A stretch of DNA of 47,989 bases, from positions 1-47,989 of the forward strand of contig JAFZQX010000024.1 in assembly GCA_017620205.1 (NCBI GenBank), read 5' to 3'. Positions 1 to 47,989 of this stretch are shown here, in pieces. Positions within the stretch are counted from its first letter, which is position 1. Each line of letters starts with the position of its first letter. The position numbers and the translations under genes were made by a program. Origin of the DNA: Clostridia bacterium (lineage in GTDB: Bacteria > Bacillota > Clostridia > UMGS1883 > UMGS1540). The notes under the pieces are model-generated. The model was given only the letters and a program-made list of their open reading frames with translations. It did no database searches and was not told where the DNA came from.

Positions 1-498
1 AACTTCCAAATGAAAGAGGTTAATAAGAACGCATGGCATCACATATCGTATGTATTTGATACTGACAGAATGGAATACGCTGCATTTATAGACGGTTATG
101 AGTTTGAACGCGGCGCTATCGAAGCGGGCACACCCGGAAGAGAAGTATACTTCCAGCTTCAGACGCAGAGCTGGGCAACCGGTGAATTCTACATTGACAA
201 TATTGAATTATTGTCAAAATATGAAAATTATGAAGATTTTGCCGATATTACAGATGAAGGTTCGGAAGCAAAAGTTTCGGTTATCAGCAGTGACGAGACA
301 AAATCATTTATAATTTACCGTGCGGAATACGATGAGGCAGGTTATTTTATAAAAGCTACTGTTGAAAGGATTGAGGTTCCGGCTAACAGCTTTTGGCAAG
401 GCGACGTAAGTCTTGTACCCGAATACGGTGCAAAGACAGGTGTTTTCATTTGGGATAACACTTCCTTGGAACCGCTTACGGATGTTCTTAAAAAATAA
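1..498 (+). CDS. C-terminal fragment of a secreted lyase-type multidomain protein (5' end outside window)
   Basis: The reading frame is open from base 1, so only the last 165 residues are present. They match the C-termini of the two giant lyase paralogues at 15855 and 21034: a LamG-like strand pattern (WHHISYVFD, then IDGYEFERG, then FYIDNIELLSK) followed by a roughly 80-residue terminal module that ends in GVFIWD. This makes it the third member of the paralogous set. The catalytic region would lie upstream, so its presence is inferred. It is followed by a strong hairpin and then by the sugar permease genes, which suggests that the secreted depolymerase heads the same transcription unit. Confidence is high for homology and low for the full architecture. 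Confidence 0.85.
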   Translation, partial: NFQMKEVNKNAWHHISYVFDTDRMEYAAFIDGYEFERGAIEAGTPGREVYFQLQTQSWATGEFYIDNIELLSKYENYEDFADITDEGSEAKVSVISSDETKSFIIYRAEYDEAGYFIKATVERIEVPANSFWQGDVSLVPEYGAKTGVFIWDNTSLEPLTDVLKK

Positions 499-511
499 CA
501 ATTAAGCGTTA

Positions 512-541
512 CTGCTGCGGCAGAAGAATCTGCCGCAGCAG
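512..541 (+). terminator. Strong hairpin after the truncated lyase gene (attenuator or processing hairpin)
   Basis: A perfect 13-bp stem (CTGCTGCGGCAGA at 512-524, its complement at 529-541) closes an AGAA loop. It is followed only by GATGCTTTTC, not by a clean T-run, so partial termination or mRNA 3'-end protection fits better than full termination. The permease gene starts 45 bases later without an obvious promoter. A hairpin with the same GCTGCGG/CCGCAGC core follows the paralogous gene at 20968-20999. Confidence 0.7.
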
Positions 542-586
542 GATGCTTTTCAACGTAGTTGCAAACTAAGCATATAGGAGTTTTTT

Positions 587-1531
587 ATGTCTAATATAAC
601 TAACACGAAAAAACAAAATAAGACTTCAAACAGGCTTAAAGACAAACTCAGCAAATATGCTATTCTTTATATCATGCTGATTCCTTTTTTGGCATATTAT
701 ATTCTGTTTGTATATAAGCCTATGACAGGTCTTGCAATTGCTTTTCAAAATTACAGCCCTTATTTGGGCATTAAAGGCAGCCCATGGGTTGGACTTAAGC
801 ATTTTAAAGCATTTTTGACGAATCCTTATTTTGGGAGAACTTTAAAAAACACGGTTGTTTTGAACTTGTATCAGCTGTTGTTTGCTTTTCCCGCGCCCAT
901 AATCTTTGCGCTTCTTATAAACGAGGTGCGGCAATTAAAGCTGAAGAAAACAATTCAAACGCTTACATACATGCCGTATTTTATTTCAACCGTTGTTGTT
1001 GCGGGTATTGTTATAAATCTTTTATCCCCGTCTCACGGTGTTATTACCATGATTGTTGAAAAATTTACGGGAGAGCGTATTTATTTTCTGACGCAGCCGA
1101 AATACTTCAGAACAATTTTTACAACGATGACCATATGGAAAAATATCGGTTATAATTCAGTTGTATATCTTGCCGCGCTTGCTTCTGTTGACATGCAGCT
1201 CTATGAAGCGGCCGTTGTAGACGGCGCAAACAAATTCAAACAGATATGGCATATCACAATTCCCGGCATTATGCCGACGATAATAATAATGCTTATCTTA
1301 AAGATTGGTGCAATTTTAAGCTCGGCAACCGATACAATACTCCTTTTGTATCAGGAAGCTACATACGAGGTTGCCGATACCATCGGTACTTATGTTTACC
1401 GTTTGGGTATAGAACAGCATAATTATTCTTTTGCGGCGGCAGTTGGACTTTTCAATTCAATTATCGCTCTTATAATGGTATGGATTTCAAATACAATCAG
1501 TAAGAAAGTTACTGAAGTGGGGTTATGGTGA
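587..1531 (+). CDS. ABC transporter permease, LplB-type (CUT1 oligosaccharide uptake)
   Basis: This 314-residue inner-membrane protein forms one half of the transmembrane channel of an ABC importer for oligosaccharides. About six hydrophobic segments are visible (starting near residues 25, 88, 126, 186, 233 and 283). The cytoplasmic EAA loop that contacts the ATPase starts at E207 with EAAVVDGANKFKQIW. The N-terminal YKPMTGLAIAFQNY signature is typical of the LplB branch. AGGAG seven bases upstream of the ATG supports the start. The partner permease begins six bases after the stop. Neither a solute-binding protein nor an ATPase is in the window; the ATPase of such systems is often a shared MsmX-type protein encoded elsewhere. 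Confidence 0.92.
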   Translation: MSNITNTKKQNKTSNRLKDKLSKYAILYIMLIPFLAYYILFVYKPMTGLAIAFQNYSPYLGIKGSPWVGLKHFKAFLTNPYFGRTLKNTVVLNLYQLLFAFPAPIIFALLINEVRQLKLKKTIQTLTYMPYFISTVVVAGIVINLLSPSHGVITMIVEKFTGERIYFLTQPKYFRTIFTTMTIWKNIGYNSVVYLAALASVDMQLYEAAVVDGANKFKQIWHITIPGIMPTIIIMLILKIGAILSSATDTILLLYQEATYEVADTIGTYVYRLGIEQHNYSFAAAVGLFNSIIALIMVWISNTISKKVTEVGLW

Positions 1532-1537
1532 TTTATT

Positions 1538-2407
1538 ATGAAAGCAACTAAAGGTGAGAAAATCTTTTATATTGTCAATACTTTGTTTTTAATATTCTTG
1601 ACGCTTTTAATCATATACCCTGTTGTATATGTAATTTCTGCGTCACTAAGTGCAAACGATGCGGTTGCAACAGGAAAAGTTGTGCTGCTTCCGAAGAAAA
1701 CAACGCTTACGGCATACAAATATGTTTTTTCCGATAAGGGAATATGGAGAGCATACGGTAACAGTATATACTATACTGTTGTGGGTACGCTTGTTTGTAT
1801 CCTTGTTACTATCTGCGGCGCATATCCTTTGTCAAAGCCCGATTTGCCCGGCAAAGGCATCATACTTAAGTTTGTTGTATTTTCTATGTGGTTTGGTGCG
1901 GGCATGATACCCGTATACTTAAACTTTGTAGATCTTCATCTTGTAGGTACGCGTTCGGCGATAATCTTCGGTTTCGCGGTTGACACGTTTAACTTTATTT
2001 TGCTGAGAAACTTCTTTATGTCTGTCCCGAGAAGCTTGGAGGAAGCGGCTGTTGTTGACGGAGCGAATCAGTTCCATATACTTACAAAGATTTATATTCC
2101 GCTTTCCACGTCCGCTATTGCAACCGTAGGTCTTTTCTATGCGGTAGCTAAGTGGAACGGATATTTGTGGTCAATGATTTTGCTTAAGAAAGAGCATCTT
2201 TTGCCTTTGCAGGTTGTTATTAAAGATATGATACTCAAGCTTAAGCTTGACGGCCAACAGTATAAGGACGTTTCTGCAAGTGAACTTCCTAAAGAAACGA
2301 TTATTTATTCAAGTATAGTAGTTTCCGCACTGCCTATGATGCTTCTCTATCCTTTTATCCAGAAATACTTTGTAAAAGGAATTATGGTTGGAGCAGTTAA
2401 GGGCTAA
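1538..2407 (+). CDS. ABC transporter permease, YtcP/AraQ-type (CUT1 oligosaccharide uptake)
   Basis: This 289-residue membrane protein is the second half of the importer channel. It has a hydrophobic N-terminal segment (residues 10-35), further membrane spans, and an EAA loop at about residues 168-190 (EEAAVVDGANQFHILTKIY). It ends in the FVKGIMVGAVKG-type tail characteristic of YtcP-like permeases, which are paired with LplB-like partners in Firmicutes. It follows the first permease by six bases with little room for a ribosome site of its own, so translational coupling is likely. Its position among intracellular carbohydrate enzymes indicates that it imports the products of the secreted lyases. 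Confidence 0.92.
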   Translation: MKATKGEKIFYIVNTLFLIFLTLLIIYPVVYVISASLSANDAVATGKVVLLPKKTTLTAYKYVFSDKGIWRAYGNSIYYTVVGTLVCILVTICGAYPLSKPDLPGKGIILKFVVFSMWFGAGMIPVYLNFVDLHLVGTRSAIIFGFAVDTFNFILLRNFFMSVPRSLEEAAVVDGANQFHILTKIYIPLSTSAIATVGLFYAVAKWNGYLWSMILLKKEHLLPLQVVIKDMILKLKLDGQQYKDVSASELPKETIIYSSIVVSALPMMLLYPFIQKYFVKGIMVGAVKG

Positions 2408-2444
2408 AGCATCCGCTTAATGCAAAAATATCAAGGAGAGAACT

Positions 2445-3401
2445 ATGTCTGCAGTTGATGAAATAAGACAGAATTTGCTTTCGCAGAAAGGAGTAAACCC
2501 AAAACCGGAGGATTTTGATGTGTTTTGGGAAACATCCTTAAAGGAAGCAGAAAAGATTAATACAAATGTTATAATAGAGCCGGCGCGTTTTTTGTCTCCC
2601 GTTGCGGATTGTTATGATTTGTATTTTACGGGAACGTATAATTCGCGTATCCATGCAAAGCTTCTTTTGCCGAAAGAGAGAAAGCAAAAATGTCCGGCTT
2701 TGCTTCATTTTCACGGTCTCAGCGGGGCTTCGGAAGACTGGTCGTTTTATCTTAAATATGCGGCTGGCGGTATTGTTGTTGCCGCTATGGACTGCCGCGG
2801 CCAAAACGGCCTTTCAAACGACAATTGCCCGGTCTCTTTAAATACATACAAAGGCTTTTTATGCCGGGGGATTACGGACGAACCTTCGCGTATGTATTAC
2901 AGAAACGTTTATCTTGATACGGTGCTGCTTGCCAAAACCGTTATGGGCTTAGACTGCGTTGATGAGAATAACGTCAGCGTTTACGGCATAAGTCAGGGCG
3001 GCGGACTGTCGCTTATATGCGCTTCGCTTGTTCCAAACATTAAAAAAGCGGCGGTCGGGTTTCCGTTTCTGTGCGACTTTAAGAAAACACATTCTATGGG
3101 ACTCGGCGGCGTGGCGCATGAGGATATAGGCGTATATTTCAGCTATTATGATCCTCTTCATGAAAATGAAGACGGGCTTTTTAATAAGCTCGGCTATATT
3201 GACGTTCAGAATTTTGCGGAAAGAATAAACGCAGAAGTAAAATGGTTTGTGGGCATGAAAGATACGGCTTGCCCGCCGTGTTCGCAGATGTCTGCATATA
3301 ATAAAATCAAAAGCAGAAAAGAACTGCTTATTTATCCCGAATACGGTCACGATACAATGACGGGATCGAATGATATTGTATATTCATTTTTGATAAGTTA
3401 A
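2445..3401 (+). CDS. Acetyl xylan esterase / cephalosporin-C deacetylase family (CE7) esterase
   Basis: This 318-residue alpha/beta hydrolase matches the length of CE7 enzymes, which remove acetyl groups from short acetylated oligosaccharides in the cytoplasm. The family hallmarks are present: the oxyanion RGQ motif (DCRGQNG), the nucleophile elbow GISQGG with S183, the acid D273 (GMKDTACPP) and H302 (YGHD). The triad spacing closely matches the Thermotoga maritima family member. AGGAG precedes the ATG. There is no signal peptide, so it is likely to act on imported oligosaccharides. Its presence implies that the substrate is O-acetylated. The true acceptor sugar is not visible from sequence. 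Confidence 0.9.
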   Translation: MSAVDEIRQNLLSQKGVNPKPEDFDVFWETSLKEAEKINTNVIIEPARFLSPVADCYDLYFTGTYNSRIHAKLLLPKERKQKCPALLHFHGLSGASEDWSFYLKYAAGGIVVAAMDCRGQNGLSNDNCPVSLNTYKGFLCRGITDEPSRMYYRNVYLDTVLLAKTVMGLDCVDENNVSVYGISQGGGLSLICASLVPNIKKAAVGFPFLCDFKKTHSMGLGGVAHEDIGVYFSYYDPLHENEDGLFNKLGYIDVQNFAERINAEVKWFVGMKDTACPPCSQMSAYNKIKSRKELLIYPEYGHDTMTGSNDIVYSFLIS

Positions 3402-3413
3402 GGGGGAAAAGCT

Positions 3414-4598
3414 TTGAGATTTAACGAAGCATACGAAATATGCCTCAAAAAAGCATATATACATACGGAAAAAATGCGGGGCGAGGCTTATGAGCTTCCG
3501 GCATGTACAGACGGAGATTATTACGCACATCCCATGGGACTGCCGGTCGGGAATTTTTGGAGCTGGACGCCTTCTTTTGTAACAGGGTTTGCACCCATTG
3601 CATACGAAACTCATCATGACGGAAAATTTCTAAAATGGGCAAACTCCTTTGCAGGCAAATACAGGGCCAAGGTTTTTGACACGCCGCTTAAAAGCATGCA
3701 CGATTTGGGATTTATATATCTTCCTTACAGCGTTGCGCTTTGGAAGCTTACCGGCGATGAAAACCACAGAAACACGGCCGTTAAAGCGGCCGACGAACTC
3801 GTAAAACGTTTTTGCATAAAAGGCAGATATATTGAGGCGTGGTCTGAAATGGACAATCCCGAAAAAAGCTGCCGTGCAATTGTTGATACAATGATGAACC
3901 TGCCTTTATTGCTTTGGGCATGGAAGGAGACGGGACACACATTTTATTATGATGTAGCAACCGCTTGTCTTGATACTGTTTTAAAGAATTACCTGCGCGA
4001 TGACGGCTCTGTCTGCCACGCGTTTATATTTGACGACAAGACGGGCGAAGTTAAAGAAGAGGCAAATTCATGCGGCTTTTCTAACGGAAGTCACTGGGCG
4101 AGAGGCACGGGCTGGTTTGTGTACGGCATGTCTATCGCTTATGAATATACAGGTGACAAACGCTATTTAGACGCTGCCGAGAAGGCAGGCCATAAATTTG
4201 TTGAATGTCTTACCGAGGACGATAAAATACCCGTTTGGGATTTCAGACTGCCGGAGGATAAGCCTGCGCACAGCTTCCGTCCGGGCGGCGAAGAAGCGCC
4301 TTTCTGGGACGAGAGCAAAGCGGAAAACAAGAAACTTAACCGTGACGCTTCTGCGGCTGCGGTAATGGTTTGCGCATTTCAATTGCTTTACAGACAGACA
4401 AATGATGATTTTTATAAGAGCAGTTATTTGGAACTGCTGCAAACGCTGTGCGACAAGTATCTGGACACAGACGAAAATCTGCCCGGAATGATAAAATGCA
4501 CAAACGGCAGAATGGAATACTCCACCTACGGAGATTATTATTTTATGCAGGCGCTTGCCCGTGAATTATACGGCATAAGCGTGTGCTGGCATGACTAA
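3414..4598 (+). CDS. GH88-type unsaturated glucuronyl/uronyl hydrolase
   Basis: This 394-residue (alpha/alpha)6-barrel-type protein should release the 4,5-unsaturated uronic acid that a polysaccharide lyase leaves at the non-reducing end. The two GH88 aspartates are recognisable as D97 in MHDLGFIY and D158 in RAIVDTMMNLPLL, along with SWTPSFVTGF near residue 50 and HWARGTGWFVYG near residue 225. There is no signal peptide, so it acts in the cytoplasm. The start is TTG at 3414, seven bases after AGGGGG; no ATG or GTG there fits better. Its position downstream of lyase-type proteins and permeases is the strongest functional logic in the locus. GH105 is a less likely alternative because the IVDTMMN context is GH88-like. 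Confidence 0.87.
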   Translation: MRFNEAYEICLKKAYIHTEKMRGEAYELPACTDGDYYAHPMGLPVGNFWSWTPSFVTGFAPIAYETHHDGKFLKWANSFAGKYRAKVFDTPLKSMHDLGFIYLPYSVALWKLTGDENHRNTAVKAADELVKRFCIKGRYIEAWSEMDNPEKSCRAIVDTMMNLPLLLWAWKETGHTFYYDVATACLDTVLKNYLRDDGSVCHAFIFDDKTGEVKEEANSCGFSNGSHWARGTGWFVYGMSIAYEYTGDKRYLDAAEKAGHKFVECLTEDDKIPVWDFRLPEDKPAHSFRPGGEEAPFWDESKAENKKLNRDASAAAVMVCAFQLLYRQTNDDFYKSSYLELLQTLCDKYLDTDENLPGMIKCTNGRMEYSTYGDYYFMQALARELYGISVCWHD

Positions 4599-4613
4599 AT
4601 TTGGAGGTATGGT

Positions 4614-6542
4614 ATGAGACCGTTTAAAAGAGCAATTCATATTGATTTTCATACAATGCCCGGTATTTATAATTTTAATGAAAACTGGGATGCGCGCGAG
4701 CAGGTAAAAATACTAAAGGACGCGCATGTTAAATATATTTGCGCATTTTGTAAATGCAACGAGGGTTTTGCTTATTATCCCACAAAAATAGGTGTTCCGT
4801 ATCCCGGAATGAAGGGCGATATGTTCGGTGAACTTTTAGAAGAATGCCATAAAAACGGCATAGGCGTTTCTGCATATTTCAATGTCGGATACGACCATGA
4901 AATGGCAATAAAACACCGTGACTGGAGAGTTTTAAATAAAGACCTTGCAAAAGACGATCCTAACGGCATACTCGATTATTTTATCGATATGTGCTACTAT
5001 CACGGCGGATACAGAGAATACACCGTAGCTATGATAAAAGAGGTTTTGGACAAGTATGATGTAGACGGCGTATTTTTAGACTGTATGAGTCTTAATGCTT
5101 GTTACGGAAACGAATGCGTTGAAGAAATGCGTAAACTCGGCAGAGATCCTAAAAACCCCGATGACGCGCTTAAGACTGCGCTTGAGGCACAGGTTGATTT
5201 CTGCAGGGAAGTTCACGAGCTTGTCGGAGACGATAAATACTTGTATTTTAACGGCTTGTCTCTCCTTGTTCCGGCTCAGGAGCATTTTTCACATGTTGAA
5301 ATAGAGGGCTTGCCGGGCGGGCAGGGATATGATTATTTCCAGCCGCAGATGGCATATTCCCGCGGTCTTCAGGATAAGGTTATATATATGACCGGAAGAT
5401 TCCAGAAGAGCTGGGGCGATTTCGGCGGTTTTAAGGGACGCGCTTCACTTGAAAACGATATCTGGGACGCGCTTTCAAATGCGGCCGAAGTATCTGTAGG
5501 CGACCATCAGCACCCCGCATACGGCCTTAATAAACATGTATATAAGACAATAGGTGAAATATATGAAAAAGTAGAGGCGTATGAGCCTTGGACGGACGGC
5601 GCAAAATACGTTTCGGAAATAGGCGTTTTAACTCCGCTTGTCGGAGAAATGAAATCACCGCAGCAAGGCGCTTCGCGTATGCTCGGCGAGCTTAAATATG
5701 ATTACGATATAATCAATGAGAACATGGATTTTTCAAAGTATAAGCTCTTGATTTTGCCCGACGATATTTTGATTACGCCCGCGTTGGAGAAAAAGCTTAA
5801 AAAGCATTTGGACGCGGGACGCGGCATAATAAGCAGCGGTTTCAGCGGCCTTAAAGAGGATAAGAGTGGATTTGCGCTTAAAGAATGGGATTTCGGATTT
5901 GACGGAGTAGATTCGTCAAACGCTTCGTATTTTAAAATGACAGATACTGCAGATGAAACACTCGGCGATATGATGTGGTCTATGTATTCTCACGGAATAC
6001 TCATGAAGCCCTCAAAGAATGCCGAAGTAACAGCAGAATATGTAAAACCTTATTTTAACCGTCATCATGACGGAGAACGCGGTTTTTGGTATGTGCCTCC
6101 GGAAAAGACGGACGGACATGCTGCCGCGGCGCGAAAAGGGCAGATATATCACATTTGCTTCCGCATCTTTGATGCATATTATACGGGAGCGATGGCAGCG
6201 CACAAACGTCTTGTACAGCAAATGATAGAAAGCCTTATGCCGGACCCGCTTTTCAAAACAGAAGGAATTCCGTCAACGGCACGCGTAACGGTTACGGAAA
6301 ATGAAAAGAATATTATGCTTCATATAAAGGCAACTTTCCCCGAGGTTCGCGGCGAGGTAGACATTATAGAAGAACATCAGAGTCTGCCCGCAGGAGCAAG
6401 GGTAATGCTCAGAGGAAAGTTCAACAAAGCGTATATTGTGCCTGCTATGGAGAGTCTGCCGGTAATGGCACAGGAAGGATATACGGAAATTGTTTTGCCG
6501 CAGGTTGACGGTTACATGATGATAGCGGTAGATAAAGTCTGA
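4614..6542 (+). CDS. Putative glycoside hydrolase, GHL6-like TIM barrel with GH42-type trimerisation-like domain
   Basis: The protein has 642 residues and no signal peptide. Residues 1 to about 330 look like a TIM barrel: HIDFHTMPG at the N-terminus, FGELLEECHKNGIGVSAYF in the strand-3 region, and a barrel-strand end with candidate acidic residues in YDVDGVFLDCMS. This resembles the hypothetical glycosyl hydrolase 6 (GHL6) group and more distantly alpha-L-fucosidases. Residues from about 335 look like the class I amidotransferase-like domain of GH42 beta-galactosidases (YKLLILPDDILITPALEK, HLDAGRGIISSGFSG), followed by a small beta domain. GGAGG lies eight bases before the ATG. The bond it cleaves is unknown; family assignment is from memory of the pattern. 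Confidence 0.65.
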   Translation: MRPFKRAIHIDFHTMPGIYNFNENWDAREQVKILKDAHVKYICAFCKCNEGFAYYPTKIGVPYPGMKGDMFGELLEECHKNGIGVSAYFNVGYDHEMAIKHRDWRVLNKDLAKDDPNGILDYFIDMCYYHGGYREYTVAMIKEVLDKYDVDGVFLDCMSLNACYGNECVEEMRKLGRDPKNPDDALKTALEAQVDFCREVHELVGDDKYLYFNGLSLLVPAQEHFSHVEIEGLPGGQGYDYFQPQMAYSRGLQDKVIYMTGRFQKSWGDFGGFKGRASLENDIWDALSNAAEVSVGDHQHPAYGLNKHVYKTIGEIYEKVEAYEPWTDGAKYVSEIGVLTPLVGEMKSPQQGASRMLGELKYDYDIINENMDFSKYKLLILPDDILITPALEKKLKKHLDAGRGIISSGFSGLKEDKSGFALKEWDFGFDGVDSSNASYFKMTDTADETLGDMMWSMYSHGILMKPSKNAEVTAEYVKPYFNRHHDGERGFWYVPPEKTDGHAAAARKGQIYHICFRIFDAYYTGAMAAHKRLVQQMIESLMPDPLFKTEGIPSTARVTVTENEKNIMLHIKATFPEVRGEVDIIEEHQSLPAGARVMLRGKFNKAYIVPAMESLPVMAQEGYTEIVLPQVDGYMMIAVDKV

Positions 6543-6576
6543 ATCAAGCAGCTTTATGCAACGGAGGTATCAGAGC

Positions 6577-9069
6577 TTGAAAAACAATACGCCCTTTTAC
6601 ACGGAAAATGAAATAGAGAATATTGTTAGGCGGCAGGATTTGATATATGAGTATGCCGCAAACGACTGGCGCGACGGTATGCTTTTGGGAAACGGCTCTC
6701 TGGGCGCTTTGGCTTATGCCTCCGGGCCGATGGAATGGGTTATAAATAAGACCGATATTTTTGACGGCCGCAGCGCCAAATGCGATATGCTGCCTCATGA
6801 TGAGGTTATGAAGAGGGTAGAAGAGTCAAGCGATAAAGCCTCGTATTTTCTTGATGAAGAAGATAAAATAACGGATGAACCTATGATGCGTTCTGTCAGC
6901 GCTATGGTACTGAGACTTTATTACGGTGACAGCGAGCTTGGCTGGAACGCTCCCGCTTTTCCAAAGATAAGTCACAGACTTTCTTTGTTTGAAGGAGAGC
7001 ACAAAAGCTCAGCAGACGCTCATTTTATACATTCGGAAGTAAAAAGTATTATACCGCGCGGCAGAAATCTTTTTGCCGCGCGCATATCCGGCTGCGCAAT
7101 TTCCGACTGGAATCATATCGCAGAAGTTTACTGTCCTTACAATGAAGATACCGAGCCGCCCGGGTGGAACAAACGCGAAGAGGGTTTTGTATCTTTTGAG
7201 CAGAAGCTTCCCGGCAATATAGGCAGTTTTGCGGCGGCTGTGAAAATTGTAAACCGCACCCCCGATGCCAAACGCGTAACGTATAAACTGCCGGGGGATT
7301 TTAACTTTTCTTCAAGGGAAAACAGCATGTCTTTGCCCGAAACGGGCAAATATACCGCCGCCATACGTCAAAGCGGCGATGCGGATATTTTTGTTTCCGT
7401 ATGTACAAGTTATGAATATGGAAACCCTTTGGAAGCTGCGGAAAAAGAAGTGTTGCTTGCGGCCGGTGAGGGTTTTGATAAAATCGAAACCGAACATAAA
7501 AAATGGTGGAGAGAATTTTGGCTTAAAAGCGCTGCCGATTTCGGAAAATACGAAAAACTGCAGCGCTATTGGTATTTTTCCGTTTATGAACTTGCTTGCT
7601 CATACGGAAAGGCTCCGATGCCTGCTTTAAGCGGCATGGGTTACGGCCCGTTAAACGCTACAACGGCAGGCGTTGCGGCAACAAACTATGTGCATGACCA
7701 AAATGTTCAGATCCCCGTAATGCCGCTGCCTCTTGTAAACCATGCGGAGCTTTCGGAAGCTTTTGCCGATACATACTTAAACGTTTTGGATGAGCTTAAA
7801 CGTCACACAAAAGAGCTGTTCCCGAAAACGGGAGGAGAGGGTGTGTGCATACCGCTTGTGGCAAATCAAAACGGCGTTGAAATGCCCTCGGGATGCTACA
7901 GATATACTCTTTGCGGAAGCGCTTATGTAGGTATTGTACTGTGCAAAATATGGGATTTATCCCGCGATATGCGCCTGATGCGCGAAAAGCTTTATCCGCT
8001 TTTATGTGAGCTTATAAGATTTTATGTAAATAACATGTTAAATCGCGGCGAAGACGGGCGTTATCATCTTGATTGGAGTATTCCGCCTGAAATTTTCAGG
8101 TTTACAAGAGACGATACCGCAACGCTCGCAATGCTTAAAACGTGTATTAAAACAGCGCTCGATTTCTGCGCTGATGAGAAAATTGAAAATGAGGAAACGG
8201 AAAAGTGGCGCGATATACTCGCCAACTACCCTGAATTAGCCGAAAGAAGCGACGGTTCATGGTGGGGCGGGCCGGATATTCCCGAAGAGCATTTTTGCTT
8301 CGGAACGCATCTGCTTTATCCGTTTTTCCCGTCCGAAGCTTATATTTCCGATGAAGACAGGGAAACGGCTGAGAAAACGCTCCGCTTTATAGAAAAGAGT
8401 GCGATAGAGCGCAGCTTTGCCGGAGAGGACGGATGGCATTTTGTGCACGACTGGAGCTGGTTTCTCTATAATATGACAAAGCTTCGTTTGGGGCATTATG
8501 AGGAAGTATTTGAAGCAATACATGAGTTTTTGCGTGACTTCGCAAAAACAAACGGACTTTTTACACACAATTCGATTATCATATCGCCTTCTGACGTTAC
8601 AGAACGCAATCATGATGAGAAAAAACCGCCCGAAGCGGTAACAGCCGATATGACGACAACACCGTCTTGGTATGCGTCGGGTAAATGCGCAACGCCGAAT
8701 GAATATGCAAAAAAACTTACCGCGCCCGTTATAGAGGGAAATTCAATTTTCCTTTTATGCGCGTCGGAAATGCTTTTGCAAAGCTTTGACGAAACCTTAA
8801 AACTGTTCCCCGGTATGCCAAAAGATTTTACGGGAAGCTTTTACAATTTAAGAGCAAAAGGAGGCCTTTTTGTTTCGGCTTCCTGCGAAAACGGAAAAGT
8901 AACCGCAGCGGAGATTTCGGCTTTGTGTCCCGCGAAAATCAAGCTTTTGAATAATCATAAACTCGTTCCCGCCGAAGGCGGCGCTGCGGCAAAGGAAAAT
9001 ACGCCTTATCTAATCATAGAGCTCGGAGAGGGAGAGAGCATTAAACTGTTATGTAAAGATAATAAATAA
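6577..9069 (+). CDS. GH95-like glycoside hydrolase (alpha-L-fucosidase / related (alpha/alpha)6 enzyme)
   Basis: I chose the TTG at 6577 (830 residues) because GGAGGT at 6563-6568 is placed for it; the in-frame ATG at 6556 lies before that ribosome site. The N-terminal LLGNGSLGALAY followed by WVINKTDIFDGR is the GH95-like beta-domain signature. The central part (GPLNATTAGVAA, then the VHDQNVQIP stretch) matches the start of the (alpha/alpha)6 barrel, and a C-terminal beta domain ends the protein. GH95 enzymes release alpha-L-fucose or alpha-L-galactose. The similarity here is distant, so another specificity or an unclassified GH95-neighbour family is quite possible. There is no signal peptide. 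It lies 34 bases after the previous gene in the same operon. Confidence 0.62.
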   Translation: MKNNTPFYTENEIENIVRRQDLIYEYAANDWRDGMLLGNGSLGALAYASGPMEWVINKTDIFDGRSAKCDMLPHDEVMKRVEESSDKASYFLDEEDKITDEPMMRSVSAMVLRLYYGDSELGWNAPAFPKISHRLSLFEGEHKSSADAHFIHSEVKSIIPRGRNLFAARISGCAISDWNHIAEVYCPYNEDTEPPGWNKREEGFVSFEQKLPGNIGSFAAAVKIVNRTPDAKRVTYKLPGDFNFSSRENSMSLPETGKYTAAIRQSGDADIFVSVCTSYEYGNPLEAAEKEVLLAAGEGFDKIETEHKKWWREFWLKSAADFGKYEKLQRYWYFSVYELACSYGKAPMPALSGMGYGPLNATTAGVAATNYVHDQNVQIPVMPLPLVNHAELSEAFADTYLNVLDELKRHTKELFPKTGGEGVCIPLVANQNGVEMPSGCYRYTLCGSAYVGIVLCKIWDLSRDMRLMREKLYPLLCELIRFYVNNMLNRGEDGRYHLDWSIPPEIFRFTRDDTATLAMLKTCIKTALDFCADEKIENEETEKWRDILANYPELAERSDGSWWGGPDIPEEHFCFGTHLLYPFFPSEAYISDEDRETAEKTLRFIEKSAIERSFAGEDGWHFVHDWSWFLYNMTKLRLGHYEEVFEAIHEFLRDFAKTNGLFTHNSIIISPSDVTERNHDEKKPPEAVTADMTTTPSWYASGKCATPNEYAKKLTAPVIEGNSIFLLCASEMLLQSFDETLKLFPGMPKDFTGSFYNLRAKGGLFVSASCENGKVTAAEISALCPAKIKLLNNHKLVPAEGGAAAKENTPYLIIELGEGESIKLLCKDNK

Positions 9070-9084
9070 TATATAGGAGGCAAT

Positions 9085-10200
9085 ATGTCAGAAATCAATC
9101 CTGTAGTTTTTTCGGTGGGTGACAATTATCAGATTTTTGTTCCCGGCGGCAGAGGAAGCACCATGTGGGTAAGCATTGGCGGTGAAAACTATTACGATGG
9201 AGCAAACGGCGTTTTGCGTTCCGATGTACTTGTACATAAAATGACGGTTCCGAAAAAGGTGCTTGATACGGCGCAAAGTTATACAATTTATAAAAGAAAT
9301 ATTGTAGAGCGTAAGCCCTATTTTACCGAGACGGAGGAGCCTGAGCATAAAAGCTTTTCTTTCAAGGCACCTGAAGGCAATAAAATAAGAGCTTATCATG
9401 TTGCGGATGCGCACAGTAACTTAAAGCCGCCCGTTTTGGCGGCAAAGGCGTTCGGAAACATAGACCTGCTTATTTTAAACGGAGATATTCAGACAAGCAG
9501 CGAAAGCGAAGAGGAAATTTTAAATATATATAAAATAGCGTCAGATATTACAGAAGGCGCAATACCGGTGGTGTATGCAAGGGGCAATCATGATCTGCGC
9601 GGCAGCTTTGCAGAGTATCTTGACAGATATACGCCATGTGAAAACGGCAATACGTTCTTTACATTCAGAGTGGGCGATGTTTGGGGACTCGTTCTGGATT
9701 GCGGCGAAGATAAGCTTGATAACCACGCGGAATACGGCAATACGTTATGCTGCGAGTCTTTCCGCAGAACGGAAACCGGATACTTAAGGGAAATGGTTCA
9801 AAATGCTGAAAGCGAATACACGGCGGAAGGCGTAAAACACAGGATTGTTATTTGCCATATGCCTTTTACAAAAATTGAAAAGGGCGAATTTGATATTGAA
9901 CGCGATGTTTATGCCGAATGGGTGAATATTTTAAATGAGAAAATAAAACCCGAATTTATGCTTTGCGGACATAAACATGCTTTAAACATATACGAGCCCG
10001 GGGGAGAACACGACGGCTACGGCCAGGGATTCCCCGTAATTATCGGTTCTGAGATAAAAAATGCGCATACCGAGAATCATGACGGCGCGTATTTTATAGG
10101 ATGCGGAATTGAGTTTTCGGATGAGAAAACACATTTTTCTTTCACAGACAGTGATGGGAATTTTTTGAAAAATGAGTATAATACTTCGGTTAAGAAGTAA
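9085..10200 (+). CDS. Calcineurin-like metallophosphoesterase with N-terminal beta domain
   Basis: This 371-residue protein has the full metallophosphoesterase metal-binding set: D108-x-H110 (VADAHSN), D134 (LNGDIQ), N168-H169-D170 (GNHD), H258 (CHMP) and the H296-x-H298 pair (GHKH). A roughly 95-residue N-terminal beta domain precedes the catalytic part, reminiscent of the N-terminal domain in purple-acid-phosphatase-like proteins. It hydrolyses a phosphomonoester or diester, but the substrate is unknown. It has no signal peptide. It starts after TAGGAGG, 15 bases downstream of the glycosidase gene. A phosphatase inside a glycan operon suggests either a phosphorylated glycan substrate or removal of phosphate from a sugar phosphate that accumulates. 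Confidence 0.85.
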   Translation: MSEINPVVFSVGDNYQIFVPGGRGSTMWVSIGGENYYDGANGVLRSDVLVHKMTVPKKVLDTAQSYTIYKRNIVERKPYFTETEEPEHKSFSFKAPEGNKIRAYHVADAHSNLKPPVLAAKAFGNIDLLILNGDIQTSSESEEEILNIYKIASDITEGAIPVVYARGNHDLRGSFAEYLDRYTPCENGNTFFTFRVGDVWGLVLDCGEDKLDNHAEYGNTLCCESFRRTETGYLREMVQNAESEYTAEGVKHRIVICHMPFTKIEKGEFDIERDVYAEWVNILNEKIKPEFMLCGHKHALNIYEPGGEHDGYGQGFPVIIGSEIKNAHTENHDGAYFIGCGIEFSDEKTHFSFTDSDGNFLKNEYNTSVKK

Positions 10201-10227
10201 AGTCTGTAAATAATGGAGATTTAGACA

Positions 10228-12720
10228 GTGAACAAGAATTATAAAGGGATATTATCCGTATACGAAGATTTTAAACTGCATAGCGGCGCCCTTTCCCATG
10301 AAGAAGGCTTCTTCGATTATCAGGCGCCTTCAAGCATCCACAGCGACGTAACCTGCTTTGCTTACGGCATAAGAGAAGTGAGAAGCTGCGTCAGCGTCAA
10401 TAAAAGTGCGGCGGTATCTTCTGTTACAATTGATAAAAAAGACATTAAAAGACGGTTTTACTTAAAGCTTCGAGCGTGTCTCTTTGATTGGGAGAAATAC
10501 GTATGCGGCATAAAAATTAATATAAACGGCAATACGGCTTATGAAAACGGCAGCGAGTTTTTTGAAAACGTAAACCTCGGCTGGCCAACCGTGTATATTC
10601 CGGTAGACAACTCATTACTTGCGGCGGGCGAAAACATAATTGAGATTTCGCAAACATCGGGCGATACTGCACTTTTAGTATCATCTTTGGATTTAATTTC
10701 TTTGCCCGAGATGAAGCCGCGCAGTCAAATCGGTGTAAAAACTGCCGCGCGTATAGGTGATGAGTTTGCAATATCATTCTATACTCCCGGAGCAGGAGTG
10801 TCAGGTTGGAAAACAAAACAGTGTGCGGTTGTTGAGGTTTTAAAATCGCCTATTAATGATAATCATACTGTTGTCAGAATAAGGGTGGAGGGCAAAAAGC
10901 CGGAACTTACGCTCAAAATTGGCGATACCGATGTACGTGCCGTTATGCCTGAGGTTTATCCCGCGAGCGACGATTTCTGCATGGTCGGCACGGATTCCGA
11001 TGACCACAGACACGACGATTCGGACGAAACAGACAGAATAATAGAAATATTTGCAAACACGGGCTTCGGTAATTTCTGGCAGGCAAGGCCTCAGCATTAC
11101 AGAAATTTTTATACGCTTTCGGATGAGACATCCTGGAAAAAGCGTATTGATTATTTAAGAGCATTCGGCACAAAGATAAGCCTTACTGACAGTGAAGACG
11201 TTATGCCTTATCTGCCCGAGATGTGCGGGGACGCTTTTGTCGGAAAGCATTTTCACGAGGCGTATCTCTTTTTCTGTGCGGCGCTTGAAGCTGACGAAAA
11301 GTGGAAAAAGGAAATGTATCTCGATTCCGCGGCTTTAAAAGCGTCGGAATCCTTCGGAGAAAGCAAAAAAATGTTTTGCGAAGCGCTAAAGAAAATGTAT
11401 CTCGGCTGCAAAAAGAACACCGGGCTTACATCTGTCGGCTCGCCGAGTCTTTTGACAAGCTATGAAGCGTCATCCGGATTTGAGAGGGTGACAATAGAGC
11501 CTGTCAGCAACGTTAATATTTTAATCGGCGCAGTCCGCGGCGCGGCTCCGCGCATGTGGGGGGCGCACGTACCTACGGACTGGTATTTCGGTGAACCGAA
11601 TGATTTAACAAAAGCAAAAAAATTTCTGCTTGCAATGAAGCTTTTGTATATAAATGGGGCGGATTACATTTACGCGGAAAATTCGCTTTTCAAGACAAAT
11701 GCATTTTCGCGCGAGGATTGGGAAGATGAGTTTTGCACAACTTGCCGCACATATTTAAGGGAGTTTTATGAATATACGGTTAAAAATCCGAGAGAAGGCA
11801 AGCTGAAAACCGACTTGGCGGTAATATACGGCAATAACGAGTATTTTATGTGGCATTATGATGACCGCATGGCAGAGCTTCCGGAAAATGACGATTGGGA
11901 CATAACCCTTTGGGGAAAATGGAAAGATAACAGGCATCATAAGTGTTTCAGGGCAATAGACGCTTGGCTTCCTCTTTCCGACAATCAAAACAGCAAAAAG
12001 AATATTATAAACCTAAACCTTTTCAGCGGATCGCATTACGGCAGCGTTGACGTTGTTCCCTACGAAAAAGACTATTCGGAATATAGGGCGGCGGTAATGC
12101 TCGGCTGGAACACATACGAAGATGGATTTGCAAAGAAGATATACGGATATGCCGCAAAGGGCGGCACGGCGTTTTTAAGCTATTGCCATTTTAACCGCAC
12201 CGACAGATGCGACATGCCGATGGAATACGCAAACGATGAAATAGAAAAGTATTTCGGCATAAAGTGCAAAGAGGTTACGGAATACTCCGGTAAAGCGTAT
12301 TTCGGAGACGAAACCGCAGAAATATCCTCTGTTATTTCAGTTTTACAGTGCGACGCGGAAGGCGCGGAAAAGGTTGCGGAAGATGAAAACGGAAACGCCC
12401 TCGTGCTAAAACTTAGAATAGGCGAGGGAGAAATTTATTTCGGCACGTTTGCAGACTATAACTGTCCCGACGGTAAGCTTTTCTTATTACAGTATATACT
12501 CCGCCTTATAGGAGACAGTAAAGCGGATGTTATATGCACAAACAAGAATATCAGCTTTACGCACAGAGTAAAAAGCGACGGCGTGAATGTAATAAACGCA
12601 CTAAACATGTGCCCTGACGGTGTGACTCCCGAAAAATATACGCTGAAACTTAAAAACGGCAAGAGTATAAGCGGTCAGCTTATGCCCTGTGAGATTAAAG
12701 AGCATGTATTAAAAATATGA
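10228..12720 (+). CDS. Large carbohydrate-enzyme-like protein of unassigned family
   Basis: I do not recognise the family of this 830-residue cytoplasmic protein. The start is GTG at 10228 preceded by TGGAGA. Residues 1 to about 230 look like beta-sandwich domains (PVDNSLLAAGENIIEI is typical of sugar-binding jelly rolls). The middle, about 240-560, resembles a TIM barrel with many acidic and aromatic residues (TDSDDHRHDDSDETDR; FVGKHFHEAYLFF, with a glutamate that could be catalytic; APRMWGAHVPTDWYFG). Around residue 628 an amidotransferase-like domain similar to that of GH42 enzymes appears (YRAAVMLGWNTYEDGF, then AAKGGTAFLSY). A C-terminal beta domain ends the chain. The context and architecture argue for a glycosidase. 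No activity can be claimed. Confidence 0.55.
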   Translation: MNKNYKGILSVYEDFKLHSGALSHEEGFFDYQAPSSIHSDVTCFAYGIREVRSCVSVNKSAAVSSVTIDKKDIKRRFYLKLRACLFDWEKYVCGIKININGNTAYENGSEFFENVNLGWPTVYIPVDNSLLAAGENIIEISQTSGDTALLVSSLDLISLPEMKPRSQIGVKTAARIGDEFAISFYTPGAGVSGWKTKQCAVVEVLKSPINDNHTVVRIRVEGKKPELTLKIGDTDVRAVMPEVYPASDDFCMVGTDSDDHRHDDSDETDRIIEIFANTGFGNFWQARPQHYRNFYTLSDETSWKKRIDYLRAFGTKISLTDSEDVMPYLPEMCGDAFVGKHFHEAYLFFCAALEADEKWKKEMYLDSAALKASESFGESKKMFCEALKKMYLGCKKNTGLTSVGSPSLLTSYEASSGFERVTIEPVSNVNILIGAVRGAAPRMWGAHVPTDWYFGEPNDLTKAKKFLLAMKLLYINGADYIYAENSLFKTNAFSREDWEDEFCTTCRTYLREFYEYTVKNPREGKLKTDLAVIYGNNEYFMWHYDDRMAELPENDDWDITLWGKWKDNRHHKCFRAIDAWLPLSDNQNSKKNIINLNLFSGSHYGSVDVVPYEKDYSEYRAAVMLGWNTYEDGFAKKIYGYAAKGGTAFLSYCHFNRTDRCDMPMEYANDEIEKYFGIKCKEVTEYSGKAYFGDETAEISSVISVLQCDAEGAEKVAEDENGNALVLKLRIGEGEIYFGTFADYNCPDGKLFLLQYILRLIGDSKADVICTNKNISFTHRVKSDGVNVINALNMCPDGVTPEKYTLKLKNGKSISGQLMPCEIKEHVLKI

Positions 12721-12735
12721 CAGTGAGGTATTAAT

Positions 12736-13449
12736 ATGTGGAACGGTTTTGAAAGCAAAGAATTTACTTTTGAAGACAGAAAAGCGGTAATTGTATATCC
12801 CGAAGGCAAGCCAAACGGCAGAATACTTTTGAAAACAGAGTATCTGGAAGCTTTTCCGGATTTTGATATTGCCATGCTCAAAAGGGGATATCATTTGATA
12901 CATATGTATCAGAGAAACCGCTGGGCGCCTCCCGCTGAAATTGACAGGATGGCGGAATTTGTACGTTACTGTGCAAAAGAGGTGGGCGCATCGGAACGCT
13001 GTGTTATTGAAGGCATGAGCTGCGGCGGTCTGCAGGCGGCAACACTTGCGGAGCGTTACCCGGAACTTGCGGCGGTTCTTTATTTAGACGCGCCTGTTTT
13101 AAATATCATAAGCATGGCGGGTTACGGCGGCATAAACCAAGTGCTTGAAGGCTTCTGGCAGGAGATAGAGGACGCTTACGGCGTATATCCCTCTACCATG
13201 GTAAACTTCAGACAGAGCCCGATAGACAATATGAAACCGCTTATAGAAAACAACATTCCCTTAATCATAGTATACGGCAACGCAGACCCTGTTGTAATTT
13301 ACGGCGAAAACGGCAGAGTTCTCGAAAACTTTTACAGGGAAAACGGCGGAACCGTATGCACTATAGGTAAATCCATGAGTGAGCACCATCCGCACGGCCT
13401 TGACGACCCGCAGCCCATAATTGATTTTGTTGAAAAGTATTACAAATAA
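12736..13449 (+). CDS. Alpha/beta hydrolase (putative esterase)
   Basis: This 237-residue cytoplasmic protein has an alpha/beta-hydrolase fold. The nucleophile elbow is GMSCGG with S95, the acid is probably the aspartate of IIVYGNADPVV, and the base a histidine in SEHHPHGLDD. The central serine is followed by cysteine rather than the more usual residues, which is unusual but compatible. It begins 15 bases after the preceding gene with GTGAGGT as ribosome site. A likely job is removal of an acyl or aryl ester from the imported glycan, complementing the CE7 esterase. A prolyl-oligopeptidase-like peptidase is less likely because the protein lacks the propeller domain. The substrate is unknown. 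Confidence 0.75.
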   Translation: MWNGFESKEFTFEDRKAVIVYPEGKPNGRILLKTEYLEAFPDFDIAMLKRGYHLIHMYQRNRWAPPAEIDRMAEFVRYCAKEVGASERCVIEGMSCGGLQAATLAERYPELAAVLYLDAPVLNIISMAGYGGINQVLEGFWQEIEDAYGVYPSTMVNFRQSPIDNMKPLIENNIPLIIVYGNADPVVIYGENGRVLENFYRENGGTVCTIGKSMSEHHPHGLDDPQPIIDFVEKYYK

Positions 13450-13450
13450 T

Positions 13451-14074
13451 ATGAGATATTATGTAAATAAAACAGAAGTAATAAATCCTTCGCCTGACTC
13501 ACCGGAGTGGGACATGGCGGAGGCGGAATATTTAAAATGCACTTATGTCGGAGAGGGACTTTGTCAGCCGCCCGAAACTTATTTTAAGCTTTTAAGAGGG
13601 CCGCGCGGCTTGTCCGTTTTGATGCACACAGACGAAAGGAACCTGCGCGCCGAAGTCTCTCCGGGAGACGAAGTTTGTCTTGACAGCTGCATGGAGTTTT
13701 TCTATAAGCCGAGTCCGTGGGATACGAGGTATTTTAATTTTGAAATAAATCCAAAAGGCGTTACGCTGTTTGGACTCGGAGCCGATAAGTTTGACAGGAT
13801 CTCAATTACTGATACGCGTGTTTTTGATATAGTGTCGTTGGCGGAAGAAGGAGACTGGACTTTAAAGCTTTATATTCCGGATGATATTATAGATAAGTAT
13901 ATGCCTGAAATTACCGCGCTTTCGGAGGGCAATAGATCATCGGTTGCAAAAGCTAATTTTTGCAAATGCGGAGATGAAACAGACCATCCACACTATGCAA
14001 CATGGACCCGGATAGACGCGGAGAAAATAGATTTTCACATACCGGACTTTTTCGGTGAATTGGTTTTTAAGTAA
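13451..14074 (+). CDS. CBM9-like / DOMON-fold carbohydrate-binding protein
   Basis: I chose the ATG at 13451 (207 residues), one base after the previous stop; an in-frame ATG at 13421 would overlap the upstream gene and has no ribosome site. The pattern [11 protein letters not shown] near the N-terminus, then [21 protein letters not shown] and INPKG near the middle, is characteristic of CBM9-like family modules that otherwise occur fused to secreted enzymes. This one stands alone, without a signal peptide. It may bind the sugar product inside the cell or act as a subunit of a neighbouring enzyme; both are inferences. Translational coupling to the hydrolase gene is likely. Confidence 0.65.
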
Positions 14075-14093
14075 CAATGAAAGAATGTGCGAT

Positions 14094-15719
14094 ATGACAA
14101 AATACAGTATTGGATTAGACTTTGGAACATTATCGGGCAGGGCCGTTTTGGTAAACCTTGAAAACGGCGAAGAGGCGGCCGAGAGCATATATGAATATCC
14201 GCATGCCGTAATGACGGAGAGCCTTCACGGCAAAGTGCCTTTGGAAGATGACTGGGCTTTGCAGGACCCCAAGGATTATCTTGAAGTTTTGTCGCATACA
14301 ATACCTGATGTGCTCAGGAAATCGGGAGTAAGACCCGAAGACGTTACGGGTGTTGGCGTTGATTTCACTTCTTGTACAATCCTTCCCGTACTGTCGGACG
14401 GTACGCCATTGTGCTTTAAAGAAGAGTATAAGAACTGCCCTCATGCGTATGTTAAGCTTTGGAAGCATAACGCGGCGCAGAAACAGGCGGATAAAATAAA
14501 CAGCCTTGGAGAAAAGTGGCTCAAAAGATACGGCGGCAAGACGTCTGCGCAGTGGACGTTTGCGAAAATCCTTCAGGTTTTGGAGGAAAACGAAGAAATA
14601 TACCGTAAGGCAGACCGCTTTATCGAAGCGGCGGACTGGATAGTATGGCAGCTGACGGGAAAAGAGAGACGCAGCTCATGTACGGCGGGATACAAAGCGC
14701 TGTGGAGCAAAAAAGACGGTTATCCCGGAAAAGAGTTTTTCAAAAAACTGAACCCCAAAATGGAAAATGTGATCGAAGAAAAAATAACAACAGATGTTTT
14801 GCCGGTAGGCTCAAAGGCGGGGGAAATAAACGGATACGCCGCACGCCTTACGGGTCTTAAAGAGGGGACGGCTGTCGCGGCAGGCGTTATAGACGCGCAC
14901 GCGGCAGTGCCTGCAGTCGGGATTGACGGCCCCGGGAAAATGCTGCTTATACTGGGCACGTCGGCATGCCATATAATAATGGGAAAAGAAGAAAGGGAAG
15001 TTCCCGGTATTTGCGGAGTTGCGGAGGACGGAGTTTTGCCCGGACTCTTCGGATATGAAGCGGGGCAGTCATGCGTCGGCGATATGTTCGCGTGGTTTAT
15101 AAAAAACTGCGTACCCGAAAGCTATATGCGCGAAGCGGAAGGAAAGAACATGAATATTCATGAGCTTTTGCGGGAGAAAGCTCAAAAACTAAAAGTTGGT
15201 GAAAGCGGACTTCTTGCGCTTGATTGGTGGGACGGAAACCGTTCAACGCTTGTGGATACGGATTTGGCGGGATTGATACTGGGGCTGAATCTCAGGACAA
15301 AGCCCGAAGAAATTTACCGCGCATTAATTGAGGCCGCCGCATACGGCACAAAGATAATTATTGACACGTATGAGGAAAACGGTATAGAGATTAATGAAAT
15401 CCGCGCGGCGGGAGGCATCGCGGAAAAAGACTCTATGATGATGCAGATTTATGCCGATGTGACAAACCGCGAGATTAAAATATCAGGTTCACCGCAGGCG
15501 TCCGCGCTCGGAAGCGCTATTTACGGCGCTTATGCCGGCGGATATTTTGAAACAGTATCAAAAGCAATAGAGGTGATGGGAAAGCTTAAAGATACGGTTT
15601 ACAGACCTTGTGCGGAGGATTCACGTAAATATGATGAGATTTACCGTGAATACAAGCGTCTGTATGATTATTTCGGGAAAGAAAACAGTGTTATGAAAAG
15701 ACTTAAGTCTTTAAAATGA
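14094..15719 (+). CDS. araB: FGGY-family sugar kinase, L-ribulokinase type
   Basis: The ATG at 14094 gives 541 residues, the usual ribulokinase length; an upstream in-frame GTG at 14055 overlaps the preceding gene. The N-terminal phosphate-binding [13 protein letters not shown], the [14 protein letters not shown] segment, [20 protein letters not shown] and [13 protein letters not shown] are all close to AraB, and the C-terminal [17 protein letters not shown] signature is intact. AraB phosphorylates L-ribulose with ATP. No araA or araD is in the window, so the symbol reflects sequence similarity; the natural substrate could be another ketopentose or ketohexose. It is the last gene of the long operon, which suggests that the final monosaccharide is committed to metabolism here. 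A weak GAAAG lies upstream. Confidence 0.8.
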
Positions 15720-15743
15720 TAATTAAAAAGTTTTATGTTTATA

Positions 15744-15772
15744 TTGAATTATTTTGATATTTAGTGTATAAT
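15744..15772 (+). promoter_or_regulatory. Sigma-A-like promoter of the tandem lyase genes
   Basis: TTGAAT at 15744-15749 and TATAAT at 15767-15772 are separated by 17 bases within an AT-rich stretch. Transcription would start near 15779, giving a leader of about 75 bases. It lies in the only sizeable gap between the sugar kinase and the first complete lyase gene. Confidence 0.7.
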
Positions 15773-15793
15773 AATATATAAATTAAACCGCAT

Positions 15794-15809
15794 ATGTTTT
15801 CATAAACAT
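15794..15809. promoter_or_regulatory. Candidate operator palindrome in the lyase leader
   Basis: ATGTTT and AAACAT form a perfect inverted repeat around TCAT. It sits about 15 bases after the predicted transcription start, where a repressor would block elongation. The half-site style fits LacI, XylR or GntR-type sugar repressors, but it does not match the classical catabolite-response (cre) consensus. No regulator gene is in the window. Confidence 0.4.
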
Positions 15810-15854
15810 GGTAAAAATAACGAAAGATTTTTTGCGGGAATGTGAGGAAAGAAA

Positions 15855-18800
15855 ATGAAAAAAAAGTTTATTGCAGTATCGGTGTCTTTGATACTTATAT
15901 TGCTGAGTATTGGTATTTGTACAAATGTGGCGGCGGCGGGAAACGGCGTCACGCTGATTTATTCATGTCTTGATTTTGAAGAACAGAATGAGGGCGATGC
16001 ACCGTACGGCTTTTACGGAGCCGATACAACTTACTTTTCCGTTGCCAAACAAGCGGCTGACGGAAATCAAAATAACAAGGCGCTGCGTCTTACTGCGACT
16101 AAGGCAATAAGCCCCGTCCCTTCAACGCAGATCCCGTTTCATTATGCGCCGATAGCAGACAGATTTGTTGTCAGCTTACGTTTTAAAAACACTGATTCAG
16201 CGTCAACAAAACGTATTATGCTAACACCCAATGCAAATGAACCCAAGAGCTCTCTTTATCTTAGTCCGGTGGGCGATTCGTGCAATTTAATGTCTTTGGA
16301 AAGCGGAATACTTTATATATGCGAAAGAAATACCAGCAGAACCCCGGCTTTAAACCAGTGGCACACTATAGAATTTGAAATTAACGTATCAACCCGGAAA
16401 GTAATCCCGTATTTGGACGGCACTAAGCTTTCAAGCGGTCTGGAGCTTCCGGCCACCGGCATAACAAATATTGCCGCGCTCAGGTTTTTTTCGCCCGCGG
16501 CTTCAGGCACCTGGTACATAGACGATATAAATGTTTATTTAGGCAACAGTAAGCTGTCCGCGGCGGATTTTGCGGCGCAGAAAAGCCTTTATGAAAACAG
16601 CGATATAATACCTGACCACAAATACGAGCTCGGCAGACTTTATCAGTACGATAAATTTGTTTATGCAACGCTTTATAATAAATTTGTCACAAGAGTAGAC
16701 GGCGCCAGATATTACAAAAACAACGCATATCATAATCTTCAGGCGCCTGTAACAGATGATATAGACAGTGTAATACACGTTCCCGTCCGTGATTTTGCGG
16801 AGGCGTTCGGCGGAAGCTTTTCGGGTACGGGCGATACAGCTACTGTAAGCGGCGGCGGAAAGACAATGCAGTTTACGGTAGGCAGCAACGCATATTCTCA
16901 AGACGGCGTTATGTATACTGCGCTTGATACACTTTCTGAGTTTTTCGGTATTTCATATTACAGAAACGGAGACCTTTTGTCTTTCGGCGAAGAGCTTACA
17001 TGTCCTTTTAGCCTTGGCAAAATGGGAGAAAACTTCCGCGGCTATACGATGGAAGGAGAAGTTTTTGAAAGAATTGCAAATTCGCTTGTTTATAAGCGTC
17101 CTACAAAAGAGCAGATTCTTGCTGCGTTTGAATCGTATAACCCGCAGCATTCTTATCCGAGACTGCTTATAAATGATTTCAGCGAAATAATAAATAACAG
17201 AAGCAGAGATGCCGGGTATGACAGCACTGTTTCGGCACTTATAACAAGAGCAGATAACTATGTAAATCTAGATCCCGTAGCATATACGAAAAGCGACGGC
17301 CTGCGCGGCGATTTCCCGCAGCCGTTAAACGACAGATGCACATATTTGTCTTTTGCATATAAGATAACGGGAGACGCAAAATACAAAAACGCATTGTGGA
17401 GCAACCTTGAAGCGGTTGCCTCATTCCCGGATTTAAACCCCAAGCATTTTCTTGACATAGGTATAAGCGCAAACGGCATAAAATTTGCGTATGACTGGCT
17501 TTATAATGATTGGACGCCTCAGCAGAGACAAACAATTGAAACCATAATACTCGATAAAATTTTCGAGCCCGCGATTTATGCGTACCGCAGTCCAAAAGGC
17601 GCAGACGAAACAGGCTTTGCTTACAGCACGGGCAATCAGCCTATAATTATAAACTGCGGCATCGCAGGATGCGCACTCTCGCTTCTTGACAAATATCCGG
17701 ATATTTGTTCAGAAGTTATATCATGTTCACTAAGAAGCGTTGAGACGTGTCTTTCTGAATTTGCGCCCGACGGCGCATGGACGGAGGGCGTTGCATACTG
17801 GCAGGATACAATGGGCTCGCTCCCTGCTCTTGTAAATATTTACAGAACGGCGCTCGGCGATGATTTCGGTCTTTTAAATACGCCGGGACTTCACAAATCG
17901 GCATATTTTCCGCTTGCCGTTTCAAACGGAACGGCAACATTTCCGATGGGCGATGACGCAAGCGTAAGCCCTTATCATCCAAGTCTTATGTGGTTTGCAA
18001 ACGTATATAACGATATGGCGCTTGCAACTATGAGAAAGAACCATTTATACGGCGCAAGTCTTACAGACGTCGTAAACTGGGTGTTTGACGCAGATCCCGT
18101 ACATACAACTATAGATAACGACAATTATTTCAGAAAGATGGAAACCGCCTCCATGAGAAAGGGTTGGAACAGCGGCGATACCGTTGCAATTCTCCACGGA
18201 GGTCAGAACAATACAAACCACGGTCATCTTGATAACGGCACGTTCCAGATTGATATGCTCGGCCAGCGCTGGGCGTGCGAAGTACCTGCAGAAAAATATA
18301 ATATTCTGCATTACGGTTCGGAAACGTATGATCCCTCGGCGCCCGCCTCACCCTATAAGCCGGAGGACTATTACCGATTTAAGGCGGAGGGACATAATAC
18401 TGTTATAGCAAACCTCGGCGGTGAAAGGGCGGATCAGGTACCGGAAGCTTTCGCAAAGATGCTGAAGTTCACTTCAACGGATGCAGGCTCATACGCGATA
18501 CTTGATATGACGCAGACAAACAATTTATATACTAACGCGAAACGCGGCCTTATGCTTGACAAAGAGAATAACACGGTAATCGTTCAGGACGACTTTAAGG
18601 CTTCTGAAGAGACCGAGTTCTGGTGGTTTATGCATACGCAGGCGAGCATTACGCTCAGCGCTGACTCTAAAACCGCAACTCTCAATAAGAACGCAAAAAC
18701 CATACGGGTTTCTATAATATCAGACGGCGACGAAACGTTTCAGATTTTGCCTGCAAAGGCGATGGACGGATACTATAACGTTCCGCCGCTTCAGGGTGAT

Positions 18801-20957
18801 AACAGCGCTTATAAAAAGCTTGCAGTTACCAAAACAACTGATCATTTCAAACTCTCTGTAGCGTTTAGCACAACAGAGACAGATGAGCCGCCTAAGTACA
18901 AGCCCATGGAAGAGTGGAGCTTTGGCGAAGATATTCCGCCGGCTTCGGATGATTATACCGTAAAGGGTATAGCGGACGGCGACCGCTTTGCGATTTCCGC
19001 ATCGGATGCGTCTTCACAAAAGGTATATGTTGTAGATAAGGATGCGGCGGGACTCGCTCCTTCGGCGGCAACAAAACTTGCCTCGGCAGAGTTTTATGTT
19101 GACGGCGCACTCGTTGGCACAGCGTCTTCAGCACCGTATTGCTGTAATGTTCCTCTGACAGAGGGCAATCATACGCTTAGAGTTGTTGCACATACAACGG
19201 GCGTATATTCGTATGATATAGGCACATATAATTATTCGGCGGAGGTGTGGTCAGATACTTCAGATTCCGTTATAGAGGATTTTGACGGCGGTACACAGGG
19301 CGCAGACGTAAGCTTCGGAACAAAAACAATTGTTTCAACCGAAGCGTGCACATACCAAAAAGCACCCGGCACGGGCAGTATGGCAATGACGTTTTCGTCA
19401 GATGTTGGAAGCGGTCAAAGCTACATAAGCACAGGCAAAATTGCCATTCCCGAAAGCAAACTCTTAACGCTTGACTATGATTTCTATTCGGAAAATTCAA
19501 GCGGTAATGCCATAGCACATCATCTGAGAGATGAACAAAGCACGCCGGTTGTGCAGGGGGCTACGTTCGGATTTCTGGGAAGCGGCAAATACAGCAAGAA
19601 TGAATGGCACCATGTTTCGTATATATTTGACTTTGAAAGCGAAGAATTCAGAGGATATCTTGACGGATACGAAATTGAGCGCGGTGTGGTTAAGGCAACA
19701 TCGAAAAACAATGCGTATGTCCGTTTTTATATTAACCGTTACAGTTTGGGTACCGTTTATGTAGATAACTTCAGATACTGCGCAAAAGGGGAAGCTGTAC
19801 AAATTGAAGCAACGCCTTATGCCGTAAAGGGTATCGCGGACGGCGAGAGAATTCCCGTATGCGCAAAAGCTAAATCACTTAAAAGAATAATAAGCATTGT
19901 TGACGCTTCTGCAGCATCAAGGACAATAACAAATGCAACAAATCTTGCGAAAGCGGAGTTTTATATTGACGGCGTTAAAGCTGCAACGGTTACGTCAAAG
20001 CCGTGTCAGTGGAATCTCCCCATAACGGATCTTAAAACCCATACGCTGACCGTTGAAACAACCGATGCGGGCGGCAATAAGCAAAACTTCGGCCCGTACT
20101 CATACACCGCTTATAATATGGCGGACGGCGCTACTTCTTACACGGAGTATTTTGACGGTGCTGAAGGCACAGCTGTAACAAAAGACAATCTTTCGCGTAT
20201 AGCAACGTTTACTACAAACGAAAACCCCGTATTCAGTTCAGCCGCAGGCGGCGACGGTACGGCTTTGAAGCTTACAACATCGAACGGAAAGAGAACAAAC
20301 CTTCAAAGTAATTGCGATATATTGGTACCCGAAGACGGTATCACAACATACGATTTTGATTTTTACTGCACTTCGGGTTCAGAATACTACAAGATTTATT
20401 TCCACACAAGAAACAGCGGCGGCTTTAACATGAAAAACGAAAACATGACAATACTTGATAATCTGCAGATGAACGAACTTCAGAATAATACATGGCATCA
20501 TGTTTCGTATGTGTTTGATTCAAGCAGAAATGAGTATATGGGTGCTATCGACGGCTACGAGTTTGTGCGCGGAGCGATGGACTCAAGAACGCCCGGAAGA
20601 GCCGTATACTTCCTGCTTCAGACTCAAAGCTATACATCGTGCGATTTCTACCTTGACAATGTTGAAATAATGTCAAAGACCGTATCGCAGAAAGCAGTCG
20701 CAGGTGTTGAATATGATGGCAACACGGCTAATGTGGTTGTTTTAAACGGCGGAAGCGCTTTAAAGAAATTTAATGTATTAAGCGCAGAATACAAAGACAA
20801 CAAGCTTAAAGATATTTCGGCTTATGCCGTAGAACTAAAGAGTAAGGAAATCTGGCAGGATACACAAAGTACAATGTCTGCCGGAGAAGGCAGAAAGGCT
20901 GTTTATATTTGGGATACCAATATGAACCCGCTGGCAAAATCTTCTCCGGTACGCTGA
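15855..20957 (+). CDS. Secreted heparinase II/III-type polysaccharide lyase with LamG-like and Ig-like modules
   Basis: The 1,700-residue protein starts with a signal peptide (MKKKFIAVSVSL, cleavage after NVAAAG or nearby) and has GTGAGGA as ribosome site. The order is: LamG-like domain (about 33-235), copper-amine-oxidase-N-like domain (about 270-380), helical toroid (about 430-750), heparinase II/III beta-sandwich (about 780-1010), Ig-like module (about 1034-1140), LamG-like, a second Ig-like and LamG-like pair, and an 85-residue terminal module. Key residues in the lyase core are H789 and D793 (NHGHLDNGTF) and H847 (EGHNTVIAN). Such enzymes cleave uronate-containing polysaccharides by beta-elimination. 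The GH88 gene fits this role. No LPXTG or S-layer anchor was seen. The exact polysaccharide is unknown. Confidence 0.83.
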   Translation: MKKKFIAVSVSLILILLSIGICTNVAAAGNGVTLIYSCLDFEEQNEGDAPYGFYGADTTYFSVAKQAADGNQNNKALRLTATKAISPVPSTQIPFHYAPIADRFVVSLRFKNTDSASTKRIMLTPNANEPKSSLYLSPVGDSCNLMSLESGILYICERNTSRTPALNQWHTIEFEINVSTRKVIPYLDGTKLSSGLELPATGITNIAALRFFSPAASGTWYIDDINVYLGNSKLSAADFAAQKSLYENSDIIPDHKYELGRLYQYDKFVYATLYNKFVTRVDGARYYKNNAYHNLQAPVTDDIDSVIHVPVRDFAEAFGGSFSGTGDTATVSGGGKTMQFTVGSNAYSQDGVMYTALDTLSEFFGISYYRNGDLLSFGEELTCPFSLGKMGENFRGYTMEGEVFERIANSLVYKRPTKEQILAAFESYNPQHSYPRLLINDFSEIINNRSRDAGYDSTVSALITRADNYVNLDPVAYTKSDGLRGDFPQPLNDRCTYLSFAYKITGDAKYKNALWSNLEAVASFPDLNPKHFLDIGISANGIKFAYDWLYNDWTPQQRQTIETIILDKIFEPAIYAYRSPKGADETGFAYSTGNQPIIINCGIAGCALSLLDKYPDICSEVISCSLRSVETCLSEFAPDGAWTEGVAYWQDTMGSLPALVNIYRTALGDDFGLLNTPGLHKSAYFPLAVSNGTATFPMGDDASVSPYHPSLMWFANVYNDMALATMRKNHLYGASLTDVVNWVFDADPVHTTIDNDNYFRKMETASMRKGWNSGDTVAILHGGQNNTNHGHLDNGTFQIDMLGQRWACEVPAEKYNILHYGSETYDPSAPASPYKPEDYYRFKAEGHNTVIANLGGERADQVPEAFAKMLKFTSTDAGSYAILDMTQTNNLYTNAKRGLMLDKENNTVIVQDDFKASEETEFWWFMHTQASITLSADSKTATLNKNAKTIRVSIISDGDETFQILPAKAMDGYYNVPPLQGDNSAYKKLAVTKTTDHFKLSVAFSTTETDEPPKYKPMEEWSFGEDIPPASDDYTVKGIADGDRFAISASDASSQKVYVVDKDAAGLAPSAATKLASAEFYVDGALVGTASSAPYCCNVPLTEGNHTLRVVAHTTGVYSYDIGTYNYSAEVWSDTSDSVIEDFDGGTQGADVSFGTKTIVSTEACTYQKAPGTGSMAMTFSSDVGSGQSYISTGKIAIPESKLLTLDYDFYSENSSGNAIAHHLRDEQSTPVVQGATFGFLGSGKYSKNEWHHVSYIFDFESEEFRGYLDGYEIERGVVKATSKNNAYVRFYINRYSLGTVYVDNFRYCAKGEAVQIEATPYAVKGIADGERIPVCAKAKSLKRIISIVDASAASRTITNATNLAKAEFYIDGVKAATVTSKPCQWNLPITDLKTHTLTVETTDAGGNKQNFGPYSYTAYNMADGATSYTEYFDGAEGTAVTKDNLSRIATFTTNENPVFSSAAGGDGTALKLTTSNGKRTNLQSNCDILVPEDGITTYDFDFYCTSGSEYYKIYFHTRNSGGFNMKNENMTILDNLQMNELQNNTWHHVSYVFDSSRNEYMGAIDGYEFVRGAMDSRTPGRAVYFLLQTQSYTSCDFYLDNVEIMSKTVSQKAVAGVEYDGNTANVVVLNGGSALKKFNVLSAEYKDNKLKDISAYAVELKSKEIWQDTQSTMSAGEGRKAVYIWDTNMNPLAKSSPVR
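17166..17299 (+). repeat. Near-identical DNA tract shared with the next gene (copy 1)
   Basis: The 134 bases here and at 22315-22448 differ at a single position (17269, T versus A, giving Leu versus Gln). The adjacent sequence of the two genes differs by many silent and replacement changes. The tract encodes the start of the helical toroid. Confidence 0.9.
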
Positions 20958-20967
20958 GAAATCATCT

Positions 20968-20999
20968 TTGCTGCGGCCGCTTTTTGGTGACCGCAGCAA
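20968..20999 (+). terminator. Intergenic hairpin between the two lyase genes
   Basis: TTGCTGCGG at 20968-20976 pairs perfectly with CCGCAGCAA at 20991-20999 across a 14-base loop. The following TTTGATTTTTAA is a broken T-run, so partial termination or a processing or stability role is likely. The core resembles the hairpin at 512-541 after the third paralogue. Confidence 0.65.
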
Positions 21000-21033
21000 T
21001 TTGATTTTTAAGCAACTGCTCAGGAGGATAAAA

Positions 21034-24000
21034 ATGAAAAAAAAGCTTACAGCAATACTTGTGGCAACATTGATGATTTTGACAAATGCTGCTTTTTATA
21101 TCAGCGCTTCGGCAGAGGGGAATGTGCCGGCGCTTATTTATTCATGTCTTGATTTTGAAGAACAGACGGCTGGAGACAGTCCTTACGGCTTTACATTCGG
21201 AGCCGGAAACGGAAGCATGACGGTTATAAATGATTCGGGCAATAAAGCGGTCCGGCTTACATATGCGGGCGACGGCGATATACCTACCATGATACTGCCG
21301 CTTCAGTATGCGCCGATAGCGGAAAGCTTTGTTATAGGTTTCCGCTTTAAATGCGACAATTCTTCTGCAACGCAGCGCCTTATGGTCAGAACCGACGCGC
21401 TTTTGCCCCGCAATTCCCTTTATCTTGATTCGACGGGCGAAGCCTTTAACCTGATGTCTGTAACCGGCGGGTCTCTGCATGTAGGCACAAGCTCTACTAC
21501 GCGCAGGGTGTCAAATAATACGTGGTATGACCTTGAGATGGCGGTAAACCCCACAACAAAGCGTATGAACGTATATTTAAATAATTCTCTTATGGTAAGC
21601 AACGCGAATGTGACAAATGCGTCTTTCACAAACATTGCGTCTTTTACGTTCTTTGCGCCAAATAAATCGGCAGGCTGGAGTATAGACGATTTCAGGCTGT
21701 ATCTCGGCGGCAGACTTTCTTCATCGGATTTTTCCGAGCAGAAAACTCTTTATGAAAACAGCGAGATAATTCCTGATCATAAATTTGAGCTCGGAAGGCT
21801 TTATCAGTATGATAAATTTATGTTTGTAACGCTTTATAATAAATTTGTCGCAAGAGTTGACGGGGGCAGATACTATAAAAACAACGCATATCACACGATG
21901 GCGGCTGCCGTAACTGAAAGCGACGGCAGTATATATGTTCCCGCTGCCGATTTTGCCTCTGCTTTGGGCGGGTCGGCTTCGGTAGAAAACGGAACCGTAA
22001 CGGTTACAAAAGGCGGAAACAACACGCAGATAACGGACATTATCTATAATAACGAAATCGCGTGCGTGCCGCTTGACGGTTTAGCGGAATTTCTCGGCAT
22101 TTCCTATTACAGACAGGGGGATCTGCTTTCTTTCGGAGAGGCGCTTACATGTCCTTTCAGCCTCGGCGCTATGGGTAAAAACCAGCGCGGCTGCACAATG
22201 GAAGAAGAAGTGTTTGAAAGAATTGCAAATTCGCTTGTTTATGACCGTCCTTCAAAAGAGCGTGTTCTGCAGGCGTTTGAAACGAACAATCCGCAGCATG
22301 CATATCCGAGAATTCTTATAAATGATTTCAGCGAAATAATAAATAACAGAAGCAGAGATGCCGGGTATGACAGCACTGTTTCGGCACTTATAACAAGAGC
22401 AGATAACTATGTAAATCAAGATCCCGTAGCATATACGAAAAGCGACGGTCTGCGCGGCGATTTCGCGCAGCCCCTGGCGGACAGAGGCACATATCTCTCG
22501 TTTGCGTATAAGGTGACGGGAGATGTAAAATACAAAAACGCTTTGTGGAGCAACGTTGAGGCAGTTGCGGCGTTTCCTGATTTAAACCCCAATCATTTTT
22601 TGGACGTTGGTATCAGCGCAAACGGTATTAAATTTGCGTATGACTGGCTTTATGACGATTGGACGCCTCAGCAGAGACAGACGCTTGAAACTATAATGAT
22701 TGATAAAATACTCACGCCTGCGCTTGCCGCATACCGCAGCCCCTTGGGCACAAATGCAACGGGCTTTGCGTATAACACTGGCAATCAACCGATAATTATA
22801 AACTGCGGCGTTGCGGGATGCGCTCTGTCACTTATGGACAAATATCCTGATATGAGTTCGGAGATTGTTTCATGCGCGCTTCGAAGTGTTGAAACATGCC
22901 TTGAAGAATTCGCGCCCGACGGCGCATGGACCGAAGGCGTTGCGTATTGGCAGGACACAATGGGTTCGCTGCCTACGCTTGTTGATGTTTTCAGAACGGC
23001 GCTTGGTGACGACTACGGTCTTCTTGATACGCCCGGACTTTATAAATCGGCATATTTCCCCCTTGCAATGTACGGCGCGACGGGAACGTTTCCCGTGGGA
23101 GATGACGCAAGCGTAACTCCGTATCACCAGAGTCTTATGTGGTTTGCAAACGTATATAACGACAAGGCGCTTGCAACCATGAGAAAAAACGCGTTAAATG
23201 GCCCGGGCCTTACCGATGTTGTAAACTGGGTGTTTGATGCTGATCCCGAGCATACTACTATTGACGGCGACCACTATTTCAGAAAGATGGAAACCGCAAC
23301 TATGCGAACCGGCTGGAACTCAAACGACACAGCGGTTCTTTTGCACGGCGGACAAAACAACAGCAACCACGGACATATCGATAACGGAGCCTTCCAGATT
23401 GACATGCTCGGCGAGAGGTGGGCGTGCGAGGTGCCGAAAGAAGAATACAATATTCTTTATTACGGCTCGTATACATATGACCCGAGCGCCCCGTCATCGC
23501 CCTACGAACCGGAAGATTACTACCGATACAAAGCAGAGGGTCATAATACGGTTATAGCAAATCTCGGCGCAGAGAGGGCGGACCAGGCGCAGGACGCATT
23601 TGCGGAAATATTAGAATATACATCAAAACCCGATAAAGCTTATGCGATACTTGATATGACGCAGACAAACTGCTTGTATGAGGACGCAAAGCGCGGCCTT
23701 ATGCTTGACAAGGGAAATGACGCGGTAATTATCCAGGACGATTTTAAAGCGTCGGAGGCGGCGGAATTCTGGTGGTTTATGCACACCCAAGCAAATATTT
23801 CGCTCAGCGCTGACGGTAAAACCGCAATACTCAGCAAAAACGACAAGCGTATTTGGGTATCTATTATATCAAGCGGTAATGAAACATTTCAGATTATGGA
23901 CGCGGAACCGATGGAAGGTTACTATGACATTCCGCCGCTTCAAAGCTCAAACACGGGTTACAAAAAGCTTGCAGTAAGAGAAACGACGGATGAATTTAAG

Positions 24001-26121
24001 CTGACCGTCGCGGTTAAAGCGCTTTCGGGAAATGCCACACAGCCCGAAATAATACCCGTGAGCCGGCCGATGGAAACATGGGGAAATGACGAGGTAACAG
24101 TTGAAGACACAGATGATTATATAGTAAAGGGCATAGCGGGAGGCGACCGTTTTGCACTTTCAGAGGCTGTTGCATCGGCGCAAAAGGTATATGTGGTCGA
24201 CGCAGGCGCCGAGGGTATAACGCCGCAAGCGGCATCAAACCTTATTGCGGCATACTTTTATGTGGACGGCAGATTGGAGGAAACTGTATCCTCTGCGCCG
24301 TATTGTTATGAAGTTCCGGTCAGCGGCGGCAGTCATACGCTGGAAGTATTCGTCCGCAAAAATGACGGTATTTTATGTCGCGTCGGAACATACGGTTATT
24401 CGGCTGAAGTTTTGACGGATACGGCCGATTCCGTTATAAACAATTTTGACAGCGAAACACCCGGTTCTGCCGTTACATTCGGCAGTGAACGCTCCTTTGC
24501 CACGGGTGAAAGCTGTACATATGAGACGGCTCCGGGCGGAAGCACGGCTATAAGATTTTCATCAACGGCCGGCAGCGGCACGAGCTATATAATTACTGAC
24601 AGCGTTGCCGTTCCCGACAGTAAATTGGTAACGTTTGATTATGACACTTATGCGGCAAATTCAAGCGGCAATATGCTGACGCACCACTTGAGAAACGGCG
24701 TGCCGGGCTATACGTTCGGAACGCTCGGCAGCAGTAAGACAGCAAAGGATATGTGGCATCATGTGTCATATATATTTGACTTTGAAAGTCTTACGTTCAG
24801 AGGTTATCTTGACGGTTACGAAATGGAACGCGGAACACTAATTGGTGTCACGTCAAACAAAATACGTTTTTATATGACGCGTTATACGGATGCCGCAGTA
24901 GTTTATGTTGATAACTTTAAATATTGCGGAAAAACCGGTACACAGAGTGTTGCTGTTGAGCCTACCGAATATGCTGTAAAGGGTATCATAAACGGAGAGA
25001 GAATACCCGTATGCACGAAAGCTTCGTCGCTTAAAAGAACAATAAGTATAGTTGACTCTGCGGCATCCGGCAAAACCGTGACGGAAGCTGCAAATCTTTC
25101 AAAAGCGGAATTTTATATTGACGGCGTTTTAAAAGGTACGGTTACGGCGAGTCCGTGTCAGTGGGATATGCCTATAACAGATTTAAATCAGCATTCTCTG
25201 ACCGTAACTGCAACAGATATAGGCGGCAACACGCAAACCTTCGGACCTTTGACCTTTTCTGCCGTAAATATGGAGGACGATTCAACGTCTCATAAGCAGT
25301 ATTTTGACGGAATTGCAGGAAACAGCCTTACGCTTGCGGGTCTGCCGCGCATGAACGCGTCGTCTTCAAGCACAGAGAATCCGGAATACGCAGAAATCGC
25401 GGGAGGCACGGGCACAGTGCTTAAGCTGACGGGCACCAGCGGCAAAAGCTCAAACTATCAGACAGCTCAGGATATTCATGTTCCGTCAAACGGTATTGTA
25501 ACAATAGATTTGGATTTCTACTGCACACAAAGTAACGCAAACCACAAGCTTTACTTCCGTTCCAGAAACAGCAGCGGCTATAATATGAAAAACGGTGATC
25601 TGACACTGATAGACGGCTTGTCAATGGGCGATCTTACACCAAATACATGGCATCACATCTCATTTATATTTGACATTAGCAGCATGACATACGTATTCTT
25701 CCTGGACGGATATGAAATTGAGCGCGGCATAATGGATTCGCGCATAGCGGACAGAAATATATATTTCCAGATTGCAACGCAGAACTATGGAAGCTGTCAA
25801 TGGTATTTTGACAATATTGAGGTTTTGGCAAAATCCGCGGTATCAAAAGTTTCGGGAGATCTCGCAGATGAAGGAAACAACGCGGGAGTGCTTGTTTTAA
25901 ACAGTACGGCAGCGCCAAAGCAAATATACGTATACCATGCCGAGTATGTTGAAGACGAGCTTGTATACGTTTTTGCAGATAGCACCATTGTCGGAAAGGG
26001 CGGAATATGGCAGGGCAGCGTATCCGCTGTACCCGGGATAGGAGACAGCGCCTCAGTATACCTCTGGGACAGTGATTTGGTTCCGCTTTCGGGAAAAATC
26101 GTTAAACAAGGCATGGAATAA
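21034..26121 (+). CDS. Secreted heparinase II/III-type polysaccharide lyase, paralogue 2
   Basis: The ATG at 21034 follows AGGAGG at 21022-21027 and opens a typical signal peptide (MKKKLTAILVATLMI, ending near ISASA), giving 1,695 residues; an in-frame TTG at 20968 lies in the hairpin and is rejected. The domain order is the same as in the preceding gene along the whole length: LamG-like, copper-amine-oxidase-N-like, toroid, lyase beta-sandwich, then two Ig-plus-LamG pairs and the terminal module ending in VYLWDSDLVPLSG. The lyase motif NHGHIDNGAF places H779 and D783, and EGHNTVIAN places H837. Both copies thus retain the same active-site motifs, so a difference in chain-length or decoration preference is more likely than loss of function. 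It is transcribed with the first copy. Confidence 0.83.
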   Translation: MKKKLTAILVATLMILTNAAFYISASAEGNVPALIYSCLDFEEQTAGDSPYGFTFGAGNGSMTVINDSGNKAVRLTYAGDGDIPTMILPLQYAPIAESFVIGFRFKCDNSSATQRLMVRTDALLPRNSLYLDSTGEAFNLMSVTGGSLHVGTSSTTRRVSNNTWYDLEMAVNPTTKRMNVYLNNSLMVSNANVTNASFTNIASFTFFAPNKSAGWSIDDFRLYLGGRLSSSDFSEQKTLYENSEIIPDHKFELGRLYQYDKFMFVTLYNKFVARVDGGRYYKNNAYHTMAAAVTESDGSIYVPAADFASALGGSASVENGTVTVTKGGNNTQITDIIYNNEIACVPLDGLAEFLGISYYRQGDLLSFGEALTCPFSLGAMGKNQRGCTMEEEVFERIANSLVYDRPSKERVLQAFETNNPQHAYPRILINDFSEIINNRSRDAGYDSTVSALITRADNYVNQDPVAYTKSDGLRGDFAQPLADRGTYLSFAYKVTGDVKYKNALWSNVEAVAAFPDLNPNHFLDVGISANGIKFAYDWLYDDWTPQQRQTLETIMIDKILTPALAAYRSPLGTNATGFAYNTGNQPIIINCGVAGCALSLMDKYPDMSSEIVSCALRSVETCLEEFAPDGAWTEGVAYWQDTMGSLPTLVDVFRTALGDDYGLLDTPGLYKSAYFPLAMYGATGTFPVGDDASVTPYHQSLMWFANVYNDKALATMRKNALNGPGLTDVVNWVFDADPEHTTIDGDHYFRKMETATMRTGWNSNDTAVLLHGGQNNSNHGHIDNGAFQIDMLGERWACEVPKEEYNILYYGSYTYDPSAPSSPYEPEDYYRYKAEGHNTVIANLGAERADQAQDAFAEILEYTSKPDKAYAILDMTQTNCLYEDAKRGLMLDKGNDAVIIQDDFKASEAAEFWWFMHTQANISLSADGKTAILSKNDKRIWVSIISSGNETFQIMDAEPMEGYYDIPPLQSSNTGYKKLAVRETTDEFKLTVAVKALSGNATQPEIIPVSRPMETWGNDEVTVEDTDDYIVKGIAGGDRFALSEAVASAQKVYVVDAGAEGITPQAASNLIAAYFYVDGRLEETVSSAPYCYEVPVSGGSHTLEVFVRKNDGILCRVGTYGYSAEVLTDTADSVINNFDSETPGSAVTFGSERSFATGESCTYETAPGGSTAIRFSSTAGSGTSYIITDSVAVPDSKLVTFDYDTYAANSSGNMLTHHLRNGVPGYTFGTLGSSKTAKDMWHHVSYIFDFESLTFRGYLDGYEMERGTLIGVTSNKIRFYMTRYTDAAVVYVDNFKYCGKTGTQSVAVEPTEYAVKGIINGERIPVCTKASSLKRTISIVDSAASGKTVTEAANLSKAEFYIDGVLKGTVTASPCQWDMPITDLNQHSLTVTATDIGGNTQTFGPLTFSAVNMEDDSTSHKQYFDGIAGNSLTLAGLPRMNASSSSTENPEYAEIAGGTGTVLKLTGTSGKSSNYQTAQDIHVPSNGIVTIDLDFYCTQSNANHKLYFRSRNSSGYNMKNGDLTLIDGLSMGDLTPNTWHHISFIFDISSMTYVFFLDGYEIERGIMDSRIADRNIYFQIATQNYGSCQWYFDNIEVLAKSAVSKVSGDLADEGNNAGVLVLNSTAAPKQIYVYHAEYVEDELVYVFADSTIVGKGGIWQGSVSAVPGIGDSASVYLWDSDLVPLSGKIVKQGME
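22315..22448 (+). repeat. Near-identical DNA tract shared with the previous gene (copy 2)
   Basis: Partner of 17166-17299: 103 identical bases, one mismatch, then 30 identical bases. Past base 22448 the copies diverge again within about 25 bases. Confidence 0.9.
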
Positions 26122-26157
26122 AAAACAGGATATTGGGTTTTAAACTTAAAAGCTTAT

Positions 26158-26196
26158 AAACGGTAGCTGAGACGCAATAAGTCTCAGCCGCCGTTT
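26158..26196 (+). terminator. Terminator-like hairpin after the lyase operon
   Basis: AAACGG and GCTGAGAC (26158-26173) pair with GTCTCAGC and CCGTTT (26181-26196), interrupted only by a TA/CG mismatch, around a GCAATAA loop. The stem ends in TTTTCTG, a short T-run. It separates the lyase genes from the promoter at 26252. Confidence 0.7.
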
Positions 26197-26251
26197 TCTG
26201 CGTAAAAAAGAAAAATAGCATCAGAAAAATAAGGTTCCGGCAAATAAACAA

Positions 26252-26280
26252 TTGACTTTTTTGCGATTTTTTTGTATAAT
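26252..26280 (+). promoter_or_regulatory. Strong sigma-A-like promoter of the giant-protein operon
   Basis: TTGACT at 26252-26257 and TATAAT at 26275-26280 are 17 bases apart, close to the consensus on all three counts. The start of transcription should be near 26287, leaving a leader of about 97 bases before the ATG at 26384. Confidence 0.82.
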
Positions 26281-26303
26281 TTTAAATGGCACTTTATTTT
26301 TTT

Positions 26304-26349
26304 CAGCGGCGGTTGCCGGTGTGAAAATAACGGATACGGGGAGTATCCG
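26304..26349 (+). promoter_or_regulatory. Two consecutive stem-loops in the leader of the giant-protein operon
   Basis: CGGC-GGTT-GCCG at 26307-26318 is the first stem. The second is a perfect 7-bp stem, CGGATAC at 26331-26337 with GTATCCG at 26343-26349 around GGGGA. They lie between the promoter and the GGAGG at 26372-26376. No known riboswitch class is recognised; they may protect the 5' end or bind a regulator. Confidence 0.45.
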
Positions 26350-26383
26350 AAACACTTATATTATTTAGTTTGGAGGTATATTT

Positions 26384-29300
26384 ATGCGCCTTAGAAAGAG
26401 AGCCCGGGCACTTTTAACGGCTGCGGCGGTTTTTTGCACTTTGCTGCTGCCCGTAATGCCCACAGGGGCAGAGACAACAAAACCAACAAAAATTGTCGTA
26501 ACGACAAAGGTTAAAAACGTTGCGTATGCCGGAACGGACAGCGACGTTATACTTGCGCTTTACGACAAAAACTCAAAGACAGAAAAGACCTATAAGCTTG
26601 ACAGAGCTTGGTGGTACAATGACTTTGAGAAAGGAGCCAAGGATACATACACGGTGGAAACCGAGTTCTATGCTTGGGAAATTTCCGACATCAGCATCCG
26701 CATAAAGGGTAAGGACGCCCTGCGTCTTGACTATGTTGACTGGGATATGACATGCAACGGTCAGCAGGCGCATGCGCACGTTATGGTAAATACGTGGCTG
26801 AGCAACAAGGAAAGCGAAAAGTCGGTAACTCTTGCAAGCGGCGCGTTTAAAAGAAACGTATCTGACGTAGGTAACTTTGCGTCCGCTTTTGAGGGAACAG
26901 AGTATTTTGCAACAAATGACACGACATCGGGCTCGCGCACGTTCCAGTGGAACTGCAGATCTACCGACCAGTACAGCTCAAACGTTGATCCCTTCACGCT
27001 GCCGCAGCCGCCCGAAATCACATATAACATAAGCGGTAAGGGCAAGGTAAACGGCGCAATAAACGACGCCGCGGCAAGCACGGAGATAAAAGACGCCGTA
27101 AAAGACGTTGTCTATAAAGAAAAGACAATAGGCTTTACGGTTGATAAGCAGAAGGTTTTGACACAGATGAAAGCAAAGGGCATATATAAGCTTTCAATCA
27201 CAACAAACCTTAAATATCCGTCTGATTCGACGAATATCACCAAAATAAGCTCCCAGAGCAGAACGTTTACTTTTATCAGACCCCAGTTTGTGCTCTCCGA
27301 TAAAGATACGGCAATAACAACAACGCCGTATACTGCAGGTATAGACAACTATTATTTCAACTCAACCGTCGGCACGGTAACTGCTAAAATTGCGGTGCTC
27401 TCAGATGGCACATACATGGCTAACTATAACGCAAACGATATAGCGAGAGATATATCGTTCGGTACGGCGCGCCTTTTCTACGGCAGAGGCTCAAATGACT
27501 TTGTAAACTTGGTTTCAAAATCAGTTTCGGGCAACACCGTATCGCTTAATTTTGATATGTCCTCCGTCCGCAGAAACGATGACAACACCGGTCTGCGACT
27601 GGAGCTTTCAAACGTTACTTCAAAATGTTACGGTCAGACATACGTTTTGTCCGGCGGCAATTACAGCAAGCTTTTCACAACGTTCAAAACGGATACGCTC
27701 CCGCCTGAAGTTTCGGCAACGGCTGCCGACGGCGGAAATATGTCGGGCGTATGGCGCAAGTCCATGACGGTTAATCCTTCCGTAAACGAAGAAGTTTATC
27801 CGAAGCTTTCGTCGTCAATCCCGTTTGAATCTTTGCCGTTTTATAAAAACGTATTCTCGGCAGAGCTTACGGGCCCCAATACCAATAAATCCAAAAACGT
27901 TGCCGCGGCGGGCGCGTCTGCTTTAACGCTTGAATGCGATAACAATATAGAGTCAAACGCATTTACGTTAAAGCTGACGGCGTATGACTTCGCAGGCAAC
28001 AAAACAGAGAAAGTATATAATAATATTTGTCTTGACCGCAAAGCGCCGTCTGTAAGCCTTTCCGAAAAGAAGGATGTTCAGCAGGCGGATCTTTCAAAGG
28101 CGGTTATGTATAAATTCTCGATGGAAGAACTTTCGGGAACGGGACGTCTGCACTACTGCCTGGTTCCAAAGGACTCCGAAACACCTGCGGTAAGTAACGA
28201 AACGGCGCAGAGTGGAACTATCGAAACGCTTATAAACAAATGGGCTTTTATAGATCAGGACGCTATAGACAGCTCTTCCGTTGTACTCAGAGTCGGGAAC
28301 AACGAAACGTTTGAAGGTACTTTGGTATACTTCGCGAAGGACGCGCTCGGAAACAAATCCGAAACCGTCAAGCAGCCCATATTTGTAAGCAACATTCCCG
28401 CTTCCGCGGATATAGTAATAGAAGAATATACATATCCCAAACAAAATTACAATATTTCCTTTACAAGCGGCGCGGACACAAGCGTATATTACAGATACGC
28501 AGGTATCGGAACGCGCTATAAGCTTTACGAAGCCGGTAAATCGAATGTAGGCTCGTCTTCACAGACGGACGATAGCGGCAACAGCGTATTATTAAACGGC
28601 AAACAGCTTCTTGAATTTAAAGCAGTAAATTCACAGTCCGGCAATACTATTTATTTCGAAGGCGCGAAGGGCAAGACTCTGCTCTTTGATAATACGCCTT
28701 CCGATATAACGATAGCGCAGGATAATTACGTATCCTCAAAAGCGGAGAGAACAATAAAGGTTAAAGCCTCAGACGTATCTCCCATAGTTGAGGCAAGCTT
28801 TAAGATACTTTCGGAGGATAAGAGCATAACGGTAATAGCTGATACTCCGCTTGAAATATTAAACGGCATTGTAAATGACAGCGCAAAAGTATCGGGCGTT
28901 GCAAACGGCAGATACATACCGGAAGTTACCGTAAAAGACGCAAACGGCAACATAACAACATCAGAAGGCAACACGTTTAACATCCGTTCGCAGAAGCCCG
29001 TGGCTGCGGCAACGGTTCTCGATGCACCGGAAAAAGACGGCGCTGCACTCATCTCCTCACACAGCTATGTGATCTCAATGGATGTTGACGAGGATTATAT
29101 CTGTCCCGGCGGCTCTGCACGCGAAGTTGTAAAATACCGCGCGTCTGCAGACGGCGTAAACTTCGGTCCCTGGACAGAAGCCGCTGACCTTGTAACAACC
29201 TCTGCGGGTTACTCGGCGCACGGAATTGAGATAGATACTCCTCTGCCGCTTACAGCCGGCATGAACAGTATTTATTTGCAGGTAATGTGTACGGAAAGCG

Positions 29301-32300
29301 GAAAAGACGTATCGGCTATGACAGAAACAGAGCCGTCCGTCTTAGTACTCGATCCCGTAAATATTTACCTTGACGCGGAAGGCCCCGAATATAATGTTAC
29401 ATATAATATTACAGAGCGTACAAAGGATCCCATAACGGCAACCGTTACGCTTAAAGACAATATATCAAACGTATTCAGCCTTACAAGCACAAGCCCCTCG
29501 GCAGTTGTAACGCCCGTCGAAGGCTCAAACGATACTTTTGATGTAGTAATATCGGAGCCCGGCGTTATAGTTGAGGCAAGGGATGAAGCGGGCAACGTAA
29601 CACAGATTATGCTTGAAGCGCAAAACCTTGACACGCAGGGACCCGAAATAGTATTTATTTCGATGGAACAGGCTCAAAGCGGCGCAAGAGATGACGCGGA
29701 AATTATGGTAGGCGTTTACCGCACAGAACCGTCAAGCGTTGTTTTCGCACCGGTTTTAGACGGCGAAACATTTGACGGAACGTATGACGCAGTTGAGATT
29801 AAAAATGTATCCGTGTCGCTTATGGAATACTTCGAAGAGGGCGGAGAATTACCGCTTGACAATTACACAAAGAACATAGTTTATACTTTATCATTTAAAG
29901 GTCTTACGGGTAATTACAAGCTCGGCGTTAAGGCATGCGACGATCTCGGAAACGAAACCATAGCCGTATCGGAAGACGTTGTCACAATGAAAGACGCAGC
30001 GCCTGCCGTAACGGAAGTTAAAGCTCCGAAAAAAGCGGTTGACTTTGCCGGCGCAAACTTAACCTTTAACGTTCCGGTATACGTTTTGCCGCAGTCTGAA
30101 ATGACAACCGAAGCCGAATACATGGAAAATGACCAAGGCGAGAATGTACTCGTCCGCACGGCAGACGAAATTAATAAAGACAAAGCGGTTCAGGAAGCGC
30201 TTATAAACGGCGTAAGCCAGACTATAAAATATAACTTCCCGAAAAACGCAACGGGCACATACACGCTCGTTGTCGCAGACGATGTAGGCAGAGCGTTTAA
30301 CGTAGAGTGCCATATAAACACGGAATTTTCGGAAGGCTATCCGCTTTCGTTTGATTTAAAACAGATAGTAATGACATCGGGCACAGATCAGGAAGGTGAA
30401 TACTATAGTTATGAAACCGTAACGACCGTCGGCGAAAACGATGTGGCGTATGTAGGCCTTGACGGGTCCGATGAGGATATCTTCAGGCAGTGTGCGGTAA
30501 GGCTTTATGTAACAAATCCCGACCCGACAGCAAATATCTATCTCTATCCGTGTCCGCTTGACGAAAACGGAAACACGATAGAAGAAAACGCATATACACC
30601 GCAGACGCCGTTTTCCCTTGCAGGCGTATCGGGAACAGACGCAGTACTGGCGCCCGACGGCAACTGGGCGTACAGGTCAATGGTAATGGATATTATGTCA
30701 TATGACTTTGAGACGTTTGACATAAGAGAATCCAAAATAAAGACCTTAAACATAGGCGCGAAGATATACGAGGAAGGCATGGACATTCCCGTTATCCAGA
30801 ACTATTCCGTTCCGTTTAAAAATATCATAACGGCAAAACCGGAAATCGTTTTAAATATCACGCCCACGGACGCTCCGGCAAGAGAGGTAACCGTAACGGT
30901 TGACGCAAACGACCAGAACGTTTCAATTAAAAACATACGTGCCGAAGAGATGTATACGGAGAGCGAAGAGTTCCAGAGACTTCTTGAAGAAAAAGAGGAA
31001 GAGCTTGACGAAGACGCTTACTGGCAGTGGTACGAAACGGCAATTGCGGAAGCCATGGCGGAAGCTAAAAAATATAACCTCCCTGTAACGGAAGACAACA
31101 AAACTTTGACGTTTACAATTGACCGCAACACAATGTATTTTGTTACCGCTACAAACGAGTACGGCTTATCGACATCCGAAATGTTTGAAGTAAGAAATAT
31201 AAATAACGATGAGCTTAAAGATTCGGATGTAGGAATTGAGTATAAAATCAAATCCGGCGGTGAATGGATAGACGATGACGGTGTAACATTTACAAACGAA
31301 GCAAAAGCCGTAATATACTATGAAGACCCCGCAAACAGACGCCGCATTTATGTAAAGAACAACGGCGGCAGCATAGAAAAAACACTCACGGCAGAGTATC
31401 CTACCTTTACATATATTTTAGGTGACGAATACGGATACGAAATAGAAAAATCGGCAGAGTTTTCAAGATTTGATACCACGGGACCCGAAATAGATTATTA
31501 TCTTGATAACACCGAAAAAACAAATCAGCCGGTAAAAATTACAATAACGGCAAATGACGCGGCAAGCGGCCTTTCCGCGGTTTCGCTTTCGGGAGGCGGC
31601 GCAGATATTCCGCTTACGGAAGAGGGCGGCTTCTATACAGCTGATATAGTTTCAAGCGGAAACTATATAATAAAGGCAGAAGACCTTACGGGCAATGTGT
31701 CTACAAAGGCTATAAGCGTTACAAATATCGATACAACGTTGCCTTCGATGAACTTCTCGCTTGACACATATACGTTTACGCGCAAAGGCGTAACGGCAAG
31801 CCTTACGTTCTCTAAAAACGGAGTTTCCATAACTCGCGTTGAACCCGTTGAAGGAAGCGCTATTACAACATCTGATTACACATGCGACTTCTCGGGTAAG
31901 AAAATCCGCTTCTCAAATAACGGAAGCTTGGCTGTACAGTTTGAGGACGAATACGGAAACGTAGGTACGGGCATCGTAACCGTTTCAAACATATTCACGG
32001 CTCCGCCCGCGCTTATAGCGGTTCCCGTTTTGGCGCCGGACGGTCAGAGCGTATCAGTTACGTTTGACAAGCAGAGAAACGAAGAAAACGTACCTATCGA
32101 TATGGTACGTGAACTTACCGAGCTTTACGTATTCTACGGCGGTACGGCATATAAGGTTGTTGACGATAACGGAACCCCCGCAACATTTATTTTAAGACAG
32201 AACGGCGACTATACGTTTACCGTTTACGATGAAGCGGGTTCTATGCAGTACATAACGCTTACGGTTACCGATATCGATTCCGAAACACCGCAGATAACGC

Positions 32301-33190
32301 AGATTTCCTGGGAATATGAATACCTTTCCGAAAACGGCGTAGGAGAATTTACGCAGAATACGGAAACGGGCTCGCGCACACCGGAAGCCGGAGAAATAGG
32401 CTACGTTATAGCAAGCGATAAAAACCCGAAGACAAACTTCCCGGTTGAAATAACGGTTACAACCGACAAACCCACGGCGTTTATGGGAAGCGTTGACGAG
32501 GAATATGCGACTGAGCATAAGCTTACATACAGAGAAAACGGCATGTATGTATTTAACCTCAAAAAGACGGATGACCTAAGCGTTTCATACGGCGTTGACG
32601 TTGAGCTTATCGATAAAACTCCGCCCACTATGGCGTTTGCCAATAACCCCGATATGATGTATCTGCAGGGCGTTACGGCGTATAACAAGGCAGATCTTTT
32701 AGACTGCAGTGCGTCCGATACCTTTGCAAACGTTACAACGGATCTTACGGACAAAATAACAATTGATTGGGGCGGCTTTAATCCCGACGACTTTAACGCA
32801 AACAAGTTTGATAAGAACAAACCCTATACGGTAACTTATACGGTTTACGACAGCGTTGGCAATAAGTCGGAACTCAAGCGTAAGATAACATTGCTCGGTA
32901 TAAACGATACCGTGGTTACGGTAAACGGCGAGATCCCGGACGCTAATTCCGATATCGTAACAGCTGCAGACAGTTTAGAGCTTGACTTTATAAACTTCAG
33001 CGGTACGTCATACGCTAAATACATAAAAGGCAATTACACATTCGGTCAGATGAAAACCATAGGCGATGTTATAAGTAAATCATCGGACGGCAAGTACAAT
33101 GTTTCCGGTCTTACGGAGGGATGGTATACGTTCTTCGTCCAGACGGATAAACGCGATTACTTTAACATTCATGTGTATATAAACAGATAA
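26384..33190 (+). CDS. Giant secreted Ig-like repeat protein
   Basis: The 2,268-residue protein has a signal peptide (MRLRKRARALLTAAAV, cleavage near PTGA) and GGAGGT before its ATG. It is a string of Ig-like beta-sandwich domains, recognisable from recurring junctions such as DTLPPEVSA, DRKAPSVSL, DTQGPEIVF, DTTGPEIDY, DTTLPSMNF, DSETPQITQ and DKTPPTMAF, each followed by strands like YTFTVYDEAG or YTVTYTVYDSVGNKS. This is the pattern of bacterial Ig-like surface and stalk proteins. There is no LPXTG motif, no S-layer homology domain and no catalytic motif I can identify. It might be a scaffold, adhesin or carrier for the next protein, which starts 13 bases after its stop. The role is unknown. 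Confidence 0.75.
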   Translation: MRLRKRARALLTAAAVFCTLLLPVMPTGAETTKPTKIVVTTKVKNVAYAGTDSDVILALYDKNSKTEKTYKLDRAWWYNDFEKGAKDTYTVETEFYAWEISDISIRIKGKDALRLDYVDWDMTCNGQQAHAHVMVNTWLSNKESEKSVTLASGAFKRNVSDVGNFASAFEGTEYFATNDTTSGSRTFQWNCRSTDQYSSNVDPFTLPQPPEITYNISGKGKVNGAINDAAASTEIKDAVKDVVYKEKTIGFTVDKQKVLTQMKAKGIYKLSITTNLKYPSDSTNITKISSQSRTFTFIRPQFVLSDKDTAITTTPYTAGIDNYYFNSTVGTVTAKIAVLSDGTYMANYNANDIARDISFGTARLFYGRGSNDFVNLVSKSVSGNTVSLNFDMSSVRRNDDNTGLRLELSNVTSKCYGQTYVLSGGNYSKLFTTFKTDTLPPEVSATAADGGNMSGVWRKSMTVNPSVNEEVYPKLSSSIPFESLPFYKNVFSAELTGPNTNKSKNVAAAGASALTLECDNNIESNAFTLKLTAYDFAGNKTEKVYNNICLDRKAPSVSLSEKKDVQQADLSKAVMYKFSMEELSGTGRLHYCLVPKDSETPAVSNETAQSGTIETLINKWAFIDQDAIDSSSVVLRVGNNETFEGTLVYFAKDALGNKSETVKQPIFVSNIPASADIVIEEYTYPKQNYNISFTSGADTSVYYRYAGIGTRYKLYEAGKSNVGSSSQTDDSGNSVLLNGKQLLEFKAVNSQSGNTIYFEGAKGKTLLFDNTPSDITIAQDNYVSSKAERTIKVKASDVSPIVEASFKILSEDKSITVIADTPLEILNGIVNDSAKVSGVANGRYIPEVTVKDANGNITTSEGNTFNIRSQKPVAAATVLDAPEKDGAALISSHSYVISMDVDEDYICPGGSAREVVKYRASADGVNFGPWTEAADLVTTSAGYSAHGIEIDTPLPLTAGMNSIYLQVMCTESGKDVSAMTETEPSVLVLDPVNIYLDAEGPEYNVTYNITERTKDPITATVTLKDNISNVFSLTSTSPSAVVTPVEGSNDTFDVVISEPGVIVEARDEAGNVTQIMLEAQNLDTQGPEIVFISMEQAQSGARDDAEIMVGVYRTEPSSVVFAPVLDGETFDGTYDAVEIKNVSVSLMEYFEEGGELPLDNYTKNIVYTLSFKGLTGNYKLGVKACDDLGNETIAVSEDVVTMKDAAPAVTEVKAPKKAVDFAGANLTFNVPVYVLPQSEMTTEAEYMENDQGENVLVRTADEINKDKAVQEALINGVSQTIKYNFPKNATGTYTLVVADDVGRAFNVECHINTEFSEGYPLSFDLKQIVMTSGTDQEGEYYSYETVTTVGENDVAYVGLDGSDEDIFRQCAVRLYVTNPDPTANIYLYPCPLDENGNTIEENAYTPQTPFSLAGVSGTDAVLAPDGNWAYRSMVMDIMSYDFETFDIRESKIKTLNIGAKIYEEGMDIPVIQNYSVPFKNIITAKPEIVLNITPTDAPAREVTVTVDANDQNVSIKNIRAEEMYTESEEFQRLLEEKEEELDEDAYWQWYETAIAEAMAEAKKYNLPVTEDNKTLTFTIDRNTMYFVTATNEYGLSTSEMFEVRNINNDELKDSDVGIEYKIKSGGEWIDDDGVTFTNEAKAVIYYEDPANRRRIYVKNNGGSIEKTLTAEYPTFTYILGDEYGYEIEKSAEFSRFDTTGPEIDYYLDNTEKTNQPVKITITANDAASGLSAVSLSGGGADIPLTEEGGFYTADIVSSGNYIIKAEDLTGNVSTKAISVTNIDTTLPSMNFSLDTYTFTRKGVTASLTFSKNGVSITRVEPVEGSAITTSDYTCDFSGKKIRFSNNGSLAVQFEDEYGNVGTGIVTVSNIFTAPPALIAVPVLAPDGQSVSVTFDKQRNEENVPIDMVRELTELYVFYGGTAYKVVDDNGTPATFILRQNGDYTFTVYDEAGSMQYITLTVTDIDSETPQITQISWEYEYLSENGVGEFTQNTETGSRTPEAGEIGYVIASDKNPKTNFPVEITVTTDKPTAFMGSVDEEYATEHKLTYRENGMYVFNLKKTDDLSVSYGVDVELIDKTPPTMAFANNPDMMYLQGVTAYNKADLLDCSASDTFANVTTDLTDKITIDWGGFNPDDFNANKFDKNKPYTVTYTVYDSVGNKSELKRKITLLGINDTVVTVNGEIPDANSDIVTAADSLELDFINFSGTSYAKYIKGNYTFGQMKTIGDVISKSSDGKYNVSGLTEGWYTFFVQTDKRDYFNIHVYINR

Positions 33191-33203
33191 GGAGGTGAGC
33201 CGC

Positions 33204-36200
33204 ATGACTAAAAGAATTACAGCGTTTTTATTATCACTATGTATGCTTATTGTTTTGCTGCCCACGGCGGCTTTGGCGGACAATGACGTATACACAATAG
33301 CAAACAGATACATAACATATTCAATTAACACCAAAACGGGCGGCTTCTCCGTTAAAACGGCAGACGGTCATCCCGATAAAAGCTACGATAACGATATGCC
33401 TCTTCTGTATAAGGCGGGGGAAGGCAGCGACGAAACTAGTTTCGTAACCGTCAGAATTGACGGAACGGACTATATCTTCGGCAGAGAATACGGCCTTTTC
33501 GGCATGAGCTCATCTCTTTCAACGCCCAGAATTTCAAACGCGGGCAGACTGATAGAGACAACATGGACCATAAAGGGCTATGAAGTTACGCAGAAGGTTG
33601 CACTCTCGCTTGATGAGGACAATAACTTAACAGGTAACCTCGGTATCTCTTACGAAGTTAAAAACACAAACGGCTCAGCAGGCAATGTTGGTATCAGAAT
33701 ACTCTATGACGCGGCTCTCGGCAACGATGTTGACGCGCCGTATGTTACGCCCGATGATAAGATAGAGCCTATTATTACTGAGCAGGAATTCTCCGGCGAC
33801 AGTATGCCCATACAGCTTCGTGCGGTAGACTCCGTTTCGGACGCCACAAAGGCTTCATATCTTCTCTTCTCGGGCTGGAATGTTGACTATTCTGCCGACA
33901 AGGTTATAGTAGGTCACTGGGCAAACCTTGCAAATACAAGATATGAATATGAGCCGGATACATACTGCGACTTTACAAACTATTCAAACGTTTACCGCGT
34001 GCCCGACAGCGCATACGCCATCTATTGGTCGGAGCAGGAGCTTCCTGCAGGCGGCACACGCACGGCAGAGCTTTTGTACGGCGTTGGTAACTTCTCGTCC
34101 ACAACGCAGGGCGGCAAAGCCGGCCTTGATATTATGGCGGAGCGCGTTCGCCTCAATGCGGCGGGCGACGGATACTTAAATAACGGCGAATTTAAAGTAA
34201 CCGTAAACTTTGACAACAGCGTTGACGGCTCCGTGCCGCTTGAGACGGCAAATGTAGCGCTCAAAGCGGAAGACGGTTTAACCGTTGTCAGTCAGGCTGA
34301 TTACACATACGGCGATATAAACGCAGGTCAGATTTACGAGATGGAATTTACCGTAAAGGCAGATCCGCAGTCGCAGATAACCTCGAAAAAGATAAACGTT
34401 GTGCTTTCAGGTATGGATAAGGAAGGAAACGTTATAGCTGAAACGGCTTCAAGATACGTGCTTTTGCCCGGTCTTACTTCGCTTCCGAATATTCAAATAA
34501 ACAGGGTAAGTCCTAAGATAGTTTATATTTTAGGCGATAAATTCGTAACGGTTTCGGGCGATCTTACGCCGCTGTCCGCTTTGCGCGGTACCGACGGATG
34601 GGACTTATACCTCGAGCACACAACAACGGACGAAAAAATACGTATAGAAAAGAAAAACATTACATTTGCCGAGGACTTCTCCTCACTTACCTTTAAGGTT
34701 TCGGACGATTTAACAGTCGGCAAATACAAGATGGTATTCTATTTCCGTGACAGCGAGCTTATATCAAACTACGGCGTAAACTCCATAACGGCTTCCGTAA
34801 CGCTCGAAACATCTGCGGATAAAAAATACGCGGTGCGTTCATACGGCGTTGTAGCGCTCGTACGTTATGAAAAAACGAAATATAAATTCGTTAAATTCGA
34901 TATCGAATCCGAATACCAGTCGTTTGTCGAAGGCAAAATTACGGCAGGCGGCATTAAACACGACTTTTCAACAAGCTATACAAAAGACGGCGATACGGCT
35001 AATGCCGAAATTCTCTTAACCGTCCGCGGTAAGATTAAAGAGCTTGAAAAAGACGGAAAGGTTTATTACAGCGCCGATACGCAGGAGGACAATGTTACAA
35101 TTAACAATATGCTCTCCTACAAGGGCGATACGCCGCTTATAATGGAAGAGAAAAACGGCACTTATATTGTAAAAGGCAACGGCGAAATAAAGGTTATAAA
35201 CTCTATCACCGTTTGGAAAAACGAATGGTCGTTTAAAGCAAGCGGCAGTGCGGCTTATTCCTTAAATGCCGAGTCTACAGACCTTTCAAACGCAAAGGAT
35301 TTAACCCTCTCGCTTGACGGCGCGGCATTTCTTATACAGTCTATCGGCGGCTTCCTTATTGACCTTAAGTTCGGCGTTATGACAGGTGATAACGATGACG
35401 GCGTTTTAACGCACGGCATAAGCTTCGGCGGTAAGATAAGCATACCGATCAAAGACCCGTCGCAGAAGAAGGACGATCCGAAAACATCCGGCGGTCAGGA
35501 CGATGACGACGACTATTCCGAGGACATGTCAATGATGTTTGCGGAAAATGACAGCGATAAGTATACGACAGCCGCAAAGACAAACAAGAGCGATTTTAAA
35601 AAGGACACAAACTTTTCGGACGGCAACCTCTCGGCTGAAATAGAAAGCATTCTCTACGGCGAAAAGACGGAGAAGGTTGACGGATATACAAAGGTAACGG
35701 GCACGGGCTTTGTAGGAATCAATACCACAATTTCTTTGGGACTTCCCGAAGATATCCTCGGCAAGTTTATCGAAAACGCTCCGGGCGTTTACGCGTCTGT
35801 TACGATTAACACAATAGATAACTACTACGAGCTTTCAGCAGGCCTTAAGATCAAGGTTATAGAATGCGAAGGTACTTTGGCATTTAAGCAGGTTACGGTT
35901 AAAAACAAAGACGTTGTAGTTCCCGATAAAATTGAATTTTATATACGCGACGGTCTTAAAATACCGCTTGCGCCCCCGCTGTTTATAACAGGCCTCGGCG
36001 GCGGCATAAACGGCCTTGCCGATACTATCGGCGGTGATTTTGACCGTCTGCCGCCTATAACGCTTCTGCTCTTTACAAGACTTGAGCTTATAGAAACGAT
36101 GATAGGCGACTTTAACGCGGCTATAAGCCTTTCGGGCATAGACCTTAAGGGTGATATGAAATTTAAAGAGGATAAAAAGGGCACGGTGTTTAATTTAGAG

Positions 36201-38873
36201 CTCGGAATATCCGCGCGCTGGATAGACCCGTGGCACCTGAGCGCATACGGAAAGGTAAGCGTTATAGACGGCCTTATTAAAGGAACAGTCGCACTTATCA
36301 TAGCAGATAACCTCTTCTACGGTTACGGCTGCGTTGCAGTATGCATACCGGACAGCGTACCGGTTTTGGGTGGCAAGGAGCTTGCCCAGCTTGAAGCCGC
36401 GGTTTCAAATACGTTTATCGGTACAAATATTAAGATCATTGGCATTAAGTTTGGTGTAATCTATTACTGGAGTGGTGAGTTTAATTACGGCACGGGCATA
36501 GATTTGGCACCGCCCATGCTTATGAGCACGCCGGAAGATAACGGCAGCGCGGATACCGATAAAGAATATACCGCTATGTACGGCACAAATATTCATAAGC
36601 TTTCGTCAACGAAGGTAGGACGTCCGGTTCTTTTGGCAGACGGTATTTCAAGCGTTACCAAAAACTTTAATCCCGAAACGGAAGACGCTCTGCTTATAGA
36701 AGTTCCGCTTGAAGGCACTATAATGCCCGATATCAGCGCGGTAACTCTTACAGACCCCGACGGCGGCAATATTCCGCTTTATGCCGATGACGGCAACGGC
36801 GGCGGAAACTTCCTTGCGCAGTCAAGAGATGACGGAAACTTTATCTATATTTCGATAACGGATGACAGTCAGCTTAAAGCAGGCGACTGGACGGTTACCG
36901 TAAACAGCGAATACAGCAGAGTAAAAGACTTTAGCATCTACGGTGCGGATGATATCCCCGAAATTACTTCAACCTCGGTTTCAAACCGCACGGACGATAC
37001 ATCGCGTGATTTCACAGTCACATGGGAAAACTCAGGCACATACGAGGGCGGCACTGTTGATATTTACGTAACAGATAACCCCAATGCCATAGAAGAAGCA
37101 AAAGCTACGCAGACGGGCGTTAAAGACGCGTTCGGCACAAGTGTTGCGCACCTTGATTATACGGGTCAAAACAGCGCGCAGGTTACGCTTCCCGAAAGCT
37201 TCCCAAGCGGCGACTACTATGTAGTTACGATGATATCTTCTGAGAAATACGGCATTTCGGCAAAAATGAGCAGTTCTACCTTTAAGTTTACAAACAACGC
37301 CCTGCCGAATCCCATAAAGAGTGCGGAACTTTACTACGCGGGCAATAACGAGCTTTGCGTTCGCGTTGAGGACGCGGATACGGTAGATTATACCGATTAC
37401 CTTGTAAACATTCTGGCAGAGGACGGCACGGTAGTTCCGAATTCCTTCGCACAGATAGGCGTAGGCGACGATATAATTGTCGGCAAGAGCGCGGATCTTC
37501 AGAAAGGCAAGGCATACCGCGTAGAAATATCAACGCTGAACGAAACAGATGACGGCGGCTTCTACTACGGCACGGAAAGAGTACTTTCAAACGAATTTAC
37601 AATTCCCGACACGCCGATGCCGGTACTCTTGTCGGTTGAAACAAACGTAAAAGACGGTATGCTTTCAACAAACGAAATTACGGCTACATATAAGTTTAGC
37701 GCACCCGTTTATATGCGCGCAACCGTAAACGGAGTTGACACTCCCACGGGTGATACAAATGAGTTTAAAGACACCTGGACATATACAGATACGCTTGAAG
37801 ACGGCGAATATGTAATAGACTTTAAGGCTTATAATAAGTCAAAAGACTATGTAACCGGTGAAGACTTTGAAGCAGTTCCAAACGCCATTATAGGCGTAAC
37901 CGTTGACTCAACCGCGCCGACCTTAACGCTCGGTCAGGAAATGCGCCAAACAGAAGATAACGGCTCTGCACCATTCGGCACAAACGTTGTCCGCGCATCG
38001 GCAGACGGCAGCTATTTGATAAGCGGTCACACCGAAAGCAACATAACGCTTACTGCGGACGGCTCTGAAGATGGTATTACAGTAGGAGCTGACAATATCT
38101 TTACGCTTACGGGCACAATAGAAAAAGGTATGATGAAAAAGGAAGTTGAGCTTAAGGCAACAGACGCCGCGGGCAACACATCGTACTTAACAGTTACCGT
38201 CCTGCCCGATACAACAGCTTTTACAGAAATCCGCATTAAATCCGGCGGCGCGGATATAGCGCAAAACGATGAGGGAGAAAAAGTAGTTGAGCTTATGCGC
38301 TTTGACGGCATAGACCTTGAGGTTTACGGCGTTTTGGAAGACGGAACTGAAGTTCGCGTTGACCCGTCAGACGTAACTTGGACGGTACTCGGCGAGAAGA
38401 ATATAGTATCTCTCGGCGATACGGGCGCTTTGGCGCTCCGCAACGGCGAAACTGCCGTAAAAGCAAACGTAGGCTCGGCGGTTCTCGAAGACGGCGCAAA
38501 TATCTCAACAGGTAAAGAAGACTATGTAATCTTTGAGGTTAAAGGCATAAACGGCACACCTATGGATATAGAGCCCGATTATGCTGATATCATAGACATA
38601 ATAAGCACAAAAGAAGAAAGCGGCACAAGACTTACCGTAGTTCCCAAAGAGGGATATGACGGCGAACTTCCGCTTGTTATGGTTTACACCGCGATATTTG
38701 ACGAAACCGGCACAAAGCTTCTCGATATCAAAGCGAAAGAGACAAATCTTGATAATTCTATCTTTGTAGACAGACCGAAATCTTCGCCCTATAAGATATT
38801 CATCTGGAGCGATAAGCCTGTTACAAAAGTAATAACGGAACAAACAACGGGCGCAAATAAACTCTTCCCGTAA
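33204..38873 (+). CDS. Giant secreted beta-rich protein of unknown function
   Basis: The ATG at 33204 follows GGAGGTG (33191-33197) and opens a clear signal peptide (MTKRITAFLLSLCMLIVLLP, cleavage near AALA); the GTG at 33195 inside the ribosome site is rejected. The 1,889 residues read as: an N-terminal beta domain (about 28-300), Ig/IPT-like domains (about 300-525), a long unrecognised beta-rich region (about 530-1120) interrupted by an acidic linker (QDDDDDYSED), FnIII/Ig-like domains, a Big_2-like domain (about 1665-1770), and a C-terminal module ending PYKIFIWSD that resembles the tails of the lyases. No anchor motif was seen. Tight coupling to the Ig-repeat protein suggests one exported complex. 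No enzymatic function can be assigned. Confidence 0.7.
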   Translation: MTKRITAFLLSLCMLIVLLPTAALADNDVYTIANRYITYSINTKTGGFSVKTADGHPDKSYDNDMPLLYKAGEGSDETSFVTVRIDGTDYIFGREYGLFGMSSSLSTPRISNAGRLIETTWTIKGYEVTQKVALSLDEDNNLTGNLGISYEVKNTNGSAGNVGIRILYDAALGNDVDAPYVTPDDKIEPIITEQEFSGDSMPIQLRAVDSVSDATKASYLLFSGWNVDYSADKVIVGHWANLANTRYEYEPDTYCDFTNYSNVYRVPDSAYAIYWSEQELPAGGTRTAELLYGVGNFSSTTQGGKAGLDIMAERVRLNAAGDGYLNNGEFKVTVNFDNSVDGSVPLETANVALKAEDGLTVVSQADYTYGDINAGQIYEMEFTVKADPQSQITSKKINVVLSGMDKEGNVIAETASRYVLLPGLTSLPNIQINRVSPKIVYILGDKFVTVSGDLTPLSALRGTDGWDLYLEHTTTDEKIRIEKKNITFAEDFSSLTFKVSDDLTVGKYKMVFYFRDSELISNYGVNSITASVTLETSADKKYAVRSYGVVALVRYEKTKYKFVKFDIESEYQSFVEGKITAGGIKHDFSTSYTKDGDTANAEILLTVRGKIKELEKDGKVYYSADTQEDNVTINNMLSYKGDTPLIMEEKNGTYIVKGNGEIKVINSITVWKNEWSFKASGSAAYSLNAESTDLSNAKDLTLSLDGAAFLIQSIGGFLIDLKFGVMTGDNDDGVLTHGISFGGKISIPIKDPSQKKDDPKTSGGQDDDDDYSEDMSMMFAENDSDKYTTAAKTNKSDFKKDTNFSDGNLSAEIESILYGEKTEKVDGYTKVTGTGFVGINTTISLGLPEDILGKFIENAPGVYASVTINTIDNYYELSAGLKIKVIECEGTLAFKQVTVKNKDVVVPDKIEFYIRDGLKIPLAPPLFITGLGGGINGLADTIGGDFDRLPPITLLLFTRLELIETMIGDFNAAISLSGIDLKGDMKFKEDKKGTVFNLELGISARWIDPWHLSAYGKVSVIDGLIKGTVALIIADNLFYGYGCVAVCIPDSVPVLGGKELAQLEAAVSNTFIGTNIKIIGIKFGVIYYWSGEFNYGTGIDLAPPMLMSTPEDNGSADTDKEYTAMYGTNIHKLSSTKVGRPVLLADGISSVTKNFNPETEDALLIEVPLEGTIMPDISAVTLTDPDGGNIPLYADDGNGGGNFLAQSRDDGNFIYISITDDSQLKAGDWTVTVNSEYSRVKDFSIYGADDIPEITSTSVSNRTDDTSRDFTVTWENSGTYEGGTVDIYVTDNPNAIEEAKATQTGVKDAFGTSVAHLDYTGQNSAQVTLPESFPSGDYYVVTMISSEKYGISAKMSSSTFKFTNNALPNPIKSAELYYAGNNELCVRVEDADTVDYTDYLVNILAEDGTVVPNSFAQIGVGDDIIVGKSADLQKGKAYRVEISTLNETDDGGFYYGTERVLSNEFTIPDTPMPVLLSVETNVKDGMLSTNEITATYKFSAPVYMRATVNGVDTPTGDTNEFKDTWTYTDTLEDGEYVIDFKAYNKSKDYVTGEDFEAVPNAIIGVTVDSTAPTLTLGQEMRQTEDNGSAPFGTNVVRASADGSYLISGHTESNITLTADGSEDGITVGADNIFTLTGTIEKGMMKKEVELKATDAAGNTSYLTVTVLPDTTAFTEIRIKSGGADIAQNDEGEKVVELMRFDGIDLEVYGVLEDGTEVRVDPSDVTWTVLGEKNIVSLGDTGALALRNGETAVKANVGSAVLEDGANISTGKEDYVIFEVKGINGTPMDIEPDYADIIDIISTKEESGTRLTVVPKEGYDGELPLVMVYTAIFDETGTKLLDIKAKETNLDNSIFVDRPKSSPYKIFIWSDKPVTKVITEQTTGANKLFP

Positions 38874-38884
38874 TAAAACAAAAA

Positions 38885-38914
38885 GAGGCGGTCAGACTAT
38901 TGTCTGACCGCCTC
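38885..38914. terminator. Bidirectional terminator between convergent operons
   Basis: A perfect 13-bp stem (GAGGCGGTCAGAC at 38885-38897, complement at 38902-38914) closes a TATT loop. On the minus strand it is followed by CTTTTTGTTTTATTAC, an excellent T-run for the DUF262 operon. On the plus strand the tail AGAATTTCTG is weaker. It sits 11 bases after the stop of the giant-protein gene. Confidence 0.85.
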
Positions 38915-39106
38915 AGAATTTCTGCAAACACGATTTAATACAAGAGAATACCTAACAATTATAAAAAGCGTTTGTTGCAATTGATGAATAATCCCTTGGG
39001 GATAATAGCTTTCACAAAGGAAAAACTATACATGTTTTCCGGCCGGAATAAATTATTACGTCAATAGGTAGTATCTCTGTTTTTTTATCTTTCAAAGATT
39101 TTGTTA

Positions 39107-41335
39107 TTAATTTTGTGAAACATAATTGGATACATAGTTTTGGTATTTAGCTTTAATTATCGGATACTCTCTTTTGAATTTTTCAATTCTATTTTCAATA
39201 TCAACACCGTTTTCATTCTGAGAAATCTCTATTCTTTCAATTGTTTCTCCTGTTAAATTATCTTTTATTAAATATGAATCATTACTGCTTTCAATGTACA
39301 CACTATCTAACTTAATGCACTGCCCGTAGTCGTCGCGTGATAGATTAATATCGTCAATTCCTTTGAGAAAAGGCTGATATGTGTTTTCAGACCACTTTGT
39401 TTCAGTAAGCATAACGGATAATTCATATGGTTTTGCCGCATAATCATACCATGTGTATTTACCATAGCTGTCAGGTCTGAAATAGGGGTACTTAATATAA
39501 TAATATCTTACATCAAACATCGAATCCGTTTCTGGCTGTCCAAAAAACTCACTAACAATATCTTTCAGAAACGCATTGTCAAATGTCTCTTTTTTTGAGA
39601 GTAAAGTTGTAAGAATGCGTTTGGTTTCTTCAAAGCCACTGTTTGCACTTCTATGGAAAAGAGTTCGCCAAGCTTTAGCGTTCCTTTGAGAACTTGTACC
39701 AAGCTGATAACGCCATCCGTTTTTTTCTCTTTGTCCATACTGTCCAATCGACATAAGTGCACAATCTATTAAATCCCACTCGCAATTAAACAACGATGGA
39801 AAACGAGAAAAATATTCAGGATTATCCAACCCAATAACGGAAATTTGTCCCTGCAACAAATCATGATCTTCTAGTTCAAACAAAGCTTCTGTCATTTCAG
39901 GATGATTTTCCAACCATTCGTTCTTTGCAACTTCTTCTTCAAGTTGATTGGTATTCAATGATTTTTCTATTGCAAGATTTATATTTCCTGTGACTATAAT
40001 TTCTTCAACTTGTCTCAGAATGGCAGGCATTCTGTTACCGCTTGTTCTGTGTTCACTGTCACTGATTTCATCTTCAGAGTTTTGAACAAGATTGTTTACA
40101 ATTCTTAAACGCCGGGAAAAATCTATTTCTGTTATTTCTTCTTTGTGCTGTAAATATGTTACTATCGCAAACAAAAGAATTATACGGTTCAAAGGAAAAC
40201 TTCTATTTCCGTTTCCGGATACATCTGCGTAGTTTCTTAAGCAATCTCCAAAGATATCAAGTTGATAACGGGATTCAATTCTAATCTTGTTAGGCTCATG
40301 GCTATAAGAAATAAATTTACTTATAAATGCTTCAGGGTTTAGCCCGCCAATGTTACACCAACAATCAAAATACGATTCCAGTTTCTTTATATTTGAAAGA
40401 ACGTCAGCTGATTCAGTTGAAAAATACTCTTTTTGCAATTCAAATTCATCATTGCTTTTCCCTTGGGAAGTTCCTCCGGCTTGATAACAAATGACATCAC
40501 AAACAAAACGAAAATATCTTAAAAACTCATCGTCAGTAACGTTGTCAGTGCCACGATATTGCCAAAGCATATCTGTCCAATCGATATCGACTTTTTTCAT
40601 AATTCGCTTTGCTATATTTTCATCAATTTCGCGCAATCCATGTTCTAATTCTGCTTTAAAATGTTCAAACTGCGTAAGCGGTTTCCCGCGTGAATTCATT
40701 TTAATATACAATTCATCAGTAAGTCCCATATCTTTGATAGGTAAAAAATAGAATGAAATGGCACCTTTTTTTAAGCTGTTCCATATATCCGTTATTTCCG
40801 CAAACATATTATGTATTGCATCAAGCATTACCAACATGGAACTTATCGTTGGATCTTTAGCCCAATCTAAGGGAAACCACGCTTGGTCTATTATTTCTTC
40901 AGAAATTGTTTGATTGAATGAAGGAGTATATTTGTTTACGAGTAAATTACAAAAATCTCTTGCACTATATCTCGTTTCGTAACTGAAATTTGACAAAAAT
41001 GCATATTCGTTTTCGTTTATGCTTTCACGTTTTGCTGCATACCAATGCAGCAAAAACAATGTTGTAAGTCGTTGTTGACCGTCAAGCGGTGTCATAACGC
41101 CGTTTGAATCAATGTCTCCATACACAAAATCCAAAGTAATGGGCTTATTGGTAATCGCGTTCTTTAATGCCACAAGAAAACGCAATCTAACTCTTTTTAC
41201 ATCAGAATCTTTGCGGCCTTGTACATAGTCACGCTGAATAATCGGTATTACTATTTTATTTAATTTAACATTTTCTTCTCCAACAGGAAACTCAGCTGTA
41301 AAAATATCGATAAAAGTATGTAATGCTGTACTCAT
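39107..41335 (-). CDS. DUF262 (GmrSD/ParB-like nuclease superfamily) protein, second gene of pair
   Basis: This 742-residue protein opens with a DUF262 domain: IPIIQRDYVQGR near residue 30 and the nucleotide-dependent-nuclease hallmark D85-G-Q-Q-R89 in PLDGQQRLTTLFLL. The second half lacks an obvious HNH motif and ends in an aromatic-rich segment (YYIKYPYFRPDSYGKY, then YELSVM) seen in a subgroup of long DUF262 proteins. DUF262 is the GmrS half of type IV modification-dependent restriction enzymes and is common in anti-phage systems such as GmrSD, BrxU and SspE. Its ATG overlaps the stop of the upstream DUF262 gene (TAATG), so the two are made together. Base composition is visibly AT-richer than that of the surrounding genes. 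Confidence 0.85.
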   Translation of the reverse strand: MSTALHTFIDIFTAEFPVGEENVKLNKIVIPIIQRDYVQGRKDSDVKRVRLRFLVALKNAITNKPITLDFVYGDIDSNGVMTPLDGQQRLTTLFLLHWYAAKRESINENEYAFLSNFSYETRYSARDFCNLLVNKYTPSFNQTISEEIIDQAWFPLDWAKDPTISSMLVMLDAIHNMFAEITDIWNSLKKGAISFYFLPIKDMGLTDELYIKMNSRGKPLTQFEHFKAELEHGLREIDENIAKRIMKKVDIDWTDMLWQYRGTDNVTDDEFLRYFRFVCDVICYQAGGTSQGKSNDEFELQKEYFSTESADVLSNIKKLESYFDCWCNIGGLNPEAFISKFISYSHEPNKIRIESRYQLDIFGDCLRNYADVSGNGNRSFPLNRIILLFAIVTYLQHKEEITEIDFSRRLRIVNNLVQNSEDEISDSEHRTSGNRMPAILRQVEEIIVTGNINLAIEKSLNTNQLEEEVAKNEWLENHPEMTEALFELEDHDLLQGQISVIGLDNPEYFSRFPSLFNCEWDLIDCALMSIGQYGQREKNGWRYQLGTSSQRNAKAWRTLFHRSANSGFEETKRILTTLLSKKETFDNAFLKDIVSEFFGQPETDSMFDVRYYYIKYPYFRPDSYGKYTWYDYAAKPYELSVMLTETKWSENTYQPFLKGIDDINLSRDDYGQCIKLDSVYIESSNDSYLIKDNLTGETIERIEISQNENGVDIENRIEKFKREYPIIKAKYQNYVSNYVSQN

Positions 41336-43056
41336 TATTCCGTCTCCTTTTCAACAGCTATTTTTTCAGATAAATACTCATCTAAAACTCGATTGATGTT
41401 TTCAATGTAGGCAATTCTATCGGGCTGTCCCCAAAAATGAAGTTGATTTTTTGCAGAAGGAGTATAATATTTTAAAAACACCATCTTGGTACAGAAGGGT
41501 ATATACTGCCCGGCTTTGTCCATATCAACAATAGAATTCCTTTTTACATCAAAGGTTGAGTTATTAAGGGCTGCATTATTTGAAGTGTTTAACAAAGCAA
41601 GATTAGCAATCGAATGCAAGTATTCTCTATTTCCTTGCAAAGAAAGAATCCCAATTACTTTTTCTTGTATGGATTCAAATTCATCTCTTTCAAGTTTTGG
41701 CTTATCAATAGCACGTTGCATTTCTTCGATAAGATTTGTATTGTTTTTATCAACCGCTTCGACTGAAGCCAAATGCAATTTAAGCCATTCTTTCCACTGT
41801 TCTTGTTTTTGCATGCCTTCTGATTGTTGAGCGTGAATATGTTCCAAACTCCACATAACTCTATCAGAATTCTTATACTTAAATTGATTAAACGGAAATC
41901 TTTGTGTCTGACCATCAATTTGGCAGACAGATTCTACATTAAACAATAACAAAAGGCGGCTTATTTTAGCATAGTCTGTTGTTTTTTCATAGCTAAGATC
42001 AGCGTAATTTGAATTGATTTTAATACTGTTACGGATATACTTATTAAGCTCTGCTTTGAACTCGCTTTTTGTCTTTCCCTGTGAAAGCCCCAAAATATCT
42101 ATAAGAGTATTTGCACCGGAAGCAATAAGATAGCCGATTTTATGATACAAGTCATGATTCTCATACCAATCTTTTAATATCAGAAAAGTATGTTGAATTG
42201 ATTTCCAAATGTCATCGAGCGAACCATTTTTCTTCAATTCATCAAAAAAGAAAAATGTATAATACTTATCTTTAATGATTGAGGGTTTGTTGGCAATCAA
42301 ATCTAGAATCAAATCAATTCTTGTCTGATAATTAAGATTTACATGATTGGTAAGAAAGTACCATAAGCTATCGTTATGTAATTCCTTTTCAATAGTATCC
42401 CATTGCAATGCAATTTCTTCTTGTTTTTCTGTTTCCATGGATTCGTCATTTTCGCGGCTTAAAAACATTGCTTTTACGAGTTCCGCGCTGGTAAGTGGAA
42501 TCTTGCCGATGTTTAATCTTGTAAATAAAGCGACAGCATCCTCGTTTTCGCCGACTTCATACCATATAATTTTCACATTCTCATCAAAGAATTTATTTAT
42601 ATTGGTAAGAGTTGATTTTTTATCTTTGCATGTAAACCATTTTTCAATAGTTTCATATGCATTGCAGATAAACCAGAAATCAATATTCTCTTCTTTTCGG
42701 TTCACATCAATAGAAGATAGAAAATCCTCCGACTTTTCCCGTGTTTCATATTTAAGTGAAAATTTAGGTTCGTCAAGGAACCCACCACTTGAACTGTGCA
42801 TATATCTATAAATCAGGTACAGCGTGGTTAGACGTTGCTGGCCATCTATCAATTCATATCGTTCTCTGTCCTTCCTTACAACAATCGGCTGCAAACAGTA
42901 ATTCTTTGTGCCGTTTGTATAAACGTCATCTAACAAACGATTTACTTCATCAGTCCCCCAACGGTAACCTCTTTGGTATGAAGGGATAAAGAAATCACCC
43001 TCAATAGAGCCGACTAATTTTGTTTCAAGTTTAATATCTGTGTCGGTAGAATTCAT
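41335..43056 (-). CDS. DUF262-DUF1524 (GmrSD-type) endonuclease, first gene of pair
   Basis: I chose the ATG at 43056 because AAGGAGA lies nine bases upstream (573 residues). The N-terminal DUF262 domain has IPSYQRGYRWG near residue 24 and the D71-G-Q-Q-R75 motif in LIDGQQRLTTLYLI. The C-terminal DUF1524 domain has the HNH-like site WSLEHIHAQ with H406 and H408, followed by an NTSNNAALNNSTFDVKR-type segment. This matches fused GmrS-GmrD proteins: DUF262 hydrolyses nucleotides to license cleavage of modified DNA by the HNH nuclease. With its coupled DUF262 partner it is probably a two-gene restriction-like defence system. No methylase or sulfur-modification genes are adjacent. Confidence 0.86.
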   Translation of the reverse strand: MNSTDTDIKLETKLVGSIEGDFFIPSYQRGYRWGTDEVNRLLDDVYTNGTKNYCLQPIVVRKDRERYELIDGQQRLTTLYLIYRYMHSSSGGFLDEPKFSLKYETREKSEDFLSSIDVNRKEENIDFWFICNAYETIEKWFTCKDKKSTLTNINKFFDENVKIIWYEVGENEDAVALFTRLNIGKIPLTSAELVKAMFLSRENDESMETEKQEEIALQWDTIEKELHNDSLWYFLTNHVNLNYQTRIDLILDLIANKPSIIKDKYYTFFFFDELKKNGSLDDIWKSIQHTFLILKDWYENHDLYHKIGYLIASGANTLIDILGLSQGKTKSEFKAELNKYIRNSIKINSNYADLSYEKTTDYAKISRLLLLFNVESVCQIDGQTQRFPFNQFKYKNSDRVMWSLEHIHAQQSEGMQKQEQWKEWLKLHLASVEAVDKNNTNLIEEMQRAIDKPKLERDEFESIQEKVIGILSLQGNREYLHSIANLALLNTSNNAALNNSTFDVKRNSIVDMDKAGQYIPFCTKMVFLKYYTPSAKNQLHFWGQPDRIAYIENINRVLDEYLSEKIAVEKETE

Positions 43057-43182
43057 ACATCGTTTCTCCTTTCGTTTCAGATAAAAATAGCAATCAGTCA
43101 CAGCGTTTCCATTGTATTTCGTGCGCTATATCGTTAATTTTACGTCCGTTATAAGTAAAAGAATCGGCCCGGATGTTCGATG
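43057..43182. other. Leader region upstream of the DUF262 operon
   Basis: This stretch carries the ribosome site of the first DUF262 gene (43066-43072) and presumably its promoter, but no convincing -35/-10 pair was found on the minus strand. Its GC content is locally higher than that of the DUF262 genes. No gene is supported on either strand. Together with 43183-43260, it looks like a separate sequence block joined to both the DUF262 genes and the GIY-YIG remnant. Confidence 0.4.
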
Positions 43183-43389
43183 TCATTTAATACTGTCCGA
43201 AACTGCCGAAAGAGAGGTGGCCTCGTCTTTATACCCAACTTTACGCTCGCTGACAACTGTAACAACAGAAGGGGCCTCAATTATTTCGTATTCGTAAGGG
43301 AGTGGCGTTGTGGAGAGCTGTTTGCGGCGTGTTTCAACATCTGTCGAAAACCCTATCTTAACCATATTTTTAAATGTGGGATTTGTCAT
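43183..43389 (-). pseudogene. Remnant of a GIY-YIG / T5orf172-type gene
   Basis: The first half of this 68-residue frame, MTNPTFKNMVKIGFSTDVE followed by TRRKQLSTTPLPYEYEI, matches the N-terminal part of the GIY-YIG/T5orf172 family. The codons just before the ATG (Asp-Ile-Phe-Ile) still fit the family but are cut off by a stop. After the EYEI stretch, similarity ends abruptly and the remaining residues look unrelated, so the catalytic C-terminal half is missing. No ribosome site was seen. I read it as debris from an earlier mobile or defence gene, with its 3' part replaced by the DNA upstream of the DUF262 pair. A short functional protein cannot be ruled out. Confidence 0.55.
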
Positions 43390-43417
43390 TATATAAATAT
43401 ATCATTTTGTCATGATA

Positions 43418-43450
43418 ACACCAACCTTTTATGTTGATGTTTTTTCTTTT
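43418..43450 (+). terminator. Weak terminator-like hairpin in the intergenic region
   Basis: ACACCAAC (43418-43425) pairs with GTTGATGT (43433-43440) apart from one mismatch and is followed by TTTTTTCTTTT. No plus-strand gene precedes it, so it may be a relic of the rearranged block or may insulate the downstream promoter. Confidence 0.35.
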
Positions 43451-43523
43451 ATAACTTCATTATAGTTTAAATATTTAAACCCGTCAATGTTTTTATTAAA
43501 TAAAGAACGCCTCTTTTTTTATC

Positions 43524-43550
43524 TTGAAATTTCTCTTGCTTTGTTATAAA
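43524..43550 (+). promoter_or_regulatory. Possible promoter of the NlpC/P60 gene
   Basis: TTGAAA at 43524-43529 and TATAAA at 43545-43550 are 15 bases apart, which is short. A better -10 (TATAAT at 43556-43561) lacks a well-placed -35. One of the two probably drives the gene at 43588. Confidence 0.35.
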
Positions 43551-43587
43551 ATGATTATAATAAGGTTTATTATTACAGGAGGCAAAA

Positions 43588-45687
43588 ATGAAAAGAAATA
43601 AAATATCGTTAAAAATATTTGCGGCGCTTTTAGCCGTCTTGGTTTTGACTTCGGCAATAGGCAGTATTGCGTTTGCCGATACGGGTTTTAAGTATCAACA
43701 CGATCCGCGGGAAAACAAAAAGGCGATGGAGGATATTATAGTAAATCCTAATGCGGTTTACGGCTTTTCGCCTTCAGCGACAGGCAGTCTTGAGCCGTAC
43801 GCAAAGTATGACTGGACAGACCCCGCGGTTGTAGAAGAAATGCGCAAAACGCGCCTTGAGTATTTAGCAAGCTATGACGAAATGTATGATATTCTTTTAG
43901 AGATGACAAACGCGGGTGCAAGCGTTGAGGAGATGGCAAGGGCTGTAAGCGGTAAGCGAAACGAGCTGCGCTTTAAAGCATACGAAAACGATCCCGAAGG
44001 CCTTGCAACGTTAAAGGAGCGAAACCTTTTAAAGTACGGTCATGAGGAAGGTCCGCTGCCCGATGAGCTTTATGAGCAGTACGGCTCATGGGAAACGGTT
44101 CTCGAAAAGGCTTTCGCGCACAACCCCGGCGTTGACGCGTGCGTAGGGCTTTATGACGATTATTATGAATACTATTTAATGTTTGGCTATGTGAAAGAAG
44201 TTGACCTTAATATTTTTGCATATTATGACGCGGACGGCGTGCTTATAAAGGTTAAAGCCTTAAAGCACAATATAGCGGTTGACGATATTTATGATTTTAT
44301 AAATTTCTATAAGCCGGAAGGCGCCGCTGTGTCCAAAATCTTTAAGTTTATGGACGACAGGCTTGTTACAATTGATTTAGACGCTCCGGAGAAACACGAA
44401 AACAAATACAACGTGGCGAAAGCACCGAACGTAACGGAGGAGATGAGCAGCGCTTCGCATTGGATTAAAGACTTATCAAATGATATTCTGCTCGGCAGAA
44501 GCGAAATAGAGGATTTAAACGAAGATATTTTACATAATAACAAAACTTATATGAACGATTTAGACGCTTTGCCCGAAACATTTAACGGCAAAGAATATGC
44601 AAAGTCGCTTTCATCGTTTGAGTCTCCCGCGGGAATGTATCTGGGCGGCGCGCCCGTTCCCGAAAGCTATTATGAAGCCATCAGAAAAAACATAGCGGAC
44701 GCGGATGTAAAAGACACCGAAAATGTGCGCTACGCAATAGCGACGGAGCGCACCGTTTTAAAGGCTTATCCTTATGAGGACTGGCTGTCCGACAGCGATT
44801 GGGACAAGGAATGGGACAACTTCGCAAACTCCGCCATACTTTTGGGCGAACCGCTTCTGCTTTATAACACAACAGCAGACGGCAAGTTTATATACGCAAG
44901 GTGCGTCTGCTGCGAAGGCTGGGTTAAATCGGAAGACGTTGCAGTATGCCGCGATAAAGCAGAGTGGCAAAACGCGAAAAATCATAAAAACTTTCTCCTG
45001 GTAACGGGCGGAAAGGTTTATCTTGAAGAAAGCTTTGATAAGGATATTTCGGGCAAAATGATGACGATGGGCACAAAGTTGGAGCTTGCCGAAAACGTAG
45101 ATTTTAAGGATACCAACCGTCTTTCTTGGAACAATTACGCAGTAAAACTGCCCGTAAGACGGGAAGATGGCAGCTACGCCGAAAAAACGGCGCTTATCTC
45201 CGAAAACAGAGATGTAAATATCGGTTTTTTGCCGTATACAACCGGAAATGTAGTAGCACAGGCGTATAAATCGCTCGGCGACAGATACGGCTGGGGCGGC
45301 ATGATGTTGTCGCAGGACTGCTCATCGTTTGTGCGCGAGGTTTATCTTTGCTTCGGCATTGTTTTGCCGAGAAACACAACATGGCAGGCGGCTATGCCTA
45401 CGGAAACAATAGATTTAAGCGGCATGACGGATGAGCAGAAAAAAGCGGCGCTTGATAATACCCCGCCCGGCGCAATACTTTTTATACCCGGACACGAAAT
45501 GATGTATTTGGGCAGCGAAAACGGACTTTATTATACTATAAACGATATAAGCTCACTGGTTAGTCCCGCCGATCCCGAAGGCGGAATAATAAGACCGCGC
45601 AGCATAATAGTAAACGACCTTTCAACGCTTCGCGGCAACGGCTCAACATGGCTTTCGAATCTGACGTGTATTAAGATTGTGAAATGA
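43588..45687 (+). CDS. Secreted NlpC/P60 peptidoglycan endopeptidase with SH3 domains
   Basis: The 699-residue protein has a signal peptide (MKRNKISLKIFAALLAVLVL, ending near IAFA) and ACAGGAGG before its ATG. After a long helical N-terminal region comes a block typical of the N_NLPC_P60 plus SH3b family (SFESPAGMYLGGAPVPESYY; RTVLKAYPYEDW, then CEGWVKSEDVAVC and MGTKLELAEN). The C-terminal NlpC/P60 domain has catalytic C578 in SQDCSSFVREVY and H636 in PGHEMMYLG. Such enzymes cut the gamma-D-glutamyl-diamino acid bond in peptidoglycan stem peptides, in growth or recycling of wall fragments. It is probably the first gene of a small operon with the transporter that follows. Confidence 0.88.
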   Translation: MKRNKISLKIFAALLAVLVLTSAIGSIAFADTGFKYQHDPRENKKAMEDIIVNPNAVYGFSPSATGSLEPYAKYDWTDPAVVEEMRKTRLEYLASYDEMYDILLEMTNAGASVEEMARAVSGKRNELRFKAYENDPEGLATLKERNLLKYGHEEGPLPDELYEQYGSWETVLEKAFAHNPGVDACVGLYDDYYEYYLMFGYVKEVDLNIFAYYDADGVLIKVKALKHNIAVDDIYDFINFYKPEGAAVSKIFKFMDDRLVTIDLDAPEKHENKYNVAKAPNVTEEMSSASHWIKDLSNDILLGRSEIEDLNEDILHNNKTYMNDLDALPETFNGKEYAKSLSSFESPAGMYLGGAPVPESYYEAIRKNIADADVKDTENVRYAIATERTVLKAYPYEDWLSDSDWDKEWDNFANSAILLGEPLLLYNTTADGKFIYARCVCCEGWVKSEDVAVCRDKAEWQNAKNHKNFLLVTGGKVYLEESFDKDISGKMMTMGTKLELAENVDFKDTNRLSWNNYAVKLPVRREDGSYAEKTALISENRDVNIGFLPYTTGNVVAQAYKSLGDRYGWGGMMLSQDCSSFVREVYLCFGIVLPRNTTWQAAMPTETIDLSGMTDEQKKAALDNTPPGAILFIPGHEMMYLGSENGLYYTINDISSLVSPADPEGGIIRPRSIIVNDLSTLRGNGSTWLSNLTCIKIVK

Positions 45688-45717
45688 TATAGTTTTAGAT
45701 ATTTTATGGAGGAGATT

Positions 45718-46845
45718 ATGGATAACAAAAACGTAAAAGAGCTCGCGGCACAGAGAGAAAAGGCAATAGTTAAAACAAGTGTTATCGGAATAATCACAAA
45801 TGTGTTTTTGGCGGCTTTTAAAGCGGCGGTAGGTTTTCTGTCAAATTCCATAGCAGTAATACTTGACGCGGTTAATAACCTGTCAGATGCTCTTTCGTCG
45901 GTTATAACGATAATAGGCGCAAAGCTCGGCTCTAAAAAACCTAATAAAAAGCACCCACTCGGTTACGGCAGAATTGAATATTTAAGCTCAATGATCGTCG
46001 CGGCAATCGTACTTTACGCGGGTATTACATCTTTGGTAGAATCGGTTAAAAAGATTATTTCTCCCGAAACGGCAGATTACAGCACGGTTTCGCTTATAAT
46101 AATCTCCGTTGCCATTGTAGTAAAGCTTATACTCGGACGGTACGTTAAAAAACAGGGCGAAAGGTATAATTCGGGCGCGCTTACGGCTTCCGGCTCAGAC
46201 GCGCTGTTTGACGCTGTTATATCGGCGTCCGTTCTCGCTTCTGCAATAATATTTCTTTTATGGGGCATATCCCTTGAAGCGTATGTCGGCGCTATAATTT
46301 CCGTTGTCATTATAAAAGCCGGTATTGAAATGATGGTAGATACGGTAAACGATATCCTCGGAAAACGCGGCGACAAAGAAGAAACCGAGCATATAAAAAG
46401 CCTTATAAGCGAAGAGAGCGAGGTTCGCGGTGCGTACGATCTTATCATCTATAATTACGGCCCGAATAAAAACTTGGGAAGCGTTCACATGGAAGTTCCC
46501 GATACAATGACGGCGGATGATATCGATAAGCTTACAAGGCGCATAGAAGCAAAGGTTTATAAGGAAACGGGCGTAATTTTAGCAGGCGTCGGCATATATT
46601 CTTATAACACATCGGATGAGGAAGCCGCAAAAATACGCAACAAAGTTCAGGAAACAGTTTTGTCACACGACTGGGCACTTCAGATGCACGGCTTTTATGT
46701 TGATACAATGAATAAAACAATGCGCTTTGACGTAATTATAAGCTTTGATATCGAAAACTCCGAAGCACTTGAAATTTTGAAAAAAGAAGTATCTGATATG
46801 TACCCTGACTATTCTTTGCAGATAATACCGGATATTGACGCCTGA
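45718..46845 (+). CDS. Cation diffusion facilitator, probable Mn-type metal exporter
   Basis: The ATG at 45718 follows ATGGAGGAG; the ATG at 45706 is part of that ribosome site, so 375 residues is preferred. Six membrane segments and a C-terminal cytoplasmic ferredoxin-like domain follow the CDF plan. The metal site in TM2 is N53xxxD57 (DAVNNLSDALSS) and in TM5 is D161xxxD165 (SGSDALFDAV), where zinc exporters carry HxxxD. The DxxxD form is the mark of manganese-type CDFs. The motif KHPLGYGRIEYLSSM between TM2 and TM3 is intact. It would pump Mn2+ (or Fe2+) out of the cytoplasm against protons. It lies 30 bases after the NlpC/P60 gene; a functional link is not evident. Confidence 0.88.
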   Translation: MDNKNVKELAAQREKAIVKTSVIGIITNVFLAAFKAAVGFLSNSIAVILDAVNNLSDALSSVITIIGAKLGSKKPNKKHPLGYGRIEYLSSMIVAAIVLYAGITSLVESVKKIISPETADYSTVSLIIISVAIVVKLILGRYVKKQGERYNSGALTASGSDALFDAVISASVLASAIIFLLWGISLEAYVGAIISVVIIKAGIEMMVDTVNDILGKRGDKEETEHIKSLISEESEVRGAYDLIIYNYGPNKNLGSVHMEVPDTMTADDIDKLTRRIEAKVYKETGVILAGVGIYSYNTSDEEAAKIRNKVQETVLSHDWALQMHGFYVDTMNKTMRFDVIISFDIENSEALEILKKEVSDMYPDYSLQIIPDIDA

Positions 46846-46860
46846 TTTTTGGAGATAAAA

Positions 46861-47505
46861 ATGAACTATAAAATAATTGACAGAGAAAAATATTACAGAA
46901 AAGGAGTGTTCCGTCACTTTTCGGAGGACTGCAAGTGCTCGGTTTCAATGACTGCGAGGATTGATGTAACGGACCTTGTCCGCCACGCAAAAGAGACGGG
47001 CACAAAGTTTTATATTGATTTTCTTTATATCCTTTCCAAAGTATTAAATTCCCGAGAGGATTACAGAATGGGGTACCTTTGGGAGACGGACGAGCTTATC
47101 TGTTATGACGAGATAAATCCAACGCAGTACGTATTTCACGAAGACACGGAAACGTGTACGCCCGTATACACAAAATACAACGAAAACTATGATATATTCT
47201 ATCAAAACGCCCTGCGCGACATAGAAGAAGCAAAAAAGACAAGAGAATATTTGCTTGATACAAAAAATCACCCGAATTGGTTTGACGCGTCATATATATC
47301 ATGGCTCTCTTATGATTCTTTGAATGTCGAACTGCCGGACGGATATCTTTACTTCGCGCCGGTTATAAACTGGGGCAAATACAGAGAGGAAAACGGAAAG
47401 CTTTTAATGCCCGTCACCGTGCGGTTAAATCACGCGATAGCCGACGGCTATCTTGTTGCAAACGTTTTCCGCCTTTTAGAGCGTGAAATTGAAATGTTTT
47501 GTTAA
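46861..47505 (+). CDS. Chloramphenicol acetyltransferase (CatA)-like protein
   Basis: The ATG at 46861, seven bases after GGAG, gives 214 residues, the usual CatA length. The catalytic signature HAIADG (H191, D195, G196) sits at the expected C-terminal position, and ASYISWLSYDSLN matches the substrate-pocket segment of type A enzymes. CatA enzymes transfer acetyl from acetyl-CoA to chloramphenicol. Here the residue before the catalytic histidine is Asn rather than the common His, and overall similarity is to chromosomal CatA-like proteins of clostridia, so drug resistance should not be assumed; another small acceptor is possible. It follows the transporter gene closely and is probably cotranscribed with it. 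Confidence 0.8.
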   Translation: MNYKIIDREKYYRKGVFRHFSEDCKCSVSMTARIDVTDLVRHAKETGTKFYIDFLYILSKVLNSREDYRMGYLWETDELICYDEINPTQYVFHEDTETCTPVYTKYNENYDIFYQNALRDIEEAKKTREYLLDTKNHPNWFDASYISWLSYDSLNVELPDGYLYFAPVINWGKYREENGKLLMPVTVRLNHAIADGYLVANVFRLLEREIEMFC

Positions 47506-47520
47506 AAAGGAGATAAAGCC

Positions 47521-47811
47521 ATGAACGAAAAAATGGATTATACCCGGGAAGAACTTGAAGCAATAATTGAAAAATCAAAAAGAGAACTTGAGGAAAGACT
47601 AAGTAAAATGACGCCCGAGGAGAGGGCAGAGGCGGAAAGGAAAGCTCAAAAAGCCATAGAAGAAGATAATGCAAGAATACAGAAGATTCTTGATGACGCC
47701 GCAGAATACTTCTCAGACAAAGCAACAAAAGATAAACCGAAGTTCTGCGCATCTTGCGGCGCACCTTCAGACGGCGGAAACTTCTGTGCATACTGCGGAA
47801 AACCTTTATAA
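47521..47811 (+). CDS. Small zinc-ribbon protein with coiled-coil N-terminus
   Basis: This 96-residue protein has AAAGGAG before its ATG. Residues 8-65 are highly charged and helical (TREELEAIIEKSKRELEERL), probably a coiled coil, and the C-terminus carries a four-cysteine zinc ribbon, CASCG then CAYCG, of the kind found in many small clostridial proteins. No catalytic residues are seen. It may serve as an adaptor in a protein complex. It is the last gene of the short operon and is followed at once by a strong terminator. Confidence 0.75.
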   Translation: MNEKMDYTREELEAIIEKSKRELEERLSKMTPEERAEAERKAQKAIEEDNARIQKILDDAAEYFSDKATKDKPKFCASCGAPSDGGNFCAYCGKPL

Positions 47812-47815
47812 AAAC

Positions 47816-47853
47816 AAAAAGAGAACTTTCGTTTAAACGAAAGCTCTCTTTTT
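47816..47853. terminator. Rho-independent terminator after the zinc-ribbon gene
   Basis: AAAAAGAGA (47816-47824) and CTTTCG (47826-47831) pair with CGAAAG (47838-47843) and TCTCTTTTT (47845-47853) with a single A/C mismatch, around TTTAAA. The flanking A- and T-runs let it work in both directions. Confidence 0.85.
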
Positions 47854-47864
47854 GTGTCAACGAA

Positions 47865-47887
47865 AACCACGCGATAGTCGCGTGGTT
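47865..47887. repeat. Subterminal hairpin
   Basis: AACCACGCGA and TCGCGTGGTT form a perfect 10-bp stem around TAG. There is no T-run, so it is not a classical terminator; it may be a transposase-recognised DNA hairpin. Confidence 0.75.
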
Positions 47888-47911
47888 CAAAAAAGGTTAA
47901 CCGATGAGAAA

Positions 47912-47977
47912 AAATCCTCCGTTTGTGGTATAATTGTAAAGACCTGCCAGTCAAAACAAAAAACAAACGGAGGATTT
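47912..47977. repeat. 15-bp inverted repeat covering the ribosome-binding site
   Basis: AAATCCTCCGTTTGT at 47912-47926 is the exact reverse complement of ACAAACGGAGGATTT at 47963-47977. The right arm contains the GGAGG ribosome site of the following gene; the left arm lies upstream of the -10 element. Confidence 0.85.
47926..47934 (+). promoter_or_regulatory. Extended -10 promoter of the truncated last gene
   Basis: TGGTATAAT is a perfect extended -10 element (TGn directly before TATAAT). No good -35 is seen, as expected for this promoter type. Transcription should start near 47941, downstream of the left arm of the inverted repeat. Confidence 0.65.
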
Positions 47978-47981
47978 ATTG

Positions 47982-47989
47982 ATGAAAAA
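47982..47989 (+). CDS. Start of a gene cut by the window edge, probably a transposase
   Basis: Only ATGAAAAA is present. GGAGG at 47969-47973, eight bases upstream, and the promoter at 47926 show that a gene starts here. Its identity as a transposase rests on the surrounding repeat layout alone. Confidence 0.5.

Follow-up and report, generated by a model that had tools for sequence, protein, structure and literature searches.

Two adjacent genes for giant exported proteins, P1 and P2, in a 47,989-nucleotide stretch of DNA from a Clostridia bacterium (contig JAFZQX010000024.1, hereafter the window) have, in our judgement, an even chance of being one inherited unit for a two-protein cell-surface assembly, in which P2 would form the base and P1 a docked fibre. 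The pair is characterised by strict adjacency and order of the genes, a short gap between them, co-divergence, signal peptides, a wall anchor found on P2 only and a conserved C-terminal domain of P1 (P1C) that is exclusive to the pair. The positions of the features discussed below are collected in Table 1.

Table 1. Features of the P1/P2 pair in the window, and of neighbouring genes at related loci
Feature	Coordinates	Strand	Description and basis
Sigma-70-type promoter match, TTGACT-N17-TATAAT	26252..26280	+	11/12; consensus match only
7-bp perfect dyad CGGATAC-GGGGA-GTATCCG in the 5' leader	26331..26349	.	Possible operator or hairpin
P1	26384..33190	+	2268 aa, ATG start; Ig-repeat, exported, signal peptide, without anchor; ORF, Pfam, sequence inspection
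PLAT/LH2-like domain of P1, residues 40-145	26501..26818	+	Pfam PF01477, 8e-9
P1C, conserved C-terminal domain of P1, residues 2163-2267	32870..33184	+	Alignment; motif Y..G..T.GQMK...GWYTF.VQTDKRD.F
Intergenic gap, 13 bases, with Shine-Dalgarno AGGAGGTG	33190..33203	+	Every pair has a short gap or an overlap
P2	33204..38873	+	1889 aa, exported; ORF; single copy in its own genome
P2N, predicted N-terminal super-beta-sandwich, residues 32-318	33297..34157	+	HMM 410 bits; AF2 model and VIA-align
mid1, conserved beta-rich region, residues 430-755	34491..35468	+	Without Pfam match
Acidic linker of low conservation, residues 756-802	35469..35609	+	Alignment
mid2, hydrophobic beta-meander, residues 804-1109	35613..36530	+	GRAVY +0.3; GLGGG/LPP motifs; model pLDDT only 45
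Ig-like region of P2, approx. residues 1130-1780	36591..38543	+	NCBIfam Ca_tandemer below cut-off
Divergent P2 C-terminus, residues 1786-1889	38559..38870	+	SLH domains occupy this place in orthologues
13-bp stem-loop between convergent genes	38885..38914	.	T-run serves the minus-strand gene
Protease neighbours of the pair	L148:7586-9535, L141:245-1903, L128:14367-15779, L143:2640-3437, L136:16084-16821		
Small upstream gene family, 96-117 aa	L041:19612-19932, L124:1039-1329, L128:167-520		

The host genome (46 contigs, 2.34 Mb in total) contains a single copy of the pair. The coordinates of the open reading frames agree with the original prediction, made from the letters of the sequence alone, in the lengths of both proteins, the 13-base gap and the full ribosome site. 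The Shine-Dalgarno sequence overlaps the final base of the P1 stop codon (P1 stop at 33190, P2 ATG at 33204), and P2 would comprise 1892 residues if an upstream GTG were used instead of the ATG following AGGAGGTG. Signal peptides had been proposed for both proteins, and signal-peptide-like N-termini were indeed read from the sequences by inspection, that of P2 being a hydrophobic stretch ending ALA-DN. The proposed near-consensus promoter was also recovered and is the best among 26 sites in the region; shuffled sequences yield a mean of 24.5 sites, so that the case for this promoter lies in the quality and the position of the match. An Rfam search with the dyad of the 5' leader gave no match.

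P2 relatives were identified in 28 of the 391 genomes of the class (about 7%, sporadically distributed) and in 7 genomes of a phylum-wide sample of 398, among them complete genomes of 6.5 Mb that do not belong to the class. A scan of the genome contigs with a single protein gave no relatives, and closer alignment gave five loci; no relative was found in the collections of viral contigs, plasmids and phages searched. P1 with P1C lies directly upstream of P2, on the same strand, at all 27 P2 loci having readable upstream DNA (23 genomes plus two named assemblies), the P1C match being weak at three of these (16, 19 and 25 bits). Searched for independently, P1C was matched at 19 places in 17 of the 391 class genomes, all of them at P2 loci, adjacency in one genome (G375) being judged from contig positions only. 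The gene-neighbourhood survey thus finds that P1 and P2 do not occur independently, in keeping with the two-gene unit originally proposed. The two genes either overlap or are separated by up to about 70 bases, most pairs having a ribosome site, and the distance matrices of the two proteins correlate (mirror-tree r = 0.876, permutation maximum 0.272, n = 24 pairs). One genome (G073) carries two divergent pairs, both complete.

Disrupted copies were also observed. In G079 (L049:7790-11788) the reading frame of a P1-like Ig region continues into a truncated P2N; P1C and a signal peptide are both missing, and this is an apparent deletion fusion of a P1/P2 pair. The P2 frame is broken in a poly-aspartate linker in G046 (L042:8076-8143), and in G013 (L041) a stop cuts P2 off after residue 387.

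P1C is the best-conserved part of P1, the remainder of which diverges widely in the alignment. The Ig-like repeats of P1 mostly fall below the Pfam cut-offs, with sub-threshold Ig matches near residue 2145. The PLAT domain passes its gathering score (36.7 versus 23 bits) and is above the Pfam cut-off in the window's P1 only, among ten aligned members; a relative (G270) has a similar P1 N-terminus under the cut-off (9e-4). Neither P1 nor P2 matched the PHROGs phage families or the PADLOC defence families, and their NCBIfam matches were all sub-threshold. The C-termini of both, as read from the sequence, lack LPXTG, a hydrophobic stretch and a positive tail, and no enzymatic or binding residues were identified.

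The window's P2 gave no Pfam match at E<=1 and no credible match in a phmmer search of PDB, and NCBIfam returned only a sub-threshold Ca_tandemer repeat at residues 1568-1663 (numbering of the GTG form). An AF2 run on residues 28-1144, with shallow alignments, had an overall pLDDT of 47 and was usable at the N-terminus only, where pLDDT is about 30-87. The model of residues 28-297 aligns to GH94 phosphorylases (VIA-align Z 12-13.8, 205-227 aligned residues); galactose-mutarotase-like proteins and polysaccharide lyases rank slightly lower, and the model of residues ~304-422 matches Ig-like domains of transglutaminases and complement C3. P2N is therefore predicted, with moderate confidence, to be a super-sandwich of the GH94/galactose-mutarotase type. 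Unlike the GH94 phosphorylases, to which its identity is only ~10%, P2 lacks the defining (alpha/alpha)6 catalytic barrel, the rest of the protein being beta; there is no helical domain in the model and no Pfam GH domain. Since the catalytic barrel is missing, P2N is likely to be a binding or structural relative of these enzymes.

The central 500-600 residues of P2 had been described as not assignable to any family. P2 as a whole is not entirely unassignable, given residues 28-297 as above, but the description stands for the centre, where Pfam, NCBIfam and PDB sequence searches are blank and where no member of an 11-sequence family alignment carries a Pfam family. Both mid1 and mid2 are conserved throughout the P2 family, as judged by alignment and profiles. 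The mean GRAVY of mid2 is 0.0 to +0.5, positive in nearly all full P2 relatives, the rest of P2 being negative. DUF6603 (PF20248), considered as an identity for mid2, had no Pfam match in the P2 relatives or in 199 genomes; the control gave no match either. Half of mid2 is also present in other large proteins (L050-L054, L146), most with SLH and without a P1C match, and by this distribution appears to be a mobile domain that Pfam does not list.

By Pfam, 6 of the 11 aligned P2 proteins terminate in SLH domains, as do most complete P2s by a local SLH model; several of the others are truncated at a contig end or have a broken frame. In the window's P2, SLH (PF00395) is absent, either by Pfam at E<=1 or by the local model, and so is a dockerin repeat, by Pfam. 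The absence of a visible wall anchor, pointed out in the original prediction, thus holds for the window's copy and not for most orthologues, which carry SLH (one of the relatives a dockerin). The host genome has 110 SLH matches, so that SLH anchoring operates in this organism and the loss belongs to the window's P2 gene rather than to its host. This P2 has lost its wall anchor, with an unrelated C-terminus in its place that weakly matches a 525-aa ORF elsewhere in the same genome (E 1e-4). Within the window, phmmer gave no support to the idea that this C-terminus and the ends of the neighbouring lyases are one module.

With its signal peptide, large modular ectodomain and C-terminal SLH in most orthologues, P2 resembles SLH surface proteins such as Sap (PDB 3pyw), and SLH-anchored modular giants are already known as a kind. 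The window's P2 differs from these in lacking SLH, and the P2N-mid1-mid2 core with its obligatory P1 partner has no counterpart among the SLH families described in the libraries used, with no sequence match to families in Pfam, NCBIfam, PHROGs, PADLOC or PDB; a description of such a pair was not found in the open-access library searched. The sole relative with a dockerin (G725) has a P2 ending in Dockerin_1 (2e-9), and the next gene in the operon, which overlaps P2 by 4 bases, bears three SLH repeats (L141:14814-16472), as if the P2 anchor had been split off into a separate gene. This arrangement recalls cellulosome-type dockerin anchoring, but no Pfam cohesin profile matches that SLH gene and the dockerin occurs in one relative only; a cohesin-dockerin link in G725 is a guess.

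Proteases of three unrelated families (clostripain, SLH-subtilase and trypsin-like) neighbour the pair in seven loci; none is present beside the window's pair. Clostripain precedes P1 by 9 bases in G073:C3 and is also upstream in G725, there with an SLH trace. SLH-bearing subtilases lie downstream of the pair in G036, G060 and G289 (one representative identified by Pfam, the other two assigned by near-identical sequence), and trypsin-like proteases upstream in G220 and G764. The upstream regulators differ among the loci and include TetR-like, MalT/LuxR-like and response regulators. At least three relatives have a member of the small gene family of Table 1, without Pfam match, immediately before P1, and in G411 a gene for an 81-aa protein with a phage tail Collar domain (L139:2679-2924) precedes P1 by 72 bases.

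In the assembly that we propose, P2 at the cell wall would be the normally anchored base, and P1, a long Ig rod without an anchor of its own, would be tethered to it by docking of P1C, most plausibly onto P2N or the central region. What speaks most strongly for such docking is that P1C is better conserved than any other part of the divergent P1 and that the searches located it nowhere but beside P2. The N-terminus of P1, with PLAT in the window's copy, may project off the cell for adhesion or for glycan or lipid capture, this job being the weakest step of the proposal, and some lineages may use a co-encoded protease to trim the complex. In the window, where the anchor is replaced, the complex would be either shed or retained by another route. 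The two-component exported structure originally suggested is thus borne out as far as the pairing goes (the 27 loci, the exclusivity of P1C and the co-divergence), and its structural part stays conditional. Several observations count against the assembly: the window's P2 is without the anchor that the model requires, PLAT is above the cut-off in one P1 only, protease neighbours are found at only seven loci, and inheritance, whether vertical or jointly horizontal, would also be expected to produce co-divergence in proteins that do not touch. If the proposal is true, the pair would be an unnamed, widely scattered two-gene surface system of gut Clostridia and other Bacillota, whose large central domain and partner-specific C-terminal domain are missing from current family libraries. 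Such pairs would make the surface partner predictable from sequence, and P1C would offer a direct handle on how unanchored giant proteins stay on Gram-positive cells.

In one alternative reading, the two exported proteins are only inherited jointly, kept together by co-regulation, and act separately. Physical contact between P1 and P2 is a supposition, which favours this reading; however, the conservation of a pair-exclusive P1C amid a divergent P1 suggests a partner-specific constraint, and we regard separate action as very unlikely. A structural surface-coat element, S-layer-associated or a two-subunit coat without a specific ligand, would fit the large size of the proteins, the SLH anchors of the relatives and the Ig arrays, which are reported to build S-layers in Deinococcus (PMC10120038). 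The sporadic occurrence (28/391), single copy and varied regulators suggest instead a conditional accessory factor, making a coat unlikely. Equally improbable is that the pair belongs to the polysaccharide-utilisation locus upstream of P1 in the window and binds its glycan. That locus comprises ABC sugar permeases, GH88/GH95/GH42M-type enzymes, an AXE1 esterase and two Hepar_II_III lyases, and P2N has a predicted fold of carbohydrate-enzyme type; yet the pair has its own promoter, 263 bases downstream of the lyase gene, and the other loci inspected show varied regulators and proteases and no comparable polysaccharide locus.

The hydrophobic mid2 raises the further alternative that P2 is a lipid-contacting machine, its mid2 being a large amphipathic beta-sheet or barrel for lipid binding or membrane insertion, with P1 as a targeting arm possibly released by a protease. 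PLAT is a lipid- or membrane-binding fold, and its presence in P1 is consistent with this, as is the AF2 model of mid2 alone, a meander of about 18 long antiparallel strands (pLDDT 44.7), for which ApoB, BamA, FhaC, porins and VDAC are the nearest structures (Z 8-10.5, from a model of pLDDT 45). However, long beta-meanders of any kind draw barrel matches, Foldseek with this model gave no match below 1e-3, there is no sequence similarity to ApoB or outer-membrane barrels, the beta alternation of mid2 is no stronger than in the other beta-rich parts of P2, and the Gram-positive host has no outer membrane. The model is too poor for fold assignment and cannot establish kinship to ApoB or membrane barrels. 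We give the lipid reading little chance. Its most elaborate form, a two-protein surface machine of Bacillota with mid2 as lipid carrier or pore and P1 as a protease-controlled arm docked via P1C, is less probable still.

The genes flanking the pair in the window have features of their own. The polysaccharide-utilisation locus closes with adjacent giant heparinase II/III-type lyases of 1700 and 1717 aa (15855-26121), which are paralogue-like and carry Laminin_G_3, Big_7 and Cu_amine_oxidN1-like domains. On the other side, two minus-strand GmrSD-type genes (PF03235; 39107-43101) converge on the 3' end of P2, by its replaced C-terminus, the second of them also having PF07510 and PADLOC HEC-06/SspE-like matches.
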